Position numbers and translations under genes: made by a program
From: Flavobacteriales bacterium
GTDB lineage: Bacteria > Bacteroidota > Bacteroidia > Flavobacteriales_F > PHOS-HE28
Assembly: GCA_013360395.1 (NCBI GenBank)
Contig: JABWBQ010000011.1
Span: 1 to 61,984, forward strand
Direction of reading: 5' to 3'
Length of the DNA stretch: 61,984 bases
Notes under the pieces: generated by a model
What the model was told of the DNA's origin: nothing
Database searches by the model: none
The model's input: the letters and a program-made list of their open reading frames with translations, nothing else
Part shown: one piece after another, positions 1-61,984 of the stretch
Layout of the letters: each line of letters opens with the position of its first letter
Position numbering within the stretch: position 1 is the stretch's first letter

Positions 1-1194
1 CACGGCGTTCACGATGGCCTGCACGTCCACGTCGGGACGCAGCTCGATCTTGTTCTTGCTGATGAAATAGTCCGGGTAGCTGCGCCGTAGTTCCAGGCAG
101 GAGCCGCCGCGCCGGGCCAGCAGGGTGAGGAAGAGGGCGATGCCCACCAGCGCATCACGGCCGTGGTGCAGTTCGCTGAGGATCACACCGCCGTTCCCTT
201 CGCCGCCGATGGGTGCGTTGACCTCGCGCATCCGTTCCACCACGTTCACCTCGCCCACGGCGCTGGCGTGGCGGGTGCGGCCATGGCGGGCGGCCACGTC
301 GTGGAGGGCGCGTGTGCTGCTGAGGTTGCTCACCGTGTCGCCCGGGCGGTGGGCCAGCACGTGGTCCGCGCAGGCCACCAGGGTGTACTCCTCACCGAAG
401 AGGCTGCCGTCCTCGCACACCAGCGCCAGGCGGTCCACGTCGGGGTCCACGCTGATGCCCAGATGGGCCTTCTGCTCCACCACTTTCGCGCAGAGGTCGG
501 TGAGGTGCTCGGGCAGGGGTTCGGGGTTGTGAGGGAAATGGCCGTTGGGTTCGCAGTGGAGCTTCACCACCGCCACGCCCAGGGCTTCCAGCAGCAGAGG
601 CACGGCCACCCCGCCCACGCTGTTCACGGCGTCCACCACCACCGTGTACCGGCGGGCGGCGATGGCCGCGGCGTCCACCAGGTCCAGTCGCAGGATGGCG
701 TCGATGTGCCTGCGGGTCCAGCCGTCGTCGGTGCGCACGCGGCCCAGGCGATCCACGTCGGCGAAGCTGTAGTCGTCCTGCCCGGCGATCCGGAGCACCT
801 CGGCGCCGTCCGCCGCACTGATGAACTCGCCGCGGCCGTTCAGCAGTTTGAGGGCGTTCCACTGCTTGGGGTTGTGGCTGGCCGTGAGGATGATGCCGGC
901 GTCGGCAGCTTCGCCGGGCACGGCCATTTCCACGGTGGGCGTGGTGGCCAGGCCCAGGTCGATCACCTCGAAGCCCAGGCCCACGAGGGTGCCGCGCACC
1001 AGGTCGGCCACCATGGGTCCGCTGAGGCGGGCGTCGCGTCCAAGCACCAGCCGGGGTGCGGTCTTGCCGCTGCGCTGGCGGATGAGCGTGCCGAAGGCGG
1101 CGGTGTAGCGCACGATGTCGAGGGGCGAAAGACCTTCGCCGGGGCGGCCCCCGATGGTGCCGCGGATGCCGGAGATGGAGCGGATGAGCGTCAT
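1..1194 (-). CDS. glmM: Phosphoglucosamine/phosphomannomutase (3' end beyond window)
   Basis: Alpha-D-phosphohexomutase that interconverts sugar 6- and 1-phosphates, most likely GlcN-6-P to GlcN-1-P for UDP-GlcNAc and peptidoglycan synthesis. From the ATG at 1194 I read 398 residues without a stop, so the C-terminal phosphate-binding domain lies left of the window (family about 450-460 aa). Visible motifs: the phosphoserine loop TASHNP with Ser106, the metal loop DPDVDR (Asp250, 252, 254) and the sugar-binding GEGNGG near 331-336. The overall style is that of archaeal/Bacteroidota GlmM, so a phosphomannomutase role cannot be excluded. It is divergent from the TPR gene, and a CACCTTTG element lies about 56 nt upstream. 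Confidence 0.9.
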   Translation of the reverse strand, partial: MTLIRSISGIRGTIGGRPGEGLSPLDIVRYTAAFGTLIRQRSGKTAPRLVLGRDARLSGPMVADLVRGTLVGLGFEVIDLGLATTPTVEMAVPGEAADAGIILTASHNPKQWNALKLLNGRGEFISAADGAEVLRIAGQDDYSFADVDRLGRVRTDDGWTRRHIDAILRLDLVDAAAIAARRYTVVVDAVNSVGGVAVPLLLEALGVAVVKLHCEPNGHFPHNPEPLPEHLTDLCAKVVEQKAHLGISVDPDVDRLALVCEDGSLFGEEYTLVACADHVLAHRPGDTVSNLSSTRALHDVAARHGRTRHASAVGEVNVVERMREVNAPIGGEGNGGVILSELHHGRDALVGIALFLTLLARRGGSCLELRRSYPDYFISKNKIELRPDVDVQAIVNAV

Positions 1195-1250
1195 GGTGAT
1201 GCGTGAGCTTGGCGGAAGGGGCCGCGGGGCCGTTCCCGTTCCGTCCGCTG

Positions 1251-1258
1251 CAAAGGTG
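1251..1258 (-). promoter_or_regulatory. Candidate -7 element (CACCTTTG) of the mutase gene
   Basis: The minus strand reads CACCTTTG, one mismatch from the Bacteroidota TAnnTTTG -7 consensus. It sits 56 nt upstream of the mutase ATG. I see no convincing -33 TTTG. It would give an untranslated leader of about 50 nt, longer than for most genes here. Confidence 0.4.
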
Positions 1259-1351
1259 GCCCGACCGGTGGTCCGCATGGCGCCCGCACCGTGGCGGATC
1301 CCCCGGCGGGCTGTGCATAACCCGTGCGCCGCACCCGACGGCCGCCCGTCG

Positions 1352-1376
1352 GTTCCCTAATTTTGAGGGAACTTTG
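1352..1376 (+). promoter_or_regulatory. Palindrome-embedded promoter of the TPR gene
   Basis: An exact TAnnTTTG element (TAATTTTG, 1358-1365) overlaps the loop of a 7-bp inverted repeat, GTTCCCT (1352-1358) and AGGGAAC (1366-1372). A second, weaker GAACTTTG follows at 1369-1376, 6 nt before the ATG at 1383. The palindrome over the -7 region could be an operator, but no regulator gene lies next to it. Confidence 0.5.
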
Positions 1377-1382
1377 CCGCGC

Positions 1383-2795
1383 ATGAACGAAGGCCCTTCC
1401 CCCCTGCCGGACCGTGAGGACGACCGCACGGACCATGTGCAGCGCTTCGAGGCGATGCTGAGCCGGAACGATCACTACTTCTTCGACGTCGAGGAGTTCG
1501 AGCTGATCATCGAGCACTACCTGGACAACAACGAACCGAAGAAGGCCCGGCAGGTGCTGGACTATGCCCACAAGCAGCATCCGGGGTCGGTGGACCTGCT
1601 GTTCTGCGAGGCGCAGGTGCTGATGGGCATGGGCCGCCTGAACCGGGCCCTGGAGGTGCTGGACAGCATCGCCAAGCTGGAGCCGTACAACGAGGACGTG
1701 CACCTGCACAAGGCCGGCATCCACAGCCAGCTGCGCAACTACCGCAAGGCCATCGAGCACTACCGCAAGGCGCTGGAGCTGGCCGAGGAAGGGCTGGACG
1801 ACATTTACCTGGACCTGGCCTTCGAGCACGAGAACTGCGAGCAGTTCGACGAGGCCATCGTGTGCCTGAAGAAGGCGCTGGAGGTGAACCCCGAGAACGA
1901 GGCCGTACTGTACGAGCTGGCCTATTGCTACGACCTCGCCGAGGCGCACGAAGCCAGCGTGGTGTTCTTCCGGAACTTCACCAACGAGCACCCGTACAGC
2001 TTCGTGGCGTGGTACGACCTGGGGAACGCCCTGGCCAAGCTGGGCCGTTTCGAGGAGAGCAACCAGGCGCTGGACCTGTGCCTGGCCATCGAGGAGGAGT
2101 TCAGCTCGGCCTACTTCAGCAAGGCCCGCAACCTGCTGCACCAGGGTGCTTACGAGGAGGCCATCGCCTGCTACCAGGAAACGCTGAACATCGACGGGCC
2201 GCAGGCCGTCACCTTCAGCTACATCGGTGAGTGTTACGAGAAGATGGAACGGCATGAGCAGGCGCTGATCCACTACGACCAGGCCCTGGCGCTGGATCCC
2301 GAGTGGGTGGATGCCTGGATCGGCCGCGGGGTGGTGAAGGACTACCAAGGCCGGTCGGCCGAATCCATCAAGGACCTGGAGCAGGCCGTGCGCATCGCAC
2401 CCGACTCGGGGGACGGCTGGTATTACCTGGCCAACGCCCTGGCCCGGGCCGAGCGTTGGGCCGACAGTATCCGTGCCTACGAACGGCTCAACAGCATGGA
2501 GCCCGAGAGCCTGGACGGCTGGCTGGACCATGCCGACCTGATGCTGCACCTCAAAGGTCCCGAGGCCGCGCTGGCCAAGCTGCGCGAAGGGGAGCTGGTG
2601 CACAAGCTGACGCCGCGCTACAAGTACCGGCTGGCCAGCTACCTGCTGCGCTGCGGACGGCAGCAACAGGCGCTGTTGGAGCTGGAAGAGGCGCTCATGG
2701 CCGACCACGCGGGCCACACCCAGCTGCTGGAGCACCATCCCGAGGCGGCGTCCATGCCCCAGGTGATGCACCTGATCGAGCTGTACAAACGATGA
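1383..2795 (+). CDS. Tetratricopeptide repeat (TPR) protein
   Basis: A 470-aa protein made almost entirely of 34-residue TPR helical hairpins: repeated patterns of the type A-x-x-x-Y/L-x-x-A-L-x-x-x-P run from about residue 40 to the end. No signal peptide or membrane segment is seen, so it is probably a cytoplasmic scaffold for protein-protein contacts. The ATG at 1383 is chosen because the TAATTTTG promoter lies between it and the upstream in-frame ATG at 1203, which would extend into non-protein-like sequence. Its stop overlaps the start of the next gene (ATGA), so the two are probably co-translated. The specific partner is unknown. Confidence 0.85.
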   Translation: MNEGPSPLPDREDDRTDHVQRFEAMLSRNDHYFFDVEEFELIIEHYLDNNEPKKARQVLDYAHKQHPGSVDLLFCEAQVLMGMGRLNRALEVLDSIAKLEPYNEDVHLHKAGIHSQLRNYRKAIEHYRKALELAEEGLDDIYLDLAFEHENCEQFDEAIVCLKKALEVNPENEAVLYELAYCYDLAEAHEASVVFFRNFTNEHPYSFVAWYDLGNALAKLGRFEESNQALDLCLAIEEEFSSAYFSKARNLLHQGAYEEAIACYQETLNIDGPQAVTFSYIGECYEKMERHEQALIHYDQALALDPEWVDAWIGRGVVKDYQGRSAESIKDLEQAVRIAPDSGDGWYYLANALARAERWADSIRAYERLNSMEPESLDGWLDHADLMLHLKGPEAALAKLREGELVHKLTPRYKYRLASYLLRCGRQQQALLELEEALMADHAGHTQLLEHHPEAASMPQVMHLIELYKR

Positions 2796-3613
2796 ACTTC
2801 AGTCTCTCGCACATCCCCGCGCGCACGGCCAAACCGCGCGAGGAGGGCCTCACCATGGTGATGGACAAGGGCCTGGCCCTGCGGCAGGTGGACGACCTGA
2901 TCGAGGTCGCAGGGCACCTGGTGGACCTGGTGAAGCTGGGATTCGGCACCAGTTACGTGATGCCCGGACTGAAGGACAAGGTGAAGCGCTACAAGGCGGC
3001 CGGGATCAAGGTCTACCTCGGCGGCACCCTCTTCGAGGCCTTCATCGCCCGCGGGCAGTTCGACGCCTATCGCCGGTTGTTGGAGGACCTGGGGCTGGAG
3101 TGCGCCGAGGTGAGCGACGGCAGCATCGACCTGCCGCACGACGAGAAGTGCCGCTACATCAGCATCCTGGCGCAGGACCACACGGTGCTCAGCGAGGTGG
3201 GCAGCAAGGAGAGCGGCATCCTGATCAGCCCGGCCAAGTGGGTGCGCATGATGAACACCGAGCTGGAGGCCGGCAGCTGGAAGGTGATCGCCGAGGCACG
3301 CGAGAGCGGCAACGTGGGCATCTACAGGCCCAGCGGCCACGCGCACACCACGCTGGTGAACCGCATCCTGGCCAAGGTGCCGGGGCACGACATCCTCTGG
3401 GAGGCGCCCCAGAAAAGCCAGCAAGTGTGGTTCATCCGGCAGCTCGGCGCCAATGTGAACCTGGGCAACGTGCCCGCCGAGGAGGTGATCCCCCTGGAGA
3501 CGCTGCGGCTGGGATTGCGTGGCGACACCTTCTTCCAGTACCTGCCCGAGGAGGTGGCCGCGAAACTGCGGCAGGTGAAGCCACCGCAGCAGGACCCCAA
3601 GGGCAAGGCCTAA
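2792..3613 (+). CDS. comA: Phosphosulfolactate synthase (ComA/HSA32 family)
   Basis: A 273-aa TIM-barrel protein of the ComA family, whose characterised members add sulfite to phosphoenolpyruvate to give (2R)-phospho-3-sulfolactate. Family signatures are present in order: an N-terminal KPREEGLTMVMDKG, then DLVKLGFGTS, KVYLGGTLFE, AEVSDGSIDLP and VLSEVGSKE. The length fits the family (about 250-300 aa). The ATG overlaps the stop of the TPR gene by 4 nt. ComA starts coenzyme M synthesis in methanogens and sulfolactate formation in spore formers. Here no other coenzyme M gene is nearby, so the product may feed another sulfonate, or the protein may act like the plant relative HSA32, whose chemistry is unsettled. 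Confidence 0.82.
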   Translation: MNFSLSHIPARTAKPREEGLTMVMDKGLALRQVDDLIEVAGHLVDLVKLGFGTSYVMPGLKDKVKRYKAAGIKVYLGGTLFEAFIARGQFDAYRRLLEDLGLECAEVSDGSIDLPHDEKCRYISILAQDHTVLSEVGSKESGILISPAKWVRMMNTELEAGSWKVIAEARESGNVGIYRPSGHAHTTLVNRILAKVPGHDILWEAPQKSQQVWFIRQLGANVNLGNVPAEEVIPLETLRLGLRGDTFFQYLPEEVAAKLRQVKPPQQDPKGKA

Positions 3614-3681
3614 GAACGTCGCAGCCGGTCGCCGCGGTCGTTGCATCTTCGCGCCCCGTGCATGTCCACACCTTCCCGCCC

Positions 3682-3999
3682 ATGACCACGATAAGCCCGG
3701 AGGAACTGCAACGCATGCGCCGGTCGGGCGTGGCCTTCCAGCTCATCGATGTGCGTGAGCCGTACGAGGCGGAGCGCTGTTCACTGGGCGGTACCCTGAT
3801 CCCGCTGGGGGAGATCCTGGAGCGGCTGGATGAGATCCGGCGCGACGTGCCCGTGGTGGTGCACTGCCGCACGGGCAACCGGGCGCTGGCCGCGATCACG
3901 GCCCTGGAAAGGCGCCACGGGTTCAAGGGCCTCATCCAGCTCGAGGGCGGCATCCAGGCCTATGCGGACCGCGTGGACCCGGCACTGCGCTGCGAGTAG
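3682..3999 (+). CDS. Single-domain rhodanese
   Basis: A 105-aa single rhodanese domain (sulfurtransferase). The active-site loop is HCRTGNR with the persulfide-accepting cysteine at position 62, preceded by the usual LIDVREPYE strand near residues 21-29 and followed by the C-terminal LEGGIQAYADRV helix. No signal peptide is seen, so it is cytoplasmic. The start at 3682 gives a complete fold without extra sequence. It lies 68 nt after comA and may work with it in sulfur transfer, but that link rests on position only. Confidence 0.88.
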   Translation: MTTISPEELQRMRRSGVAFQLIDVREPYEAERCSLGGTLIPLGEILERLDEIRRDVPVVVHCRTGNRALAAITALERRHGFKGLIQLEGGIQAYADRVDPALRCE

Positions 4000-4091
4000 G
4001 CCGGGCCGGTGGGGAAGGGATCGGACCACGGCAAGCCTCACCCGGACCGGAAGACCCCGTGCGCACCGCTGACGACCGGTGAAGAGCGCCG

Positions 4092-4099
4092 TACCTTTG
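4092..4099 (+). promoter_or_regulatory. -7 element TACCTTTG
   Basis: Exact match to the Bacteroidota TAnnTTTG -7 consensus, 20 nt before the ATG at 4120. It supports that start over the longer in-frame ATG at 4009. Confidence 0.65.
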
Positions 4100-4119
4100 C
4101 ACCCTTCCCGCACGGGCCG

Positions 4120-5583
4120 ATGCCAAGCACCAGCAGCAATACGCACGTCACGTTGAGCCCCGGCCAGAAGGCCCGGAAGATCAACCTGGACACGGACCTG
4201 TACGGCACCTTCGCCGAGATCGGTGCGGGCCAGGAGACGGTGCGGCACTTCTTCCGGGCGGGCGGCGCCAGCCAGACCATCGCCAAGGCGATGAGCGCCT
4301 ACGACAAGGACTTCAGCAACGCCATCTATGGCAAGGAGGCCGACAACCGGTTCGTGTGCGAGAGCCGGCTGCGCAACATGCTGCGGCACGAATACGGCCT
4401 GATGGTGGAGCGCCTCTCGCGCAAGGACCACCCCACCAAGAAGTTCTTCACCTTCGCCAACACGGTGGCCACCAGCACGCTGGACCGGCCGCACATCGGC
4501 CACGGCTGGATCGGGGTGCGCTTCCAGACCGGCCCCGACAGGCCCACCAGCGACGTCATCATCCACGTGCGGTTGCACGACCCCGACATCAGTCTCCAGC
4601 AGGAGACCATCGGTGTGATGGGGGTGAACCTCCTGTACGGGTGCCTGTTCCAGCACCACGACCCGCAGGAGATCATGACCTGCCTGTACGACAACGTGAG
4701 CCGCCACGTGATCGAGGTGGACATGGTGCAGATGAACGGGCCCGACTTCGCCCAGGTGGACAACCGCCTGATGAGCCTGCAGCTGGTGAAGCGCGGCTAC
4801 ACCGACGCGGTGATCTTCGGCCCCGACGGCCAGAACCTGCAGGCCAGCGAGGTGCTGTACAAGAAGAACATCCTCACCATCCGCGGAAGCTTCCGCCCGG
4901 TGACGAAGGTGAACATCGATATGATCATGAACGGTTATAACATGTTCATCAAGGAGAACCGGGTGGACCGGAGCAACCTGCAGGTGCTCTTCGAGATCAC
5001 CCTCAACAACCTGCAGGCGGACACCGGCAGCGTGGACGAGAAGGACTTCATCGACCGGGCCGACATTCTGTGCTCCCTGGGGCAGACCGTACTGATCAGC
5101 AACTACCAGGAGTACTACAAGCTGGTGGAGTACTTCAGCCGGTACACCAAGGCGCGCATGGGCCTGATCATGGGCGTGAACAACCTGATCGAGGTCTTCA
5201 ACGAGAAGTATTACCGGCACCTGAACGGCGGGATGCTGGAGGCCTTCGGGATCCTGTTCACGCGCGACCTGAAGATCTACGTGTACCCCAGCAGGCCCAC
5301 GGCCGACGTGGAGTTGATGACCACGGCCAACATGCCGGTGCATCCGCGGCTGCAGCCCCTGTACGACTACCTGCTGTACAACCGGCGGATCGTGGACATC
5401 GAGACCTACGACCCCACGGTGCTGCACATCTTCAGCCAGCAGGTGCTGGCGATGATCCGTGAAGGGCGCGAGAACTGGGAGGGGATGGTGCCGCCCTACG
5501 TGGACAACATGATCAAGGACAACCGCCTGTTCGGCTACCGTCCGAAAGGCGAGGTCAAGGCTCCGGTGAACGCCAAGGCCTGA
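4120..5583 (+). CDS. Conserved protein of unknown function, 487 aa
   Basis: A soluble-looking 487-aa protein that I recognise as a conserved type found in Bacteroidota but cannot assign. It begins with a well-conserved stretch around ARKINLDTDLYGTFAEIGAG (residues 17-36). It has no signal peptide or membrane helices. A HIGH tetrapeptide occurs near residue 124-127 (in DRPHIGHGWIG), which resembles the nucleotidyltransferase motif but lacks its usual N-terminal Rossmann setting. I recall relatives carrying conflicting database names, so annotation by name should be distrusted. It is preceded by its own TACCTTTG promoter and followed by a short gap, so it is probably monocistronic. Confidence 0.8.
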   Translation: MPSTSSNTHVTLSPGQKARKINLDTDLYGTFAEIGAGQETVRHFFRAGGASQTIAKAMSAYDKDFSNAIYGKEADNRFVCESRLRNMLRHEYGLMVERLSRKDHPTKKFFTFANTVATSTLDRPHIGHGWIGVRFQTGPDRPTSDVIIHVRLHDPDISLQQETIGVMGVNLLYGCLFQHHDPQEIMTCLYDNVSRHVIEVDMVQMNGPDFAQVDNRLMSLQLVKRGYTDAVIFGPDGQNLQASEVLYKKNILTIRGSFRPVTKVNIDMIMNGYNMFIKENRVDRSNLQVLFEITLNNLQADTGSVDEKDFIDRADILCSLGQTVLISNYQEYYKLVEYFSRYTKARMGLIMGVNNLIEVFNEKYYRHLNGGMLEAFGILFTRDLKIYVYPSRPTADVELMTTANMPVHPRLQPLYDYLLYNRRIVDIETYDPTVLHIFSQQVLAMIREGRENWEGMVPPYVDNMIKDNRLFGYRPKGEVKAPVNAKA

Positions 5584-5650
5584 GGGGCGGCGATCCGACG
5601 AGCCGGGGCAGGCGATCGACGGGACGGTGGGGTGCCGGGCCCACGCGGAC

Positions 5651-5658
5651 TATCTTGG
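5651..5658 (+). promoter_or_regulatory. -7 element TATCTTGG
   Basis: Close match to TAnnTTTG, 10 nt before the ATG at 5669. It implies a leader of only a few nucleotides for the downstream four-gene set. Confidence 0.5.
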
Positions 5659-5668
5659 CCGCGCCGCA

Positions 5669-6916
5669 ATGCATGAAGAGAAGGCATCGTTGACCACCTC
5701 CGGGATCGGCCGCACCGTGCGGACCCACCACCCCGCCGTGCGCCCCCTGCCCCACCCGTGGCATGCCTGGCTCACGCTGAGCAACGACCCGGACAACACC
5801 ACCCCGGCAGGGTGGGATGAGCTGCATCGCACCATCTGGCAGGAACTCGGACTGCCCTTCGCCGACGCCCTGTTCTTGCGGTCGTACAACACGCTGCTGC
5901 CCGACCAGGTGGACCTGCACGGTCGGCCGGAGCTGCTGGCCGCCCACCCGCACGACAGCATCCACACCTGGGGCGACTACATGTTCGCCCGCACGCGCGG
6001 TTTCGACCGCAGTGATGCCGAGGCGGCCCTGGCCTGGATGGAGCGCATCGGGTTCAGGCCCCGCGTCTGGGTGGACCACAGCCAGTTCACGGGCAACATG
6101 CTGCACCTGCACCGCACCGGTTCCATCCCCGAGTTCCGCGATGCCTCCGGCCATGTGTACCCCAACCCCCTGTACACGCTCGACCTGGTGCATGCAGCCG
6201 GCGTGCGTTACCTGTGGGACGGCACGGTGACCCCGGTGCTGGGCCAGGACCTGCCCCTGAGCGACCTGACCTATACCCTGGAGCACGCCGGCGACCGACG
6301 GACAGGGCTCGCCCGCTACGCGCGGAGCCGGGTGCGAGCGGGCCTGCGGCCGGGCACCGTGCCCTCCGCACGCGATGCCAACCGGGCCTACCGGCGCCAC
6401 CGGTTCCCGGACGGGCGGACCCTGTACATCTTCCAACGGCACGGCCAATGGCCACTGGCCGACATCGACGGTCTGGGCACGCTGCTGGCCCCCGAACGCA
6501 TGAACGCCTTGGTGCGACGTGGCGGCGTGTGCATCGCCTACACGCATCTGGGCAAACGTCCCGCCGCGCGCATGGCCGACCCCGTGCACGTGCCGCCGCA
6601 CACGCGCCGGGCCCTGGAACATGTCGCCACCCTCCACCGGCAGGGCCGTCTCATGGTCAGCGGGACCGCACGGCTGCTGGACCACCTGGTGATCCGCGAC
6701 CACATCCAGGTGGACACACCGGAACGAACGATCCGGTTCACCGCGGACGGGATCGCCTTCGACCGTCTCGGCGCCGCGGAACTGGCAGGCCATGCGTTCA
6801 CCTTCAACCTGCCCGCCAGGCCACCCTGGAAGGTCGTGGGCACCGAGGGCGTGCTCGCACCCCGGCTGGAGGAGCACGGGCGCAAAACGTTCACCCTTCA
6901 CTTCGACGGCGCATGA
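5669..6916 (+). CDS. Polysaccharide-deacetylase-like protein
   Basis: A 415-aa protein whose N-terminal half resembles carbohydrate-esterase-type (NodB-like) barrels: LTLSNDPDNT with Asp40/Asp42, then SIHTWGDY (His99) and WVDHSQFTGN (His137). Such an Asp-His-His set could bind a metal and remove acyl groups from an amino sugar. The match is a motif impression, not a clear family hit. There is no signal peptide, which suggests a cytoplasmic substrate such as a nucleotide- or lipid-linked sugar. Its stop overlaps the next gene, a formyltransferase, by ATGA. The C-terminal 150 residues are unassigned. Confidence 0.55.
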   Translation: MHEEKASLTTSGIGRTVRTHHPAVRPLPHPWHAWLTLSNDPDNTTPAGWDELHRTIWQELGLPFADALFLRSYNTLLPDQVDLHGRPELLAAHPHDSIHTWGDYMFARTRGFDRSDAEAALAWMERIGFRPRVWVDHSQFTGNMLHLHRTGSIPEFRDASGHVYPNPLYTLDLVHAAGVRYLWDGTVTPVLGQDLPLSDLTYTLEHAGDRRTGLARYARSRVRAGLRPGTVPSARDANRAYRRHRFPDGRTLYIFQRHGQWPLADIDGLGTLLAPERMNALVRRGGVCIAYTHLGKRPAARMADPVHVPPHTRRALEHVATLHRQGRLMVSGTARLLDHLVIRDHIQVDTPERTIRFTADGIAFDRLGAAELAGHAFTFNLPARPPWKVVGTEGVLAPRLEEHGRKTFTLHFDGA

Positions 6917-7719
6917 GCCATCCGGTGATCCTGCTCACCAACCGTTCGCGCGGGGCGAAAGCCCTGGCGCGCGCCCTGGTGGCCCAGGGGCTCGACCTGC
7001 GGCTGATCGTGGTCGGCAGGGAACCCGCGCCGGAACCGTCCAAACGCTGGGTCTTCCGCGTGCTGCGCAGCGTGCTCGGCAACACGCTGGTGAACCATGT
7101 GGGCACGCTGTTCCGCGATCCTACGATGAAGCATGTACTGCGCGTGGAAAGCAGGCTTTTCGAGCAGGCGGACATCGTGCTGGATGGAGGGATCGCCGCC
7201 ATGGACCTGCTGCCCGGATGGCCCGCCGGCCCGCCCCTGATCGAAGTGGACGACATGAACACGGCCGCCACGGTCGACAGGCTGCGCAGCGAAAGTCCGG
7301 TCGCCCTGGTGGTCTTCGGCACCGGCATCCTCCGGCGGGCCGTGCTCGACATCGCCCCGGCCATCAATGCCCATACCAGCCTCCTGCCCCACTACCGCGG
7401 CACACGCAGCGAGTTCTGGCAATGCCGGCACAACGACCGCGCGTCGGTGGGCATCACCTTCCACCTGGTGGACGAAGGCGTGGACACCGGCGACATTCTC
7501 TTTCAGCGGCCCACGGACACCCCCTGGCCCACCACGCCCTTCCACCTGCGCAGCCTCAACACCCTGGAGGTGGTGCGCCACATGCCCGGCGTGGTGCGGG
7601 CGTTCCTGGAAAAACGGCTGACCCCCTTCCCCCAGCCGAAAGGTGGCGGTAGCACTTACCGCAACCGGGACATCACCTTCGCCGACCGCCAGGCGCTCTT
7701 CGGATCCCTGGAGGAATGA
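6913..7719 (+). CDS. Formyltransferase-family protein (N-formylation of an amino sugar?)
   Basis: A 268-aa protein of the Fmt/PurN formyltransferase fold, which transfers formyl from N10-formyltetrahydrofolate. The C-terminal half carries the catalytic signature INAHTSLLPHYRG, with Asn152 and His154, and VDEGVDTGDIL with Asp191. The N-terminal half diverges from methionyl-tRNA formyltransferase, and the tRNA-binding C-terminal domain is missing. A small-molecule or sugar substrate is therefore more likely than Met-tRNA. It is translationally coupled to a deacetylase-like gene before it and a WD40 gene after it (ATGA overlaps on both sides). Confidence 0.75.
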   Translation: MSHPVILLTNRSRGAKALARALVAQGLDLRLIVVGREPAPEPSKRWVFRVLRSVLGNTLVNHVGTLFRDPTMKHVLRVESRLFEQADIVLDGGIAAMDLLPGWPAGPPLIEVDDMNTAATVDRLRSESPVALVVFGTGILRRAVLDIAPAINAHTSLLPHYRGTRSEFWQCRHNDRASVGITFHLVDEGVDTGDILFQRPTDTPWPTTPFHLRSLNTLEVVRHMPGVVRAFLEKRLTPFPQPKGGGSTYRNRDITFADRQALFGSLEE

Positions 7720-8645
7720 CGGCCATGGTACCGAACGGGGTTCGGCATCTGGAGGGGCATCGCGGGCCTGTGTACGCGCTGGGCAGCTGGCAGGGCGGCG
7801 TGCTGAGCGGCAGCGGCGACGGCACGGTGGCGTTGTGGGACCTGGACACCGGTGCCGCTGTTGCCCTCGCCCGGGTGGACCAGGCGGTGTTCGCCCTTGC
7901 CGTGACCACGCCCGGCGACGCCCTGCTGATCGGTACCGAGGGCGGTGGCCTGCATGTGATCGACCTGGTCCGGCGCTGCGAAACGCAACACCTCTCCAGC
8001 CACCGGCGGGGCATCTTCCGGATCGTCGCCCTCGCCGACGACCGCGTGGCCTGCGCCGGAGGTGATGGAACGCTGAGCGTGTGGCGTTCGCGCAGTGATC
8101 CCCAAGGGCCCAAGCTGGACCTGCTGCGGCAACTGCCCCTGGCCGAAGGAAAGTTGCGCGACGTCGCCGCGAGCACCGATGGCCGGTTCGTGGCCGTGGC
8201 CAGCGGCGATGGTCCGGTGCATGTACTGGATGGCCGGGACCTCAACGAGCACCTGACACTGGCCGGGCATGAAGGCGGCAGCACCAGCCTGGCCTGGCAC
8301 CCCACCAAGCCCGTGCTGCTTTCGGGCGGCAAGGACGGCCACCTCCGGGCCTGGCACGCGGCGGACGGCAGGCCACTGCTGGCCCAGGCCGCGCATCGCG
8401 GCGGTATTTACGCCCTGGCGTTCCACCCCGGTGGGCGGACCCTGGCCAGCGCGAGCCGCGACAAGACCGCCAAACTGTGGACCGCGGACGGCCTGGAACC
8501 CATGGCCCGCCTGGACCGTACGGCAGGTGGCCACACCCACAGCGTGAACGCCCTGTGCTGGATGGATGGGCGACTGATCACCGCCGGCGACGACCGTCGG
8601 GTGATCGCCTGGGCCGTGCCACCCACGACGGTGGGCCACGGATAA
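7716..8645 (+). CDS. WD40-repeat beta-propeller protein
   Basis: A 309-aa beta-propeller with about seven WD-type blades: repeated H-G...L-x-S-G-S-x-D-x-T/K-x-x-L/V-W patterns, for example SGSGDGTVALWDL near residues 28-40, SGGKDGHLRAWHA near 203-215 and ASASRDKTAKLW near 244-255. It has no signal peptide. The start overlaps the formyltransferase stop by ATGA; an alternative ATG lies 9 nt downstream. It is probably a scaffold for the enzymes encoded upstream. The function is not otherwise indicated. Confidence 0.85.
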   Translation: MTAMVPNGVRHLEGHRGPVYALGSWQGGVLSGSGDGTVALWDLDTGAAVALARVDQAVFALAVTTPGDALLIGTEGGGLHVIDLVRRCETQHLSSHRRGIFRIVALADDRVACAGGDGTLSVWRSRSDPQGPKLDLLRQLPLAEGKLRDVAASTDGRFVAVASGDGPVHVLDGRDLNEHLTLAGHEGGSTSLAWHPTKPVLLSGGKDGHLRAWHAADGRPLLAQAAHRGGIYALAFHPGGRTLASASRDKTAKLWTADGLEPMARLDRTAGGHTHSVNALCWMDGRLITAGDDRRVIAWAVPPTTVGHG

Positions 8646-8650
8646 CTTGC
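8643..8650 (+). promoter_or_regulatory. -7-like element TAACTTGC built on the WD40 stop codon
   Basis: The TAA stop codon of the WD40 gene (8643-8645) forms the TA of a TAACTTG element that ends 4 nt before the ATG at 8655. This could start a near-leaderless transcript for the membrane protein. Confidence 0.4.
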
Positions 8651-8654
8651 CGGC

Positions 8655-10022
8655 ATGGCACGGGCAGCGCGCATCTCCGCCGAACGCCTGGTACTGTTCG
8701 CGCTGGGCACGCTGCTCCTGGCGGTGACCAACAACATCAACGGGGGCCGCGACCACTGGCGCACCGTGCTGCAGGCCGATGCCAAAGGCTACCACGCCTA
8801 CCTACCGGCGCTGGTGGTGCATCACGACCTGCACTTCGGCTTCATGGACCTGGCCGACAGCCTGGGCAGCAACCCGGCCCTGCACTACGAGTACCGCACG
8901 GCCCCCACGGGCGACACGATCAACAAGTACTGGTGCGGCACGGCGCTGATGCAGGCTCCGTTCTACCTGGCCGCGCACGGCATGCTGAAGGCCGCCGGCC
9001 GCGAAGCGCCAGGGCACGGCAAGCCCTACGTGATGGCCGTGTGCGTGGCCGCGATCGCCTACGCGCTGCTGGGTCTATGGGCTGTGGGCCGACTGCTGGC
9101 CGCCTGGGAGGTGGAGCAGCGCAGGCGGGCGTGGACGCTGGTGGCGTTGATGCTGGGCACGCATCTCTTCTACTATACGATCGTCGCCCCGGGCATGAGC
9201 CATGTGTACAGCTTCGCCCTGTTGGCGTTGCTCCTGCTGGCCGCGCAGCGCTGGGCCGCCGGCGGCGGAAGCCGTTGGATCCTCGCCCTCGGCGTGCTCC
9301 TTGGACTGCTGGTGCTCGTGCGACCGGTGAACGGGCTGGCGGTGCTGGCGCTGCCTGTGGTGGGCGGCGGATGGCGCTCCTGGTCCGGCCGACTGCGCAC
9401 CCTGGGCACCCGGCTCCCGGCCCTGCTGGCCGCCACCGCGCTCGGTGCCGGCATCGCCGGCCTGCAACCGCTGGTGTACAAGGTCAGCACCGGGCATTGG
9501 TGGGTGGACAGCTACCCGGGCGAGCACTTCCAATGGACCTATCCGCATCCGGTCGACATGCTTTTCAGTTACCGCAAGGGCCTGTTCGTGTACACCCCGC
9601 TGTGCGCCCTGGCCCTGGTGGGCCTGCCGCCCCTGTGGCGTCGGTGCCGGCCCCAAGCCGTGGCGTGGGTCTGCTTCATGCTGCTGCTCACCTACGTCCT
9701 TTCCAGCTGGTGGAACTGGTGGTACGGTGGCGGGTTCAGCGCCCGGCCCTTCGTGGAATACCTGCCCCTCTTCGCCCTGCCGCTGGGGCTGGCGTTGCAG
9801 ACGGTGCGCAGGCCGTGGCGCCGCGTCCTGGTCACCGCCATGGTGCTGCTGATCGCGCTGTGCCAGGTGCAGACCTACCAGGCACGGTATTTCCGGATCC
9901 ACTACGAGGAGATGGACCGCGAACGGTATTGGGACGAGTTCCTCCGGATCGACCGGCTGGCGGTGGCGGGCGCCGGTGCGGCCATCGGGCCACGTTGTCC
10001 CGGACCGCCCTACAACGGATAG
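8655..10022 (+). CDS. Polytopic membrane protein, GT-C/PMT-like
   Basis: A 455-aa integral membrane protein with roughly ten hydrophobic segments. The first spans residues 11-23 (VLFALGTLLLAVT). A large early extracytoplasmic loop contains HAYLPALVVHHDLHFGF, and later segments are rich in W and Y. The layout resembles GT-C glycosyltransferases and related O-mannosyltransferase-like proteins, which use lipid-linked sugar donors, but I see no diagnostic DE motif. It is the last gene of the plus-strand cluster, and its end overlaps the convergent transporter gene by 13 nt. Confidence 0.7.
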   Translation: MARAARISAERLVLFALGTLLLAVTNNINGGRDHWRTVLQADAKGYHAYLPALVVHHDLHFGFMDLADSLGSNPALHYEYRTAPTGDTINKYWCGTALMQAPFYLAAHGMLKAAGREAPGHGKPYVMAVCVAAIAYALLGLWAVGRLLAAWEVEQRRRAWTLVALMLGTHLFYYTIVAPGMSHVYSFALLALLLLAAQRWAAGGGSRWILALGVLLGLLVLVRPVNGLAVLALPVVGGGWRSWSGRLRTLGTRLPALLAATALGAGIAGLQPLVYKVSTGHWWVDSYPGEHFQWTYPHPVDMLFSYRKGLFVYTPLCALALVGLPPLWRRCRPQAVAWVCFMLLLTYVLSSWWNWWYGGGFSARPFVEYLPLFALPLGLALQTVRRPWRRVLVTAMVLLIALCQVQTYQARYFRIHYEEMDRERYWDEFLRIDRLAVAGAGAAIGPRCPGPPYNG

Positions 10023-11809
10023 AACACCGGCAACAGCAAGGTGGCGAGCACCCAGAAGATCAGGTGGATCGGTGCGCCCACCTTCAGGAAGTCCACATAG
10101 CGGTAGCGGCCCGCGCTGTACACCATGGCGTTGGTCTGGTAGCCGATGGGTGTCATGAAACTGGCGCTGGCCGCGAAGGCCACGGCCATCAGGAAAGGCG
10201 TGGGGCTGGTGTCCAGGCGTTCGGCGACCTGCAGGGCGATCGGGGTGAGGAGGGCGGCGGTGGCCGTGTTGCTCATCAGTTCGGTGAGCAGGCTGGTGAA
10301 CAGGTAGAGCCCGCTGAGCACGGCCACGGGGCCCAGGTCGCGCAGCAGGTCCACCACTCCGCCGGCGAGCCTTGCGTCCAGGCCGCTGGCGTGCATGGCC
10401 ACACCTAGGCTGAAGGAGCCCGCCATGAGGAAGACGATCTTCCATTCGATGGCCTCGTACACGTCCTTCATGGACAGGCAGCCGGTGAGGACCACGAACA
10501 CCACGGCGGCCAGGGCGGCCACCATCACCGGCAGCACGTCCAAGCTGGCCAGCACCACCACGGCGGCCACGGCGGTGGCCACCAGCGCGAAGCGTCGGCG
10601 GTCGAAGGCGGCGATGCCGTCCTGCCGGGCGAGGATGGCGAAAGGGGCGTCAGGACCGCGCTGAAGGCGTTGCAGGGTGCCCACATAGTGGCTGCGCACC
10701 TCGGCAAGCACCACGTCGCCGCTGCGCAGCACCACGTCATGCAGCCGGTCGTGCAGCACTTCCTCGCGGTGGCGCACGGCGAGCGGCACGGCGCGGTAGG
10801 TACGGATCAGGTCGGCCGAACGCAGCGTCTTGCCCTCCAACGGGCTGCTGGCGGTGATGACCAGTTCCACCAGGGTGGTGCCGCGGGCGCGCAGGTCGTC
10901 GTCGGCCAGCCGCAGCCCTGGGCGCACGCTCACCTGGGCCCGGTCCTTCATGGCGCGGATGCGGGCCACGTCGCAACGCACCTTCAACAGGTCGCCCGCT
11001 TCCAGCACCGTGTCGCCGCTGGGCAGGTTGAAGCGTTGGTCGCCGCGCTGGATGGCGATGATGTCCATCTCGTGGTCGCGCACGAGCGGGCTGTCCATGA
11101 TCCGCAGGCCCACACTGCTCCCCCCCGGCAGCAGCTCGATCTCGGTGAGGTAGCCCCCCATGCCGAACAGGTCGCCCAGGTCGTCCGCCGCAGGGCCGTC
11201 GCCGGGCAGTAGGTGCCGGCCCACGAACACCATGTAGGCCACGCCGGCCAGCAGGAAGACCAGCCCCATGGGGGCCATCTGGAACATGCCGATGGCCGGT
11301 GCGCCGAGCTTCTGGGCCAGGCCGCTCACCACGATGTTGGTGCTGGTGCCGATCAGGGTGCAGGTGCCGCCCAGGATGGTGCCGAAGCTCAGGGGGATCA
11401 GCAGCTTGCCCGGATGGATGCGGGCCGAACGCGCCATCTGCACGGCCACCGGGATGAAGACGGCCACGATGGGCGTGTTGTTGATGAAGGCGGAGATGGC
11501 CCCGATGGCGAGCATGAACACGGCCAGGCCGCGGGCCTCGCCCGTCTTGAACAGCGGCCCCAGCCGCGGGCCGATGGTGCTCAACGCCCCGGTGCGCAGC
11601 AGGGCGGCGCTGAGCACGAACATGAACGCCACCGTGAGGGTGGCCGCATCACTGAAGCCGGCCACGGCCTCCTGCGGGGTGATCACCCCGGTGAGCGTGA
11701 GCACCAGCGCGATGAGCAGCGCCACCAGGTCGATGCTCAGCTTTTCGGAGATGAACAGCGCCAGCGCACCGATCACGGTGGCGAGGACGATCCATTCGGC
11801 GGGTGTCAT
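10010..11809 (-). CDS. DASS/SLC13-type anion transporter with central TrkA-C domains
   Basis: A 599-aa permease of the divalent anion:Na+ symporter type (sulfate, phosphate or dicarboxylate). Membrane blocks cover residues 5-190 and 390-599, each containing a transport motif: FINNTPIVAVFIP and, in the second half, MSNTATAALLTPIA. Between them lie two RCK-C/TrkA-C-like regulatory domains (about 205-380, with GDTVLEAGDLLKV). That architecture is typical of bacterial SLC13 proteins. The start at 11809 (MTPAEW) is preferred; upstream ATGs at 11839 and 11854 add a basic, non-conserved extension. The substrate cannot be read from the sequence. Confidence 0.87.
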   Translation of the reverse strand: MTPAEWIVLATVIGALALFISEKLSIDLVALLIALVLTLTGVITPQEAVAGFSDAATLTVAFMFVLSAALLRTGALSTIGPRLGPLFKTGEARGLAVFMLAIGAISAFINNTPIVAVFIPVAVQMARSARIHPGKLLIPLSFGTILGGTCTLIGTSTNIVVSGLAQKLGAPAIGMFQMAPMGLVFLLAGVAYMVFVGRHLLPGDGPAADDLGDLFGMGGYLTEIELLPGGSSVGLRIMDSPLVRDHEMDIIAIQRGDQRFNLPSGDTVLEAGDLLKVRCDVARIRAMKDRAQVSVRPGLRLADDDLRARGTTLVELVITASSPLEGKTLRSADLIRTYRAVPLAVRHREEVLHDRLHDVVLRSGDVVLAEVRSHYVGTLQRLQRGPDAPFAILARQDGIAAFDRRRFALVATAVAAVVVLASLDVLPVMVAALAAVVFVVLTGCLSMKDVYEAIEWKIVFLMAGSFSLGVAMHASGLDARLAGGVVDLLRDLGPVAVLSGLYLFTSLLTELMSNTATAALLTPIALQVAERLDTSPTPFLMAVAFAASASFMTPIGYQTNAMVYSAGRYRYVDFLKVGAPIHLIFWVLATLLLPVFYPL

Positions 11810-11908
11810 CAGGTGCGGCGCGCCGCGAAGTAAGCGCATCGGCGGTGGTGGCACGGTGCGGCCCAGGGTCCGGGCATCCCGGCAAGCCGCATCAGCCCGC
11901 CGCGCTCC

Positions 11909-12883
11909 TCAGCGCAGATGCTGCACATACCACGGCACGGCCCGGTCCAGGCCCTGTTCCACGGCATACTGCGGGTCGTACCCGAGCACCATCCGTGCCC
12001 GCTCGATGTCGGCCAGGGAGGCGCGCACATCACCCGGCCTTTCGGGACCGTGCTCCACCGCGATGCCGGCCACGGCGGGGTCGTGCTCCACCAGGGCCTT
12101 CCGCAGCAGGTCCACCAGGGTCAGCAGATCGGTGCTGCGGCCGCAGGCGACATTGAACACCCCGCCGAAGGCTTCGGTGCGGGCCGTGGCCAGCGCGGCC
12201 AGCACGGCCTGCACGGCGTTGCCCACGTAGGTGAAGTCGCGGGTCTGGCGGCCATCGCCGTTAAGCACCGGCGGGCGGTGGTCGAGCAGGCGGGCGATGA
12301 ACCGAGGGATGGCCGCGGCGTACGGCCCTTCGGGGTCCTGGTGCTCGCCGAACACGTTGAAGAACCGCAGGCCGATGGTCTCCAGCCCGAACAGGCGATG
12401 GTAGAGCCCGGCATACGCCTCGTTCATGACCTTGGTGACGGCATACGGGGAGAGCGGGGTCCCCTCGGTGCCTTCCTGTTTGGGCGACGCCGCACTATCG
12501 CCGTAAACGCTGGAGCTGCTGGCGTACACCACCCGGCGCACCCCCTTCCGGCGGCACGCTTCCAGCACCTGGAGGCATCCGGTGAGGTTCGCCGCTTCGC
12601 TGGCCAGGGGGTCGTCGATGCTCCGGGGCACGGAACCCAGCGCGGCCAGGTGCACCACCGCACCCACGCCATCAACCGCCTCCATGCAGGCGTCCAGGTC
12701 CCGGATGTCGGCTTCCAGCAGCCGGAAGTCGGAGCCATCCACCAGGTCGGCGATGTTGTCGCGGCGGCCGGTGACGAAGCTGTCCAGGCAGCGCACCCGC
12801 ACCCCTTGGCCCACCAAGGCCCGGCAGACATGACCGCCGATGAACCCGGCGCCGCCGGTGACGAGGATGGTGCGCTGTGGCAT
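11909..12883 (-). CDS. NAD-dependent UDP-sugar 4-epimerase (WbpP-like)
   Basis: A 324-aa extended short-chain dehydrogenase. The NAD-binding GGAGFIGGH lies at residues 10-18, and the catalytic Tyr147/Lys151 fall in SPYAVTK after an ASSSSVYGD strand (Ser near 123). The region LRFFNVFGEHQDPEGPYAA and the FTYVGNAVQA segment match the UDP-GlcNAc/GalNAc 4-epimerase subgroup represented by WbpP. It would supply UDP-GalNAc or a related sugar for surface polysaccharide. It stands between a transporter and a methyltransferase, all on the minus strand with gaps of 35-100 nt. Confidence 0.85.
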   Translation of the reverse strand: MPQRTILVTGGAGFIGGHVCRALVGQGVRVRCLDSFVTGRRDNIADLVDGSDFRLLEADIRDLDACMEAVDGVGAVVHLAALGSVPRSIDDPLASEAANLTGCLQVLEACRRKGVRRVVYASSSSVYGDSAASPKQEGTEGTPLSPYAVTKVMNEAYAGLYHRLFGLETIGLRFFNVFGEHQDPEGPYAAAIPRFIARLLDHRPPVLNGDGRQTRDFTYVGNAVQAVLAALATARTEAFGGVFNVACGRSTDLLTLVDLLRKALVEHDPAVAGIAVEHGPERPGDVRASLADIERARMVLGYDPQYAVEQGLDRAVPWYVQHLR

Positions 12884-12920
12884 ATGGCGGTGGGCTGTTC
12901 TTCCTTGTCCTTTTGCTCGA

Positions 12921-13613
12921 TCAGGCCTTGCGCTTCTTCGCCACGCCGAAGAGGACCGTGCGCCAGGTCGAGGGCACCAGGGGAAGCACGAGGGCATCGA
13001 ACCGCGCGATCACATCACGTTGCGCCTCGCTGCGGCCCAGGTTGGCCAGGAAACCGGTGGTCCGCATGCGCATGCCCTCGAACTGATGGAACAGGTCCAT
13101 GTCCCCGGCCGCGTGCAGATAGCGCCAGTAATGGTCCCAGGCGACGAACCGCTTGCGCAACCAGCGGTGCAGTGCCGTGCCGGAGAGGTTCTCCGCGAAA
13201 AGCAGGATCCCGCCGGGTTTGAGGACCCGGTGCATCTCATCGAGGGCCTTGGCCTGGCGCTCCTTGCTGCCCAAGGCGCCGATCATGCTCTTGAACGCCA
13301 CCACGTCGAATTGTCCATCGGGCTTCGGGATGGCCAGCGTATCGATCCCCTCGTATGCGATCATTCCTTGCAAGCCGTGCCTGGCGTGCATGGACCGGGC
13401 ATGCTCCGTGGGCCCCCGGAGGTCGCTGCACACGGTGGCGAAGCCATGTTGGGCGAGCATGAGGCTCAAGCCGCCATCGCGCTCACCCAGGGCGAGGGCC
13501 TTGCGGTCGGTGCCATGGACCGCCTCCAGGGCTTCGTGCCACAACGGATAGGCACGTGACCAGGTGCGCACTTCCCATTGGAAGATCTGCTCCATGGGTA
13601 TCGGCGCTCTCAT
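12921..13613 (-). CDS. Class I SAM-dependent methyltransferase
   Basis: A 230-aa Rossmann-fold methyltransferase. Motif I is modified to ALGERDGGLSLMLA near residues 41-54, followed by an acidic strand CSDLRGP near 63-69. The post-core region has FDVVAFKSMIGALG and EMHRVLKPGGILLFAEN, the usual post-motif III LKPGG signature. The substrate is unknown. The fold and its place beside a sugar epimerase suggest a small-molecule or glycan substrate. The start could also be the ATG at 13595 (MEQIF). It lies 37 nt downstream of RNase Y. Confidence 0.75.
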   Translation of the reverse strand: MRAPIPMEQIFQWEVRTWSRAYPLWHEALEAVHGTDRKALALGERDGGLSLMLAQHGFATVCSDLRGPTEHARSMHARHGLQGMIAYEGIDTLAIPKPDGQFDVVAFKSMIGALGSKERQAKALDEMHRVLKPGGILLFAENLSGTALHRWLRKRFVAWDHYWRYLHAAGDMDLFHQFEGMRMRTTGFLANLGRSEAQRDVIARFDALVLPLVPSTWRTVLFGVAKKRKA

Positions 13614-13650
13614 TCGCGGGGGCGGGCGGCGGTCCTGGGATGGGATCGGA

Positions 13651-15198
13651 TCACTTCGCCACCGCCACGCTCCGCTTCTCGCGGATCACGGTGATCTTGA
13701 CCTGGCCGGGGTAGGTGAGCTCGTTCTGGATGCGCTCGGCGATCAGCAGGCTGAGCTCGTCGGACTGGGCGTCGGTGATGCGTTCGCTCTCCACCATGAC
13801 GCGCAGTTCGCGGCCGGCCTGGATGGCGAAGGCCTTGGTGACGCCTTGGTAGCTCATGGCCAGGCTTTCCAGGTCCTTGAGGCGCTGGATGTACGCCTCC
13901 ACGGCCTCGCGCCGGGCGCCGGGGCGGGCGCCGCTGATGGCGTCGCAGGCCTGGACGATGGGCGAGAGCAGGGTGGTCATTTCGATCTCGTCGTGGTGGG
14001 CGCCGATGGCGTTGCACACGTCGGGCTTCTCGCCGTACTTCTCGGCCAGCTTCATGCCCAGCAGGGCGTGCGGCAGTTCGGGTTCCTCGTCGGGCACCTT
14101 GCCGATGTCGTGCAGCAGGCCGGCGCGCTTGGCGGTCTTGGGGTTGAGGCCGAGCTCGGCGGCCATGATGGCGCTGAGGTTGGCCACTTCGCGGCTGTGC
14201 TGCAGCAGGTTCTGGCCGTAGCTGCTGCGGAAGCGCATGCGGCCCACCATGCGCATCAGTTCGTTGTGCAACCCGTGGATGCCCAGGTCGATGCAGGTGC
14301 GCTTGCCCGTCTCGATGATCTCCTCCTCGAGGTGTTTCCTGGTCTTGGCCACGATCTCCTCGATGCGGGCCGGATGGATGCGGCCATCCTTCACCAGTTG
14401 GTGCAGGGCCAGCCGCGCCGTTTCGCGCCGCACGGGGTCGAAGCAGCTCAGGATGATGGCGCCCGGCGTGTCGTCCACGATCACCTCCACGCCGGTGGCC
14501 TCCTCCAGGGTGCGGATGTTGCGGCCCTCGCGACCGATGATGCGGCCCTTCACATCGTCGTTCTCGATGTTGAACACGCTGACGCTGTTCTCGATGGCAT
14601 GCTCGGTGGCCACCCGCTGGATGGTCTGGATGACGATGCGCTTGGCCTCCTTGTTGGCGTTGAGGCGGGCCTCCTCCTGGACCTCTTTGATGTGGGCCAT
14701 GGCCGCAGTACGGGCCTCATCCTTCAGGCTGTCCATCAGCTGTTTGCGCGCCTCGTCGGCATTCATGTTGGCCACTTTCTCCAGCAGGTCCACCTGTTTG
14801 TGGTGCAGCTTGTCCACCTCCTCGCGGCGGCGGTTCAGGCCGTCCATCTTCTGGGTCAGCTCCTGTTTCTGCTGGTCCAGCTGTTTCTCCTTGTTGGCGA
14901 GGTCCTGCTGCTGCCGGCTGAGCTGTTGTTCGCGCTGCTTGATACGCTCCTGACCTTGCTGAGCCTTCTTGTCGCGTTCGCGCAGGTCGCGCTCGTGCTC
15001 CTCCTTGAGCTGGAGGAACTTCTCCTTGGCCTGGACCAGCTTCTCCTTCTTGATGGCCTCGCCCTCGGCCTCGGCCTCGCGCAGCAGGGCTTCGCGCCGT
15101 TTGCGCAACAGGCTGTTGAGGAGGATGGCGACGACCGCGCCGCCGGCCACCACGCCGGCCAGCAGGCCGATGATCAATGACAGTATGTCCATGTCCAT
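13651..15198 (-). CDS. rny: Ribonuclease Y
   Basis: A 515-aa membrane-anchored endoribonuclease that starts mRNA decay. An N-terminal transmembrane helix (about 5-27) is followed by a long charged coiled coil to about residue 190. Next come a KH domain with [10 protein letters not shown] (about 230-245) and an HD domain with LLHDIGKV in the 340s, where His-Asp binds metal. The length matches the family. It is followed closely by a methyltransferase gene and preceded by zapA and a coiled-coil division gene, an order I associate with Bacteroidota. The ATG at 15192 is an equally good start. Confidence 0.95.
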
Positions 15199-15255
15199 GT
15201 TCTTTTATGGTTCACATGGACCACGTCCTCCGCAGTTGGGGGCCGAAGCGCGGGA

Positions 15256-15543
15256 TCAGCCGGTGGCCGGGCGCAGCAGTTCCTCGAGGCGGTCAAGTTC
15301 GCCCAAGGCCTGGGCATGCTCCCTGACCATGGACCCGTTCAACGCCCGCACGCTCACCTCCAAAGCCGCCATGGCCAGCAGGTCCTGCTTGTCGGTGAGG
15401 GGGTAGTGCTTGCGCAACCGGTCCATGCTCTCGTTGATCTCCTGTGCGGCCTGACGGATATGCTGCTCCTCGTCCGGGTGGATGTTGAGCGGGTATGCCC
15501 GTCCGGCGATCTCGATCCTGATCGATAGGTCTTCCATGGTCAT
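15256..15543 (-). CDS. zapA: Cell division protein ZapA
   Basis: A 95-aa ZapA family protein that bundles FtsZ filaments at the division site. It starts with the short beta strand region SIRIEIAGRAYPLNI, followed by the EEQHIRQAAQEINESM helix and a C-terminal coiled coil, the standard ZapA layout. The start is 15543 or the second ATG at 15537. It lies 16 nt downstream of a coiled-coil gene and 57 nt before rny on the minus strand, so all three are probably co-transcribed. Confidence 0.88.
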   Translation of the reverse strand: MTMEDLSIRIEIAGRAYPLNIHPDEEQHIRQAAQEINESMDRLRKHYPLTDKQDLLAMAALEVSVRALNGSMVREHAQALGELDRLEELLRPATG

Positions 15544-15559
15544 CCCTGCCTGGTCCGGG

Positions 15560-15847
15560 TCAATCGTTCAACAAGGCCAGGCAATGGTCGATCTCATTCA
15601 CCAGTTCATCGATCCGTTGCTTCGTACCCTGACCCTCCCCGGCCCCTTGGCGGGCTTGGAAGGTCCGGAGGACCTCGTTCTCCTTCTCGAGCTCTGCGAT
15701 CCGGGCCTCCAGCACGGCGACGCGCTGCACCAACTCCCGTTCGGCACTGCCGACACGGTCCACTTGGGCACGCAGTTCGCGGTACTGCCGCAGGAGCTGG
15801 GCCACCCGGTCATGCACCGTACGCAGCCGCTCCACCAGATCGCTCAT
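15560..15847 (-). CDS. Small coiled-coil protein upstream of zapA (ZapB-like)
   Basis: A 95-aa, highly charged protein predicted to be almost entirely coiled coil: heptads of L, V and I run from residue 4 to about 68, with a short C-terminal helix ending in EIDHCLALLND. It has no enzymatic motif. Its position directly before zapA suggests a FtsZ-ring partner analogous to ZapB, but this is inference. It is the first gene of the minus-strand unit and has a good TATCTTTG promoter 31 nt upstream. Confidence 0.75.
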   Translation of the reverse strand: MSDLVERLRTVHDRVAQLLRQYRELRAQVDRVGSAERELVQRVAVLEARIAELEKENEVLRTFQARQGAGEGQGTKQRIDELVNEIDHCLALLND

Positions 15848-15878
15848 GCACCAAAAAGGACTTTCCGTGGTCCGAGGT

Positions 15879-15886
15879 CAAAGATA
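15879..15886 (-). promoter_or_regulatory. -7 element TATCTTTG for the coiled-coil/zapA/rny unit
   Basis: Exact TAnnTTTG match on the minus strand, 31 nt upstream of the coiled-coil gene's ATG. It faces away from the M23 peptidase promoter at 16015-16022. Confidence 0.65.
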
Positions 15887-16014
15887 GCCGCCCACCTTGT
15901 TCGCCCCCCAGGAAACTTTGAACCCCGGTCTGTTGATGTCGGCACCCCACCCGTTCGCCCACAGTAGCCACCCTTCCGGTAGGTTTGAACCAGGCCTTCA
16001 CGACACTTTCAAAT

Positions 16015-16022
16015 AACTTTAA
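16015..16022 (+). promoter_or_regulatory. -7 element TAACTTTA of the M23 peptidase gene
   Basis: TAACTTTA lies 3 nt before the ATG at 16026, inside an AT-rich patch that extends through about the first 20 codons. A TTTG at 15985-15988 could serve as a -33 element, but the 26-nt spacing is long. Confidence 0.55.
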
Positions 16023-16025
16023 CAG

Positions 16026-17729
16026 ATGAGGAATATTATTCTGATTATAAGCATATTAAACTCATTTATTTGCCTTGCTCAACAACCAGTTTGGAACGGC
16101 ACTCCACGGGCTCCGCTGGACATCCCGTTGCTGGTTTCGGGCAACTTCATGGAGCTGCGGTCGGACCATTTCCATTCGGGGGTGGACCTGAAGACCAACG
16201 GCGTGGAAGGGTTGCCCGTGCGTGTGGTGGCCGATGGGCGCGTGAGCCGGGTGAAGATGAGCCCCTGGGGGTACGGCATCGCCGTGTACGTGGACCACGC
16301 GGGCGGACTGACCACGGTGTACGGCCACCTGCGGTCCCTGGCCCCGGCTCTGGCCCAACAAGTGCTTGAGGCCCAATACAAAGCACAGGACTATAGCGTG
16401 GACCTCACCCCGCCTGCCGTGGACCTGCAGGTGGCGGCCGGGGACCAGATCGGCCTGAGCGGCAACACCGGTGGCAGCTCCGCACCCCACCTGCACTACG
16501 AGGTACGCCGAACGGCCGACCAGCACGCCTTGGACCCCGAGGCCTTCGGCCTGGAGCTTACGGACACCCGCGCACCCGTGGTGCATGGCCTGCGGATCTA
16601 CGCCTTGGACAGCACCGCGCGGTACAGCCCCTATCCCGGCAAGGCCAAGGGGTTCGCCGCCGAGGTCGGTCCCGGTGGCTACCGGTTGCGGCCCGGTGCC
16701 GAGCCCGCTGCCATCGGTCCCATCGGGTTGGCCGTGCATGCCGTGGACCATTACGACGGTTCATCCAACGTGTGCGGGGTGCGCAGCATCACCCTCGACG
16801 TGGACGGCCAGCGCCACTTCAGCGCCCACCTGGACGAAGTGGACTTCGCCCTGCAGCGCTACGTGAACGCCCACATGGACCATGCCTTGTTCCGGGCGGA
16901 CGACATGCACTACCACCGGTGCTACCGGCAGCCCAACGACCGCTCCATCCTGTACGAGGGCCAGGGGGTCTTCGTCCCCACCCCGGGCCGGGTGCACCAC
17001 TGCGTCATCACCGTGACGGATGCCAACGGGAACCGGTCGGAACTGCGTTTCGACCTGCGGGGAGCCACGGCCGAGGAGGCCCGCACCTGGCCGGGGCGGC
17101 CCGCCGGCGTCAACATGTTCCATTGGGACCGGGAGAACGTGCTGGTGCAGCCGGGCCTTCGTTTCACCCTGCCTGCCAACGCCTTGTACGACGATGAACC
17201 CATCGTTTACAGCCGCGCGGACACGCCGGTCAAAAGCCTTTCACCCCTCCACCAGGTGCTCAGTGAGCTGGTGCCGTTGCATGTGCAGGCCGAGGTGTCC
17301 GTGCAGGCCGATGTACCGCCCGCGCTGGAAGCCAAGGCGGTGGTGGTCCGGCACGACCGCAAGGGCAGGGTCGCCAGCTTGGGCGGCCGGTGGAACGGCG
17401 GTTGGGTATCGGCCCGCACCAAGTCGTTCGGCGGCTTCCACGTCCAGGTGGACACCGTGCCCCCCACCCTGCAACCGCTCGACCTGCGGGCGGACATGCG
17501 GGGGCGCGACGGCTTCCGCTTCAAGGTCCAGGACGACCTGAGCGGTGTGGACAAGTGGAACGCCACCCTGGATGGCCGATGGATCCTGCTCGTGTACGAC
17601 CCCAAGGCCAAAACGCTGACGCACCACTTCGACCGGTACAGCGAAGGCACGGGCACCCGCACGTTGGTGGTGGAGGTGACCGATGAACGGGGCAACCGCC
17701 GACGCAGCACCCACCAATTCCAGCGCTAA
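16026..17729 (+). CDS. Secreted M23-family metallopeptidase
   Basis: A 567-aa exported protein: an N-terminal signal peptide (about 1-18, ILIISILNSFICLAQ) leads into an M23/LytM domain at about 35-170. Zinc and catalytic signatures are present: HFHSGVDLKT (His/Asp ligands) and SSAPHLHYEV (HxH). This implies a peptidoglycan endopeptidase or a LytM-type regulator. The remaining 400 residues are beta-rich and contain a segment VQDDLSGVDKWNATLDGRW like Ig-fold accessory domains. The first 20 codons are strikingly AT-rich against a GC-rich body. It is monocistronic, divergent from the zapA unit. Confidence 0.87.
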   Translation: MRNIILIISILNSFICLAQQPVWNGTPRAPLDIPLLVSGNFMELRSDHFHSGVDLKTNGVEGLPVRVVADGRVSRVKMSPWGYGIAVYVDHAGGLTTVYGHLRSLAPALAQQVLEAQYKAQDYSVDLTPPAVDLQVAAGDQIGLSGNTGGSSAPHLHYEVRRTADQHALDPEAFGLELTDTRAPVVHGLRIYALDSTARYSPYPGKAKGFAAEVGPGGYRLRPGAEPAAIGPIGLAVHAVDHYDGSSNVCGVRSITLDVDGQRHFSAHLDEVDFALQRYVNAHMDHALFRADDMHYHRCYRQPNDRSILYEGQGVFVPTPGRVHHCVITVTDANGNRSELRFDLRGATAEEARTWPGRPAGVNMFHWDRENVLVQPGLRFTLPANALYDDEPIVYSRADTPVKSLSPLHQVLSELVPLHVQAEVSVQADVPPALEAKAVVVRHDRKGRVASLGGRWNGGWVSARTKSFGGFHVQVDTVPPTLQPLDLRADMRGRDGFRFKVQDDLSGVDKWNATLDGRWILLVYDPKAKTLTHHFDRYSEGTGTRTLVVEVTDERGNRRRSTHQFQR

Positions 17730-17759
17730 GGCGCGGGGGACGACGGCTTGCGACGGGGT

Positions 17760-18038
17760 TCAGCGGTCCACGACCAGGCGGCCGCTCCACCCCCGGTCGT
17801 CCCCGATCACCCGCAGGGTATAGACCCCGACCGGCAGCCCCGCCAGGTCAACCGCCATCACGGCCGAGGGTCCCACGCGTCCCACCTCGCGCACCACACG
17901 ACCACCACCGTCCTGCAGCACAAGCATGCCGGTGGCGCCCTGCGGAAGGCGGACGTGCATGACATCCTCGCCCTCGACGTGGTGGGCTCCGGCAACGCTG
18001 AGGAAGGAAAGGGCGAAGGCCAGGAACAACGGTCGCAT
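17760..18038 (-). CDS. Small secreted protein consisting of a T9SS-sorting-like domain
   Basis: A 92-aa protein: a signal peptide (residues 1-18, FLAFALSFLSVAGAHH) is followed by a single beta-sandwich-like module. It ends in LAGLPVGVYTLRVIGDD and GRLVVDR, very like type IX secretion type-A sorting domains (G-x-Y-x-L/V-x-V ... K/R-L/I-V-V). A sorting domain without cargo is unusual. The protein could itself be cargo or a degenerate remnant. The start at 18038 is preferred because a signal peptide begins there and a TACCTTGA element ends 4 nt before it. Confidence 0.6.
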   Translation of the reverse strand: MRPLFLAFALSFLSVAGAHHVEGEDVMHVRLPQGATGMLVLQDGGGRVVREVGRVGPSAVMAVDLAGLPVGVYTLRVIGDDRGWSGRLVVDR

Positions 18039-18042
18039 GGCC

Positions 18043-18050
18043 TCAAGGTA
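18043..18050 (-). promoter_or_regulatory. -7-like element TACCTTGA
   Basis: The minus strand reads TACCTTGA, with 4 nt between it and the ATG at 18038. It is divergent from the TACCTTTG at 18105. Confidence 0.45.
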
Positions 18051-18104
18051 AGGCGGTCGGCGTCCGTATGGCAAGGTCCTTGGGAAGCCGGCCCCGGTGG
18101 AAAC

Positions 18105-18112
18105 TACCTTTG
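18105..18112 (+). promoter_or_regulatory. -7 element TACCTTTG heading the carrier-protein operon
   Basis: Exact consensus, only 5 nt from the ATG at 18118. Transcription from it would give an mRNA with essentially no leader. It drives the five overlapping genes up to 21932. Confidence 0.65.
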
Positions 18113-18117
18113 GCGCG

Positions 18118-18750
18118 ATGCGGACATGCTTGTTGCTCGGGGCCCTGCTGGGCCTCTTGGAGGTCAGGGCCCAGGTGGCCTCCCCGGAACGTGACCTGGT
18201 CCAGTTCAGCGGTGTGGTGGTGAGCGGTGACAGCCTGCTGCCGGTGCCCTTCACCAACATCCTGATCAAGCACAGCTACCGGGGCACCATCAGCGACGTG
18301 TACGGCTACTTCTCGTTCGTGGCGGCCGAGGGCGACACGGTGATCTTCTCGGCCGTGGGCTTCAAGCGGTCGCAGTTCGTGATCCCGACGGACCTGGAGG
18401 AGAGCAAGTACAGCATGATCCACCAGCTGACGGCCGACACCATCCTGCTGGGGCAGGCCAACGTGTACCCGTGGCCGAGCCGCGAGCAGTTCCGTGATGC
18501 CTTCCTGAACCTGCGGCTGGCCGATGACGACTACCAGCTGGCCATGCGCAACCTGAGCGCGGCCGAGATGCTGCAGCGTATGGAGAACCTGCCGCCTGAC
18601 GCGTACGAGAGCTTCGGCTACCAGATGGCCATGGACCGCACGCGGCTGTACCAGCAGGGCGGCATGCCCACGGTGAACCTCTTCAACCCCATCGCCTGGG
18701 CGCAGTTCCTGCAAGCCTGGAAGTCGGGGGCCTTCAGGAAGAAGCAGTGA
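18118..18750 (+). CDS. Secreted CarboxypepD_reg-like domain protein
   Basis: A 210-aa protein with a signal peptide (residues 1-19, LLLGALLGLLEVRAQ) followed by a carboxypeptidase-regulatory-like beta sandwich at about 32-110: FSGVVVSGDSLLPVPFTNILI, GYFSFVAAEGDTVIFSAVGF. The C-terminal 100 residues are polar and helical and have no assignable domain. Such modules occur at the N-termini of TonB receptors and in surface proteins of Bacteroidota. Its stop overlaps the GTG start of the adenylation enzyme, so an envelope protein and a biosynthetic enzyme are co-translated. Confidence 0.75.
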   Translation: MRTCLLLGALLGLLEVRAQVASPERDLVQFSGVVVSGDSLLPVPFTNILIKHSYRGTISDVYGYFSFVAAEGDTVIFSAVGFKRSQFVIPTDLEESKYSMIHQLTADTILLGQANVYPWPSREQFRDAFLNLRLADDDYQLAMRNLSAAEMLQRMENLPPDAYESFGYQMAMDRTRLYQQGGMPTVNLFNPIAWAQFLQAWKSGAFRKKQ

Positions 18751-20267
18751 GCGCCCCCACGACCGTTGTCGGCCCGTTGTGGTCCTATTTCGAGCGTTCC
18801 TGGCGCCGGGCACCCGGGGCGGTGGCGCTGCATGTGGACGGCCGGGCCTGGACCTACGACGAGCTGGCCCTGCGGGCCCTGGCCGTGAGCCGGGCCGTGC
18901 GCGACAAGGGCGTGCAGGGACCTTTCGTGGGCCTGTACGCCCAGCGCAGCCTCGGGGCCTATGCGGGGGTGCTGGGCATCCTCCACGCCGGCAAGGCCTA
19001 CGTGCCGCTGAACCCGCAACTGCCGGTGGAGCGCCTGGCCACCATCGCCGGGCTGGCCGACCTGGACCTGATCGTGGCCGACCCGGCACGCGCCCCAGGA
19101 GCGCACGAACTGGCCGCACGGTGCCCCGCGGGTTGCACGGTGGCCCTGGCGGATGCGGGCACCGGCACCAGCACCGGACCGGTGGCCGGGGACGTGGCCT
19201 ACATGCTGTTCACCTCCGGCAGCACCGGCGTGCCCAAAGGGGTGCCCATCCGGCAGGCCAACGTGGTGGCCTACGTGGAGCACCTGCTGGAACGCTTTGC
19301 ACCGGGACCCGACGACCGCTTCTCCCAGACCTTCGAGCTCACCTTCGACCTCAGCGTGCACGACCTGTTCCTGTGCTGGGCCGCCGGGGCCGCGTTGTAC
19401 GTGCTGCCGCAGGACCAGCTGATGGCGCCGGCGCGGTTCATCCGCGAGCACGGCATCACCCAGTGGTTCAGCGTGCCCAGCGCGGCGGTGCTGATGGACC
19501 GCATGCGCTTGCTGAAGCCCGGCGCCTTCCCCGGCCTGCGGGTGAGCGCCTTCTGCGGCGAGCCGCTGCCGGCCGACCTGGCCGTGAAGTGGGCCGCGGC
19601 CACCCCCAACGGCCGGGTGGAGAACCTCTACGGCCCCACCGAGGCCACCATCGCCATCACGGGCCACGTGCTGAACGCCGCAGCGCCCAAGCAGCGGCTG
19701 GGCATCCTCAGCATCGGCCGCCCCTTCCCCACGGCGCGCATCCGGGTGGTGGGCGCCGAGGGTCGCGATGCCGACGAGGGCGAGCTGTGGCTGGGCGGTC
19801 CGCAACTGGCCGCCGGCTATTGGAAGGACGACGCGCGGACCGAGGCAGCGTTCGTGACGCACGATGGTGCGCGGTACTACCGCACCGGCGACCTGGTGCA
19901 GCGCGATGCCGACGGCGACCTCTTCTTCATCAGCAGGCTGGACGACCAGGTGAAGGTGCGCGGGCATCGCATCGAGCTGCAGGAGGTGAATCAGGTGCTC
20001 AAGGCGGTGAGCGGTGCGGCGTTCGCCTACGCCCTGGCCCACCCGGTGCGCGACGGCATCGCCCAAGGCATCGAGGCCTTCCTTCCCGCGGCCATGCAGG
20101 CCCAGGGCGGGACCATCCTGGAGGCCTGCGCCGCACGGCTGCCGGACTACATGGTGCCGGCGCGGCTGCACTTCACCGACGACATCCCGTACACCACCAG
20201 CGGCAAGGCCGACCTGCGGGCCCTGCGCGCCCGGCTCGAACATCCTGCGAGCCCCGCCGACCGATAA
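18747..20267 (+). CDS. AMP-dependent (amino)acyl adenylation enzyme, DltA/NRPS A-domain-like
   Basis: A 506-aa member of the ANL superfamily that activates a carboxylic or amino acid as acyl-AMP and loads it on a carrier protein. Core motifs: FTSGSTGVPKG (A3), NLYGPTEAT (A5), YRTGDL (A7), RLDDQVKVRGHRIEL (A8) and the catalytic TSGK with Lys487 (A10). Length and spacing match stand-alone D-alanine:carrier ligases (DltA) and NRPS A domains. It starts at GTG 18747 overlapping the previous stop (GTGA). A DltC-like carrier gene follows 10 nt downstream. The substrate cannot be predicted by eye. Confidence 0.88.
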   Translation: MSAPTTVVGPLWSYFERSWRRAPGAVALHVDGRAWTYDELALRALAVSRAVRDKGVQGPFVGLYAQRSLGAYAGVLGILHAGKAYVPLNPQLPVERLATIAGLADLDLIVADPARAPGAHELAARCPAGCTVALADAGTGTSTGPVAGDVAYMLFTSGSTGVPKGVPIRQANVVAYVEHLLERFAPGPDDRFSQTFELTFDLSVHDLFLCWAAGAALYVLPQDQLMAPARFIREHGITQWFSVPSAAVLMDRMRLLKPGAFPGLRVSAFCGEPLPADLAVKWAAATPNGRVENLYGPTEATIAITGHVLNAAAPKQRLGILSIGRPFPTARIRVVGAEGRDADEGELWLGGPQLAAGYWKDDARTEAAFVTHDGARYYRTGDLVQRDADGDLFFISRLDDQVKVRGHRIELQEVNQVLKAVSGAAFAYALAHPVRDGIAQGIEAFLPAAMQAQGGTILEACAARLPDYMVPARLHFTDDIPYTTSGKADLRALRARLEHPASPADR

Positions 20268-20272
20268 CTTCG
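20265..20272 (+). promoter_or_regulatory. -7-like TAACTTCG built on the ligase stop codon
   Basis: The TAA stop of the adenylation gene (20265-20267) is the TA of a TAACTTCG element ending 5 nt before the carrier-protein ATG. It could be an internal promoter of the operon, with the same geometry as at 8643. Confidence 0.35.
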
Positions 20273-20277
20273 GCCCC

Positions 20278-20544
20278 ATGTCCCTCAACGAAGTCACCCT
20301 GCGCGAGCGGGTCCGTGCCGCACTGGCGCCCCGGCTCGCGGAAATGGGCCTCACCCAGGCGGATGTGGGCGACGGCATGAGCCTCACCCAGAGCGGTGTG
20401 CTCGACTCCTTCGCCCTGATGGAACTGATCGGCGGGCTTGAACAGGCCTTGGGCGTGGAGCTCGACTTCGAGGCGATCGAGCCGGAGCGGATCACCACGG
20501 TGAAGGGGCTGGCCTCCGCCTTCGCCCAAGCCCTTGCCGCGTGA
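20278..20544 (+). CDS. Acyl/peptidyl carrier protein (DltC-like)
   Basis: An 88-aa carrier protein. The phosphopantetheine attachment motif is SGVLDSFALMELI with Ser44, preceded by an acidic helix and followed by LEQALGVELDFEAIEPERITTV, the usual helix II-III region. It would carry the acyl or aminoacyl group activated by the upstream ligase. It ends in an overlap (GTGA) with a GNAT acyltransferase. The length is standard for free-standing carrier proteins. Confidence 0.88.
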   Translation: MSLNEVTLRERVRAALAPRLAEMGLTQADVGDGMSLTQSGVLDSFALMELIGGLEQALGVELDFEAIEPERITTVKGLASAFAQALAA

Positions 20545-21050
20545 CCGAGGTCCGCGCCCTGGATCGTGATGCGGCGCCGGAGGACCTGCGGGCCGTGGAA
20601 GCGTTGTTCACCGCCATGTACGGCCACATGGACGGCCTGGGGCTCATGGTGCCGTTGGCGCCCGACGGTGCCGGCCTGTGGTTGAAGGCGCTGCTGCCCA
20701 TGCTGGGCAAGCTCCACACCATCCAGGTGGCCTGGGCGACGCCCCAGCCGGCGGACGGTCCGGACGCCAGGCCCCGACCCGTGGGCTTCGCCGCCGGCAG
20801 CATCCGGGTGGGTCCCGCGCACCTGGGGGGCATCCGTTCGGGCGCGGTGACCCACCTGTACGTGGACCCGGCCGCGCGCGGGGCCGGCCTCGGCCACCGG
20901 CTTTACGAGGCTCTCGCCGCCTGGTTCGCCGAGCGGGACCTGCGGCACCAGGAGCTGGAGGTGCTGGTGAACAACGAGGCCGCCCGCCGCTTCTGGACCT
21001 CCCTGGGCTTCGTGCCGGACCACCTCGTGATGCGGCGGATGCCGGGCTGA
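20541..21050 (+). CDS. GNAT-family N-acetyltransferase
   Basis: A 169-aa GNAT domain: VTHLYVDPAARGAGLGHRLYEAL (motif A, with R-x-x-G-x-G/A at about 118-123) and VNNEAARRFWTSLGFVPDH (motif B). It transfers an acyl group from CoA, or possibly from the carrier protein, to an amine. The GTG start at 20541 overlaps the carrier-protein stop. It is followed after 3 nt by an AAC(3)-like transferase, so two acyltransferases of different folds sit in one operon. Confidence 0.85.
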   Translation: MTEVRALDRDAAPEDLRAVEALFTAMYGHMDGLGLMVPLAPDGAGLWLKALLPMLGKLHTIQVAWATPQPADGPDARPRPVGFAAGSIRVGPAHLGGIRSGAVTHLYVDPAARGAGLGHRLYEALAAWFAERDLRHQELEVLVNNEAARRFWTSLGFVPDHLVMRRMPG

Positions 21051-21053
21051 CCC

Positions 21054-21932
21054 ATGGCGATCGCGGAGGACCAGGTGCTCTTCGCCAACGGTGCCCAACG
21101 CACCACGGCGGGCGACCTGCTGCACGCCCTGCACGACCTGGGGGTGCGGCCGGGCGACCTGCTGTTCCTGCACACCGACCTGCTGCGCTTCGGCCGGCCC
21201 GCGCCGGAGCTGATGCGTGTGCGCGGGGCGCTCTTCGACGCGCTGATCGCCGTGCTGCGCGAAGCCATCGGCCCGCAGGGCACCCTGATGATGCTCACCC
21301 TGTCCACCCGCACCCTGGACACCGGGCGGTTCGACGTGGAGCGCACTCCGGGGGAGGCGGGCGCCCTCACCGAACACTTCCGGCAGCTGCCCGGCGTGCG
21401 GCGCATCCCCCACCCCACGCACAGTGCGGCCGTGCAGGGACCCAAGGCGGACCTGTTCATGCATCCGCCGGTGCATCCCTTCGGCGCCGGTTCGATGTTC
21501 GACCTCCTCAAACGTGAAGGCGGCAAGCTGGTCTTCCTGGGGGCCGACTTCCATTGGTGCACCTTCAACCACCACATCGAGACCCTGCTGCCCGTGCGCT
21601 ACCGGCGGGAGCTGCGGGTGCCCATGACCATCGTGGCGCAGGGGGTCGAGCGCAGCACCGAGGCCATCCGCTTCCGCAAGCCCGCCCGCTACTGGACCAG
21701 CTTCGCGCGTTTCCGCACGGTGCTGCTGGAGCGTGGCATCCTGCGGGAGCGCGCGGTGGGTCGCGGCGTGGTCGCCGTCTCCGAGGCGATGGCGCAGTTC
21801 ACCCTGGGCACCGAGCTGCTGGGCCGTGACGAGCGCTACTTCATGAACGTGCAGCCGTGGGGGCGCTTCCTGCTCTTCAAGGCCAGGGAAAGGGCCGGCA
21901 GGCTGCTGCGGGCGCTCGGGCTGCGCCGGTGA
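21054..21932 (+). CDS. AAC(3)-family N-acyltransferase
   Basis: A 292-aa protein of the aminoglycoside 3-N-acetyltransferase fold. Family landmarks: GDLLFLHTDLLRFG near 34-47, PQGTLMMLT near 74-82, HPTHSAAVQGP near 120-130, and the catalytic-region FLGADFHWCTFNHHIE with His173/174 and Glu176. Besides resistance enzymes, this fold includes transferases that acylate amino sugars in polysaccharide pathways. The carrier-protein context favours such a biosynthetic role over antibiotic resistance. It is the last gene of the operon; a 158-nt gap with a new promoter follows. Confidence 0.83.
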   Translation: MAIAEDQVLFANGAQRTTAGDLLHALHDLGVRPGDLLFLHTDLLRFGRPAPELMRVRGALFDALIAVLREAIGPQGTLMMLTLSTRTLDTGRFDVERTPGEAGALTEHFRQLPGVRRIPHPTHSAAVQGPKADLFMHPPVHPFGAGSMFDLLKREGGKLVFLGADFHWCTFNHHIETLLPVRYRRELRVPMTIVAQGVERSTEAIRFRKPARYWTSFARFRTVLLERGILRERAVGRGVVAVSEAMAQFTLGTELLGRDERYFMNVQPWGRFLLFKARERAGRLLRALGLRR

Positions 21933-22078
21933 ACCGGACCCGGCGCGGTGTGTTCCGCGGCCGAAGCCACACCGCACGCCTGATCGCCACTGCGCATCCC
22001 GGCCTTCTTTCCTGGCCGGTCCGTTCCCTGGTCCTGGTGCTGCCCGGAACACGGCCGAACGGTCTTTGGGGCAGCACA

Positions 22079-22086
22079 TAGCTTTG
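22079..22086 (+). promoter_or_regulatory. -7 element TAGCTTTG of the efflux operon
   Basis: Exact TAnnTTTG match with only 4 nt before the GTG start at 22091. It implies a leaderless mRNA starting with GTG. Confidence 0.6.
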
Positions 22087-22090
22087 GGCC

Positions 22091-23173
22091 GTGCGTGCCA
22101 CATACCTCCTCCCATGTCTTGTGCTCCTGGCCATGGGCTGCGGCCGCGGGCAGGAGACCACCCGGCCTGTCGTGGGCCCGATCACCGAGAGCATCTACGC
22201 GAGCGGCGTGGTGAAGGCCGCCGGCCAATACCAGGTGTACCCCACGGTGACCGGCACGGTGCTGGCGCTGCTGGTCAAGGAAGGCGATACGGTGGCCGCG
22301 GGCACACCGCTGCTGCGGATCGACGACCGTACGGCCGGTGCCGGTGCGCGCATCAGCGCGGCACAGGTGCAGCTGTTGGAGCGGAACGCCTCGGACAGCG
22401 GTCCGGTGATCGTCCAATTGCGCGAGGCCGAGGCGCAGGTGCGGGACCGCTACCGGGTGGACAGCACCAACCACGCGCGCCAGCAGGCCTTGTGGGCGCA
22501 GGGTATCGGCAGTCGCAACGAGCTGGACCAGCGCGAGCTGGCGTACAGCACGAGCAAGGCCGGGCTGAACCGCGCCGTGAAGGCCCTGCAGGAAGCGCGC
22601 GACCGCCTGCGCACCGAGTTGGAGGTGGCGCGGAACAACGCCGCGATCAGCACCGCCGGCAACGACGACCGCACGCCGCGCAGCCTGATCGACGGAGTGG
22701 TGTACGACCTGCTGGTGGAGCCGGGCGAACTGGCCACGCCGCAGCGTCCCATCGCCGTGGTGGGCAGCGCCACGGAACTGTACCTGGAGCTGGACGTGGA
22801 CGAACGCGACATCCGCTTGGTGGAGCCCGGCCAGCGCGTGGTGCTCACCCTGGACAGCCACGAGGACACCGTGCTCGAGGCCACCGTCACCCGCGTCATC
22901 CCCCTGATGGAACCGCGTTCGCGCACCTTCCGTGTGGAAGCGCACTTCAAGACCCCACCGGCGAAGCTCTTCCCCAACATCACCGCCGAGGCCAACATCG
23001 TGCTGCGCACCCGGGAGAACGCCCTCACCATTCCGGCGGCCTATCTGTTGCCCGGCGATTCGGTGCAGACCGGGGATGGCCACCGGGTGCACGTGACCAC
23101 CGGCGCGCGCGACCTGGAGAAGGTGGAGGTGCTCGACGGCATCACCGCCGGCACGGAGCTGGTGAAGCCGTAG
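22091..23173 (+). CDS. Efflux periplasmic adaptor lipoprotein (HlyD/MacA-like)
   Basis: A 360-aa membrane-fusion protein linking an inner-membrane ABC permease to an outer-membrane channel. It has a lipoprotein signal with lipobox LAMGC (Cys17), then a lipoyl-like half (VYPTVTGTVLALLVKEGDTVAAG, about 50-72), a coiled-coil hairpin (about 85-185), the second lipoyl half and a beta-barrel region (VVLTLDSHEDTVLEATVTRV). The start is GTG at 22091; no ATG precedes the signal peptide. The permease gene begins 6 nt downstream. Confidence 0.87.
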   Translation: MRATYLLPCLVLLAMGCGRGQETTRPVVGPITESIYASGVVKAAGQYQVYPTVTGTVLALLVKEGDTVAAGTPLLRIDDRTAGAGARISAAQVQLLERNASDSGPVIVQLREAEAQVRDRYRVDSTNHARQQALWAQGIGSRNELDQRELAYSTSKAGLNRAVKALQEARDRLRTELEVARNNAAISTAGNDDRTPRSLIDGVVYDLLVEPGELATPQRPIAVVGSATELYLELDVDERDIRLVEPGQRVVLTLDSHEDTVLEATVTRVIPLMEPRSRTFRVEAHFKTPPAKLFPNITAEANIVLRTRENALTIPAAYLLPGDSVQTGDGHRVHVTTGARDLEKVEVLDGITAGTELVKP

Positions 23174-23179
23174 TGCGGC

Positions 23180-24451
23180 ATGAAGCTCCTGCTCTCCATC
23201 GCCGTCACCCTGTTGCGTGCCAAGCTCCGCCAGAGCATCGTGGCCGCCGTGGGCGTGATGTTCAGCATCACCATGTTCGTGGCCCTGCTCGGGTTCATGA
23301 ACGGCCTGAACGACCTGCTGGACGGGCTGATCCTGAACCGCACCGCGCACATCCGGCTGTACAACGAACTTCAGGCCACGCCGCGGCAGCCCATCGCCGT
23401 GGAGCAGGACGGTCAACGCGTGGCGGGCACGCCGCCGGCGCACCACTTCGTGCGTTCGGTGAAGCCCAAGGACGACCTGCCCCGGCTGCGCAACGGGGAG
23501 GCCATCATGCGGGCCATGGAGCGCGACCCGCGGGTGCTGGCGGTATCGCCCCGGCTCGTGGCGCAGGTGTTCTTCAACGTGGGCACGGTGGACCTCAACG
23601 GGCAGGTGAGCGGCATCGATGTGGCGCAGGAGATCCGCCATTACCGGTTCGGGGACCATCTGACGCGGGGCGATCCGCAGGACCTGGCCACCGGCAGCAA
23701 CACCGTCGTGCTGGGCAAGGGCCTGGCGGACATGATGGCGGCCGACCTCGGGGAGACAGTGCAGGTGACCACCGCCACCGGCGACCGCGCCATGCTGCGC
23801 GTGGTGGGCATCTTCCAGAGCGGCATCGCCGAGTACGACAAGGTGCAGTGCTACGCCAACATCCGGACCGTGCAGAAGCTGTTGGCACGGCCGGCGGGCT
23901 ATTACACCGACATCAACCTGAAGCTGCATGACCTCGCGTCCGCGCCGGCCATGGCCCGTGAGCTCGCCGCCCGCTTCAAAGTGGACGCCGTGGACATCCA
24001 GACGGCCAACGCGCAGTTCGAGACCGGCACCACGGTGCGCACCATCATCAGCTACGCCGTGGGCGTGGTGCTGCTCATCGTGGCCGGCTTCGGCATTTAC
24101 AACATCCTGAACATGATGATCTACGAGAAGCTCGACACCATCGCCATCCTGAAGGCCACGGGCTTCAACGGCGCCGACGTGCGGCGGATCTTCCTGTCGC
24201 TGAGCATGATCATCGGCCTGGTGGGCGGGCTCGCGGGCTTGGTGGCGGGGCTCGTCCTGCAGGTGCTGATCGACCATCTGCCGTTCAACACGGCGGCGTT
24301 GCCCACCATCACCACCTTCCCGGTGGACCACTCGCCCCGGTACTTCATCATCGCCGTGAGCTTCGCGCTGCTCACCACCTGGGTGGCCGGCTGGTTCCCC
24401 GCGCGCAAGGCCTCGCGGGTGGACCCGGTGGAGATCATCCGTGGGAAATGA
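23180..24451 (+). CDS. ABC transporter permease, MacB/LolC-type
   Basis: A 423-aa FtsX-like permease: one N-terminal transmembrane helix (about 17-40), a large periplasmic domain (about 45-285), then three helices near 290-415, where the cytoplasmic loop EKLDTIAILKATGF couples to the ATPase. It ends in ARKASRVDPVEIIRGK, the standard tail of the family. With the adaptor before it and the ATPase after it, this makes a MacAB- or Lol-like tripartite system for mechanotransmissive export. The substrate is unknown. Confidence 0.9.
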   Translation: MKLLLSIAVTLLRAKLRQSIVAAVGVMFSITMFVALLGFMNGLNDLLDGLILNRTAHIRLYNELQATPRQPIAVEQDGQRVAGTPPAHHFVRSVKPKDDLPRLRNGEAIMRAMERDPRVLAVSPRLVAQVFFNVGTVDLNGQVSGIDVAQEIRHYRFGDHLTRGDPQDLATGSNTVVLGKGLADMMAADLGETVQVTTATGDRAMLRVVGIFQSGIAEYDKVQCYANIRTVQKLLARPAGYYTDINLKLHDLASAPAMARELAARFKVDAVDIQTANAQFETGTTVRTIISYAVGVVLLIVAGFGIYNILNMMIYEKLDTIAILKATGFNGADVRRIFLSLSMIIGLVGGLAGLVAGLVLQVLIDHLPFNTAALPTITTFPVDHSPRYFIIAVSFALLTTWVAGWFPARKASRVDPVEIIRGK

Positions 24452-25131
24452 GCACGGCCAGGGACATCCTCGCGGTGGAGAAGGTGAACAAGTCCTTCCA
24501 CGACCCCGTGACCGTGCAGGTGCTGAAGGACGTCGCGTTCAGCGTGGCACGCGGCGAATTCGTGAGCATCACCGGCAAGAGCGGTTGCGGCAAGAGCACG
24601 CTGCTGTACATCCTCAGCACCATGGACACCGATTACCAGGGCGACGTGGTGATCGACGACGAGCGCACGCACGGGCTGGACGGGGAAAGGCTCGCCGCGA
24701 TCCGCAACGAAAAGATCGGTTTCGTGTTCCAGTTCCATTACCTGCTGCCGGAGTTCAGCGTGCTGCGCAACGTGATGCTGCCCGGGTTGAAGCTGGGGCG
24801 CAAGGACGCGGCCGAAGTGGAGGCCGATGCCATGGAGCGGCTGCGCGAGCTGGACATGGCCGACCAGGCGTTGAAGATGGCCAACCAATTGAGCGGTGGC
24901 CAGAAGCAGCGGGTGGCCATCGCCCGCGCCCTGATCAACGATCCGCTGATCATCATGGGCGACGAGCCCACGGGCAACCTGGACAAGCGGAACGCGGACA
25001 CCGTGTTCGGCATCTTCCAGCGCATCGCCGCGGAGCACCGGCGCAGCCTGCTGATCGTGACGCACGACCCCGACTTCGCGGCGCGCACGGACCGCAACAT
25101 CGTGATGGACGACGGGCGGATCGTGGGTTGA
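24448..25131 (+). CDS. ABC transporter ATP-binding protein, MacB/LolD-type
   Basis: A 227-aa ATPase: Walker A GKSGCGKST (43-51), Q-loop FVFQFHYLLPEF, signature LSGGQKQR, Walker B LIIMGDEPTG and H-loop VTHD. It overlaps the permease stop by 4 nt (ATGA). Its stop lies 3 nt from the convergent stop of the GH3 gene, leaving no room for a terminator between the two units. Confidence 0.93.
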   Translation: MSTARDILAVEKVNKSFHDPVTVQVLKDVAFSVARGEFVSITGKSGCGKSTLLYILSTMDTDYQGDVVIDDERTHGLDGERLAAIRNEKIGFVFQFHYLLPEFSVLRNVMLPGLKLGRKDAAEVEADAMERLRELDMADQALKMANQLSGGQKQRVAIARALINDPLIIMGDEPTGNLDKRNADTVFGIFQRIAAEHRRSLLIVTHDPDFAARTDRNIVMDDGRIVG

Positions 25132-25134
25132 GGT

Positions 25135-28101
<2,967 letters not shown>

Positions 28102-28108
28102 GAGCGGT

Positions 28109-28116
28109 CAAAGCTA
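28109..28116 (-). promoter_or_regulatory. -7 element TAGCTTTG of the GH3 fusion gene
   Basis: Exact TAnnTTTG on the minus strand, 7 nt from the ATG at 28101; short or no leader. Confidence 0.6.
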
Positions 28117-28223
28117 CCCGCGCGGGGTGCGGGCCACAGGCGGGCGGGCGGCGCGGTTATCAACACCGGCGCGGGGATGGCGGCTGCCTGCGGCGGAGGC
28201 CGCGCGTCGCCCGGGTCACGGAC

Positions 28224-28231
28224 TACCTTTG
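28224..28231 (+). promoter_or_regulatory. -7 element TACCTTTG of mutL
   Basis: Exact consensus, 22 nt before the mutL ATG. It starts the mutL-rhomboid unit, divergent from the GH3 gene. Confidence 0.65.
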
Positions 28232-28253
28232 GCCGCTTGCCCGCACCGCACCG

Positions 28254-30098
28254 ATGGAGCCCGTGATCCGCCTGCTGCCCGACCATGTGGCCAACCAGAT
28301 CGCGGCCGGCGAGGTGGTGCAGCGCCCGGCGAGCGTGGTCAAGGAACTGCTGGAGAACAGCGTGGATGCCGGCGCTGGGCACATCACCCTGGTGCTGCGT
28401 GATGCGGGGCGCACCCTGGTGCAGGTCACCGACGATGGCCGGGGCATGGGCCCGGACGATGCACGGCTGTGCTTCGAGCGCCACGCCACCAGCAAGATCC
28501 GCACGGCCGACGACCTGCAGACGTTGCGCACCAAGGGTTTCCGCGGGGAGGCCCTGGCGAGCATCGCTGCGGTGGCCCAGGTGGAGCTGCGCACGCGTCC
28601 GGCCGATGCCGAGCTCGGCACACGGGTGGCGATGGAGGGCGGCCGGGTGCGGGCCCAGGAGCCGGTGGCCATGGCGGCGGGCACCACCGTGCTGGTGCGC
28701 AACCTGTTCTACAACATCCCCGCCCGGCGCCAGTTCCTGAAGAGCGATGCCGTGGAGCTCAAGCATGCGCTGGAGGAGTTCCAGCGGGTGGCCCTGGCCC
28801 ATCCGGGCATCGGCTTCCAGGTGCGGCACAACGAGCAGGACCTGTTCCACATGCCGGCGGGCACACCGGACACCGCGCCGGGCGCCGCGTTGCGTCAGCG
28901 GGTGGTGCATCTGCTCGGTCGCCGCTACGACGAGCGGCTGGTGCCCGTGGAGGAGGCCACCGGCCACCTGAGCGTCACCGGCTTCATCGGCAAGCCCGAA
29001 TTCGCGCGGCGCACGCGGGGTGAGCAGTACTTCTTCGTCAACCGCCGGTTCATCCGCAGCAGCTACCTGGAGCACGCCGTGCGGGCAGCCTACGACGAGC
29101 TCGTGCCGCGGGACCATCACCCGGCGTGGTTCCTGTTCCTGGAGCTGGATCCCGGGCAGATCGACATCAACATCCACCCCACCAAGACCGAGATCAAGTT
29201 CCGCGACGACCGCAGCGTGTACGCCGTGGTGCATGCGGCGTTGCGGCGGGCGCTGGGGCGGTTCAACATCGCGCCGAGCCTGGACTTCGAGCCCGAGCCG
29301 GCCATCATGACGGCCTTTGCGGGCATGCCCAGCGTGCCGACGGTGGCCCCGGTGGTGAAGGCCCCCGACTGGCGGCCGCAGGACCTGGGCCTGCGGCCCG
29401 ACCCCAGCGGCTGGCAGCAGCTCTTCGACCTGCGGAGCGACCAGCCCGCCGCACCGACCCCGTTGGATGGCGGCACGCAGGCGGTGTTGCCGCAGGTGTT
29501 CCCCATGGGCGATGACGATGGCGACCACGGGCCCCGGCCCGTGTTCCTGGTGAAAGGCGGTTACATCGTGTCGCCGCTGCGCAACGGGTTGGTGGTGGTG
29601 GACCGGCGCAGGGCCCTGGAGCGCATCGGCTACGAACGGACCCTCAAGCGGCTGGAACAGGGCAGCGGCCCCAGCCAGGCCGAGCTCTTCCCGCGCAACA
29701 TCGAGCTGGCGCCGCAGGACTTCGCCCTGGTGAGCGGCCTTTTACCCGAGCTGCGGGCCCTGGGCCTCGACCTGGAGGTGTTCGGGGGCCGCACCGTCAC
29801 CGTGCGCGGACTGCCCACCGAGAGCATGAACGACGACCCGGCGGAACTGCTGGACACGCTGATCGCACAGCTGCACGACGAGCGCGCCACGCTGAAGACG
29901 GAACGCCACGCGGCCATCGCACGCAGCATGGCCCGGAGCCTGGCGGCACGCAGCCAGGAGGCACCCTCTCCCGAGCATCTGCGCGACCTCATCGACCGGC
30001 TGTTCGCCTGCGAAATGCCCTACTGGACACCCGGCGGCAAACCCACCCTCATCACCTTCGGGCACGACGAGCTCGCCGAACGCTTCGAACGCGGATGA
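28254..30098 (+). CDS. mutL: DNA mismatch repair protein MutL (degenerate endonuclease motif)
   Basis: A 614-aa GHKL ATPase that couples MutS mismatch recognition to strand incision. The N-terminal half is canonical: NQIAAGEVVQRPASVVKEL (14-32), DDGRGM (60-65), ATSKI and TKGFRGEAL (93-101). In the C-terminal half, the place of the endonuclease motif DQHA(x)2E reads DRRRALE at 450-456, so the metal-ligand His is Arg while Asp450 and Glu456 remain. The extreme C-terminus (LFACEMPYW, GGKPTLITF) is Bacteroidota-like. The rhomboid gene overlaps by ATGA. Confidence 0.95.
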   Translation: MEPVIRLLPDHVANQIAAGEVVQRPASVVKELLENSVDAGAGHITLVLRDAGRTLVQVTDDGRGMGPDDARLCFERHATSKIRTADDLQTLRTKGFRGEALASIAAVAQVELRTRPADAELGTRVAMEGGRVRAQEPVAMAAGTTVLVRNLFYNIPARRQFLKSDAVELKHALEEFQRVALAHPGIGFQVRHNEQDLFHMPAGTPDTAPGAALRQRVVHLLGRRYDERLVPVEEATGHLSVTGFIGKPEFARRTRGEQYFFVNRRFIRSSYLEHAVRAAYDELVPRDHHPAWFLFLELDPGQIDINIHPTKTEIKFRDDRSVYAVVHAALRRALGRFNIAPSLDFEPEPAIMTAFAGMPSVPTVAPVVKAPDWRPQDLGLRPDPSGWQQLFDLRSDQPAAPTPLDGGTQAVLPQVFPMGDDDGDHGPRPVFLVKGGYIVSPLRNGLVVVDRRRALERIGYERTLKRLEQGSGPSQAELFPRNIELAPQDFALVSGLLPELRALGLDLEVFGGRTVTVRGLPTESMNDDPAELLDTLIAQLHDERATLKTERHAAIARSMARSLAARSQEAPSPEHLRDLIDRLFACEMPYWTPGGKPTLITFGHDELAERFERG

Positions 30099-30868
30099 AC
30101 ACGAACCTGCTGCTGCCCCCCGTGGTGAAGAACCTGCTCATCATCAACGGGCTCTTCTTCCTGGCCAAGTTCAGTTTCCCCGAGGATGAACTGGGGCGCA
30201 ACGCGCTGGACGCCACCCTGGGCATGTACTACGTGGGGTCGCCCCTCTTCCGGCCCTGGCAGGTGATCTCGCACCTGTTCATGCACGGGGATGTGGGGCA
30301 CCTGTTCACCAACATGTTCGGCCTGTTCATGTTCGGCGGTCCGGTGGAGCGGCTGCTGGGCTCCAAGCGCTTCCTGGTGTACTACCTGGCCTGCGGGCTG
30401 GGGGCCGCCGCGCTGCACACGGGGGTGAACGCCTACGAGGTGCGGCGCGATGAGGCGGTGCTGGCCTCGTACGGCGTGGATGTGCGGGAGGTGCGCGATG
30501 CGGTGGCGGCACCCACGCTGGCCGAGGCCGACCAGGCCCTGAACAATGTCCTGGCCACCCACGGGGCGCCCCAGCAGGCCGTGGTGCAGGTGTTCCGCGA
30601 CCACTTGGGCACCATCATCGGCGCCTCGGGTGCGGTGTTCGGCATCCTGCTCGCCTTCGGCATGCTCTTCCCCGAACAGGAGATCTTCCTGCTGCTGCTG
30701 CCGATCCCCATCAAGGCCAAGTACTTCGTGGTGATCTACGGCCTGGTGGAGCTGTTCATGGGCCTCAAGCAGAGCCCCGGCGACAACGTGGCGCACTTCG
30801 CCCACCTGGGCGGCATGATCTTCGGCTTCCTGTTGTTGCGCCACTGGCGCCGGCACCGGCTGATCTGA
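30095..30868 (+). CDS. Rhomboid family intramembrane serine protease (first copy)
   Basis: A 257-aa, six-helix rhomboid protease that cleaves transmembrane substrates in the inner membrane. Motifs: HLFMHGDVGHLFTNMFGLFMFG (helix 2 region), catalytic GASGAVFG with Ser178 in helix 4, and HFAHLGGM with His234/His237 in helix 6. An insertion of about 50 polar residues (about 110-160) lies between helices 3 and 4 and is absent from the second rhomboid gene. It is translationally coupled to mutL. A second rhomboid gene starts 106 nt downstream. Confidence 0.92.
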   Translation: MNTNLLLPPVVKNLLIINGLFFLAKFSFPEDELGRNALDATLGMYYVGSPLFRPWQVISHLFMHGDVGHLFTNMFGLFMFGGPVERLLGSKRFLVYYLACGLGAAALHTGVNAYEVRRDEAVLASYGVDVREVRDAVAAPTLAEADQALNNVLATHGAPQQAVVQVFRDHLGTIIGASGAVFGILLAFGMLFPEQEIFLLLLPIPIKAKYFVVIYGLVELFMGLKQSPGDNVAHFAHLGGMIFGFLLLRHWRRHRLI

Positions 30869-30906
30869 ACACCATGCGTCGGTGTCCGCGGATGTCCTGC
30901 GTGGAA

Positions 30907-30942
30907 TACCTTTCCGTCGGCGACGGAAGGGCCCGAACTTTG
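30907..30942 (+). promoter_or_regulatory. Inverted repeat and candidate promoters before the second rhomboid gene
   Basis: A perfect 7-bp inverted repeat (TTCCGTC, GGC loop, GACGGAA; 30912-30928) overlaps the end of a TACCTTTC element (30907-30914). It is followed 6 nt later by a GAACTTTG (30935-30942), 31 nt before the ATG at 30974. It could be an operator or a weak attenuator; there is no T-run after the hairpin. Confidence 0.4.
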
Positions 30943-30973
30943 CATCCGGACCCCCACATAGCCAAAGGCCGCG

Positions 30974-31864
30974 ATGGGCATCCGTGACGATGTGAGCATG
31001 CACTGGCGCACCGGGGGCGCCACCGTTCGGCTCATCCTCATCAACCTCGGGGTGTTCCTGCTCTACCATGCGGTGGGGCTGGTGCTTTTCCTGCTCGGGC
31101 TGAAGGAGCCCGACCTGCTGCAATGGTTCATGGCCACCAGCCATCTGCCCACGCTCGCCCTGCGGCCATGGACGGTGATGACCTACATGTTCACGCACGA
31201 GGCGGTGTTCCACATCCTCTTCAACCTGCTGATGCTTTGGTTCAGCGGGCGCCTGTTCGAGGACCTGCTGGGTCCACGACGGCTGGTGGGCAACTACCTG
31301 CTGGGCGGCCTGTTCGGGCTGGCGCTGTATGTGCTGGCCTACAACCTGTTCCCGCCGTTCCAGCGTTTTGCGGCGGGCAGCACCATCCTGGGTGCCTCGG
31401 CCGCGGTGATGGGCGTGTTCATCGGCATCGCGGCCTACCGGCCGGACATGGTGGTGCATCTGCTGCTCTTCGGTGCGGTGCGCCTGAAGTGGATCGCGCT
31501 GATCTACGTGGCCATCGACCTGATCAGCATCCGCCAGGGCAGCAACAGCGGCGGGCACATCGCGCACCTGGGCGGGGCGCTGCTGGGCTACCTCACGGCC
31601 GTGCAGTTGAAGCGCGGGCGCGACATGTCCGTGGCCTTCATCGGCCTGTTCGAAGGGGCGTGGGACCTGCTGAGCGGGCGCAAGGCACGGCGGCTGAAGG
31701 TGGCCCATCGCGGTCGTGTGGCCGTGATGGCCGACGAGGTGCCCACGCACAAGCGCGACAAGCAGGCGCGGGTGGACGCCATCCTCGACAAGATCAGCCG
31801 CAGCGGCTACGACAGCCTCAGCAAGGAGGAGAAGGACTTCCTGTTCAAGGCCAGCCATGACTGA
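30974..31864 (+). CDS. Rhomboid family intramembrane serine protease (second copy)
   Basis: A 296-aa rhomboid with catalytic GASAAVMG (Ser142) and GGHIAHLGG (His198), and helix-2 motif THEAVFHILFNLLMLWFSG. The C-terminal 90 residues are a cytoplasmic tail rich in Lys and Arg that ends in a helical segment with YDSLSKEEKDFLFKAS. I recognise that tail as common on Bacteroidota rhomboids. It overlaps the next gene by 8 nt. The two rhomboids differ in insertion and tail and are diverged paralogues, not a recent duplication. Confidence 0.92.
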   Translation: MGIRDDVSMHWRTGGATVRLILINLGVFLLYHAVGLVLFLLGLKEPDLLQWFMATSHLPTLALRPWTVMTYMFTHEAVFHILFNLLMLWFSGRLFEDLLGPRRLVGNYLLGGLFGLALYVLAYNLFPPFQRFAAGSTILGASAAVMGVFIGIAAYRPDMVVHLLLFGAVRLKWIALIYVAIDLISIRQGSNSGGHIAHLGGALLGYLTAVQLKRGRDMSVAFIGLFEGAWDLLSGRKARRLKVAHRGRVAVMADEVPTHKRDKQARVDAILDKISRSGYDSLSKEEKDFLFKASHD

Positions 31865-32990
31865 GGCACCGCGCCGCCCGCGGCCCGGACCCTGGCACCG
31901 CCCCCTGTGGTGGGCCAACCTGCTGGCGGTGCTGCTGCTCCTGCTGGCCTATGTGGCCGTGCGCGTGCCGCCCGACCGGGCATGGCCGCTGGCCTTCCTG
32001 GGCATGGCCTACCCCTTCATGCTGCCGGTGCACCTGTTCTTCATGATCTGGTGGCTCCTGTTCCGGCCGAAGCGGGCGTTGGTGAGCCTGGCCGCCGTGG
32101 CCCTTGGTGCCGGCCACCTGGGCGACCACGTGCAGCTCTTCGGCCGGTCGCACGCGCCCAAGGAGGCGGGGGAACCGCACCTGAAGGTGATGTCCTACAA
32201 CGTGCGGCTCTTCGACCTCTACAACTGGAGCGGCAACACCCGCACGCGCAACGAGATCCTCGACCTCATCGCCTTCGAAGGCGCCGACGTGCTCTGCCTA
32301 CAGGAGTTCTTCCTGGCCGAGGACCAGGGGTTCTTCAACACCAAGGACACGCTGCTGCGGCATCTGGGCTACAAGACCTGCCACGACAGCTACACGGCGC
32401 ACACGCGTCGCGGCCATCACTTCGGCATCGCCACCTTCAGCACACTGCCCATCGTGGGCAGGGGCACCCTGGAGTTCCCCGACGACCTCAACAACCTGTG
32501 CATCTGGACGGACCTCCGGGTGGGGGGCGATACGGTGCGGGTGTACAACGCGCACCTGGCCAGCGTGCGTTTCGGGGACACCGAATACCGGTTCATGGAG
32601 GAGTTGGACCGCACGGCGGACACGGACAGCCTGCGTTCCGGCGGTATGCGCATCGCGGGGCTGTTGCGCAACGCCTTCCTGCGCCGCGCCAGGGAGGCGC
32701 GCATGATCACGGCGCACATGGACGGCAGCCCGCATCCCGTGCTGTACTGCGGCGACCTGAACGACACACCCATGAGCTACGGCTACGGGTTGCTCACCCG
32801 GCGGCTCACCGATGCGTTCGTGGAGAGCGGGCGGGGCACGGGATCGACCTACATCGGCGTGTTCCCCAGATTCCGCATCGACCACATCATGCACGGGCCC
32901 GCGTTCGTGGCGTGGAACTTCCGCACCCTGCCCGAGGAGCTCAGCGACCACCGCGCCATCGTGTGCGAAGTGGCCTTGCGCGCACCTTGA
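31857..32990 (+). CDS. Membrane-anchored endonuclease/exonuclease/phosphatase family protein
   Basis: A 377-aa protein: two or three N-terminal transmembrane helices (about 18-90) followed by an EEP-fold domain. Catalytic signatures: VMSYNVRLFD (Asn), VLCLQEFF (Glu metal ligand), YNAHLAS, YCGDLNDTPMS (Asp/Asn) and the C-terminal LSDHRAIVCE (Asp-His). Such proteins hydrolyse phosphodiesters or phospholipid headgroups; the substrate is not visible. The start overlaps the rhomboid stop by 8 nt. Confidence 0.88.
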   Translation: MTEAPRRPRPGPWHRPLWWANLLAVLLLLLAYVAVRVPPDRAWPLAFLGMAYPFMLPVHLFFMIWWLLFRPKRALVSLAAVALGAGHLGDHVQLFGRSHAPKEAGEPHLKVMSYNVRLFDLYNWSGNTRTRNEILDLIAFEGADVLCLQEFFLAEDQGFFNTKDTLLRHLGYKTCHDSYTAHTRRGHHFGIATFSTLPIVGRGTLEFPDDLNNLCIWTDLRVGGDTVRVYNAHLASVRFGDTEYRFMEELDRTADTDSLRSGGMRIAGLLRNAFLRRAREARMITAHMDGSPHPVLYCGDLNDTPMSYGYGLLTRRLTDAFVESGRGTGSTYIGVFPRFRIDHIMHGPAFVAWNFRTLPEELSDHRAIVCEVALRAP

Positions 32991-32998
32991 GGCGCTGT

Positions 32999-33868
32999 TC
33001 AGGGGCCCTCCACGGCCACCGGGGCCAGCACGAAGCCCTGGGCCCGCAGGCGTTCGAGCACGCCCCCATCGCCCGGCAGGTGGGCCGCGCCCACGGCGAA
33101 GAAGCAGCTGCATCCCGCGCGCAGCCGCTCACCCATGCGCACGGCCATGCGCGCGTTGCGTTCGGACAACAGCGCCGCGTCCATGGAACTGGGCATGCCG
33201 CCCTCCCGCACCACGGCGAGCAGGGCCTCCATGTCCTGCCGCGCATACGCCTCCATCATGCGCTCCATCTCACCCCGGTACAGGTCCTTGCGCACCATCT
33301 CCAGCAGCATGGCGGCCTGGTCCTGCAGCGGTATGGCATCGATGGCCGCCAGTTGCTCGGCGAAGGTCTCCAGGCCGCTCACCGGTTTGCCGGCGGCGCG
33401 TGCCCGCAACTGCACGGCCTCATCGAGCACCCGGGCACTGTCCTTCCCCATCAGCGTTTCGGTGAGCAGGGCCATGGACCAGAAGGGCTTCATGCGGTCG
33501 CTGGCCAGGGCCATGAGGCCGAGGTGTTCGCGCAGGGCGTTGCGCACCCGGTCCAGGTCCTTGCGGCGGTACAGGTCGGCCAGCGTGCCGCCATCGGGCA
33601 TCTGCATGGCGCTCAGCATGGCCAGCCCACCCTGCGCCAACGCCTGGTCGTCCAGTTCACCCACCACCTCGGCGCAGGCATCCAGCGCGCTCCACACGCT
33701 GTCGTTCCCCTGGTAAGCACGTGCATCGCGGCTGTGCAGGGTGCCCAGCACATAGGCGGGGCCTGCGACACCCGGTCCGGTGATGCGCCACAGCACGCTG
33801 CGCGGCCAGGGCTGGCCAAGCGTGGCTGCGGCGACCGCCAGGAAGACGGCCAGGAAGGAAAGGCGCAT
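32999..33868 (-). CDS. TraB/GumN-family protein
   Basis: A 289-aa exported protein with signal peptide MRLSFLAVFLAVAAATLG (1-18). The two family motifs are seen: YVLGTLHSRD (GTLHS, near residues 38-47) and the C-terminal FFAVGAAHLPGDGGV. The fold is proposed to be a Tiki-like metalloprotease, but activity in bacteria is largely untested. The start at 33868 begins the signal peptide and lies 5 nt after a TACCTTGG element; longer in-frame starts would lose the signal peptide. It is convergent with the EEP gene. Confidence 0.85.
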   Translation of the reverse strand: MRLSFLAVFLAVAAATLGQPWPRSVLWRITGPGVAGPAYVLGTLHSRDARAYQGNDSVWSALDACAEVVGELDDQALAQGGLAMLSAMQMPDGGTLADLYRRKDLDRVRNALREHLGLMALASDRMKPFWSMALLTETLMGKDSARVLDEAVQLRARAAGKPVSGLETFAEQLAAIDAIPLQDQAAMLLEMVRKDLYRGEMERMMEAYARQDMEALLAVVREGGMPSSMDAALLSERNARMAVRMGERLRAGCSCFFAVGAAHLPGDGGVLERLRAQGFVLAPVAVEGP

Positions 33869-33873
33869 GGGCG

Positions 33874-33881
33874 CCAAGGTA
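33874..33881 (-). promoter_or_regulatory. -7-like element TACCTTGG of the TraB-family gene
   Basis: The minus strand reads TACCTTGG with 5 nt to the ATG at 33868; near-leaderless geometry. Confidence 0.5.
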
Positions 33882-33891
33882 GGCGCCGGGA

Positions 33892-34005
33892 TCAGAGGAT
33901 CGCGAACGCCAGCAGGAAGGACGCTGCGGAAAGGACGGCGCAAAGCACGCCACCGGTGAGGATCAGCTGGCTGCGGTTGCCGGAGGGTGCGCGAAGGGTG
34001 CCCAT
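33892..34005 (-). CDS. Possible 37-aa single-span membrane protein
   Basis: A short frame starting ATG at 34005 encodes MGTLRAPSGNRSQ followed by one hydrophobic segment (about residues 14-37) and stop. A positively charged N-terminus before one membrane helix fits a small inner-membrane protein. It lies directly upstream of the TraB-family gene and overlaps that gene's promoter region. There is no promoter or RBS support and no recognised family. Confidence 0.3.
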   Translation of the reverse strand: MGTLRAPSGNRSQLILTGGVLCAVLSAASFLLAFAIL

Positions 34006-34284
34006 GCGGTTCGGATGCAGGTCATAGACGGCGCCTGCCGGGAAGGGTTGCCACCAGAGGCTATCTCAAAGATGCTTTTGGAAGCGAGCGAAAGGTATCT
34101 CGCGTTCCGGCGAGGCGTGAGAACCGAGCATGGCCGATGGCGCTGCAAGGCCTTGGACAACGAAGCATGGGCGCAAGAGACCCGCGCGCAGCCCAAGGGG
34201 TGTTCTTGGGATAGCTTCCAGGGTGCCGAACGCGCACGGAAAGCCGGGGCGGCGTGGTTCTCCCGGTGGCCCGCAGCGGGCGCG
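34006..34284. other. Intergenic stretch with no recognised gene
   Basis: With the neighbouring leader of mtaB this is the longest non-coding interval of the window. It contains a lower-GC patch around 34060-34130 with a minus-strand TACCTTTC (34090-34097) and CATCTTTG (near 34068) that could be distal promoters for the TraB-family gene. A plus-strand frame from 34015 has some protein-like composition, but it runs into GC-shadow sequence and across the mtaB promoter. I call no gene here. Confidence 0.5.
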
Positions 34285-34292
34285 TACCTTCG
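34285..34292 (+). promoter_or_regulatory. -7-like element TACCTTCG of mtaB
   Basis: TACCTTCG, 42 nt upstream of the mtaB ATG; one mismatch from TAnnTTTG. Confidence 0.45.
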
Positions 34293-34334
34293 CGGCCCGT
34301 CGTGGGGGCTTGGGCTCCCAGGCGCACGGGCCCC

Positions 34335-35708
34335 ATGAGCTCCCCCCGTACGGTCGCCTTCCACACCTTGGGCTGCAAGCTCAACTTCGCCGAGACCAGC
34401 ACGCTGGCGCGCAGTATGGAGGAGGCGGGCTATGCGTTGGTACGGCCCGAGGACCGTCCGGACGTGTTCGTGCTCAACACGTGCAGCGTCACCGAGAACG
34501 CCGATCGCGAATGCCGGCAGTGGGTGCGTCGTTTCCAACGGAACGATCCCGACGCCTTCGTGGCCGTGGTGGGCTGCTACGCCCAGTTGAAGCCGGAGGA
34601 GATCGCGGCGATCCCCGGGGTGGACCTGGTGCTGGGGGCCAATGAGAAGTTCGACCTCGCCGCGCATATCGCCGCCACGGGCGGCAAGCGTTCCGAAGGC
34701 CGGGCCGTGCATGGGCCGGTCAAGGACGTGCGCAGTTTCATCCCCTCGTGGAACGACGCCGACGGCCTGTCCACGGGAGGGCGGACGCGAACGTTCCTGA
34801 AGGTGCAGGACGGCTGCGACTATTTCTGCAGCTTCTGCACCATCCCCCTGGCGCGGGGGCGCAGCCGCAGCGGCAACATTGCGGAGACCGTGGCCCTGGC
34901 GAAGCGCATTGCGAGCACGGGCGTGCAGGAGATCGTGCTCACCGGGGTCAACACCGGCGACTTCGGGAGGCATCACGGGGAGGACCTGCTGGGGCTTGTC
35001 GAGGCGTTGGACCGGGTGGAAGGCATCGCGCGCTTCCGCATCAGCAGCATCGAACCCAACCTGTGCCATGACGGCATCATCGGGCAGGTGGCGCGCAGCC
35101 GGCGTTTCGTACCGCACTTCCACATGCCCCTGCAGAGCGGCAGCGACGCCATGCTCCAGCGCATGCGGCGGCGGTACGATACGGCCCTCTATACCGAGCG
35201 GGTGCAGCGGATCCGCTCCCTGATGCCGCACGCCTGCATCGGGGCGGACGTGATCACCGGCACGCCGGGCGAGACCGAGGCGGAGTTCCTGCGGACCCAC
35301 GCGTTCCTGCGCGATCTGGCCGTGGACTACCTGCACGTGTTCACCTACAGCGAGCGGGCCAACACCACCGCCGTGCGTCCGGGTGCCGCCGGTGGCGACG
35401 AGCGTGTGCCCATGGAAGTGCGCCGCATCCGCACCCGGCAATTGCGTGCGCTCAGCAACAAGCTTCACCGCGCCTTCCTGGAGCGGCACCTGGGCACGGT
35501 GCGTCCCGTGCTGTTCGAGGCCGAGGAAGTGGACGGGCACATGCTGGGCTTCACCGACAACTACATCCGCGTGGCCCTGCCCCACGACCCGGCCCGGGTG
35601 AACACCGTGGTGCCTGTGCGCCTCGACCGGATCGATGGAGAAGGGCATGTGACGGGTGCGGCCGTGCACGTGGCGACCCTGGAGGCGGCTCTCACCACCG
35701 TGCGCTGA
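34335..35708 (+). CDS. mtaB: tRNA t6A37 methylthiotransferase MtaB
   Basis: A 457-aa radical-SAM enzyme that adds a methylthio group to t6A37 of tRNA. It has an N-terminal UPF0004 domain with conserved cysteines (TLGCKLNFAE near 11-20, NTCSVTENA, VVGCYAQ), the radical-SAM cluster motif CDYFCSFC (Cys161, 165, 168), and a C-terminal TRAM domain (VLFEAEEVDGHMLGFTDNY). The start at 34335 matches the family N-terminus; the in-frame ATG at 34254 adds unlikely sequence. lgt begins 3 nt after the stop. Confidence 0.93.
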   Translation: MSSPRTVAFHTLGCKLNFAETSTLARSMEEAGYALVRPEDRPDVFVLNTCSVTENADRECRQWVRRFQRNDPDAFVAVVGCYAQLKPEEIAAIPGVDLVLGANEKFDLAAHIAATGGKRSEGRAVHGPVKDVRSFIPSWNDADGLSTGGRTRTFLKVQDGCDYFCSFCTIPLARGRSRSGNIAETVALAKRIASTGVQEIVLTGVNTGDFGRHHGEDLLGLVEALDRVEGIARFRISSIEPNLCHDGIIGQVARSRRFVPHFHMPLQSGSDAMLQRMRRRYDTALYTERVQRIRSLMPHACIGADVITGTPGETEAEFLRTHAFLRDLAVDYLHVFTYSERANTTAVRPGAAGGDERVPMEVRRIRTRQLRALSNKLHRAFLERHLGTVRPVLFEAEEVDGHMLGFTDNYIRVALPHDPARVNTVVPVRLDRIDGEGHVTGAAVHVATLEAALTTVR

Positions 35709-35711
35709 TCC

Positions 35712-36887
35712 ATGTATCCCACGCTTTACCACGCCCTGCTGGACCTGACGGGGATCGATCTGCCGTTCCTGAAGTTCCTGAACAGCTTCGGCTTCTTCGT
35801 GGCGGTGGCCTTCGTGGTGGCCAACCGGCTGCTGGCCGCCGAGCTGCGGCGCAAGGCCGCCACGGGGCTGTTGCGCCCTTCCACCCGCACCGTCACCATC
35901 GGGCTTGCGGCCCGTCCCGGCGAACTGGTGCTGCAGGGGTTGCTCGGCTTCGTGCTGGGCTGGAAGGGCCTGTACCTGTTGCTGCATGCCGCGGAGGCCA
36001 CGGCGGACACCAAGGCGTTCCTGTTCAGCGGTACGGGCAGCCTGGTGGGCGGGGTGGCCGGTGCGGCCCTTCTGGCCGGTGCGCTGTGGTGGGAGAAGCG
36101 CAAGCAGCGGCTCGACAAGCCGCGCACCGAGCAGGTCGTGATCGCCCCGGAGGAGCATGCCGGCGCCATCACCATGACCGCCGCGTTGTGGGGGGTGATC
36201 GGCGCCAAGCTGTTCCACTGGCTGGAGAACCCCGACGAACTGGCGGCCCTGCTGCGGGATCCCCGTGGGGCGGACCTGTTCACGGGGCTCACCATGTACG
36301 GCGGGCTCATCCTGGCCGGAGCGATGGTGATGCGCTACTTCCGCCGCCACGGCATGCCGGTGCTGGCGGGGGCCGATGCCGCGGCACCGGGCGTGATGCT
36401 GGCCTATGCCATCGGCCGCATCGGCTGCCAGGTGAGCGGCGACGGCGACTGGGGCATCGTGAACACCACGCTCCTGGGGCCGGGCCCCCGCTGGCTGTGG
36501 CAGTACGACTACCCGAACAACGTCAACGGCGTCGGCATCCCGATCACCGACGGGCGCGCCTGCTTCGAGGGCTATTGCACGGTGCTGCCGGAAACGGTGT
36601 TCCCCACCCCGCTCTACGAAACGCTGGCATGCACCCTGTTCTTCGGCGTGCTGTGGGCCCTGCGCGGCCGCCTGCGCCCCATGGGCGCCATCTTCTTCCT
36701 CTTCCTGTTGCTGAACGGCCTGGAGCGCTTCTGGATCGAGAAGATCCGGGTGAACGTGCTGCTCTTCGGCGACACCACCCAGGCCGAGCTGATCGCCCTG
36801 CTGCTGATGCTCGCCGGTGCCGCCGGGCTGTGGGCGGTGCATCGAGCAAGGAACAACGGACAACATGGACCTCAAGAAGCTCACTGA
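35712..36887 (+). CDS. lgt: Prolipoprotein diacylglyceryl transferase (Bacteroidota-type)
   Basis: A 391-aa membrane enzyme that transfers diacylglyceryl to the lipobox cysteine of prolipoproteins. About seven transmembrane segments. Signature pieces: LTMYGGLILAGAMV, AYAIGRIGCQVSGDGDWG (the Lgt GRxGCxxxGDG core) and FPTPLYETLACTL (usually HPTQLYE). It is longer than the proteobacterial enzyme (about 290 aa) because of a linker at about 100-150, as in other Bacteroidota. The window's own lipoproteins (22091, 53649, 59537) would be substrates. Confidence 0.87.
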   Translation: MYPTLYHALLDLTGIDLPFLKFLNSFGFFVAVAFVVANRLLAAELRRKAATGLLRPSTRTVTIGLAARPGELVLQGLLGFVLGWKGLYLLLHAAEATADTKAFLFSGTGSLVGGVAGAALLAGALWWEKRKQRLDKPRTEQVVIAPEEHAGAITMTAALWGVIGAKLFHWLENPDELAALLRDPRGADLFTGLTMYGGLILAGAMVMRYFRRHGMPVLAGADAAAPGVMLAYAIGRIGCQVSGDGDWGIVNTTLLGPGPRWLWQYDYPNNVNGVGIPITDGRACFEGYCTVLPETVFPTPLYETLACTLFFGVLWALRGRLRPMGAIFFLFLLLNGLERFWIEKIRVNVLLFGDTTQAELIALLLMLAGAAGLWAVHRARNNGQHGPQEAH

Positions 36888-37662
36888 ACAGGTGGCGGCG
36901 CTCAGCGCCGAAGTGGCCGCCTTCATCCGCCACGAGGCCGGCAGGCTCACCGAGGCCGGCATCTCCACCAAGAGCGCCAACAACCTGGTGACCCATGTGG
37001 ACCGCACCGCGGAGGCCCGCCTGGTGGAGGCCCTGGAGAAACTGGTCCCCGGGGCCGGCTTCATCGCCGAGGAGGGAAGCGGCGAACAACGCGAGCGGTA
37101 CAACTGGATCATCGACCCGCTGGACGGCACCACCAACTTCGTGCACGGCGTACCCTGCTACTGCATCAGCATCGCCCTGGTGGACGGCACCGAACCGCTG
37201 CTGGGCGTGGTGCACGAGGTGACACACGACGAACGTTTCACCGCATGGAAAGGCGGTGGTGCATGGCGCAACGGGGAGCGGATCCGCGTGAGCGGTCGCA
37301 CCCGGCTGGAGGAGAGCCTGCTGGCCACGGGATTCCCGTACGACGACTTCGGGTACGAGGCCGAATACATGGACCTGCTGCGCGAGCTGATGCACCGTAC
37401 CCGCGGCATCCGCAGGCTGGGCAGCGCCGCGGCGGACCTGGCCTACGTGGCCTGCGGCCGTTTCGAGGCCTTCTACGAGTACGGGCTCAACAGCTGGGAC
37501 GTGGCCGCCGGCGTGCTGCTGGTGCGCGAGGCGGGCGGCCGGGTGAGCGGTTTCAGGCCCGCCAAGGACCCGGTGTTCGACGAGGAGATCGTGGCCAGCA
37601 ACAGCGCGATCCACGACGAGCTGATGGAAGTGATCGAGCGCAACTGGCAGCGGCAGGATTAG
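36865..37662 (+). CDS. Inositol-monophosphatase-family phosphatase
   Basis: A 265-aa Mg-dependent phosphatase of the IMPase/SuhB fold. Metal and catalytic motifs: IAEEGS (Glu), IIDPLDGTTNFVHG (Asp-Pro-Leu-Asp-Gly-Thr) and YGLNSWDVAAGVLLVREAGG (WD motif). The substrate could be inositol-1-P or another sugar phosphate. The ATG at 36865 lies inside the end of lgt (23-nt overlap) and matches the family N-terminus. The two genes are probably co-translated. Confidence 0.9.
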   Translation: MDLKKLTEQVAALSAEVAAFIRHEAGRLTEAGISTKSANNLVTHVDRTAEARLVEALEKLVPGAGFIAEEGSGEQRERYNWIIDPLDGTTNFVHGVPCYCISIALVDGTEPLLGVVHEVTHDERFTAWKGGGAWRNGERIRVSGRTRLEESLLATGFPYDDFGYEAEYMDLLRELMHRTRGIRRLGSAAADLAYVACGRFEAFYEYGLNSWDVAAGVLLVREAGGRVSGFRPAKDPVFDEEIVASNSAIHDELMEVIERNWQRQD

Positions 37663-37841
37663 CGCGCATCCCTGATCGTCCTTCGGGACCCGGGCCGGGG
37701 AGTTCCATGGTGCGGAAGGCCCCCCACGACCGGTCGCGACGGCCTGGCGGTAAGGAGGCGGGCGTGGCATGAAGCTCCTCCCGCGGCGGCACGGATGCGG
37801 CCGTCCCTGACCATCACCGCAGGTTGTTGATGGAGCGGACT
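37663..37841. other. Intergenic region between convergent genes
   Basis: A 179-nt interval between the convergent IMPase and symporter genes. I find no terminator hairpin with a T-run, no RNA gene and no convincing frame. Confidence 0.5.
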
Positions 37842-39293
37842 TCAGCCTTGTGCCGGCACCTTTCGGCTCAACAGGGCAAGCCCCACCATCGTCAGCCCCG
37901 CCACGACCAGCAGCACCTCGAAGCCCATCTTGTACCCGAAGAGCAGGGTCTCTGAATGCGCCCGGATGAACCAGGTGAGCACCGGGGCCGCCACACAGAC
38001 CCAAGGCACCCAGCGCTCCTGCGGCCGGCCCTTGAAGAGGATGCCGTAGGCGAAGAGCCCCAGCAGCGGCCCGTAGGTGAAGCCCGCGATGTCGAACAGG
38101 GTCTTGATCACCGTGGGCGTGGCCAGCCAGTGGAAGTACAGGATGCACAACAGGAAGAGCACGGCCATGCCCAGGTGCACGCGCTGGCGCACCCGCTTCT
38201 GCCGGGCCTCGCTCCACCCCCGGTCGCGGATGCCGATCAGGTCGATGCACGTGCTGGCCGTGAGCGCCGTGAGCGCCCCGTCGGCACTGGGGAACAGCGC
38301 GCTGATGAGGCCGATGATGAACAGGATCCCCAGCCACGGCGGGAAGTGCTGCAGGGCCAATGTGGGGAAAACATCATCGGACCGGACGGGCACTTCCAGG
38401 CCATGGCGCCCGATGTACAGGTAGAGCAACGAGCCCAGCAGCAGGAAGAGCAGGTTCACGCCCAGCAGGATCACGCTGAACACGCGCATGTTCTTCTTGG
38501 AGCCCTCCACGGTGGAGACGCTCAGGTTCTTCTGCATCATCTCCTGGTCGAGGCCCGTCATGGCGATGGTGATGAAAATGCCCGCAAGCACCTGCTTCAG
38601 AAGGAAGCTGTCGCTGCGCCAGTCCAGGTCCAGCACGCGCATGCCGTCGTCGGCCCTCAGCTCGGCCAGCCAGCCTGCCATACCCGGCTGCCGGGTGATG
38701 TACACCACGGTGCCGACCAGGGCCCCCAGCATGAACAGGGTCTGCAGCGTGTCCGTCCACACGATGGTCTTCACCCCGCCCTTCAACGTGTACAGCACGA
38801 TCATGAGCATCACGGCGAGGGCCGTCACCTCGAAGCTGATGCCCATGGCCTCGAGCACGAAGAGGTGGATCACGTTGAGCACCACGAAGATCCGGATGGT
38901 GGCGCCGGCCAGGCGGCTGAGGATGAAGAACGAAGCCCCGCTGCGGTAGCTGTGCAGCCCGAAGCGCTCGCGCAGGTAGCCGTAGATGCTGGTGAGGCCC
39001 ATGCGGTAGTACAGGGGCAGCAGCACCCCGGCCACCACCCAGTAACCGATGGCGAAACCGAACACCAGTTGGAGGTAGGTCCACGCCTTGGCCTGCACCC
39101 AGCCCGGCACGCTGATGAAGGTGACGCCGCTGAGGCTGGTGCCGATCATGCCGAAGGCCACCACGTACCAAAGGGAGCGGCGCTCGCCCGTGTAGAAAGC
39201 ATGCTCACCGGCGCCCCGTCCCGTCCACCAGGCAATGCCCAACAACACCAGGAAATAGGCCGTCACCAGGGAGAGAAGCCAGGCCGCGCTCAT
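37842..39293 (-). CDS. Sodium:solute symporter (SSS family)
   Basis: A 483-aa permease with about 13 hydrophobic helices. SSS landmarks: WYVVAFGMIGTSLSGVTFISVPGW (helices 1-2), GIFITIAMTGLDQEMMQKNLS, and FSADGALTAL-like PSADGALTALTAS in the second repeat. Relatives carry sugars, amino acids or sialic acids with Na+; the substrate is not predictable here. The start at 39293 is chosen for the family N-terminus and the first helix; longer starts extend into the divergent promoter of the next gene. Confidence 0.88.
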   Translation of the reverse strand: MSAAWLLSLVTAYFLVLLGIAWWTGRGAGEHAFYTGERRSLWYVVAFGMIGTSLSGVTFISVPGWVQAKAWTYLQLVFGFAIGYWVVAGVLLPLYYRMGLTSIYGYLRERFGLHSYRSGASFFILSRLAGATIRIFVVLNVIHLFVLEAMGISFEVTALAVMLMIVLYTLKGGVKTIVWTDTLQTLFMLGALVGTVVYITRQPGMAGWLAELRADDGMRVLDLDWRSDSFLLKQVLAGIFITIAMTGLDQEMMQKNLSVSTVEGSKKNMRVFSVILLGVNLLFLLLGSLLYLYIGRHGLEVPVRSDDVFPTLALQHFPPWLGILFIIGLISALFPSADGALTALTASTCIDLIGIRDRGWSEARQKRVRQRVHLGMAVLFLLCILYFHWLATPTVIKTLFDIAGFTYGPLLGLFAYGILFKGRPQERWVPWVCVAAPVLTWFIRAHSETLLFGYKMGFEVLLVVAGLTMVGLALLSRKVPAQG

Positions 39294-39407
39294 GCCGCGA
39301 AGCAAGGGCCTGCGCACGCGGGGCCACCACCGGGGCGCGCCCAGTTGTCCCCGCCCGCCTGTTGGCAGCGCCACCGGCCGCCGGGACGGACGGTCCGGGG
39401 GGAGACG

Positions 39408-39415
39408 TAATTTCC
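39408..39415 (+). promoter_or_regulatory. -7-like element TAATTTCC
   Basis: TAATTTCC, 20 nt before the ATG at 39436; a partial match to TAnnTTTG in an otherwise GC-rich divergent intergenic region. Confidence 0.35.
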
Positions 39416-39435
39416 CGGCATCAACACCCGCACGC

Positions 39436-40281
39436 ATGCAACGGAACACGACCCTTCTGCTGGCGACCTGCCTGAGCCTGGGCGCCGCAGCGCAGTGCCC
39501 GGACAGCACCGCCATGCTCTTCAATTCCGATTTCGAGACCGGCAACGGCGGCCTGGTGACGAGCGGCTATCCCGACTGGGAGCACGGCGCCATCGGCACC
39601 CAGCTGGTGGACAGCCTCTGCACCTCCACGTTCAACAACACCATCGGTGCGCACAGCGGGACCCAGGGCTGGGGCACGGTGCTGCGGGACTGCTACCACA
39701 ACAGCGGCGACACCAGTGTGGTGGGGCTGACGGTGGACCTGAGCGACCCGGCCTACACCGGTGCCGAGCTGCGCTTCTGGCACTGGTGGGAAGTGTTCAC
39801 CAACTTCGATTACATCTTCATCCGCGTCAACGGCCAGCAGGTGTACCTCAACAACAGCCAGCAGTTCAGCCAGGTGTGGGTGCAGCAGACGATCGACCTT
39901 TCGCCCTTCCTGGGCCTGAGCGCGGTGAACATCACCTTCCACCTGTACGCCACCACCGTGGTGAACAAGGCGGGCTGGTACCTGGACGACATGCAGGTGA
40001 CCGCCTGCCTGCCCTCCAGCGGCAGCACCGCCATGGACGAGCGGCCGGCCGTGGGGCTGTGGGCCTGGCCCAACCCGGCGGAGGGTACGCTGCATGTGCG
40101 CAGCACCGGGCCCGGGCCGCGGTCGTGGCGGCTGCTGGACCTGGGCGGCCGGGAAGTGCTGCAGGGCAGCAGCGCCGGCGCCGACACGTGGACCATCGAC
40201 ACCGAGGGGTTGGCCGGGGCGCACGTGCTGGAACTGCGCACGCCCCGGCAGGTGCTGCATCGCCGGGTGCTGCTCCGATGA
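39436..40281 (+). CDS. Secreted protein with T9SS C-terminal sorting domain
   Basis: A 281-aa exported protein: signal peptide (1-19, TLLLATCLSLGAAAQ), a jelly-roll-like adhesion domain (about 25-190, with FNSDFETGNGGLVTSG, LRFWHWWEVFTNFDYIFIRV and WYLDDMQVTAC), then a type IX sorting domain (WAWPNPAEGTLHVRS ... VLELRTPRQVLHRRVLLR). It is predicted to cross the outer membrane by T9SS and be attached at the cell surface. Four cysteines in the middle domain could form disulfides. The ligand is unknown. Confidence 0.85.
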   Translation: MQRNTTLLLATCLSLGAAAQCPDSTAMLFNSDFETGNGGLVTSGYPDWEHGAIGTQLVDSLCTSTFNNTIGAHSGTQGWGTVLRDCYHNSGDTSVVGLTVDLSDPAYTGAELRFWHWWEVFTNFDYIFIRVNGQQVYLNNSQQFSQVWVQQTIDLSPFLGLSAVNITFHLYATTVVNKAGWYLDDMQVTACLPSSGSTAMDERPAVGLWAWPNPAEGTLHVRSTGPGPRSWRLLDLGGREVLQGSSAGADTWTIDTEGLAGAHVLELRTPRQVLHRRVLLR

Positions 40282-40308
40282 CGCCCGGGGTGCGAGGCGC
40301 CGCCCGGT

Positions 40309-40316
40309 TACCTTTG
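40309..40316 (+). promoter_or_regulatory. -7 element TACCTTTG of recR
   Basis: Exact consensus with 5 nt to the GTG start of recR at 40322, giving a leaderless GTG-initiated mRNA. Confidence 0.6.
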
Positions 40317-40321
40317 GTGGC

Positions 40322-40939
40322 GTGAGCACCTCCTCCGCCCTGCTGGAGAACGCCGTGGAACAGCTGGCCACCCTGCCCGGCATCGGGCGGCGCACGGCCA
40401 TGCGCATGGCGCTCGACCTGCTGCGCAGGGACCTGGCCTCGGTGCAGCGCTTCAGCGAGTCGGTGCGCCGGTTGCGCGAAGAGGTGCGTTACTGCGGCGA
40501 ATGCTGCAACATCAGCGACCAGGACCTGTGCGGCATCTGCGCATCGCCCGCCCGCGACCACGGCCTGGTATGCGTGGTGGAGGACGTCCGCGACGTGGTG
40601 GCCATCGAGAACACGCACCAGTACAAGGGCCTCTACCACGTGCTGGGCGGGGTGATCAGTCCGATGGATGGCGTGGGGCCCGAGGACCTGCGCATCGCAC
40701 GTTTGCTGGAGCGCGTGGGCAGCGGCATGGTGCGGGAGGTGGTGCTGGCCCTGGGCGCCACCCTGGAGGGCGACACCACCTGCTTCTACCTGCACCGGCG
40801 CCTTCGGGAGCATGGCGTCGCCGTCAGCCAGATCGCACGCGGCATCAGCATCGGCGGCGACCTGGAGCATGTGGACGAGCTGACGCTGGGCCGCAGCATC
40901 GCCGATCGCAAACCCTACGAACAGAGCGTGAAGCGATGA
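40322..40939 (+). CDS. recR: Recombination mediator protein RecR
   Basis: A 205-aa protein of the RecFOR pathway that helps load RecA at gaps. It has a helix-hairpin-helix (LATLPGIGRRTAMRMAL), a four-cysteine zinc finger (YCGECCNISDQDLCGIC, with the usual Cx2C...Cx2C pattern) and a Toprim domain (LVCVVEDVRDVVAIE, YHVLGGVISPMDGVGPEDL). The start codon GTG at 40322 gives the family length (about 200 aa) and lies just after a consensus promoter; no nearby ATG fits. Confidence 0.94.
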   Translation: MSTSSALLENAVEQLATLPGIGRRTAMRMALDLLRRDLASVQRFSESVRRLREEVRYCGECCNISDQDLCGICASPARDHGLVCVVEDVRDVVAIENTHQYKGLYHVLGGVISPMDGVGPEDLRIARLLERVGSGMVREVVLALGATLEGDTTCFYLHRRLREHGVAVSQIARGISIGGDLEHVDELTLGRSIADRKPYEQSVKR

Positions 40940-41054
40940 ACCCCGGGCCCGGCCGCACGCCGATGCATTCCCTGCACGTCACGCTCCTGCCACCCGCTAG
41001 CCCCGGGGCACCTGCGCATGGCGACGATCCGTGCGGTCTTGGAACCGGTCCCCG

Positions 41055-42971
41055 ATGAAGCTCTCGGTCATCATCGTCAACTACAACGTGCGGGCCTACC
41101 TCGAGCAGTGCCTGCGCGCCGTGTTCGCGGCCCTGGAAGGCATGGACGGCGAGGTGTTCGTGGTGGACAACCAGAGCACCGACGGCAGTGTGGAGCTCGT
41201 GCGCGAGCGTTTCCCGCAGGTGCGGTTGCTGGCCAATGCGGAGAACGTGGGCTTCAGCCGTGCGAACAACCAGGCCATCCGCGAGGCCAAGGGCGACCAC
41301 GTGCTGCTGTTGAACCCGGACACGATCGTGGGCGAGGACGTGTTCGCCAGGGTGGTGGCTTACATGGACGCCAACCCCAAGGTGGGCGGCGTGGGGGTGC
41401 GGATGATCGACGGCACGGGCCGCTTCCTGCCCGAGAGCAAGCGCGGGCTGCCCACGCCGGCGGTGGCCTTCTACAAGATCATCGGCCTGGCCCGGCTCTT
41501 CCCCCGCAGCCGTGTGTTCGGGCGCTATCACCTGGGGCACCTGCCCGAGGACCGCACAGCGCGCATCGAGATCCTTTCGGGCGCCTGCATGTTCCTGCGC
41601 AAACGCACCCTGGACGAGGTGGGGTTGCTGGACGAGAGTTTCTTCATGTACGGCGAGGACATCGACCTGAGCTACCGGATCACGCTGGGGGGCTACGAGA
41701 ACCACTACTTCCCGGAGGCACGGATCCTGCACTACAAGGGCGAGAGCACCAAGAAGAGCAGCGTGAACTACGTCTTCGTGTTCTACAACGCGATGGCCAT
41801 CTTCGCACGCAAGCACTTCGCACGCAACGGTCCGGACCTGTTCAGCGCATTGATCAGGGGCGCCATCTACCTGAGCGCCGCCGGGGCCCTGCTGAGCCGG
41901 TTCCTGCACCGGGCGCTGCTGCCCCTGCTCGATTCGGTGGCCCTGGCGGCCCTGTTGACACTCGCCGGCCCGCACGTGGGCGTGGTGCAATGGGCCGACG
42001 GCGCGCCGCGGCACCTCCTCCCCTTCCTTTCGGCCGCCCTGGTGTGCCATGCGCTCTTCGGCGCCTACGACCGGCCGGTGCGCTTGGGCAACGCGGCCAA
42101 GGGTGCGGCGGCCGCCACCCTGGTGATGGCCGCCTGGTGGAGCTGGCGCATGCACGCCTGGCCCGGCCTCACCGCCCTGCTCATCTGCCTGGGCCTGATG
42201 ACCGGCACGGCCTTCGCCGTCCGCGGCCTGTTGCACCTGTTGCGCACCAAGGGCTACGCGCTGCGCCCCGGCCACCGGCTGCGCATCGCCGCCATCGGCT
42301 CGGAACGACGGGCGCGCCAGGCCCTCGACCTGCTGTGGCAGACCCACTTCGGGCTGGGCCGGCAGATGATCGGGGCACCGGAGGTGCTGACACAGGCCGG
42401 GCGCACCGCCGAAATCCGTCGCCTGCTGCACGACCAGCGGTACGACGAGGTGGTGCTTTGCGCCGGCGACCTGCGGTGGGGCACCATCATCGACGCGCTG
42501 GAGCACTTGCGCGGCAGCGGCGCGGCCCTCAAGATCGCCCAGCCCGACGGGCAGACGATCATCGGTCCCAACAGCATCGAAGGGCTGCAGGACCTGCTGG
42601 TGCTGGAAGCCCACGCCGTGCACAGCCCGGCTGCACGGCGCACCAAGCGCATCGTGGATGTGGTGGTGGCGGCCCTGCTGGCGGCGACCCTCCCGCTCAA
42701 CCTCTGGCTCATCGACCGGCCCTGGGGCCTGGTACGGAACATCAGGGACGTGGTGCTGGGCCGGCGCACCTGGGTGGGTTACAACCGCAGCACCGCACGC
42801 ACCGGGCGGCTGCCGGCGCTGCGGCGGGGGGTGCTGGACCCGGTGGCGGCCCTGGGCCTTGCCCCCGAAGCCCTGGTGGTGGACCGCCTCAACCTGATGT
42901 ACGCCAAGAACTACCGGGCGTGGGACGATCTGGCGTACATCCGTCGCGGCTTTGCGCGACTGGGGTCCTGA
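41055..42971 (+). CDS. GT2 glycosyltransferase fused to a sugar-phosphotransferase-like membrane region
   Basis: A 638-aa protein. Residues 1-260 are a GT2 (GT-A fold) transferase: VIIVNYNVRAYLEQCL, FVVDNQSTDGS, LLNPDT (DxD-like) and FFMYGEDIDLSYR, as in rhamnosyltransferase-type enzymes. Residues 270-400 hold four or more membrane helices. The rest resembles polyprenyl-phosphate sugar-phosphotransferases (WcaJ type): a Rossmann-like CoA-binding_3 region (RLRIAAIGSERRARQAL) and RRTKRIVDVVVAALL leading to VVLGRRTWVGY. The catalytic Asp-Glu region of true phosphotransferases seems missing. Start 41055 is preferred over 41031. Confidence 0.8.
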   Translation: MKLSVIIVNYNVRAYLEQCLRAVFAALEGMDGEVFVVDNQSTDGSVELVRERFPQVRLLANAENVGFSRANNQAIREAKGDHVLLLNPDTIVGEDVFARVVAYMDANPKVGGVGVRMIDGTGRFLPESKRGLPTPAVAFYKIIGLARLFPRSRVFGRYHLGHLPEDRTARIEILSGACMFLRKRTLDEVGLLDESFFMYGEDIDLSYRITLGGYENHYFPEARILHYKGESTKKSSVNYVFVFYNAMAIFARKHFARNGPDLFSALIRGAIYLSAAGALLSRFLHRALLPLLDSVALAALLTLAGPHVGVVQWADGAPRHLLPFLSAALVCHALFGAYDRPVRLGNAAKGAAAATLVMAAWWSWRMHAWPGLTALLICLGLMTGTAFAVRGLLHLLRTKGYALRPGHRLRIAAIGSERRARQALDLLWQTHFGLGRQMIGAPEVLTQAGRTAEIRRLLHDQRYDEVVLCAGDLRWGTIIDALEHLRGSGAALKIAQPDGQTIIGPNSIEGLQDLLVLEAHAVHSPAARRTKRIVDVVVAALLAATLPLNLWLIDRPWGLVRNIRDVVLGRRTWVGYNRSTARTGRLPALRRGVLDPVAALGLAPEALVVDRLNLMYAKNYRAWDDLAYIRRGFARLGS

Positions 42972-42998
42972 ACGCGGTCACCGTCGGTGTCCGGTGGT

Positions 42999-43006
42999 TA
43001 CTTTTG
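42999..43006 (+). promoter_or_regulatory. -7 element TACTTTTG of the E2 gene
   Basis: Exact TAnnTTTG match (TA CT TTTG), 10 nt before the ATG at 43017. Confidence 0.6.
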
Positions 43007-43016
43007 GCCCGACCCG

Positions 43017-44342
43017 ATGGCCCAGAAAGAGATCCTCCTGCCCAAGATGGGCGAAAGCGTGGCCGAGGCCACGATCATCAAATGGCTCAAGAACGAAGGC
43101 GACCACGTGGCCGCCGATGAGCCCATCGTGGAGATCGCCACCGACAAGGTGGACAGCGAGGTGCCGGCCCCGCACGACGGGGTGCTGGTGAAACGCCTGG
43201 TGGGCGAAGGCGATGTGGTGAAGGTGGGTCAGCCCATCGCCGCCATCAGCGCCGGTGCCGACGCCCCCGTGACACCAGCGCCCGCGGCCGTCGCCGCACC
43301 CGCCCCTGCTCCCGGGTCCAACGGTCAGCCGGCCACCGCCGTGGCAGCCCCTTCCGCCGGCCAGGCCGTGGCCCGCACGGGTCCGGGTGGTAAGTTCTTC
43401 AGCCCGCTGGTGCGCAACATCGCCCAGCAGGAAGGGGTGAGCATGTCCGAGCTGGAGGCCATTGCCGGCAGCGGTGAAGGAGGCCGTGTGACCAAGAAGG
43501 ACATCCTGGACTACCTGCCCAGGCGAGGGGCTTCCGCAACCGTCCCGGCACCGGCCCCCGTAGTTCCGGCCGCAGGGGGAGCGGCGACAGCCGCCAAGGC
43601 CGAGCCGGCCCCGCCGAAGCTGCAGCCCGGCCCCGGCGACGAGCTGATCGAGATGGACCGCATGCGCAAGCTGATCGCCGAGCACATGGTGATGAGCAAG
43701 CGCACCAGTCCGCACGTCACCAGCTTCGTAGAGGCCGACGTCACCAACCTGGTGCTCTGGCGCGAAAAAGTGAAGAACACCTTCGAGAAACGCGAAGGCG
43801 AGAAGCTCACCTTCACGCCCATCTTCATCATGGCCATCGCACAGGCGATCAAGGAGATGCCCATGATCAACGTGCAGGTGGACGGGCACACCATCATCCG
43901 CAAGAAGGACATCAACATCGGCATGGCCGCCGCCCTGCCCACGGGCAACCTCATCGTGCCGGTGATCAAGAACGCCGACCAGCTGAACCTGGTGGGCCTG
44001 GCGCGCAAGGTGAACGACCTGGCCCGGCGGGCCCGGGAGAACAAGCTGCAGCCTGACGAGATCTCCGGCGGCACCTACACGATCACCAACGTGGGCACCT
44101 TCGGTAACGTGCTGGGCACCCCGGTGATCAACCAGCCCCAGGTGGCCATCATGGCCACGGGGGCCATCCGCAAGAAACCGGCGGTCCTGGAGACGCCCAC
44201 GGGCGATGTCATCGCCGTGCGGCACATGATGTTCCTGAGCCACAGCTACGACCATCGCGTGGTGGACGGCGCGCTCGGCGGCCGGTTCGTGCGGCGGGTG
44301 GCCGACATCCTCGAGGCCTGGTCGTTGGACCATGACGCATGA
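43017..44342 (+). CDS. 2-oxoacid dehydrogenase E2 (dihydrolipoamide acyltransferase)
   Basis: A 441-aa E2 component that transfers acyl groups from lipoate to CoA. An N-terminal lipoyl domain has ATDKVDSEV (lipoylated Lys44). Then come an Ala-Pro-rich linker (about 80-120), a peripheral subunit-binding domain (FSPLVRNIAQQEGVS, about 127-160), a second Ala-Pro linker, and a catalytic domain from about 215 with SYDHRVVDGAL (His413, Asp417). A single lipoyl domain and this core favour a branched-chain or general 2-oxoacid complex. E1 and E3 genes are not adjacent. The start at 43017 follows the promoter. Confidence 0.9.
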   Translation: MAQKEILLPKMGESVAEATIIKWLKNEGDHVAADEPIVEIATDKVDSEVPAPHDGVLVKRLVGEGDVVKVGQPIAAISAGADAPVTPAPAAVAAPAPAPGSNGQPATAVAAPSAGQAVARTGPGGKFFSPLVRNIAQQEGVSMSELEAIAGSGEGGRVTKKDILDYLPRRGASATVPAPAPVVPAAGGAATAAKAEPAPPKLQPGPGDELIEMDRMRKLIAEHMVMSKRTSPHVTSFVEADVTNLVLWREKVKNTFEKREGEKLTFTPIFIMAIAQAIKEMPMINVQVDGHTIIRKKDINIGMAAALPTGNLIVPVIKNADQLNLVGLARKVNDLARRARENKLQPDEISGGTYTITNVGTFGNVLGTPVINQPQVAIMATGAIRKKPAVLETPTGDVIAVRHMMFLSHSYDHRVVDGALGGRFVRRVADILEAWSLDHDA

Positions 44343-44367
44343 AGCGGTCCCGGCAAATGAAAATGGC

Positions 44368-44375
44368 TACATTTC
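44368..44375 (+). promoter_or_regulatory. -7-like element TACATTTC of the PorE-like gene
   Basis: TACATTTC lies in a locally AT-rich patch, 37 nt before the ATG at 44413. Confidence 0.45.
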
Positions 44376-44412
44376 GCGGCCTCGCAAAGGGGTCAGAATC
44401 ATCTGTACTGCA

Positions 44413-46611
44413 ATGAAGCACGGCTACGCGTTCCTCCTCTCCGCCGCACTGCTGGCCCCCACGCACCGGGTCATCGCCCAGGGTGAGAACACCACCTTCG
44501 CCTGGAAGTTCGAGGAAGGCAACAAATTGATGGAGGAGAAACTGTACAACCAGTCCGCCGAGATCTGGGACAAGTTGGTGCAGGAACAGCCGGACAACTC
44601 GAACCTCAATTACAAGCTGGGGTACTGCTATTTCCATTCGTACAACCAGAAGCACAAGGCCCTGCCCTACTTGGAGAAGGCTGCGGCCCAGCGCAGTTCG
44701 GGCTACGGCGGTTTCAACACCGCGGGCTATGATCCGTTCGACACCAAGGAGCGCAACGCGCCGGCCGAGGTGGACTACTACCTGGGACGGGCCTACCACC
44801 TCAACGGCGATTTCGACAAGGCCGATGCGTCCTACCAGAAGTTCATGGACGAGGCCGGAAAGTCGCATGCACTGTACGGTGTGGCTGCCCGCGGCAAGGA
44901 GCAGACGGCCAACGCCCGCAAGCTGCTGGCCGACCCCAAGCCCTACCAGATCAGCAACGTGGGCAAGGTGGTGAACCAGGACCACCCCGACTTCAGCCCG
45001 GTGCTCAGCGTGGACGGCAACGCGCTGTTCTTCACAAGCCGCCGCATCCGGCCGGACAGCTCCAACAGCGGCGTGATCGATCCCGTGGCCGGCCTGCCCT
45101 TCGAGAACATCTATGTGAGCTACAAGGACCGTGAGGGCAACTGGCAGGCACCCGAACTCCTCAACATCAACCCGCCCGAGGGCGGCCACCTGGCCAGCGT
45201 CAACGTGGCGGCCGACGGCCAGACCCTCTTCATCTACCGCGATGACGGTGGTGACGGCAACCTGTACGAGAGCCGCCTGGTGGGTGAGCTTTGGAGCGAC
45301 CCGGTGCTCATCGGCAGCGATGTGAACACCAAGAGCTGGGAGACCCACGCGGCGATCACGGCCGACGGCAACACCCTCTATTTCGTGAGCGATCGCAAGG
45401 GCGGCATCGGCGGCCGCGACATCTACCGCGTGGTGAAACTGCCCACCGGGGAATGGAGCAAGGCACAGACCATCGGCAGCCCGATCAACACCCCCTACGA
45501 TGAAGATGCCGTGTTCATCCACCCCAACGGCCGCACCATGTTCTTCGCCTCCAAGGGCCACAACAGCATGGGCGGCTTCGACATCTTCACCACCGAGATG
45601 CAGGAGGACGGCACCTGGAGCGCACCGGTGAACATCGGCGCACCGCTGAACACGGTTGACGACGATGTCTTCTTCGTCACCACTGCCGACGGCCGCCGGG
45701 GCTATTTCAGCTCCGACAAGATCGGGGGCTACGGAGAGAAGGACATCTACTTCGTGGACCTGCCCGAGGAGATGGAGGCCGAAGGGCTGACGGTGCTGAA
45801 GGGCTTCATCATCCCCCCGCCGGGCACCAGCCTGCCGCCCAGCACCATCCTGTACGTCACCGACAAGTCCACCGGCGAGGTGAAGGCCTACAAGCCGCGT
45901 CAGCGCGATGGCGTGTACGTGGTGATCCTGCCGCCGTGCAAGGAATACAACCTGGACTACCGGGTGGACGACAAAACGATCCACACCGAGGACATCTACG
46001 TGGAATGCGAGACGGCCTACCAGGAGATCAACAAGGAGATCTACCTGAACCCGGTGAGCATCACCGGCCCGGCCAGCATCGTGGACCTGCCCAAGGGCTC
46101 GCCGCCGGGCAGCAAGGAAAAGGGCGAACCCTCCACCACGGGCGAGCCCTCCAAGCCGGGCGGGACCACGAGCGGGGAGTACCTGACCGATGCCCAGCTC
46201 AAGGAGAAGGGCAAAACCCACACGATGCCCGACGCGAGCTATGCGGCCGAATATGCCAAGTACTACGAGTACAACAAGAAGGACATCGACCAGGCCGAGA
46301 CCGACTGGAAGGGCTTCATCGACACCGTGGTGGGCCTGATCGACAAGAACGGCAAGGCCACCATCGTCATCGAGGCCAGCGCCTCCAAGGTGCCCACCAA
46401 GACCTTCGGCACCAACGAGAACCTGAGCCGCCAGCGCATGGAGGATGCCCGTACCCGCCTGATCGAGGCCGTGAGGGCCCGCGGCAAGAATCCCGACGTC
46501 ATCTTCCTGGAGGCCGTCAACTCCCTGGTGCAGGGTCCGGCGTACAAGGGGGATTACATCAACACCGAGAAATACGGCAAGTTCCAGTACGTCAAGCTGA
46601 AGACGCGCTGA
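44413..46611 (+). CDS. PorE-like T9SS outer-membrane protein (TPR, PD40 propeller, CRD, OmpA-like)
   Basis: A 732-aa exported protein with signal peptide (1-23, LLSAALLAPTHRVIAQG). Domains in order: TPR-like helices (about 25-165), a beta-propeller of PD40 repeats (about 185-455, e.g. DFSPVLSVDGNALFFTS, ITADGNTLYFVSDRKGGIGGRDIY), a CRD-like module (about 465-550, VLKGFIIPPPGTS), a linker rich in Gly, Ser, Pro and Lys, and a C-terminal OmpA-like domain (FGTNENLSRQRMEDAR). This order is that of PorE, which links the type IX machinery to peptidoglycan. It is single-gene and ends in a strong terminator. Confidence 0.85.
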   Translation: MKHGYAFLLSAALLAPTHRVIAQGENTTFAWKFEEGNKLMEEKLYNQSAEIWDKLVQEQPDNSNLNYKLGYCYFHSYNQKHKALPYLEKAAAQRSSGYGGFNTAGYDPFDTKERNAPAEVDYYLGRAYHLNGDFDKADASYQKFMDEAGKSHALYGVAARGKEQTANARKLLADPKPYQISNVGKVVNQDHPDFSPVLSVDGNALFFTSRRIRPDSSNSGVIDPVAGLPFENIYVSYKDREGNWQAPELLNINPPEGGHLASVNVAADGQTLFIYRDDGGDGNLYESRLVGELWSDPVLIGSDVNTKSWETHAAITADGNTLYFVSDRKGGIGGRDIYRVVKLPTGEWSKAQTIGSPINTPYDEDAVFIHPNGRTMFFASKGHNSMGGFDIFTTEMQEDGTWSAPVNIGAPLNTVDDDVFFVTTADGRRGYFSSDKIGGYGEKDIYFVDLPEEMEAEGLTVLKGFIIPPPGTSLPPSTILYVTDKSTGEVKAYKPRQRDGVYVVILPPCKEYNLDYRVDDKTIHTEDIYVECETAYQEINKEIYLNPVSITGPASIVDLPKGSPPGSKEKGEPSTTGEPSKPGGTTSGEYLTDAQLKEKGKTHTMPDASYAAEYAKYYEYNKKDIDQAETDWKGFIDTVVGLIDKNGKATIVIEASASKVPTKTFGTNENLSRQRMEDARTRLIEAVRARGKNPDVIFLEAVNSLVQGPAYKGDYINTEKYGKFQYVKLKTR

Positions 46612-46635
46612 CCGGGGCCGTTGTGGACAACTTTG

Positions 46636-46665
46636 AAAGCCCCCCGGGTCCCCGGGGGGCTTTTT
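46636..46665 (+). terminator. Strong intrinsic terminator of the PorE-like gene
   Basis: A perfect 13-bp inverted repeat (AAAGCCCCCCGGG at 46636-46648, loop TC, CCCGGGGGGCTTT at 46651-46663) ends in TTTTT. It starts 24 nt after the stop codon at 46611. It is the only clear GC-hairpin/T-run terminator I find in the window. Confidence 0.92.
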
Positions 46666-46671
46666 ACTGAC

Positions 46672-46679
46672 CAACTTGC
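46672..46679 (+). promoter_or_regulatory. -7-like element CAACTTGC
   Basis: CAACTTGC ends 4 nt before the exonuclease ATG at 46684, directly after the upstream terminator. A promoter is needed here because the terminator blocks read-through. Confidence 0.4.
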
Positions 46680-46683
46680 GGAC

Positions 46684-47454
46684 ATGCGGCTGCAGCTCCA
46701 ACGCCCCCTGGCCTTCTTCGACCTGGAGACCACCGGTACCCGCATCGGGCACGACCGCATCGTGCAGGTGGGCATCGTGCGCCTGGCGCCCGACGGCAGC
46801 CGGACGCCGTACCAGACCCTGGTGAACCCCGGGATGCCCATACCGCCGGAAGTCTCCGCCATCCACGGCATCACCGACGCCATGGTGGCGGGCGCGCCCG
46901 GGTTGGAGGAGGTGGCCGACGCGCTCCTGGCCTTCCTGGACGGCTGCGACCTTGCCGGCTTCAACGTCATACGTTTCGACCTGCCCTTCCTGGCCGAGGA
47001 ACTGCACCGGGTGGGGCGTGCCTGGGACAGCTCGACCCTGCGGGTGGTGGATGTGCAGCGGATCTTCCACCGCATGGAACCCCGCGACCTCAGCGCGGCC
47101 CTGCGCTTCTACTGCGGCCGGGAGCACGGTGGCGCGCACGACGCCCTGGCCGATGTGGAGGCCACCGCCGACGTGCTGCTGGCCCAGCTGGAACGCTACA
47201 CTGGCCTGCCCCACGACGTGGACCAGCTGGGCGAGTTCAGTGGCGACCGCCAACGCAGCCTCGACGCCGCCGGCAAGCTGGCCTTCGATCAGCACGGGCA
47301 GGTCTGCCTCACCTTCGGCAAATACCGGGGCTGGCCCTTGGAAACCATCGGGCGCAACGACCCCGGCTACCTCCAATGGCTGATGACCAAGGCCGAGCTG
47401 CCGGGCAGCACACGGGATGTGATGCGCAAGGCGCTCAGCCGGCCGGAGGCCTGA
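46684..47454 (+). CDS. DnaQ-like 3'-5' exonuclease (DEDDh)
   Basis: A 256-aa exonuclease of the DnaQ/RNase T type. Exo I FFDLETTGT (Asp13, Glu15), Exo II LAGFNVIRFDLPFL (Asp), and Exo III GAHDALADVEATADV (His, Asp). An extra C-terminal 60 residues contain LTFGKYRGWPLETIGRNDPGYLQWL, a module also seen attached to exonucleases in Bacteroidota. It may serve DNA polymerase proofreading or repair. The start at 46684 follows the PorE terminator and a CAACTTG element. Confidence 0.85.
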   Translation: MRLQLQRPLAFFDLETTGTRIGHDRIVQVGIVRLAPDGSRTPYQTLVNPGMPIPPEVSAIHGITDAMVAGAPGLEEVADALLAFLDGCDLAGFNVIRFDLPFLAEELHRVGRAWDSSTLRVVDVQRIFHRMEPRDLSAALRFYCGREHGGAHDALADVEATADVLLAQLERYTGLPHDVDQLGEFSGDRQRSLDAAGKLAFDQHGQVCLTFGKYRGWPLETIGRNDPGYLQWLMTKAELPGSTRDVMRKALSRPEA

Positions 47455-47466
47455 ACCTCCCCTTCC

Positions 47467-48081
47467 ATGAAGTGCATCTGCATCGGCCGCAACTACGGTG
47501 AACACGCCCGGGAGCTCGGCAACGCGGCCCCCGACGAACCGATCTTCTTCCTGAAGCCCTTCACGGCCATCGCCCATCCCGGCCGCCCCCTGAAGCTGCC
47601 CACCCACCTCGGCACCATCCACCACGAACTGGAACTGGTGTGCGTGCTCGACGCCTATGCCAAGGACATTCCGGCGACCATGGCCGCGGGCATGATCAGT
47701 GCGTACACCCTGGGCCTCGACCTCACCGCGCGCGACATCCAGAACGACCTCAAGGCCAGGGGCCTCCCGTGGGAGAAGGCCAAGGCGTTCGACGACAGCG
47801 CCGTGATCGGCGATGTGCACCTGCCCATGACCAGCGCCACCGATCTGCAGGGCTTCCGCATCGAGCTGCTGCGCAACGGCACCCTGGTGCAGCGCGGCCG
47901 CACCCGCGACATGATCTTCCCCGTCCCGGAACTGATCGCCCACGTGTCGCGCTTCATCACCATCGAGCCCGGCGACCTGCTCTTCACCGGCACCCCCGCC
48001 GGCGTGGGCCCCATCGCCGCAGGCGACACCCTGGAAGGCCTCCTGGACGGCAAACGCATGCTGCGGCTCTCGGTGGAATGA
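47467..48081 (+). CDS. Fumarylacetoacetate hydrolase (FAH) family protein
   Basis: A 204-aa FAH-fold hydrolase, close in length to acylpyruvate hydrolase/oxaloacetate tautomerase (YcgM/FAHD1 type). Motifs: CIGRNYGEHARELGN at the N-terminus, FFLKPFTAI, metal-binding HHELELVCVL (Glu-x-Glu), LGLDLTARDIQNDLKARGLPWEKAKAFDDSA and FTGTPAGVGPI. It hydrolyses C-C bonds of short acylpyruvates or tautomerises oxaloacetate. It sits 12 nt after the exonuclease gene, probably co-transcribed. Confidence 0.88.
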   Translation: MKCICIGRNYGEHARELGNAAPDEPIFFLKPFTAIAHPGRPLKLPTHLGTIHHELELVCVLDAYAKDIPATMAAGMISAYTLGLDLTARDIQNDLKARGLPWEKAKAFDDSAVIGDVHLPMTSATDLQGFRIELLRNGTLVQRGRTRDMIFPVPELIAHVSRFITIEPGDLLFTGTPAGVGPIAAGDTLEGLLDGKRMLRLSVE

Positions 48082-48106
48082 CGCGGGACGGCTCGGGACG
48101 CCGGGC

Positions 48107-48114
48107 TACCTTTG
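48107..48114 (+). promoter_or_regulatory. -7 element TACCTTTG of the Kdo cluster
   Basis: Exact consensus, 32 nt before the kdsA ATG at 48147. Confidence 0.65.
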
Positions 48115-48146
48115 CCACCCCCGGGCCCAATCCACCGGGCAAGTCC

Positions 48147-48992
48147 ATGACCAGGATCGTGAACGTCGGCCCCATCGCGTGCGGCAGCGATGACCTCTTC
48201 CTCATCAGCGGCCCGTGCGTGATCGAGACCGAGGATGTGATGCTGCGCACCGCCGAAAAGCTCAAGGAGGTGAGCGAGCGCCTGAAGGTGCCCGTGATCT
48301 ACAAGAGCAGCTTCACCAAGGACAACCGCAGCAGCGCCGACTTCTACCAAGGCCCCGGCCTGGAGGAAGGGCTGAAGGTGCTGGCCCGCATCAAGAAGGA
48401 TTTCGGTTTTCCCATCCTCACCGACATCCACTACCCCAGCCAGGCCAAGCCCGCCGCCGAGGTGGTGGACGTGCTGCAGATCCCGGCCTACCTGGTGATG
48501 CAGACCACCCTGGTGACCGAAGCCGCGAAGACCGGTGCGGTGATCAACCTGAAGCACGCGCAATTCCTCGCACCGGAGAACATGATCAACCCGGCGAAGA
48601 AGTGCGAGAGCGTGGGCAACGGCAAGGTGATCCTCACGGAGCGTGGCTACACCTTCGGCTACAACGACCTGGTGGTGGACCCGCGCGCCTTCTACCACAT
48701 GCGCCGCACGGGCTACCCGCTGGTGTTCGACATCACCCACAGCATCCGTAAGTACGGCATCCCCAGCGCCGACCCGCGCGGCGGCAACCGCGATGTGATG
48801 CCCACCATCGCCCGGGCCGGTGTGGCCGCCGGTGTGGACGGTGTGTTCATCGAAACGCACCCCGACCCGAGCAAGGCCCTGTGCGACGCCGCCAGCCAGC
48901 TCTGCGTGTACGACCTGGAGGAATTCCTCAAGCCCCTTCTGGAGATCCACGCCGTGGAAGTGAAGCACCGCAACATGAGCGGGATCGCTTGA
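48147..48992 (+). CDS. kdsA: 3-deoxy-8-phosphooctulonate synthase (Kdo-8-P synthase)
   Basis: A 281-aa enzyme that condenses phosphoenolpyruvate with D-arabinose-5-phosphate to Kdo-8-phosphate. Canonical motifs: FLISGPCVIE, YKSSFTKDNRSS, ILTDIHYPSQAKPAAEVVDVLQIPA, INLKHAQFLAPENM, LTERGYTFGYNDLVVD and DITHSIRKYG. Length and motifs match classical KdsA. It heads a cluster with an aldolase-CBS fusion and a KdsC-like phosphatase. The requirement for arabinose-5-phosphate is central to reading the next gene. Confidence 0.95.
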   Translation: MTRIVNVGPIACGSDDLFLISGPCVIETEDVMLRTAEKLKEVSERLKVPVIYKSSFTKDNRSSADFYQGPGLEEGLKVLARIKKDFGFPILTDIHYPSQAKPAAEVVDVLQIPAYLVMQTTLVTEAAKTGAVINLKHAQFLAPENMINPAKKCESVGNGKVILTERGYTFGYNDLVVDPRAFYHMRRTGYPLVFDITHSIRKYGIPSADPRGGNRDVMPTIARAGVAAGVDGVFIETHPDPSKALCDAASQLCVYDLEEFLKPLLEIHAVEVKHRNMSGIA

Positions 48993-48999
48993 TGCCCCT

Positions 49000-49099
49000 C
49001 CACAGAGGCACAGTGAACACAGAGAACACAATACCAAGACCAAACAACGACCAGCAGAAGCAGTCCGGCATTTTCCCTGTGCCCTCTGTGCCTCTGTGG
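49000..49099. repeat. Palindromic intergenic repeat (CACAGAGGCACAG type)
   Basis: A perfect 14-bp inverted repeat, CCACAGAGGCACAG (49000-49013) and CTGTGCCTCTGTGG (49086-49099), encloses 72 nt. The enclosed sequence is AC-rich on the left (CAGTGAACACAGAGAACAC) and its near-complement on the right (CCCTGTGCCCTCTGTG). The composition differs sharply from the genes around it. I recognise this sequence type as a widespread intergenic repeat whose translation gives spurious TTEAQRAQ-like peptides. It fills the whole gap between kdsA and the next gene. Confidence 0.85.
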
Positions 49100-49113
49100 T
49101 GAACACCTCGATC

Positions 49114-50136
49114 ATGGAACTCTACCTCGACAGCGCCGACATCAAGGAGATCGACGAAGCCTTCAAACTCGGCTTCCTCACCGGCCTCACCACCACGCCT
49201 ACCTTCATGCACCGCGGCGGCGTCACGGACATCGACAAGATGATCCTGGACCTGGCCAAAAAGGTGCCCATCCTGCAAGTGGAGGCCCTGGGCGAGACCG
49301 CCGAGGAAGTGGTGAAGGAGGCCAAGCGCCAGCTGAAGATGGGCTTGAAGAAGGACGCCACCGTCTTCAAGATCCCCGTGAGCCTGGAGGGTCTCCGTGC
49401 ATGCAGGATGCTGCGCAACGAGGGCATCATGGTGAACGTGCACCTGGTGTACACCATCCAGCAGGCCTACATGGCCATGCAGGCCGGTGCCAACTACGTG
49501 TGCCCGCTGGTGGGCCGCCTGCAGGACCAGGGCCACGACGCCCTCGCCCTCGTGGAGCAGTGCGTACGTGCGGTGAACTACTACGGCTACGACACCAAGA
49601 TCATGTTCAGCAGTGTGCGCACCGTGGAACATGTACGCAACGCGGTGGAGATCGGTGTGCACACCATCACCGTGCCCTGGAAGCTGATGAAGCAGCTCAC
49701 CGACAACCACTTCACGGCCATCGGCACCAAGCAGTTCTACGTGGACACGCGGCTGATCACCATGAAGGTGAAGGACATCCTGCCCCACAACAACCCCGTG
49801 GTGAAGGACAGCAAGACCGTGAGCGAAGCCTTGGTGGAAATGACCAAGCACGGCTTCGGTGCCGTGATGGTGGTGGATGCCAAGGGCAGGAACCTGGGCG
49901 TGTTCACCGATGGCGGCCTGCGCCGCGGGCTGGAGAAGGAGGGCAACAAGTTCCTCACCAAGAAGCTGAGCACCTTGAAGTTCAACGCACCCTTCACCAT
50001 TTCGCCGGAAGCCTTGCTGGACGAGGCCCAGAAGGCGTTCAAGGAGCATAAGGTGGACACGTTGAGCGTGAGCGAGAACGGCAAGCAGCTCGGCATGCTC
50101 GACATCCAGGACCTGATCAAGGCGATCTCGGGGTAG
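49114..50136 (+). CDS. Transaldolase/F6P-aldolase-like domain fused to KdsD-type CBS pair
   Basis: A 340-aa fusion. Residues 1-220 form a class I aldolase barrel of the transaldolase/FSA family: MELYLDSAD (Asp6), GLTTTPT, ILQVEA (Gln55), ATVFKIPVSLEG with the Schiff-base Lys86, and CPLVGRLQDQG. Compared with E. coli FSA, Asn28 is Thr, Thr109 is His110 and Tyr131 is Leu132, so the active site is altered. Residues 224-340 are two CBS domains; the first contains GVFTDGGLRR and the second GMLDIQDLIKAI, as in KdsD. It lies exactly where kdsD is expected. The ATG at 49114 matches the FSA start; the in-frame ATG at 49096 falls in the repeat. Confidence 0.85.
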   Translation: MELYLDSADIKEIDEAFKLGFLTGLTTTPTFMHRGGVTDIDKMILDLAKKVPILQVEALGETAEEVVKEAKRQLKMGLKKDATVFKIPVSLEGLRACRMLRNEGIMVNVHLVYTIQQAYMAMQAGANYVCPLVGRLQDQGHDALALVEQCVRAVNYYGYDTKIMFSSVRTVEHVRNAVEIGVHTITVPWKLMKQLTDNHFTAIGTKQFYVDTRLITMKVKDILPHNNPVVKDSKTVSEALVEMTKHGFGAVMVVDAKGRNLGVFTDGGLRRGLEKEGNKFLTKKLSTLKFNAPFTISPEALLDEAQKAFKEHKVDTLSVSENGKQLGMLDIQDLIKAISG

Positions 50137-50155
50137 GCGGCGCACAACCCGGCGC

Positions 50156-50236
50156 ACGTTGCGTGTTGGCGTGTTACGTGTTGCGGGTTGGATCAAACCG
50201 CAACACGTAACGCGTAACCCTCACAACACGCAACGT
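50156..50236. repeat. Nested palindromic repeat (ACGTTGCGTGTTG type)
   Basis: Two stems are nested: outer arms ACGTTGCGTGTTG (50156-50168) and CAACACGCAACGT (50224-50236), 13 bp perfect; inner arms GTTACGTGTTGCGG (50173-50186) and CCGCAACACGTAAC (50198-50211), 14 bp perfect, loop 11 nt. The arms are themselves built from related CGTGTTGCG/CGTGTTACG units. It fills the gap between the aldolase-CBS gene and the phosphatase gene and ends just before the latter's ATG, so it would form a cruciform or a long mRNA hairpin. Confidence 0.88.
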
Positions 50237-50241
50237 ATTCC

Positions 50242-50919
50242 ATGTCCCACTTGACACCTTTCACCAGCCACGGCCTCCGCACCACGGCCCCGGAACCCGA
50301 GCTCCTGCGCCGGCTGGCCCGCATCAAAGCCGTGCTCTTCGATTGGGACGGTGTGTTCAACGATGGCTTCAAGGACGCGGAGGGCGGCAGCCCCTTCAGC
50401 GAGGTGGGCAGCATGGGCGTGAACCTGTTGCGGTTCGCACTGTGGCTGCGGAACGGCGCCCTGCCCAAGGCGGCGATCATCACCGGCCAGCACAACCCCT
50501 ACGCGGAACGCTTCGCCCAGCGGGAGAAGTTGCACGGTGTGTACATGGGATTCACCAACAAGCCCGAGGCCTTCGATGCCTTCCTGAAGCAGCACGATCT
50601 AAAGGCCGACGAGGTAGCGTTCTTCTTCGATGATGTGCTGGACCTGCCCGTGGCCGCCCGCTGCGGACTGCGTGTGATGATCGGCGGTCCCGTGACGACG
50701 TGGCTCGTGGAGCAGGCCATTGCACGCGGGGAAGTGGATCTTGTGACGGCGAACGGCGGTGGTGCCAACGGGCTGCGCGAGGCCACCGATGCGGTGATGG
50801 TCCTGCTGGGCGTGGGCCGCGACGTGCTGGCACACCGGACCGGATACACCGGGACCTACCAGCGTTACCTGGCCGAGCGGCAGGCGGTGGTGCCGGAGGT
50901 GGTGCGGCACGCACGCTGA
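50242..50919 (+). CDS. kdsC: KdsC-like HAD phosphatase
   Basis: A 225-aa HAD hydrolase of the KdsC type, expected to remove phosphate from Kdo-8-P. Motifs: LFDWDGVFNDG (Asp34 nucleophile, Asp36 acid; DWDG in place of the usual DVDG), AIITGQ (motif II) and FFFDDVLDLPVAARCG (motif IV). A C-terminal GGGANGLREATDAVM resembles the KdsC GG-GA-RE segment. It has no cap domain, which fits the tetrameric KdsC subfamily. It is more divergent than the neighbouring KdsA, so a related sugar-acid phosphate is possible. Confidence 0.78.
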   Translation: MSHLTPFTSHGLRTTAPEPELLRRLARIKAVLFDWDGVFNDGFKDAEGGSPFSEVGSMGVNLLRFALWLRNGALPKAAIITGQHNPYAERFAQREKLHGVYMGFTNKPEAFDAFLKQHDLKADEVAFFFDDVLDLPVAARCGLRVMIGGPVTTWLVEQAIARGEVDLVTANGGGANGLREATDAVMVLLGVGRDVLAHRTGYTGTYQRYLAERQAVVPEVVRHAR

Positions 50920-50930
50920 TCAACGTGCCG
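50905..50930. terminator. Possible bidirectional hairpin across two convergent stops
   Basis: CGGCACG (50905-50911) and CGTGCCG (50924-50930) form a 7-bp inverted repeat around TGATCA, where the stops of the KdsC-like gene and the DUF2141 gene meet back to back. There is no T-run on either side, so termination would be inefficient or factor-dependent. Confidence 0.3.
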
Positions 50931-51378
50931 GCGTGGCCGGCGGCCTGCCGCGGAGCCGCAACCGCAGCACCGCGCCTGCCGCGGGTACCGCCACGGCGGC
51001 CTTCCCGAACAGCACCGCCGACGGCTTGCCGAGCACATCGTTGCTGAACCCCACAGGCTCCACCGGCAAGCCGAGGTCGCCGTGGTCCAGGGTCGCGTTG
51101 CCGTTGAGGTCCAGGAAGGCCTTCACGGCATAACGCCCCGCCGGAAGTCCCTGGAAACGCACGGTCGTCACAGGCCGTACCGCCTTCTCCATGCGCTGGA
51201 TGCAGCCCTGGTCCGTGGTGAACGAGGCCGCATCCGGGCATACGGCCACCATTACCGGCCCGTTGCCGTGCCGGGGCAGGGACAGCTCCACGGCGAGGGT
51301 GCCCTGCGCGGCGACCTGCAGCATGGTGGCGCAGGCCACGGTGACCACGAGGGGCCGGAAGGACCGGATCAGAAGCAT
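50920..51378 (-). CDS. DUF2141 domain secreted protein
   Basis: A 152-aa exported protein: signal peptide (about 1-24, FRPLVVTVACATMLQVAAQG) followed by one DUF2141 beta-sandwich. Family features are visible: GNGPVMVAVC, FQGLPAGRYAVKAFLDLNGNATLDH and GLPVEPVGFSND near the C-terminus. The EF-hand-like D-x-N-x-N loop might bind calcium. The function of DUF2141 is unknown. It overlaps the end of aat by 10 nt and shares the minus-strand unit with it. Confidence 0.85.
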   Translation of the reverse strand: MLLIRSFRPLVVTVACATMLQVAAQGTLAVELSLPRHGNGPVMVAVCPDAASFTTDQGCIQRMEKAVRPVTTVRFQGLPAGRYAVKAFLDLNGNATLDHGDLGLPVEPVGFSNDVLGKPSAVLFGKAAVAVPAAGAVLRLRLRGRPPATPAR

Positions 51379-51974
51379 ACGGGCATCGTTCTGGCGGTGG
51401 CAAGCATACGCAAGAACCTTGCCCGGGGCACCTCCTCGGCGCCCAACCGCGCGGTGACGGGGTTCAGGTACTGGGAATCGAAAAGCGCAAAGCCCCGTGC
51501 ACGCAGGTGTTCGGCCAGGGCGTAGAAGGCCACCTTGCCCGCATCGGACCTGCGGTGGAACATGCTCTCGCCGAAGAAGGCGCCACCCAACGCCACGCCG
51601 TAGATGCCGCCCACAAGGGCGCGCTCCGCATCGTCGGTGCGGGCCCACACTTCCACGCTGTGCGCGTGGCCGGCCCGGTGCAAGGCCCCGTAGGTGGCGC
51701 GGATCCGTGCGTCGATCCAGGTCTCTTCGCGTTGCGCGCAACCCTGCACCACCGGATCGAAAGCCTCGTCCCGCGTGATGGTGAAGCCTCCGTTGCGCAT
51801 CCGCCGGGCCAGGCGGGCATCGGGCCGCAGCCGTTCCAGCGGGAACACCGCCCGCGGATCGGGGTCGTGCCAGTAGAGCTCGCCATCGGCATGCGCCATG
51901 GGGAAGCGTCCTTCGGCGTAGGCGGTCATCAGCACCTGCACCGGGATCACCGGCACGGCAGGGGCGCGGCTCAT
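51369..51974 (-). CDS. aat: Leucyl/phenylalanyl-tRNA-protein transferase
   Basis: A 201-aa N-end-rule enzyme that adds Leu or Phe from tRNA to N-terminal Lys/Arg of proteins for ClpAP degradation. Family motifs: AYAEGRFPM near the N-terminus, WHDPDPRAVFPLE, TWIDARIRATYGALHRAGHAHSVE and GGIYGVALGGAFFGESMFHR. Length fits (family 190-240). The start at 51974 overlaps the stop of the subtilase gene by 4 nt. Confidence 0.93.
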   Translation of the reverse strand: MSRAPAVPVIPVQVLMTAYAEGRFPMAHADGELYWHDPDPRAVFPLERLRPDARLARRMRNGGFTITRDEAFDPVVQGCAQREETWIDARIRATYGALHRAGHAHSVEVWARTDDAERALVGGIYGVALGGAFFGESMFHRRSDAGKVAFYALAEHLRARGFALFDSQYLNPVTARLGAEEVPRARFLRMLATARTMPVCF

Positions 51975-53659
51975 GGCCGCACTTTGATCACCGTGCGCTC
52001 CACCAGCGGTCCGCCCAGGTCGACGCGCAAGTGGTAGAGCCCTGCCGGCGATCCGGCGAGCATCGGGTCGGCCAGGGCGATGTGCCGGAAGGTCCCCGGC
52101 TCCACCGCTTCCTCCAGACGCCACACCGGTCGGCCCAGCGCATCGAACAGTTCCATCCGCAGCATGTGCGCCTCCCCGGTGTACAGGGCAGCCGTGAAGC
52201 CTTCCTGGAAGGGCATCGGGAAAAGGTCCAGGAGCGCCGCATGCCGCAGGCCAGTGAGGTCCTCACCGTTCAGCAGCAGGTGTGCCCGCCACAGGTCGGG
52301 AATGCCGTGGCCCAGGTCGGGGTCGGGCCGCAGGTACTGCGAGGCACTGCGGCGGATGGCCTCGGTGACCTCCACCGCGGTGCGGTCGGGATGCATCTGC
52401 CACAGACAGCAGGCCAGCCCCGCCACCAGGGGGGCGCTGAAGGAGGTGCCGTTGATGTGGGCCAGCGCCTGGCCGCCCACGTCGAGACCGGTGGTCCGCC
52501 AACCCACCGCGCACACATCGGGCTTCACGCGCCCGTCGGCCGAGGGGCCATGGCCGCTGAAGGGGGCGCTCTGCCGCTCCAGCCCCACGGCGCCCACGGC
52601 CAGGATGCCCTCGGCGTCGGCGGGCGGACTGATGTGGTACCATGCGCTCTGCCCGCTGTTGCCCGCGCTGTTCACCACCACCATGCCCTTGCGTGCGGCG
52701 ATGCCGGCGGCGATGCTGATGCGCGCGGTGCGCCCGTCCAGGTCGGCCACATGGTGGTCCTGCGTGCTGTCGTCGAAGGTGGTGTAGCCCAGCGAAGTGC
52801 TCAGCACGTCGCAGCCCAGGCTGTCGAGCAGCTCGGCCCCGCGCACCCAGTGGTCCTCTTCCACGATGTACTCGCTGTCCGCATCCTCGGTGCGCACCAG
52901 GGCCACATCCACCCCGGGGGCCACGCCCAGGAAGCGGCCGGGCAGGTCGGCGGCGATCACCGAGAGGACGCTCCGGCCGTGCCAGTGGTCGCTGTACACA
53001 TCGCCATCGGCCCGCACCATGTCGGCGGTGAGCACGATGCCGTGGCGCGCGCGCAGGCTGGCGAAGGCGGGCAGCGAATCGGCGCCCTCGAAGCCGCTGT
53101 CCAGAAGCCCCAGCAACATGCCCTGGCCGGTGGCGCCCGCCCGGTGGAGCAGGTGGCCGTTCAGCATGGCCAACTGGCGGAAACCCCGGCCGTAGGTGGC
53201 CTCGTCGGCGGCATCCACGCTGTTGCGCAGCACGGCCGGGTACTTGTTCGTGGTGCGCGGGGCATGCGGGCGGCCGTCGTGCATGCAGCGTACGGTGCGC
53301 ACGAAGGGCAGCTGGTCCAGGGTGTCGAGCCCCAGGGTGTCGGTGCTGCGGATGGTGGCGCTGTTCTGCCAGCGGCTGGTGCCCAGCACCTCGAGGACAG
53401 CGGCCTGTTGCAGGGCCTGCACGAAGGCCGGGTCCACCGGCAGGTCCAGCGAGTCCACCGCGATCCCCTGCCGGGCCCGGCGCTCGATGGCACGCGCGCT
53501 CAGGAAGGTGGCCGGGGTGTTGAGCGCGTGCGGGGTGCCTCCCTTGTGGATGAACTCCACCAGGTAGGTGGCCGGAGCGGTCTGGGCGATGGCCGGGGCT
53601 CCCAGCAGCAGGGGCACCACCGCCAGCGCAAGGTTGCGCCGCAGATCGTCAATGCCCAT
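51971..53659 (-). CDS. Subtilisin-like serine protease (S8) with T9SS sorting domain
   Basis: A 562-aa exported subtilase: signal peptide (about 1-26), a prodomain-like region (about 30-150), then a catalytic domain with LLDSGFEG (Asp187), HWHGRSVLSV (His227), VNSAGNSG oxyanion region and NGTSFSAPLVAGL (Ser406). The C-terminal 80 residues (LDLFPMPFQEGFTAALYTG ... GLYHLRVDLGG, ERTVIKVRP) are a type IX sorting domain. It is predicted to be surface-attached or secreted. It overlaps the preceding lipoprotein gene by 11 nt and aat by 4 nt. Confidence 0.92.
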   Translation of the reverse strand: MGIDDLRRNLALAVVPLLLGAPAIAQTAPATYLVEFIHKGGTPHALNTPATFLSARAIERRARQGIAVDSLDLPVDPAFVQALQQAAVLEVLGTSRWQNSATIRSTDTLGLDTLDQLPFVRTVRCMHDGRPHAPRTTNKYPAVLRNSVDAADEATYGRGFRQLAMLNGHLLHRAGATGQGMLLGLLDSGFEGADSLPAFASLRARHGIVLTADMVRADGDVYSDHWHGRSVLSVIAADLPGRFLGVAPGVDVALVRTEDADSEYIVEEDHWVRGAELLDSLGCDVLSTSLGYTTFDDSTQDHHVADLDGRTARISIAAGIAARKGMVVVNSAGNSGQSAWYHISPPADAEGILAVGAVGLERQSAPFSGHGPSADGRVKPDVCAVGWRTTGLDVGGQALAHINGTSFSAPLVAGLACCLWQMHPDRTAVEVTEAIRRSASQYLRPDPDLGHGIPDLWRAHLLLNGEDLTGLRHAALLDLFPMPFQEGFTAALYTGEAHMLRMELFDALGRPVWRLEEAVEPGTFRHIALADPMLAGSPAGLYHLRVDLGGPLVERTVIKVRP

Positions 53660-54329
53660 GCGCAGTGATCACTTGGTGGAAATACCAGCCGTTGGTCCCG
53701 TTGGCCTGGGTGTTGGAACTGTCCCGCACCCGCTCCACCAGCCCCACATGCCGCGCGTACCGTTCGCGGTAGATCAGCGTATCCACCAGGTTGTTGGGGT
53801 AATGGTTGCGCACCAGGAGCGTGCTGTCGAAGCTCAGGTCGCCATGCTGCCACGGCAGGTCCACCGACGCATGGCTCACCTCCATGTCGGGTCGGTCGTT
53901 CAGGGCGTTGAGGTTCCAGCGTTCACCGGCCTTCGCTGGAAAGGTGAGCTTCAGCAGCCGCACGTTCTCCTCGGTGCGTTCGGCGTAAGCGGCCTGGCGG
54001 GTCTGGGTCCACACATCCTTGATGCGCCAGCTGTTGGTCAGCGTGTCCCACACGAACCGCTCGATGCGCTGGGCGGTGCGGCCTTCGGGATCGGTGTACA
54101 CCGAATCGATCACCTCGCGCAGGCGGTAGCGCACCGCACCGCTGATGCCGAGGCTCTGGAAGGACCACGAGGAATCCACCTGGTATTCGGCCCAGGTGCC
54201 GACCTCCACGGGGAAATAGGTGTGACCCAGGTCGATGGGCACGGTCTCGTCCCGGCGGCAGCCCGGTGCGAGCAGCACAAGGATGCCGAGGGCGAGCAGG
54301 CCGTGGCGGGTGCTGAAGGTCGAGGTCAT
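53649..54329 (-). CDS. Lipoprotein of unknown function
   Basis: A 226-aa lipoprotein: signal with lipobox LAPGC (Cys24), then a beta-rich domain with YFPVEVGTWAEYQVDSSW, TDPEGRTAQRIERFVWD and LLVRNHYPNNLVDTLIYRERYARHVGLVERVRDS. The pattern (a 'pevGswweY' start and a final 'VGlV'-type strand) is common in Bacteroidota lipoproteins, but no function is known to me. It starts by ATGA overlap with the mnmA stop and overlaps the subtilase start, so four genes from mnmA to aat appear coupled. Confidence 0.75.
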   Translation of the reverse strand: MTSTFSTRHGLLALGILVLLAPGCRRDETVPIDLGHTYFPVEVGTWAEYQVDSSWSFQSLGISGAVRYRLREVIDSVYTDPEGRTAQRIERFVWDTLTNSWRIKDVWTQTRQAAYAERTEENVRLLKLTFPAKAGERWNLNALNDRPDMEVSHASVDLPWQHGDLSFDSTLLVRNHYPNNLVDTLIYRERYARHVGLVERVRDSSNTQANGTNGWYFHQVITAHGH

Positions 54330-55435
54330 GGTGTGCGGTCGATGAAGCCCCCTCCGAGGACGTCGTCCCCGTCGTAGAAGACGGCGCTCTGCCCCGGGGC
54401 GATGCCTGTCACCGGGGCATGGAACTCCACGCGCACCCGGTCGCCCTCCATGTGCAGGGTGCTCGGTGTGCCGCGGTCCTTGTACCGCACCTTGGTGACG
54501 GCCTCCACCTCGCCGTGCAGGGCGTCCACTTTCAGGAAGTTGGGCTGGCGCACCCACATGACCTGGCGGCGCAGTTCCTCCTTGCGTCCCAACACCACCG
54601 TGTTGGTCTCCGGCCTGATGTCCGTGACGTAGAGCGGTTCGCCCACGGCGATGCCCAGGCCCTTGCGCTGGCCGATGGTGAAGAACGGGTAGCCATCGTG
54701 CTCGCCAAGCACCTCGCCGTTGGTGCCCACCAGCTTGCCGTGGGCCAGGCCGGCGGTGATCGCGGGCTCGCGCCGCTTGAGGAAGCCGCGGTAGTCGTTG
54801 TCCGGGATGAAGCAGATCTCGTAGCTCTCGCTCTTCTGGGCCAACTGGGGGAATCCGGCTTCCTGGGCCATGCTGCGGATCTCGCTCTTGCGGTAGCCCC
54901 CCAGGGGGAAACGGGTGCGCGCCAGGCTGTCCTGGCGGAGGCCCCAGAGCACGTAGCTCTGGTCCTTGCCCTCATCGAGGCCCTTGCTCACGGTGAACCG
55001 GCCGGCATGCGGGGGGGCGGTCACCGGGGTGAGCCGGGCATAGTGCCCGGTGGCGATCAGCGGGCAGTCCAGCATGTCGGCGCGCTTCAGCAGGGCCTCC
55101 CACTTGATGAAGGTGTTGCACAGCACGCAGGGGTTGGGCGTGCGGCCGCCGAGGTACTCCTGCACGAAGTTGCCGATGATGGCTTCGCCGAACTCCTCGC
55201 GGATGTCCAGGATGATATGGTGGAACCCCCGGCTCACGGCCAGGTCGCGTGCGTCGTTGATGCTATCCAGGTCGCAGCAGCCAGTGAGCCGCTTGCCGCC
55301 GCCGCTGCTCGCATAATCCCACGTCTTCATGGTGACGCCCACCACTTCGTAGCCCTGCTCGTGGAGCAACAAGGCCGCCACGGAGCTGTCCACTCCGCCG
55401 CTCATGGCCACCAGCACCCGTCCGTGGCGGCTCAT
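54326..55435 (-). CDS. mnmA: tRNA-specific 2-thiouridylase MnmA
   Basis: A 369-aa enzyme that makes s2U34 in tRNA-Lys/Glu/Gln. PP-loop MSGGVDSSV (11-19), nucleophile region NPCVLCN and the persulfide cysteine in YEICFIPDNDYRGFL, plus C-terminal beta-barrel domains ending in GQSAVFYDGDDVLGGGFI. The length is standard. The first gene of a coupled minus-strand set; it overlaps the stop of the MORN-like gene by 4 nt at its start. Confidence 0.95.
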   Translation of the reverse strand: MSRHGRVLVAMSGGVDSSVAALLLHEQGYEVVGVTMKTWDYASSGGGKRLTGCCDLDSINDARDLAVSRGFHHIILDIREEFGEAIIGNFVQEYLGGRTPNPCVLCNTFIKWEALLKRADMLDCPLIATGHYARLTPVTAPPHAGRFTVSKGLDEGKDQSYVLWGLRQDSLARTRFPLGGYRKSEIRSMAQEAGFPQLAQKSESYEICFIPDNDYRGFLKRREPAITAGLAHGKLVGTNGEVLGEHDGYPFFTIGQRKGLGIAVGEPLYVTDIRPETNTVVLGRKEELRRQVMWVRQPNFLKVDALHGEVEAVTKVRYKDRGTPSTLHMEGDRVRVEFHAPVTGIAPGQSAVFYDGDDVLGGGFIDRTP

Positions 55436-56442
55436 GGCGCCGCGGGTTGAGGTGCACCATCCACATACGTGACCCGGCTGATGATGCGGCCCGAGATGTC
55501 GTACTCGGTGACCATGCCGTTGAGCATGCCGTTGCGATAGGTGCCCTCGCGCTTGCGGGTCTGCCCTTTGAGCACGCGCTGCATCTCGGTGCGACCGCCC
55601 AAGGCGGGATCGGCCGGGAGCGGCTCCTCCACCCAGGTGCCGTTGCAGTAGTACTCCGTGAAGGCACCCTCGGGCCGCCCTTTCACATAGGTGATCTCGC
55701 TGCGCACCTGGTCGTCGTCGCAGTACTCCCGGAACAGGCCGTTCTCCTTCTTCTCGCGGACGAAGCGCCCGTTCTGATAGACCATCTGTATCTGCACCTT
55801 GCCGTTCTCCAGGAAGTGGTACCAGATGCCGTCCCTGTTGCCGTTCACCATGTGGCCCTCGATCTCCTTGACGCCGTTGGGATGGTACCAGGTGAAGGTG
55901 CCGTCGCCCAGCCCACGCACGTAGGTCCCGCGGTGTTTCACCTGTCCGCCGGGGAAGAACTGCTCGTGCACGCCGTCCTGTTCGCCGTTGGCGAAGGTGA
56001 TGCGCTCGGCCAGCGTGCCGTCCTCGAACCAGGTGAGCTGTTCGCCATGCTCGCGTCCATTCGCCCAGGACTCGGTGGAGCGCTTGCCCCCATCCGGCGC
56101 GAAGTAGGTCCAGATGCTGTCCTTCCGTTGCCCCACGTAGCGACCCTCGGCCATCAGGCGGCCGTTGGGGTGGTAATGCCGCGCGTGGGCGCCGGAGCCG
56201 TCGGCGTAGTGGTCCACGATGCTCTCCACCCTGCCGTCCGTGGCGAAATAGGTGAAGCTGCCCACCGGCCGGTCATCCTTGAACTGCCCGGTGTAGCGCA
56301 ACTGCGGGCTGTCCGCCCAGGTGCGGGCCCACGGCCCCTGCTTGCGTCCCTGCGCATCGGTGTGGTTGGGGGCGGGAGGCTGGGCGATGCCGGGCACGTG
56401 CAGCAACACGGGGAGCAGAGCGCCAAGGGCAAGGATGCGCAT
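55432..56442 (-). CDS. Secreted MORN-like/YwqK-type repeat protein
   Basis: A 336-aa exported protein with signal peptide (1-22) followed by about ten repeats of the form Y/F-x-x-G-x-x-x-G-x-W/F-x-x-Y/F, e.g. GRLMAEGRYVGQRKDSIWTY, FTWYHPNGVKEIEGHMVNG and REGTYRNGMLNGMVTEYD. These are MORN_2 (YwqK) repeats that form an extended beta sheet. Relatives are often called antitoxins by name only; there is no toxin gene here. A TATCTTTG promoter ends 4 nt before the ATG. It is divergent from the GT9 gene. Confidence 0.85.
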   Translation of the reverse strand: MRILALGALLPVLLHVPGIAQPPAPNHTDAQGRKQGPWARTWADSPQLRYTGQFKDDRPVGSFTYFATDGRVESIVDHYADGSGAHARHYHPNGRLMAEGRYVGQRKDSIWTYFAPDGGKRSTESWANGREHGEQLTWFEDGTLAERITFANGEQDGVHEQFFPGGQVKHRGTYVRGLGDGTFTWYHPNGVKEIEGHMVNGNRDGIWYHFLENGKVQIQMVYQNGRFVREKKENGLFREYCDDDQVRSEITYVKGRPEGAFTEYYCNGTWVEEPLPADPALGGRTEMQRVLKGQTRKREGTYRNGMLNGMVTEYDISGRIISRVTYVDGAPQPAAP

Positions 56443-56446
56443 GCGG

Positions 56447-56454
56447 CAAAGATA
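56447..56454 (-). promoter_or_regulatory. -7 element TATCTTTG of the MORN/mnmA unit
   Basis: Exact TAnnTTTG on the minus strand, followed by CCGC and the ATG at 56442 (4-nt spacing). Confidence 0.65.
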
Positions 56455-56508
56455 CCCACGGGCCAGGCCCGGCCGGGCCGTGCTGCGGCCTGCGGAACAC
56501 CGGGCCGC

Positions 56509-56516
56509 TATCTTCG
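56509..56516 (+). promoter_or_regulatory. -7-like element TATCTTCG of the GT9 gene
   Basis: TATCTTCG, 7 nt before the ATG at 56524, back-to-back with the MORN promoter about 55 nt away. Confidence 0.5.
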
Positions 56517-56523
56517 GCCGCGC

Positions 56524-57621
56524 ATGACCTTCTACAGACCGGACTGCCGCCACTTCCGGGGTGACGTACCCTGCCGACCGCACAAGCTGCACGGCGTGCA
56601 CTGCGCCGATTGCACCCACTACGACCCCATCCGGCAGCGGGTGCTGATCATCAAGCTGGGCGCCTTGGGCGACGTGGTGCGCACCACCCCCCTGCTCACA
56701 CCGCTGCGCAAGCGTTTCCCGCAGGCCGAGATCCACTGGCTGACCCTCAGCCCTGAGATCCTGCCGGCCTCGGTGGACCTGAAACTGCCCTTCGACCTGG
56801 CCTCCCTGCTGGTGATCGAGGGAACGGCCTACGACTATGCCATCAACCTGGACAAGGACCGCGAGGCCTGCGCCCTGATGGCGCGCGTGAATGCCGCCGA
56901 GAAGCACGGCTTCATCTGGAAGGAAGGTCGCTGCGCACCGGTGGACGAACTGGCGTTGCACAAGTTCGGCACGGGGATCTTCGACGACCTCAGCAGGGCC
57001 AACACCTTGAGCTACCTGCAGGAGATCTTCGCCATCGCCGGATTCACGTTCCAGGGCGAGGAGTACGTGCTGGACAACCATGCCGCAGGACGGCGGGCGT
57101 GGGACATCGACCGGGCGCGGCATGTGGTGGGGTTGAACACGGGCTGCGGCGGCCGCTGGACCAGCCGGCTGTGGAGCGAGGAACGATGGACGGCCCTGGC
57201 CGGGCTGCTGAAGCGCGACGGTTACGAAGTGGTGCTGTTGGGCGGTGCGCCCGAGCACGAGCGCAACCTGCGCATCGCGGCCGCCAGCGGCGCCACCTAT
57301 TTCGGGCACTTCGACCTGCAGCTCTTCATCGACCTGCTGGACCATTGCGATACGGTGGTGACCCAGGTGACCATGGCCATGCACCTGGCGCTGGGGCGGC
57401 ACAAGAACCTGGTGCTGATGAACAACATCTTCAACCGGCACGAGTTCGAGCTGTACGGCCGCGGCGGCATCGTGGAACCCTCCACCGGCTGCGACTGTTT
57501 CTACGCCCCGCGCTGCAAGCGGACGGACCACGGGGGCCATGCCTGCATGGACGACATCAGCGCCGCGCAGGTGCACGAAGCGGTGCGTGCCTGCAAGCTG
57601 AACCGGGCCCCGGCGGCCTGA
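56524..57621 (+). CDS. GT9 (heptosyltransferase-family) glycosyltransferase with Cys-rich N-terminus
   Basis: A 365-aa GT-B glycosyltransferase: N-domain RVLIIKLGALGDVVRTTPLL (about 42-61), C-domain VVGLNTGCGGRWTSRLWSEERWTALAGLL and VVLLGGAPEHER. The family adds heptoses or other sugars to lipopolysaccharide. It is preceded by a 35-residue extension with four cysteines (Cys8, 17, 27, 30) spaced like a metal or cluster site, and more Cys occur near the C-terminus (GCDCFYAPRC). A GT4 gene follows 7 nt downstream. Confidence 0.88.
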   Translation: MTFYRPDCRHFRGDVPCRPHKLHGVHCADCTHYDPIRQRVLIIKLGALGDVVRTTPLLTPLRKRFPQAEIHWLTLSPEILPASVDLKLPFDLASLLVIEGTAYDYAINLDKDREACALMARVNAAEKHGFIWKEGRCAPVDELALHKFGTGIFDDLSRANTLSYLQEIFAIAGFTFQGEEYVLDNHAAGRRAWDIDRARHVVGLNTGCGGRWTSRLWSEERWTALAGLLKRDGYEVVLLGGAPEHERNLRIAAASGATYFGHFDLQLFIDLLDHCDTVVTQVTMAMHLALGRHKNLVLMNNIFNRHEFELYGRGGIVEPSTGCDCFYAPRCKRTDHGGHACMDDISAAQVHEAVRACKLNRAPAA

Positions 57622-57628
57622 CGGGTCC

Positions 57629-58825
57629 ATGCGCATCGCCTACCTCAGCACCTTCTATCCGCTGCGCGGCGGCATCGCGCACTTCAACGAGCGGTTCGCC
57701 GCGGAACTGGTGCGACGCGGCCACGCCGTGCGGGCCATCACCTTCAGCCGGCAATACCCCGCTCTGCTCTTCCCCGGCAAGACCCAGGAGGAGACCGGCG
57801 GCACCGCCGGTGAGGCCTCGGTGCATGCCGAGGTCCGCGTGGACAGCATCGGCCCCCGCAGTTGGTTGCGCACCGGCCGGGCCCTGCGGCGCGATGCCCC
57901 CGATGTGCTCCTGTTCAAGTACTGGATCAGCTTCTTCGCCCCCTGCTTCTGGGCCATCGCATGCCTGGCCCGCGGCAACCGGCGCACCCGCACCGTGTAT
58001 GTCGTGGACAACTTCATCCCCCACGAACAACGCCCCGGCGAACGCCTGCTGCGCTGGCTGGCCTTCCGGTGCGTGGACGGCTGCCTGGTGATGAGCGAGG
58101 CCGTGGAGAAGGACATCCGCGCCGCGCATCCGCGGCTGGCCATCGAACGGTCGCCCCACCCGGTGTACGACAACTTCGGCCCGGCACAGGACCGCGCAGC
58201 GGCGCGCGAAAAGCTGGGCCTGCCCCACGATGCCGTGATCGCCCTGTTCTTCGGCTACATCCGGCCGTACAAGGGGCTCGACCTGCTGATCGACGCCTTC
58301 CCTGCGATGGCCGCGCTGCACCCGAAGCTCCACCTGGTGATCGCCGGCGAGTGTTACGAGGACGAACAGCGGTACCGCGACCTGGTGAAGGCCAGCCCCC
58401 TGGCCGACCGCATCCACTACTTCGGCGATTACATCCCCAACGACATGGTGGCCACGCATTTCAGCGCAGCCGATGTGCTGGTGCTGCCCTACCGCACGGC
58501 CACCCAATCCGGCATCGTGCAGATCGCCTACCACTTCGAACGCCCGTGCATCGTGAGCGATGTGGGCGGCCTTGGCGAGGTGGTGCTCGACGGATCGACG
58601 GGCTATGTGGTGCCCGCCGGAGGGGGCGCGGCGCTGGTGGAGGGCATGCGGCGTTTCCTGAACGGACCGCAGGACATGCGCGAGGCCATCCGCCGGGAAC
58701 GCCGCAAGTATGCTTGGGACGCCTTCGCCGAAGCCCTGGAACGGCTGGTGGCCGGGATCCAGCGTGGCCCCGACGGCCTCCAAGGCCGACCCGACGGTGC
58801 AACCGGGCCTTCCATCGACCGTTGA
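57629..58825 (+). CDS. GT4-family glycosyltransferase
   Basis: A 398-aa GT-B enzyme: N-domain YLSTFYPLRGGIAHFNERFAAELVRRGH (GGIA loop near 14-17), C-domain FFGYIRPYKGLDLLIDAF, the retaining-enzyme segment LVLPYRTATQSGIVQIAYHF and IVSDVGGLGEVV (E-x7-E-like). A surface-polysaccharide or LPS-core role is likely next to GT9; donor and acceptor are unknown. The C-terminal 20 residues look disordered. Confidence 0.88.
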   Translation: MRIAYLSTFYPLRGGIAHFNERFAAELVRRGHAVRAITFSRQYPALLFPGKTQEETGGTAGEASVHAEVRVDSIGPRSWLRTGRALRRDAPDVLLFKYWISFFAPCFWAIACLARGNRRTRTVYVVDNFIPHEQRPGERLLRWLAFRCVDGCLVMSEAVEKDIRAAHPRLAIERSPHPVYDNFGPAQDRAAAREKLGLPHDAVIALFFGYIRPYKGLDLLIDAFPAMAALHPKLHLVIAGECYEDEQRYRDLVKASPLADRIHYFGDYIPNDMVATHFSAADVLVLPYRTATQSGIVQIAYHFERPCIVSDVGGLGEVVLDGSTGYVVPAGGGAALVEGMRRFLNGPQDMREAIRRERRKYAWDAFAEALERLVAGIQRGPDGLQGRPDGATGPSIDR

Positions 58826-58847
58826 AAGGCCGGACCGCGGGGGCTGC

Positions 58848-58855
58848 TACCTTCA
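58848..58855 (+). promoter_or_regulatory. -7-like element TACCTTCA
   Basis: TACCTTCA, 16 nt before the L,D-transpeptidase-like gene's ATG at 58872; supports a separate unit from the glycosyltransferases. Confidence 0.4.
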
Positions 58856-58871
58856 CCCCGCAAGGAAGAGG

Positions 58872-59540
58872 ATGGTGCTGCTACCGGCCATCATGGCATT
58901 GCTATTCCCGCCGGCGGGACCGGCGGCGGTCGCGCACGCGCACGGCCCGGTCACGCCACCGGTGGTGGATGAAGTGGTGGCGCTGCACACCAGCGCGGGG
59001 TTGACGGACGTGCTGGCCTTGGACGCCTTCCGTGCCGCGTACGAAAGCGCTTGCGAACGATCCCCGGACACCCGGGTGCTCGCCGTGGCCGACATGTCGC
59101 GTCCCTCCACCGAGAAACGCCTGGTGGTGGTGGACCTGGTGAAGGGCGACCTGCTGCTGCACACCTACGTGGCCCACGGTCAGGGCACCGGGGAACTGAT
59201 GGCCGAACATTTCGGCAACCAGGAGGGTTCGCACCGCACCAGCCTGGGCCTCTATCGTGTGGGGGCCGAGATCATCAGCCCCAAGCACGGACAGGCCTTG
59301 CTGTTGTACGGATTGGACCCGGGCTTGAACGACCGCGCGTTGGAACGGGAGATCATCGTGCACGGCGCGGATTACGTCAGCGAGGATTTCATCGCCGCGC
59401 ACGGGCGCCTGGGCCGCAGCTGGGGCTGCCCGGCAGTGCCCCGGCCGGACATGCCCGTCTTGACGCGCCTGTTGGCCGACGGAGGGCTCCTGTACGTCCA
59501 TCACCCGTCCGCGGGGACCCTGGAGGCCCGCGCCCGATGA
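58872..59540 (+). CDS. Murein L,D-transpeptidase-like protein (YkuD-related)
   Basis: A 222-aa exported protein with an N-terminal hydrophobic signal (about 1-23). The catalytic region reads IIVHGADYVS (His164) and GRSWGCPAVP (Cys186), the H-G ... S-x-G-C pattern of YkuD-type L,D-transpeptidases in its short catalytic-domain variant. Family members cross-link peptidoglycan or attach proteins to it. Its stop overlaps the start of a second, larger L,D-transpeptidase gene by ATGA. Confidence 0.82.
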   Translation: MVLLPAIMALLFPPAGPAAVAHAHGPVTPPVVDEVVALHTSAGLTDVLALDAFRAAYESACERSPDTRVLAVADMSRPSTEKRLVVVDLVKGDLLLHTYVAHGQGTGELMAEHFGNQEGSHRTSLGLYRVGAEIISPKHGQALLLYGLDPGLNDRALEREIIVHGADYVSEDFIAAHGRLGRSWGCPAVPRPDMPVLTRLLADGGLLYVHHPSAGTLEARAR

Positions 59541-61231
59541 ACCACATCCAACAGGGAATTGCGACCGTCCTGGCCGCAGCGCTGCTGTGCGCCGGTTGCA
59601 TGCCGCAAGCGGGTCCCGCCAGCACCCCGGCGGAGGAAGCCCGTGCCGTCAACGCCGTGTTCGAGTCACCGGAACCCTTCTCCGTGCGTACCCTGCAGCC
59701 CGCCGAGGTGGACAGTTTCCTGGTGGCGCACCCCGAATACGCGATGGATTCCGCCGCCATGCGCGCCTTTTACCAGCGTCGCGACGGCCAGTATGCCTGG
59801 TTCGTCCACGACACGCTGGCCTCCGCCGCCGGCAATTTCCTCAACCTGGTGGCCGCCAACGACAGCATCCTGCAGCATGCCTTCCCCCACGATGCCCTGC
59901 ACGACCTGGTGGAACGGCTCAGCGACCGGCGGGACAGCGTGCCGCTGACACCCACCTTCATGCGGCACGTGGAGCTGTCCCTCACCGCCCAGTTCCTTCG
60001 CTTCGCCGACCGGAAATACAGTGGCCTGGTGCAGCGCGACCTGCGCGAACTGGACTGGTTCATCCCCCGCCGCAAGAAGGACCTGTCCGAACTGCTGGAC
60101 TCGCTGGTGGCGGGGCGGATGGACCTCTCCCCCATCGAGCCGCTGCATCCGCAGTACCGGGCCCTCAAAGCTCAGCTGCCCACCCTGGACGGCCTGCGCT
60201 GGATGGACGCCCTGGCGCGGCTGGACCTCGGCAAGCGGCGCAAGCTGGAGCCCGGGGACCGCGACACGGTGGTGGTGGCGATCCGTGAACGGCTGGCCGT
60301 GCTGGGCGACCTGAGCTGGTACGACGTGAGCCGATGCCCCGAGCCGGAGCGGTACGACAGCACCCTGGAAGTGGCGGTGAAGCTGTTCCAGGACCGGCAT
60401 GGCCTGCTGCCCGACGGCGTGATCGGCAGTGGTTGCATCCGGCAGCTCAACACCCCTGTCCGCGACCGCATCCGCACCGTGCTGGTGAACATGGAACGCC
60501 TGCGCTGGGTGCCCGAAAGGAACGCCCCGGACATGCTGCTGGTGAACATCCCCGAGTTCCGTCTGCATGTGTACGAAGGAGGCCGCATCCGCTGGAGCAT
60601 GGACGTGGTGGTGGGTGCGGAGGCCACCAGCACGGTGGTATTCTCCGATTCCCTGTCGCGCATCGTGTTCAGCCCCACCTGGTCGGTGCCCGCGAGCATC
60701 GTGCGCAACGAGATCCTGCCGGCCATGCGGCGCGACCCGGGTTACCTGGCCCGCAAGGGCATGCGGCGCACGGGCGGCAGTGATGCCCTGCCACGGATCG
60801 TGCAGGAACCCGGCCCCGGCAACGCCCTGGGGCGGGTGAAGTTCCTCTTCCCGAACACCTACAGCATCTACCTCCACGATACCCCGAGCAAGGGGGGCTT
60901 CAGCCGCGAGAACCGTGCGCTAAGCCATGGCTGCGTCCGCCTGGGCGACCCCCGGCGGCTGGCGGCCTACCTGTTGCGGGGGGACACCGCCTGGACCGAT
61001 GCCCGGATCGATGCGGCCATGGACCGGAAGACCGAGCTCTCCGTACCGATACGGCCCCGCGTGCCGGTGTTCATCGGTTATTTCACCGCCTGGGTGGACC
61101 AGGACGGGCGGCTCAACTTCCGCGACGACATCTACGGCCACGACGCCAAGCTTGCGCGGGAACTGTTCGTGGACCCTGGTGCATCGCCTGCCCCGGCCGT
61201 CAACGCTCCCCTGGCGGACGTGACGCCGTAG
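59537..61231 (+). CDS. L,D-transpeptidase lipoprotein, YcbB/LdtD-type
   Basis: A 564-aa envelope enzyme: lipoprotein signal with LCAGC (Cys21), an N-terminal helical scaffold (about 40-270), a peptidoglycan-binding-like segment (TLEVAVKLFQDRHGLLPDGVIG, about 277-298) and a YkuD catalytic domain from about 330. The active site is LHDTPSKGGFSRENRALSHGCVRLGD with His464/Cys466. This is the YcbB (LdtD) architecture. It is coupled to the smaller transpeptidase upstream. Its end overlaps the convergent membrane protein gene by 32 nt. Confidence 0.92.
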   Translation: MNHIQQGIATVLAAALLCAGCMPQAGPASTPAEEARAVNAVFESPEPFSVRTLQPAEVDSFLVAHPEYAMDSAAMRAFYQRRDGQYAWFVHDTLASAAGNFLNLVAANDSILQHAFPHDALHDLVERLSDRRDSVPLTPTFMRHVELSLTAQFLRFADRKYSGLVQRDLRELDWFIPRRKKDLSELLDSLVAGRMDLSPIEPLHPQYRALKAQLPTLDGLRWMDALARLDLGKRRKLEPGDRDTVVVAIRERLAVLGDLSWYDVSRCPEPERYDSTLEVAVKLFQDRHGLLPDGVIGSGCIRQLNTPVRDRIRTVLVNMERLRWVPERNAPDMLLVNIPEFRLHVYEGGRIRWSMDVVVGAEATSTVVFSDSLSRIVFSPTWSVPASIVRNEILPAMRRDPGYLARKGMRRTGGSDALPRIVQEPGPGNALGRVKFLFPNTYSIYLHDTPSKGGFSRENRALSHGCVRLGDPRRLAAYLLRGDTAWTDARIDAAMDRKTELSVPIRPRVPVFIGYFTAWVDQDGRLNFRDDIYGHDAKLARELFVDPGASPAPAVNAPLADVTP

Positions 61232-61984
61232 GTGCCGGTGCGGCCACCACCCGGAACGCATCGCCCCCGAAATACCCGGCCAGCGTGCGGTTCCAATAGG
61301 CCTCGGGATCGGCCGTGGGTTCGGGAATGCGCAGGCTCCGCAGGGGGGCGGGGAACACGGGCACCTCCGCAAGGGCTTCCCCGTTCCGCACCGCCCGGGC
61401 GATGCCGCTGTGCAGCGATGCCGTATGCCGTCGGAAACGCCAGGCGTCACCGCTCAGCAGGTCGCGCGTTACGTGGAGGTCGTTGCCCCAACCCACGAGC
61501 CCGGCGAGCGCCACACCCAGGGCCAGGCGCCGCACACCCCTGGCCGTCGACCACGCCGGCACGCGGCGAAGGTGAAGGCTTCGACCCCAAGCCATCGCCG
61601 TGGCCACCGCGGCGAGCAGGAACGGGGCAAGCACGAGGTTGAGCGTGCGGTGCTGGCCCAGCATGCCCATGGCCCAATAGGGCAGCAGGGTGCCCGCAGC
61701 GAGGGCGAGCGCCGCCGCGGCCGACCAGCGCACCGGCCCCCGCACGAAGACGCACGGAAAGCGTCGATGCACCTCCGAACGCCCTGCCTGCCAGGCCAGC
61801 AGAAGCACGGCCGGGAGCACCGGGTCCACCAGCCACGAGGCCGCGAAGCGCAGGGCCTGCGCACCGCCCATGCCCAGGGTCAGCCACAGGTCGTGGCGCT
61901 GCGGGAAGTGCATGCTGCGCACCGCATTGCCCGGCGCCAGGGCCACCACCAGCCCGCAGCCCACCGCGAGCGCCAGCAGGGCCA
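61200..61984 (-). CDS. Polytopic membrane protein (5' end beyond window)
   Basis: The frame is open from the right edge to a stop at 61202-61200, giving at least 261 residues. It holds about four hydrophobic segments and motif ALAPGNAVR near its visible start, followed by a C-terminal soluble tail of about 75 residues. The APGN-R pattern recalls large membrane proteins annotated as DUF6056/glucosyltransferase-like in Bacteroidota; I hold this loosely. An in-frame GTG at 61964 exists, but the hydrophobic segment continues upstream of it, so the true start lies outside the window. Confidence 0.6.
   Translation of the reverse strand, partial: ALLALAVGCGLVVALAPGNAVRSMHFPQRHDLWLTLGMGGAQALRFAASWLVDPVLPAVLLLAWQAGRSEVHRRFPCVFVRGPVRWSAAAALALAAGTLLPYWAMGMLGQHRTLNLVLAPFLLAAVATAMAWGRSLHLRRVPAWSTARGVRRLALGVALAGLVGWGNDLHVTRDLLSGDAWRFRRHTASLHSGIARAVRNGEALAEVPVFPAPLRSLRIPEPTADPEAYWNRTLAGYFGGDAFRVVAAPAPTASRPPGER

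Follow-up and report, generated by a model that had tools for sequence, protein, structure and literature searches.

A putative cassette for attaching an amino acid to a surface-polysaccharide amino sugar in a Flavobacteriales bacterium

A tightly coupled run of five genes occupies positions 18118–21932 of the analyzed window, a stretch of 61,984 nucleotides from the Flavobacteriales bacterium assembly GCA_013360395.1 (contig JABWBQ010000011.1), and its last four genes (18747–21932) probably form a cassette for the aminoacylation of an amino sugar of a cell-surface polysaccharide. The run, read entirely from the + strand, opens with the gene of an exported CarboxypepD_reg-like protein (18118–18750, 210 aa; Pfam CarbopepD_reg_2, 3.9e-09). 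It is followed by a stand-alone NRPS-type adenylation enzyme (ANL; 18747–20267, 506 aa, GTG start; Pfam AMP-binding, 1.3e-67), a phosphopantetheine carrier protein with the attachment site Ser44 (20278–20544, 88 aa; Pfam PP-binding, 2.4e-06), a GNAT acetyltransferase (20541–21050, 169 aa, GTG start; Pfam Acetyltransf_1, 1.9e-13), and an AAC(3)-fold N-acyltransferase (21054–21932, 292 aa; Pfam Antibiotic_NAT, 2.2e-33). The CarboxypepD_reg and ANL genes overlap by 4 nt, as do those of the carrier and the GNAT, while the ANL/carrier and GNAT/AAC(3) gaps are 10 and 3 nt, respectively. Gene coordinates and Pfam matches bore out all five coupled genes of the first-pass annotation. A promoter and terminator scan found no promoter-like site and a single terminator-like site, on the opposite strand and within chance, so that the operon is called from spacing alone.

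The order ANL-carrier-GNAT-AAC(3) was found in 25 genomes and, cut by contig ends, in three more. The four genes recur in most cases overlapping or only a few nucleotides apart, the GNAT being kept in every cassette, and the proteins are only 25–45% identical between genomes; recurrence of the order at such divergence argues that the arrangement is not due to chance. Co-occurrence in relatives, the absence of which would by the first-pass annotation have refuted its proposal, was found widely for the four-gene set. The CarboxypepD_reg gene, initially counted as part of the unit, precedes the ANL gene only in six close genomes, which are the window's own subgroup; in another genome (G007), a glycosyltransferase gene takes its place directly before the cassette. 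Being restricted to the subgroup, the CarboxypepD_reg gene is co-transcribed by position there only and lies outside the conserved cassette, and the five-gene unit was dropped in favor of the last four genes. Two genomes have the AAC(3) gene at the site without ANL, carrier, and GNAT, which suggests that this trio is an optional donor module. Elsewhere, AAC(3) genes without any ANL or carrier lie within the same kind of VimE/VimA-like locus (see below).

The best family match of the ANL enzyme is the amino-acid adenylation domain (NCBIfam TIGR01733, 335 bits, above cut-off). DltA-type family models stayed below cut-off, with 251 bits (cut-off 476) and 243 bits (cut-off 560), and the Pfam AMP-binding_C match (8.6e-04) was below cut-off. 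The nearest solved structures were LgrA and then the 4oxi and DltA entries, 4oxi presumably being Vibrio cholerae AlmE. The pocket code read on the alignment is DLHSACLIAK, and 23 of the 26 cassette ANL enzymes have DLHS(A/F/L)CLIAK. To our knowledge, this code matches no specific amino acid. All cassette enzymes without exception have the Asp235-equivalent residue, to which the amino group binds, and an alpha-amino acid is favored over a hydroxy or fatty acid for this reason. Of the amino or hydroxy acids that the first-pass annotation named as known cargo of ligase/carrier pairs, the former are thereby retained and the latter disfavored. In the carrier, Ser44 lies within GVLDS and is invariant in 12 aligned homologues, as is the LDS motif. 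An acidobacterium encodes the same type of ANL-carrier pair in company with WecB, an aminotransferase, and a fusion of the WbpB/D type.

The AAC(3)-fold protein belongs to the Antibiotic_NAT superfamily (116 bits against a Pfam cut-off of 25) and retains the HPxHS and TFxHHxE motifs, H173, E176, and the PxxS motif. This fold is known chiefly from antibiotic resistance, and the usual donor of its enzymes is acyl-CoA, a point against a carrier-bound donor here. No condensation or thioesterase domain of an NRPS assembly line was found in the five genes (Pfam). The first-pass annotation, which had already pointed to this absence, concluded that the release route would be novel; however, the AAC(3)-fold enzyme is an obvious off-loading transferase, and thus no missing NRPS release domain is needed.

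The neighborhood of the cassette in relatives points to polysaccharide assembly. In the type B genomes, which comprise most of the genus, it is located between a WecB epimerase and the gene of a toroid sugar enzyme on one side and VimE-like and FemX-fold genes on the other. In the window's subgroup, the Vim-like locus is without the cassette, and the toroid and VimE-like genes are directly adjacent (ca. 20–30 nt apart where the starts are well called); the cassette lies elsewhere in the genome and is not physically part of the vim-type locus. Of the 27 genomes whose locus contains the toroid gene, 26 have AAC(3), and the remaining one is cut by a contig end; of the 18 genomes without that gene in the locus, none has it (Fisher p 1e-11, ignoring phylogeny). 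On the organism tree, this association corresponds to six changes. Only four of them fall on branches with good support, a number too small for the sign test to reach significance. Of the 24 genomes with AAC(3) outside the genus, 21 have it next to VimE/VimA-like genes. The VimE-like proteins of the relatives scored 114–145 bits against a cut-off of 440, and the VimA-like FemX-fold protein matched no NCBIfam model. Its predicted structure resembles aminoacyl-tRNA-dependent transferases (Z 23.6), and the toroid model is similar to glucuronyl hydrolases as well as to sugar epimerases (Z 33).

The genome that carries the window encodes Wzx, Wzy, glycosyltransferases, WbpA/B/D/E homologues (by family and clustering), and the PorU sortase. 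At the family level only, it has the putative VimE, VimA, and WbpA/B/D/E homologues expected of the linking-sugar pathway. Whereas the acceptor was initially given as an amine of a surface glycan or lipid, genomic context favors the glycan and would narrow it to the VimE/VimA-like surface-polysaccharide locus. In the proposed mechanism, the ANL enzyme would adenylate an alpha-amino acid and load it onto the phosphopantetheine of the carrier, as suggested by its family, Asp235, and the adjoining carrier gene. The GNAT would probably acetylate the amino acid at its amino group while it is bound to the carrier or, as the order may be reversed, after its transfer. The AAC(3)-fold enzyme would take the (N-acyl)aminoacyl group off the carrier and attach it to an amine, either on a glycan or on a sugar nucleotide. 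The acceptor sugar would be a product of the Wbp/Vim-like pathway, its amine being exposed by the VimE-like deacetylase or supplied by the DegT aminotransferase, and the final product could be the linking sugar of type IX secretion or a different unit within the same surface polysaccharide. The two sequential modifications deduced at first from the presence of two acyltransferases, like the proposed supply of a surface-glycan amine by the ANL/carrier pair, are supported by this context. With these corrections, the original inference is largely supported.

In type IX secretion, the anchor sugar of the secreted proteins bears an amino acid, and the route of amino acids to such sugars has been worked out in two species only. 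The Wbp/Vim pathway product used in type IX secretion by Porphyromonas gingivalis and Tannerella forsythia is an N-aminoacyl amino sugar; in P. gingivalis, the addition of Ser or Gly is attributed solely to VimA, no ligase or carrier being described (PMC7468200). For Prevotella intermedia, the amino-acid route to the linking sugar is stated to be unknown (PMC11969387). The present system is similar to Wbp/Vim in that the cassette of the relatives adjoins VimE-like deacetylase and FemX-fold VimA-like genes and in that its own genome combines WbpA/B/D/E homologues with PorU; it differs by the added ANL, carrier, GNAT, and AAC(3), which are unlinked from the vim-type locus in this genome. A putative tRNA-independent, carrier-dependent aminoacylation of the linking sugar itself, with the AAC(3)-fold enzyme using a carrier-bound instead of a CoA-bound acyl group, is a tentative and rather doubtful extension. 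A literature search for ligase, carrier, and AAC(3) in sugar loci found no relevant paper. The cassette would provide a concrete, testable second route for amino acids onto anchor-type sugars and would connect the AAC(3) fold with the biosynthesis of surface sugars across a bacterial class.

Comparison with other known systems gave both similarities and differences. The cassette shares with DltA/DltC a stand-alone ligase of related sequence, a small carrier, and a Cys at position 301 common to both kinds of adenylation enzyme. However, no DltB lies beside ANL and carrier, the MBOAT genes of the genome being on other contigs only, and the cassette transferase is a soluble AAC(3); four of the ten pocket positions (239, 278, 322, 331) differ from the Dlt-type loci of the class, the relation of code to substrate not being established. 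In V. cholerae, AlmEFG adds glycine to lipid A by a comparable set of ligase, carrier, and transferase (PMC12930378). An amino acid destined for lipid A or some other membrane lipid, and not for a polysaccharide sugar, would agree with this shared logic and with 4oxi being one of the nearest solved structures to the ANL enzyme. Such an acceptor is nevertheless improbable: in place of an AlmG-type lipid acyltransferase the cassette has an AAC(3)-fold enzyme and a GNAT, neither of which matched a lipid acyltransferase family (Pfam), and its linkage is with polysaccharide assembly genes and not with lipid A. The wfp genes of Flavobacterium psychrophilum O-antigen offer a third model, whereby a hydroxyacyl group is proposed to pass from a dedicated carrier to the amine of a sugar nucleotide, albeit with fatty-acid-type enzymes in the place of the adenylation enzyme and a PglD-type transferase in that of the AAC(3)-fold enzyme (PMC6519341). 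Loading of a hydroxy or other non-amino acid by ANL, resulting in an ordinary N-acyl sugar, appears quite unlikely in view of the invariant Asp235-equivalent and the family match to amino-acid adenylation.

Two further readings place the cassette outside glycan synthesis altogether. The pump genes (HlyD-type adaptor, MacB/FtsX permease, and ABC ATPase; 22091–25131, + strand; HlyD_3 1.4e-21, FtsX 5.1e-20, ABC_tran 7e-32) come next in five of the six subgroup genomes, the contig of the sixth ending first, and Streptomyces and Paenibacillus have related pocket codes in what are likely metabolite clusters, so the cassette might make a small molecule, such as an acylated amino-acid amide or a signal, for secretion by this pump. 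This is unlikely, given that the pump starts 158 nt after AAC(3), is split from the cassette by a SIMPL-domain gene in three relatives, and is absent beside the type B cassettes, which lie within a polysaccharide locus; the lack of condensation and thioesterase domains also speaks against it. The pump is probably a functionally unrelated downstream neighbor in the window's subgroup. That the AAC(3)-like protein and the GNAT are aminoglycoside-resistance enzymes placed by chance beside an unrelated ligase and carrier is very improbable: the fold and active-site motifs would fit, but the NCBIfam resistance model gave 79.7 bits against a cut-off of 270, and the order with ANL and carrier is kept across families.

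The cassette of the window may differ from those of type B in its history. Its AAC(3) is only 25–27% identical to the type B enzymes and forms a long separate branch, so the acceptor may have changed; no close relative was found in the phylum, the best among 395 genomes having 34% identity. In comparison, its ANL is sister to the type B ANLs, and simple relocation of a type B cassette is accordingly not a clean explanation. G007 has a window-type ANL, yet stands apart from the window's subgroup on the organism tree, which makes transfer of a distinct cassette version as likely.

All five of the coupled genes proposed in the first-pass annotation are present on the plus strand. An exported CarboxypepD_reg protein (18118-18750) is followed by the ANL adenylation enzyme (18747-20267), the carrier (20278-20544), the GNAT (20541-21050) and the AAC(3)-fold transferase (21054-21932), the first and third junctions being overlaps of 4 nt, the second and fourth gaps of 10 and 3 nt. 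Their families are, in order, CarbopepD_reg_2, AMP-binding, PP-binding, GNAT and Antibiotic_NAT, and in NCBIfam the ligase scores over the cut-off as an amino-acid adenylation domain. A 1165-codon antisense open frame (18618-22115, minus strand) running across the cassette was rejected as gene evidence since at 68% G+C long shadow frames are to be expected. The 3.68 Mb genome is in 139 contigs, of which the window is C85; the Flavobacteriales MAG L137 is a close relative.

The AAC(3) and ANL proteins were searched in 197 related genomes and the matching neighbourhoods were then gene-called. The order ANL-carrier-GNAT-AAC(3) was found in 25 genomes: six of the window's subgroup, 16 of type B (same-genus cassettes in a Vim-like locus, ANL about 41-46% identical) and three from other families (G073, G090 and G137). 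Three further cassettes interrupted by contig ends (G007, G021 and G035) are outside this count; the carrier of G042 was overlooked by the gene caller, and the ANL of G037 was called in part and was whole in the search. At most junctions the genes overlap or are a few nucleotides apart, and neither the carrier serine nor the AAC(3) active-site motif varies among aligned homologues. Conservation of the suggested five-gene set thus holds for these four genes but not for the CarboxypepD_reg gene, which is confined to the six window-type cassettes.

Type B cassettes lie in a surface-polysaccharide locus. Glycosyltransferase genes and those for a WecB-type epimerase and a 390-aa protein come before the cassette, and genes for a DUF7033 and an Acetyltransf_6 protein after it. 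The DUF7033 protein matches the NCBIfam VimE model at 2.6e-42, but its 145 bits fall short of the equivalog cut-off of 440 bits. The 390-aa protein is predicted with high confidence to be an alpha/alpha toroid, nearest to unsaturated glucuronyl hydrolases and sugar 2-epimerases (Z 33-31). The predicted Acetyltransf_6 fold resembles aminoacyl-tRNA-dependent aminoacyl transferases acting on streptothrisamine (Z 23.6) and FemX (Z 21), and therefore a VimA-like role would fit. In the window's subgroup and G007 the Vim-like locus lacks the cassette, the VimE-like gene coming straight after the toroid gene, and the cassette lies elsewhere, in G007 behind a glycosyltransferase gene overlapping it by 4 nt. 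In the window's genome the VimE-like gene is divided between contigs C45 and C49; the toroid/VimE-like junction is uninterrupted in the relatives G008, G026 and G033. A SIMPL (DUF541) protein gene is interposed between AAC(3) and HlyD efflux genes in three relatives (loci L062, L063 and L065).

With the toroid gene scored only inside a Vim-like locus, AAC(3) was found in 26 of the 27 genomes carrying it and in 0 of 18 others (Fisher p 1e-11; 7e-9 for 30 near-complete genomes, relatedness being ignored in both); the sole exception is G007, where a contig edge falls inside the cassette. On a phylogeny built with six flanking genes, AAC(3) and the toroid gene always changed together, in six state changes (four on well-supported branches), which is suggestive, not significant. 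All readable loci without the toroid gene have WecB directly followed by VimE (in G006, G011 and G030 the locus was absent or too short for a reading). Two genomes, G014 and G015, have AAC(3) and the toroid gene without ANL, carrier and GNAT. Outside the genus, across the class, a VimE-like and/or VimA-like gene lies within 1.5 kb of 21 of 24 AAC(3) matches; the ANL loci in other phyla have no such neighbours. AAC(3) therefore looks like a regular component of Vim-like loci, to which ANL-carrier-GNAT seems to be added optionally, altering what AAC(3) transfers.

The ANL pocket (the usual ten positions, GrsA numbering, assigned by alignment from motif positions) reads DLHS(A/F/L)CLIAK in 23 of 26 aligned cassette enzymes, the deviating ones being DLHAACLIAK (G007), DPHSFSLVNK (G090) and DLQSMCFISK (G137), whereas Dlt-type enzymes of the class have D(L/F)(Y/L/M)MLC(V/T)(I/V)FK. 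Read for specificity, as had been proposed, this code favours an amino acid as the putative substrate because Asp235 is kept in every cassette ANL, but singles out no particular one. A DL(H/F)SLCLIAK pocket also occurs in Acidobacteria, Alphaproteobacteria and Paenibacillus. In Paenibacillus sambharensis (L146, 5923-11761) an ANL with pocket DLFSLCLIAK precedes an aconitase-family and a DUF6025 gene in what may be a metabolite cluster.

In the mechanism we propose, whose likelihoods are judgements and were not computed, the ANL very probably loads an amino acid on the carrier, the GNAT is about as likely as not to acetylate, and the AAC(3) would probably carry out the transfer, with an amine in a surface polysaccharide as a rather likely acceptor; the type IX linking sugar seems an unlikely one. 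This mechanism is weakened by the long branch on which the window's AAC(3) sits and by the physical separation of cassette and Vim-like locus in its genome. In Porphyromonas gingivalis and Tannerella forsythia the Wbp/Vim pathway yields an N-seryl or N-glycyl amino sugar anchoring type IX cargo (PMC7468200); the Prevotella intermedia linker is N-alanyl, by a route described as unknown (PMC11969387). On contig C20 the window's genome encodes the Wbp enzyme types: a UDP-GlcNAc 6-dehydrogenase homologue (TviB model 5.5e-150) is accompanied by a dehydrogenase of the GFO/IDH family, an acetyltransferase of the hexapeptide type and a DegT aminotransferase. The genome also encodes a PorU sortase and has Wzx, Wzy-type and glycosyltransferase genes upstream of the Vim-like locus. 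An acidobacterium (L139, 5917-12815) has the same type of ANL and a carrier beside the Wbp-type genes WecB, a GFO/IDH-hexapeptide fusion and a DegT aminotransferase.

Aminoacylation by a ligase-carrier pair and the Wbp/Vim pathway are already known separately; the open-access literature searched yielded no case of the two combined with a GNAT and an AAC(3)-fold transferase in Vim-like loci. In Helicobacter sp. (L160, 2466-7171) and Mucispirillum (L162, 2118-7512), ANL, carrier and AAC(3) accompany an uncharacterised 243/249-aa protein, with DUF4910/DUF2172 domains fused to ANL or AAC(3). Outside the window, contig C66 of genome G000 (4079-17573) encodes large multi-module NRPS proteins in open frames about 2175, 1323 and 1371 codons long, and such proteins occur in most genomes of the genus.

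Follow-up and report, generated by a model that had tools for sequence, protein, structure and literature searches.

Gene organization at the locus

The window, by which we mean the whole stretch of 61,984 nucleotides from a Flavobacteriales genome that was analysed, carries a gene for a protein of 340 amino acids in which a barrel of the transaldolase/FSA type is fused to a pair of CBS domains. This gene is flanked by kdsA on the upstream side and by a gene for a KdsC-like phosphatase on the downstream side (Table 1). It is a real reading frame, and the Pfam and NCBIfam matches bear out the first-pass annotation, which had described an aldolase-type barrel and a CBS pair within one gene between these two neighbours. 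The upstream gene matches the Kdo8P synthase model TIGR01362 with 333.8 bits (cut-off 314). The phosphatase matches the KdsC profile with 54 bits, far under the cut-off of 208, and no Pfam match above cut-off was found for it; judged by its sequence, it is to be seen as a divergent KdsC subtype that travels with the module. Both intergenic gaps of the operon (49000-49099 and 50156-50236) contain long inverted repeats, with 27-nt arms (CCACAGAGGCACAG.../...CTCTGTGCCTCTGTGG) and a 21-nt near-palindrome (CGTGTTACGTGTTGCGGGTTG), which are possibly small mobile or REP-like elements.

Table 1. Features of the kdsA-fusion-kdsC region, with positions in the window.
Feature	Position	Strand	Basis
kdsA, subtype named KdsA-a (KDNRSS, Met120, His139, Arg205-Lys206-Tyr207; E. 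coli numbering)	48147..48992	+	TIGR01362
Transaldolase-CBS fusion, 340 aa, proposed A5P-supplying enzyme in place of KdsD	49114..50136	+	ORF, profiles, neighbours, model
TAL_FSA barrel, residues 1-201	49114..49716	+	PF00923, E 4e-37; fold match 3s0c
Glu57 codon (equivalent to TalB Glu96 and FSA Gln59), invariant	49282..49284	+	Alignments
Lys86 codon (Schiff-base lysine of the family), invariant	49369..49371	+	Alignments
His110 codon, invariant in fusions; Thr in all compared transaldolases/FSA	49441..49443	+	Alignments
CBS pair, residues 219-337, most like the KdsD/KpsF pair	49768..50124	+	Pfam, NCBIfam, 4o9k, fold comparison
Divergent KdsC-like HAD phosphatase	50242..50919	+	KdsC profile, E 1.3e-14; conserved neighbour

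The formation of D-arabinose-5-phosphate (A5P) is the entry to Kdo, an LPS sugar needed in most Gram-negative bacteria, and to our knowledge the SIS isomerase KdsD with its paralogues is the sole established bacterial route to A5P. The host assembly comprises 3.68 Mb in 139 contigs and is 99.85% complete, and all genome-wide statements refer to searches of its contigs. A search for an SIS-domain KdsD, as the first-pass annotation had called for, detected no SIS-CBS KdsD in this genome; the useful scores against the KdsD/KpsF models came from CBS parts only, with the fusion scoring best. The SIS proteins of the host are GlmS, a bifunctional PGI/PMI, MurQ and GmhA, each of which exceeds the threshold of one or more curated models bearing its name. 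Single copies of KdsA, KdsB and WaaA are also encoded, as is a KdnA homologue (G000:C103:11019-12203), so that the Kdo pathway of the host looks complete save for KdsD. An ordinary TalC-type transaldolase is found on contig C56, away from the fusion, so the housekeeping transaldolase is not the fusion.

The barrel domain

The N-terminal half belongs to family PF00923 (TAL_FSA; residues 3-201, 128.6 bits against a cut-off of 27), and no SIS domain was found in this half by Pfam. Confidence is high in the AlphaFold2 models (mean pLDDT 90 and 90.5), and the barrel superimposes on the short-type transaldolase 3s0c with Z 28.3 and an rmsd of 2.0 over 215 aligned residues. Sequence identity amounts to 31-36% with transaldolases of the TalC/MipB type and to about 27% with FSA of E. 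coli, and the FSA model TIGR00875 gives 165.5 bits, which is under its cut-off of 245.95. The barrel had previously been described as transaldolase/FSA-type. This stands, with the correction that the protein is nearer to TalC/MipB than to FSA; at position 57 it has the Glu of transaldolases and not the Gln of FSA. In a tree with transaldolases the fusion family forms a single clade with 100/100 support and a very long stem, and such a stem fits the expectation for a changed function.

The CBS pair

Pfam places two CBS domains from residue 219 onwards (E 1.8e-15). The top NCBIfam scores of this half come from the kpsF/GutQ/KdsD models, which align over their CBS part alone; for the kpsF model this concerns model positions 153-267 only. 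The closest solved CBS pair by sequence is 4o9k, from the A5P isomerase of Methylococcus capsulatus (E 7.8e-15), a structure apparently solved with CMP-Kdo, which is taken only as a lead. When a CBS-only model was compared with known folds, the CBS pairs of A5P isomerases (3k2v, 4o9k and 3fna) came first with Z 17.4-17.9, a lead that lies within a tie with other CBS pairs at up to 17.1. The KdsD-type CBS pair that had been proposed for the C-terminus is thus corroborated by the NCBIfam scores and by 4o9k, and by fold only as a tie. In a tree of CBS pairs the fusion and the KdsD pairs grouped apart from two other CBS pairs, both of which are too distant to settle descent.

Spread of the fusion and conservation of gene order

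Within the genus of the host, 27 of 31 genomes carry the fusion as an intact single gene, three carry pieces of it on separate contigs, and one (G311) is without it. A species-level genome scan recovered 80 fusion loci with 64-97% identity, nearly all of them in labelled Bacteroidota groups; cultured hosts among them are Thermoflexibacter ruber, Raineya orbicola and Chryseolinea serpens. Plasmid records returned solely ordinary FSA/TAL relatives, none of which covered 80% of the fusion query. The kdsA gene lies immediately upstream of the fusion in 61 of the 75 loci usable for this purpose (an adjacent kdsA is not shown in the other 14), so that the kdsA-adjacent aldolase-CBS fusions whose survey in Bacteroidota had been suggested do indeed recur; of the 74 loci usable on the other side, 62 have a kdsC-like gene downstream, and the loci represent many lineages of Bacteroidota. 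In these genomes the fusion gene is probably annotated merely as a transaldolase.

The same stretch also contains kdnA/kdnB and/or kdsB at 20 of the 80 loci, and the fullest cassette reads kdnA-kdnB-kdsA-fusion-kdsC-kdsB (L098, L100, L113 and L119). KdnA homologues were identified via the Kdo8N transaminase 5k8b (E 6.6e-128) and KdnB homologues via the Kdo 8-oxidase 5k8c (E 1.2e-127). KdnA occurs in most of the fusion genomes tested, with G292, G299 and G327 among the few without it, and it was detected in none of six control genomes that had an ordinary KdsA or no KdsA.

The exceptional member of the genus, G311, consists of 9 contigs, is rated 100% complete and is without kdsA, fusion and KdsD, which is either due to a gap in the assembly at the operon or genuinely puzzling. 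A joint loss of fusion and kdsA was considered for this genome and set aside, as KdsB, WaaA and KdnA are kept and the whole block may fall into an assembly gap; G311 is therefore left out of the argument.

Mutual exclusion with KdsD

The same 296 genomes of a phylum sample were searched for the fusion, KdsD/KpsF and KdsA, with E < 1e-40 as the threshold for calling KdsD. The fusion is present in five of the 219 kdsA-positive genomes, and KdsD is found in none of these five; KdsD occurs in 210 of the 214 genomes without the fusion, being missing from G023, G200, G268 and G284. The association between the fusion and the absence of KdsD (5/5 versus 4/214) gives p = 3e-8 in a Fisher test, which overstates independence since the genomes are related by descent. 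The five KdsD-free fusion genomes come from four families, f1, f3 (two genera), f9 and f11; in the last three of these, KdsD is present in other genomes of the sample. In a second set of 69 fusion genomes KdsD is absent from 64; the fusion and KdsD occur together in the remaining five, three of which (G353, G356 and G365) carry an additional kdsA that does not lie beside the fusion. Among the cultured hosts, Chryseolinea serpens has KdsD as well, whereas Thermoflexibacter ruber and Raineya orbicola have the fusion alone. As to the anticorrelation with kdsD that the first-pass annotation had proposed to survey, the fusion and KdsD largely exclude each other. A canonical kdsD elsewhere in the genome, combined with a lack of co-occurrence of fusion and kdsA, was also looked for as a contrary pattern and did not hold.

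It is highly improbable that A5P is supplied by another enzyme, for example by the isomerase domain of GlmS, by GmhA or by PGI/PMI, and that the fusion has another task, for instance in regulation. The genes for GlmS, GmhA and PGI/PMI are widespread and would not explain why KdsD is lacking mainly where the fusion occurs, and the operon position and the strictly conserved catalytic-type site of the fusion would be left unexplained. What speaks for such a supply is that all three enzymes are present in the host and that human GFAT isomerises ribulose-5-phosphate to A5P, GFAT genes being able to rescue an E. coli deficient in A5P isomerase (PMC11301363).

Two genomes of the same class, G230 and G238 (family f12), have an ordinary KdsA and only a weaker KdsD match with E about 1e-45, which may stem from a KdsD that has no CBS pair.

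The partner KdsA and a genome with the exchange

The KdsA encoded beside the fusion differs from ordinary KdsA by Asp61 (Ala), Met120 (Arg), His139 (Lys) and Arg205-Lys206-Tyr207 (Gln-x-x) in 68 of 68 cases (E. coli numbering). The KANRS motif and the Arg120/Gln205 of ordinary KdsA, the latter two of which we take to have roles in A5P binding, are replaced in this subtype, KdsA-a, by KDNRS, Met120 and Arg205. Altogether at least six positions in or near the substrate site are changed in KdsA-a, both in the window (48147-48992) and at loci L043-L122 and L216.

In the phylum sample KdsA-a occurs in exactly six genomes, namely the five fusion genomes and G249. The latter is a single contig of 7 Mb that lacks the fusion; its single KdsA retains all KdsA-a residues, its operon reads kdnA-kdnB-kdsA-kdsC-kdsB with the fusion gene missing between kdsA and kdsC, and a canonical SIS-CBS KdsD of 315 aa is encoded outside the operon. 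As G249 combines KdsA-a with KdsD and no fusion, KdsA-a evidently works with A5P made by KdsD, and the operon without the fusion, with KdsD elsewhere, suggests that the fusion represents the same A5P supply. This exchange is the most direct comparative test at hand, yet it is a conclusion from one genome.

Judged by the altered substrate site of the partner KdsA, the aldose could differ from A5P. The module would then make another aldose phosphate, and hence another ulosonic acid, to which KdsA-a would be adapted. The strictness with which the subtype accompanies the fusion (68/68) would fit with this, as would the three genomes with a second kdsA, which hold both KdsD and the fusion, and no genome was seen that combines the fusion with ordinary KdsA alone. 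However, the pairing of KdsA-a with the fusion can be explained by operon linkage alone, the operons contain homologues of KdnA and KdnB, enzymes for which the structurally solved relatives use Kdo itself as a substrate, and ordinary KdsB and WaaA follow. In G249, moreover, the only KdsA is KdsA-a, complete in its subtype residues, and KdsD occurs there with no fusion. We therefore consider a different aldose improbable, and the KdsA-a subtype was set aside as a proof of a different sugar on account of G249.

A probable role of the fusion in A5P supply

Based on the kdsA-fusion-kdsC linkage, the exclusion of KdsD and the exchange in G249, the fusion is likely, at roughly three chances in four, a non-orthologous replacement of KdsD that supplies A5P to the adjoining KdsA. 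This agrees with the proposal of the first-pass annotation that the protein takes the place of KdsD and most likely feeds A5P to KdsA, to which the absence of KdsD from the host and the KdsD-like CBS half add support. Against this role count the five fusion genomes that also have KdsD, the altered substrate site of the partner KdsA, and the 14 of 75 usable loci for which an adjacent kdsA is not shown.

Active site and possible chemistry

For the comparison of active sites, the fusions were aligned with 26 transaldolases of Bacteroidota, and the aligned residues are given the roles usual in the transaldolase and FSA families. Invariant in 79 fusions are D6, T26, T27, T28, Q55, E57, K86, N108, H110, L132, R135, Q137, D138, S166, S167 and R169, and C130 is present in 78 of the 79. 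The residues that had been highlighted earlier, Lys86, Thr28 (Asn28 in FSA), His110 (Thr109) and Leu132 (Tyr131), are found at the expected positions and are all among the invariant ones. Relative to the 26 transaldolases, the fusion has kept Lys86, Asp6, Glu57, Asn108 and the phosphate ligands Arg135, Ser167 and Arg169; the substitutions are N28T, T110H, S130C, F132L and D137Q. The donor-site set of transaldolases (Asn28, Thr110, Ser130 and Phe132) is thereby replaced throughout, and the FSA markers Gln59 and Tyr131 are replaced as well, by Glu57 and Leu132. The kept phosphate ligands together with the changes N28T, T110H, S130C and F132L suggest that the phosphate end of the site is retained and the carbonyl (donor) end is remodelled, as would be expected for a substrate with the same phosphate end and a different carbonyl end. 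Residue by residue, the active site is best classified as transaldolase-like and not FSA-like. A5P does fit the transaldolase fold, as 3upb is a solved transaldolase in which A5P is covalently held and as A5P inhibits transaldolase according to work cited in PMC7895386.

An FSA-type aldol reaction had been put forward earlier, in which glycolaldehyde as the donor, bound on Lys86, would react with glyceraldehyde-3-phosphate to yield A5P, which is F6P minus C1. E. coli FsaA and FsaB are indeed reported to prefer glycolaldehyde as the donor and to make A5P with glyceraldehyde-3-phosphate as the acceptor (PMC6298115), Lys86 and Asp6 are kept, and the altered contacts to the C1-hydroxymethyl group (N28T, S130C) would suit an aldehyde donor. 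Against this weigh Glu57 and Leu132 in the positions of Gln59 and Tyr131, the score under the cut-off of the FSA model, and the fact that glycolaldehyde is no bulk metabolite and that no source of it is encoded in the operon; in addition, A5P is a covalent adduct in 3upb and an inhibitor of transaldolase (cited in PMC7895386). We consider this route unlikely even when the A5P role is granted, and still less likely overall.

A further possibility is a transaldolase with a new donor, in which D-glycero-D-ido-octulose-8-phosphate would give its dihydroxyacetone to glyceraldehyde-3-phosphate, forming F6P and releasing A5P. This would be the chemistry of the parent family, with which the transaldolase-like Glu57 is consistent, and C4-C8 of the octulose have the D-arabino configuration by our own derivation. 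The octulose-8-phosphate is made by transketolase, and the transaldolase-like LmbR acts on it in lincomycin synthesis (PMC5854111). But Asn28, Ser130 and Thr110, which are invariant in the 26 transaldolases and are the expected holders of dihydroxyacetone and water, are all replaced in the fusion, which makes this route quite improbable if the A5P role is correct and very improbable overall.

Given the A5P role, we favour a direct isomerisation of ribulose-5-phosphate via an enediol over the FSA-type aldol route, with a likelihood that, seen from the aligned residues, falls just short of even. In this isomerisation, the phosphate of ribulose-5-phosphate would be gripped by Arg135, Ser167 and Arg169, the ligands kept from transaldolase. 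Glu57 and His110 would shuttle a proton between C1 and C2, and Lys86 would polarise the carbonyl, so that Lys, His and Glu would be combined much as in triose-phosphate isomerase. Feedback would probably come through the CBS pair, which would sense a product further down the pathway (CMP-Kdo or CMP-8-amino-Kdo). An enediol isomerisation is a reaction that would use an abundant substrate and explain the new invariant histidine as well as the changed donor end. We know of no precedent for it in the transaldolase/FSA family, and the retained Schiff-base lysine and Asp6 point to aldol chemistry rather than to isomerisation. The isomerisation through a Schiff base that had been suggested earlier is disfavoured as it was worded, since a 1,2-shift from a Schiff base formed at C1 of A5P would end in an Amadori-type product that stays attached to the lysine.

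Taken together, a transaldolase barrel may have turned into a true isomerase of ribulose-5-phosphate to A5P with a Lys/His/Glu set resembling the one in triose-phosphate isomerase, may have been joined to a KdsD-type CBS regulator, and may have replaced KdsD in many Bacteroidota along with a re-engineered KdsA, mainly for an LPS with 8-amino-Kdo. As a whole, this picture is tentative.

Relation to known systems

With the SIS isomerases KdsD, KpsF and GutQ, the fusion has in common the C-terminal CBS pair, the association with kdsA and, genome by genome, the same gap in the pathway; the difference is that it has no SIS domain and that an unrelated (beta/alpha)8 barrel forms its catalytic half. 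This barrel it shares with the TalC/MipB transaldolases (3s0c of T. acidophilum and 3r8r of B. subtilis; Z 28), including Asp6, Glu57, Lys86, Asn108, Arg135, Ser167 and Arg169, but it is set apart from them by N28T, T110H, S130C, F132L and D137Q, by its own 100/100 clade and by the added CBS pair, and the host has a separate TalC. FSA (E. coli FsaA, 1l6w) has the fold and the Schiff-base lysine in common with the fusion, which differs by Glu57 for Gln59, Leu132 for Tyr131, His110 for Thr109 and Thr28 for Asn28 and by its score under the FSA cut-off. LmbR of lincomycin synthesis, which we compared by description, is likewise a member of the transaldolase family recruited into a dedicated sugar-phosphate pathway; in contrast to the fusion, it makes octulose-8-phosphate.

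A literature search among open-licence papers yielded no report of this fusion protein, though it may have been described elsewhere. If the proposed role is correct, the fusion would be a new A5P-forming enzyme under any of the three chemistries; as a replacement that is widespread and built on an unrelated fold, it would close a gap in the pathway of many Bacteroidota. It would also be a case in which the regulatory domain was kept while the catalytic domain was exchanged. As far as the sequences indicate, it is also new that a distinct subtype of KdsA partners the fusion and that the cassette often comes with kdnA/kdnB, the genes for 8-amino-Kdo.

The latter connects the fusion to the Kdo8N pathway of Shewanella (KdnA/KdnB), since kdnA/kdnB homologues are found in many fusion operons and KdnA in the host genome. 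The A5P step of the Shewanella pathway is presumably the ordinary one, whereas in the fusion cassettes the A5P gene would be the fusion. The kdnA/kdnB linkage points to 8-amino-Kdo in many environmental Bacteroidota, and kdnA together with kdnB is widespread among Bacteroidota with KdsA-a, for example at L098, L100, L113, L119 and L216.
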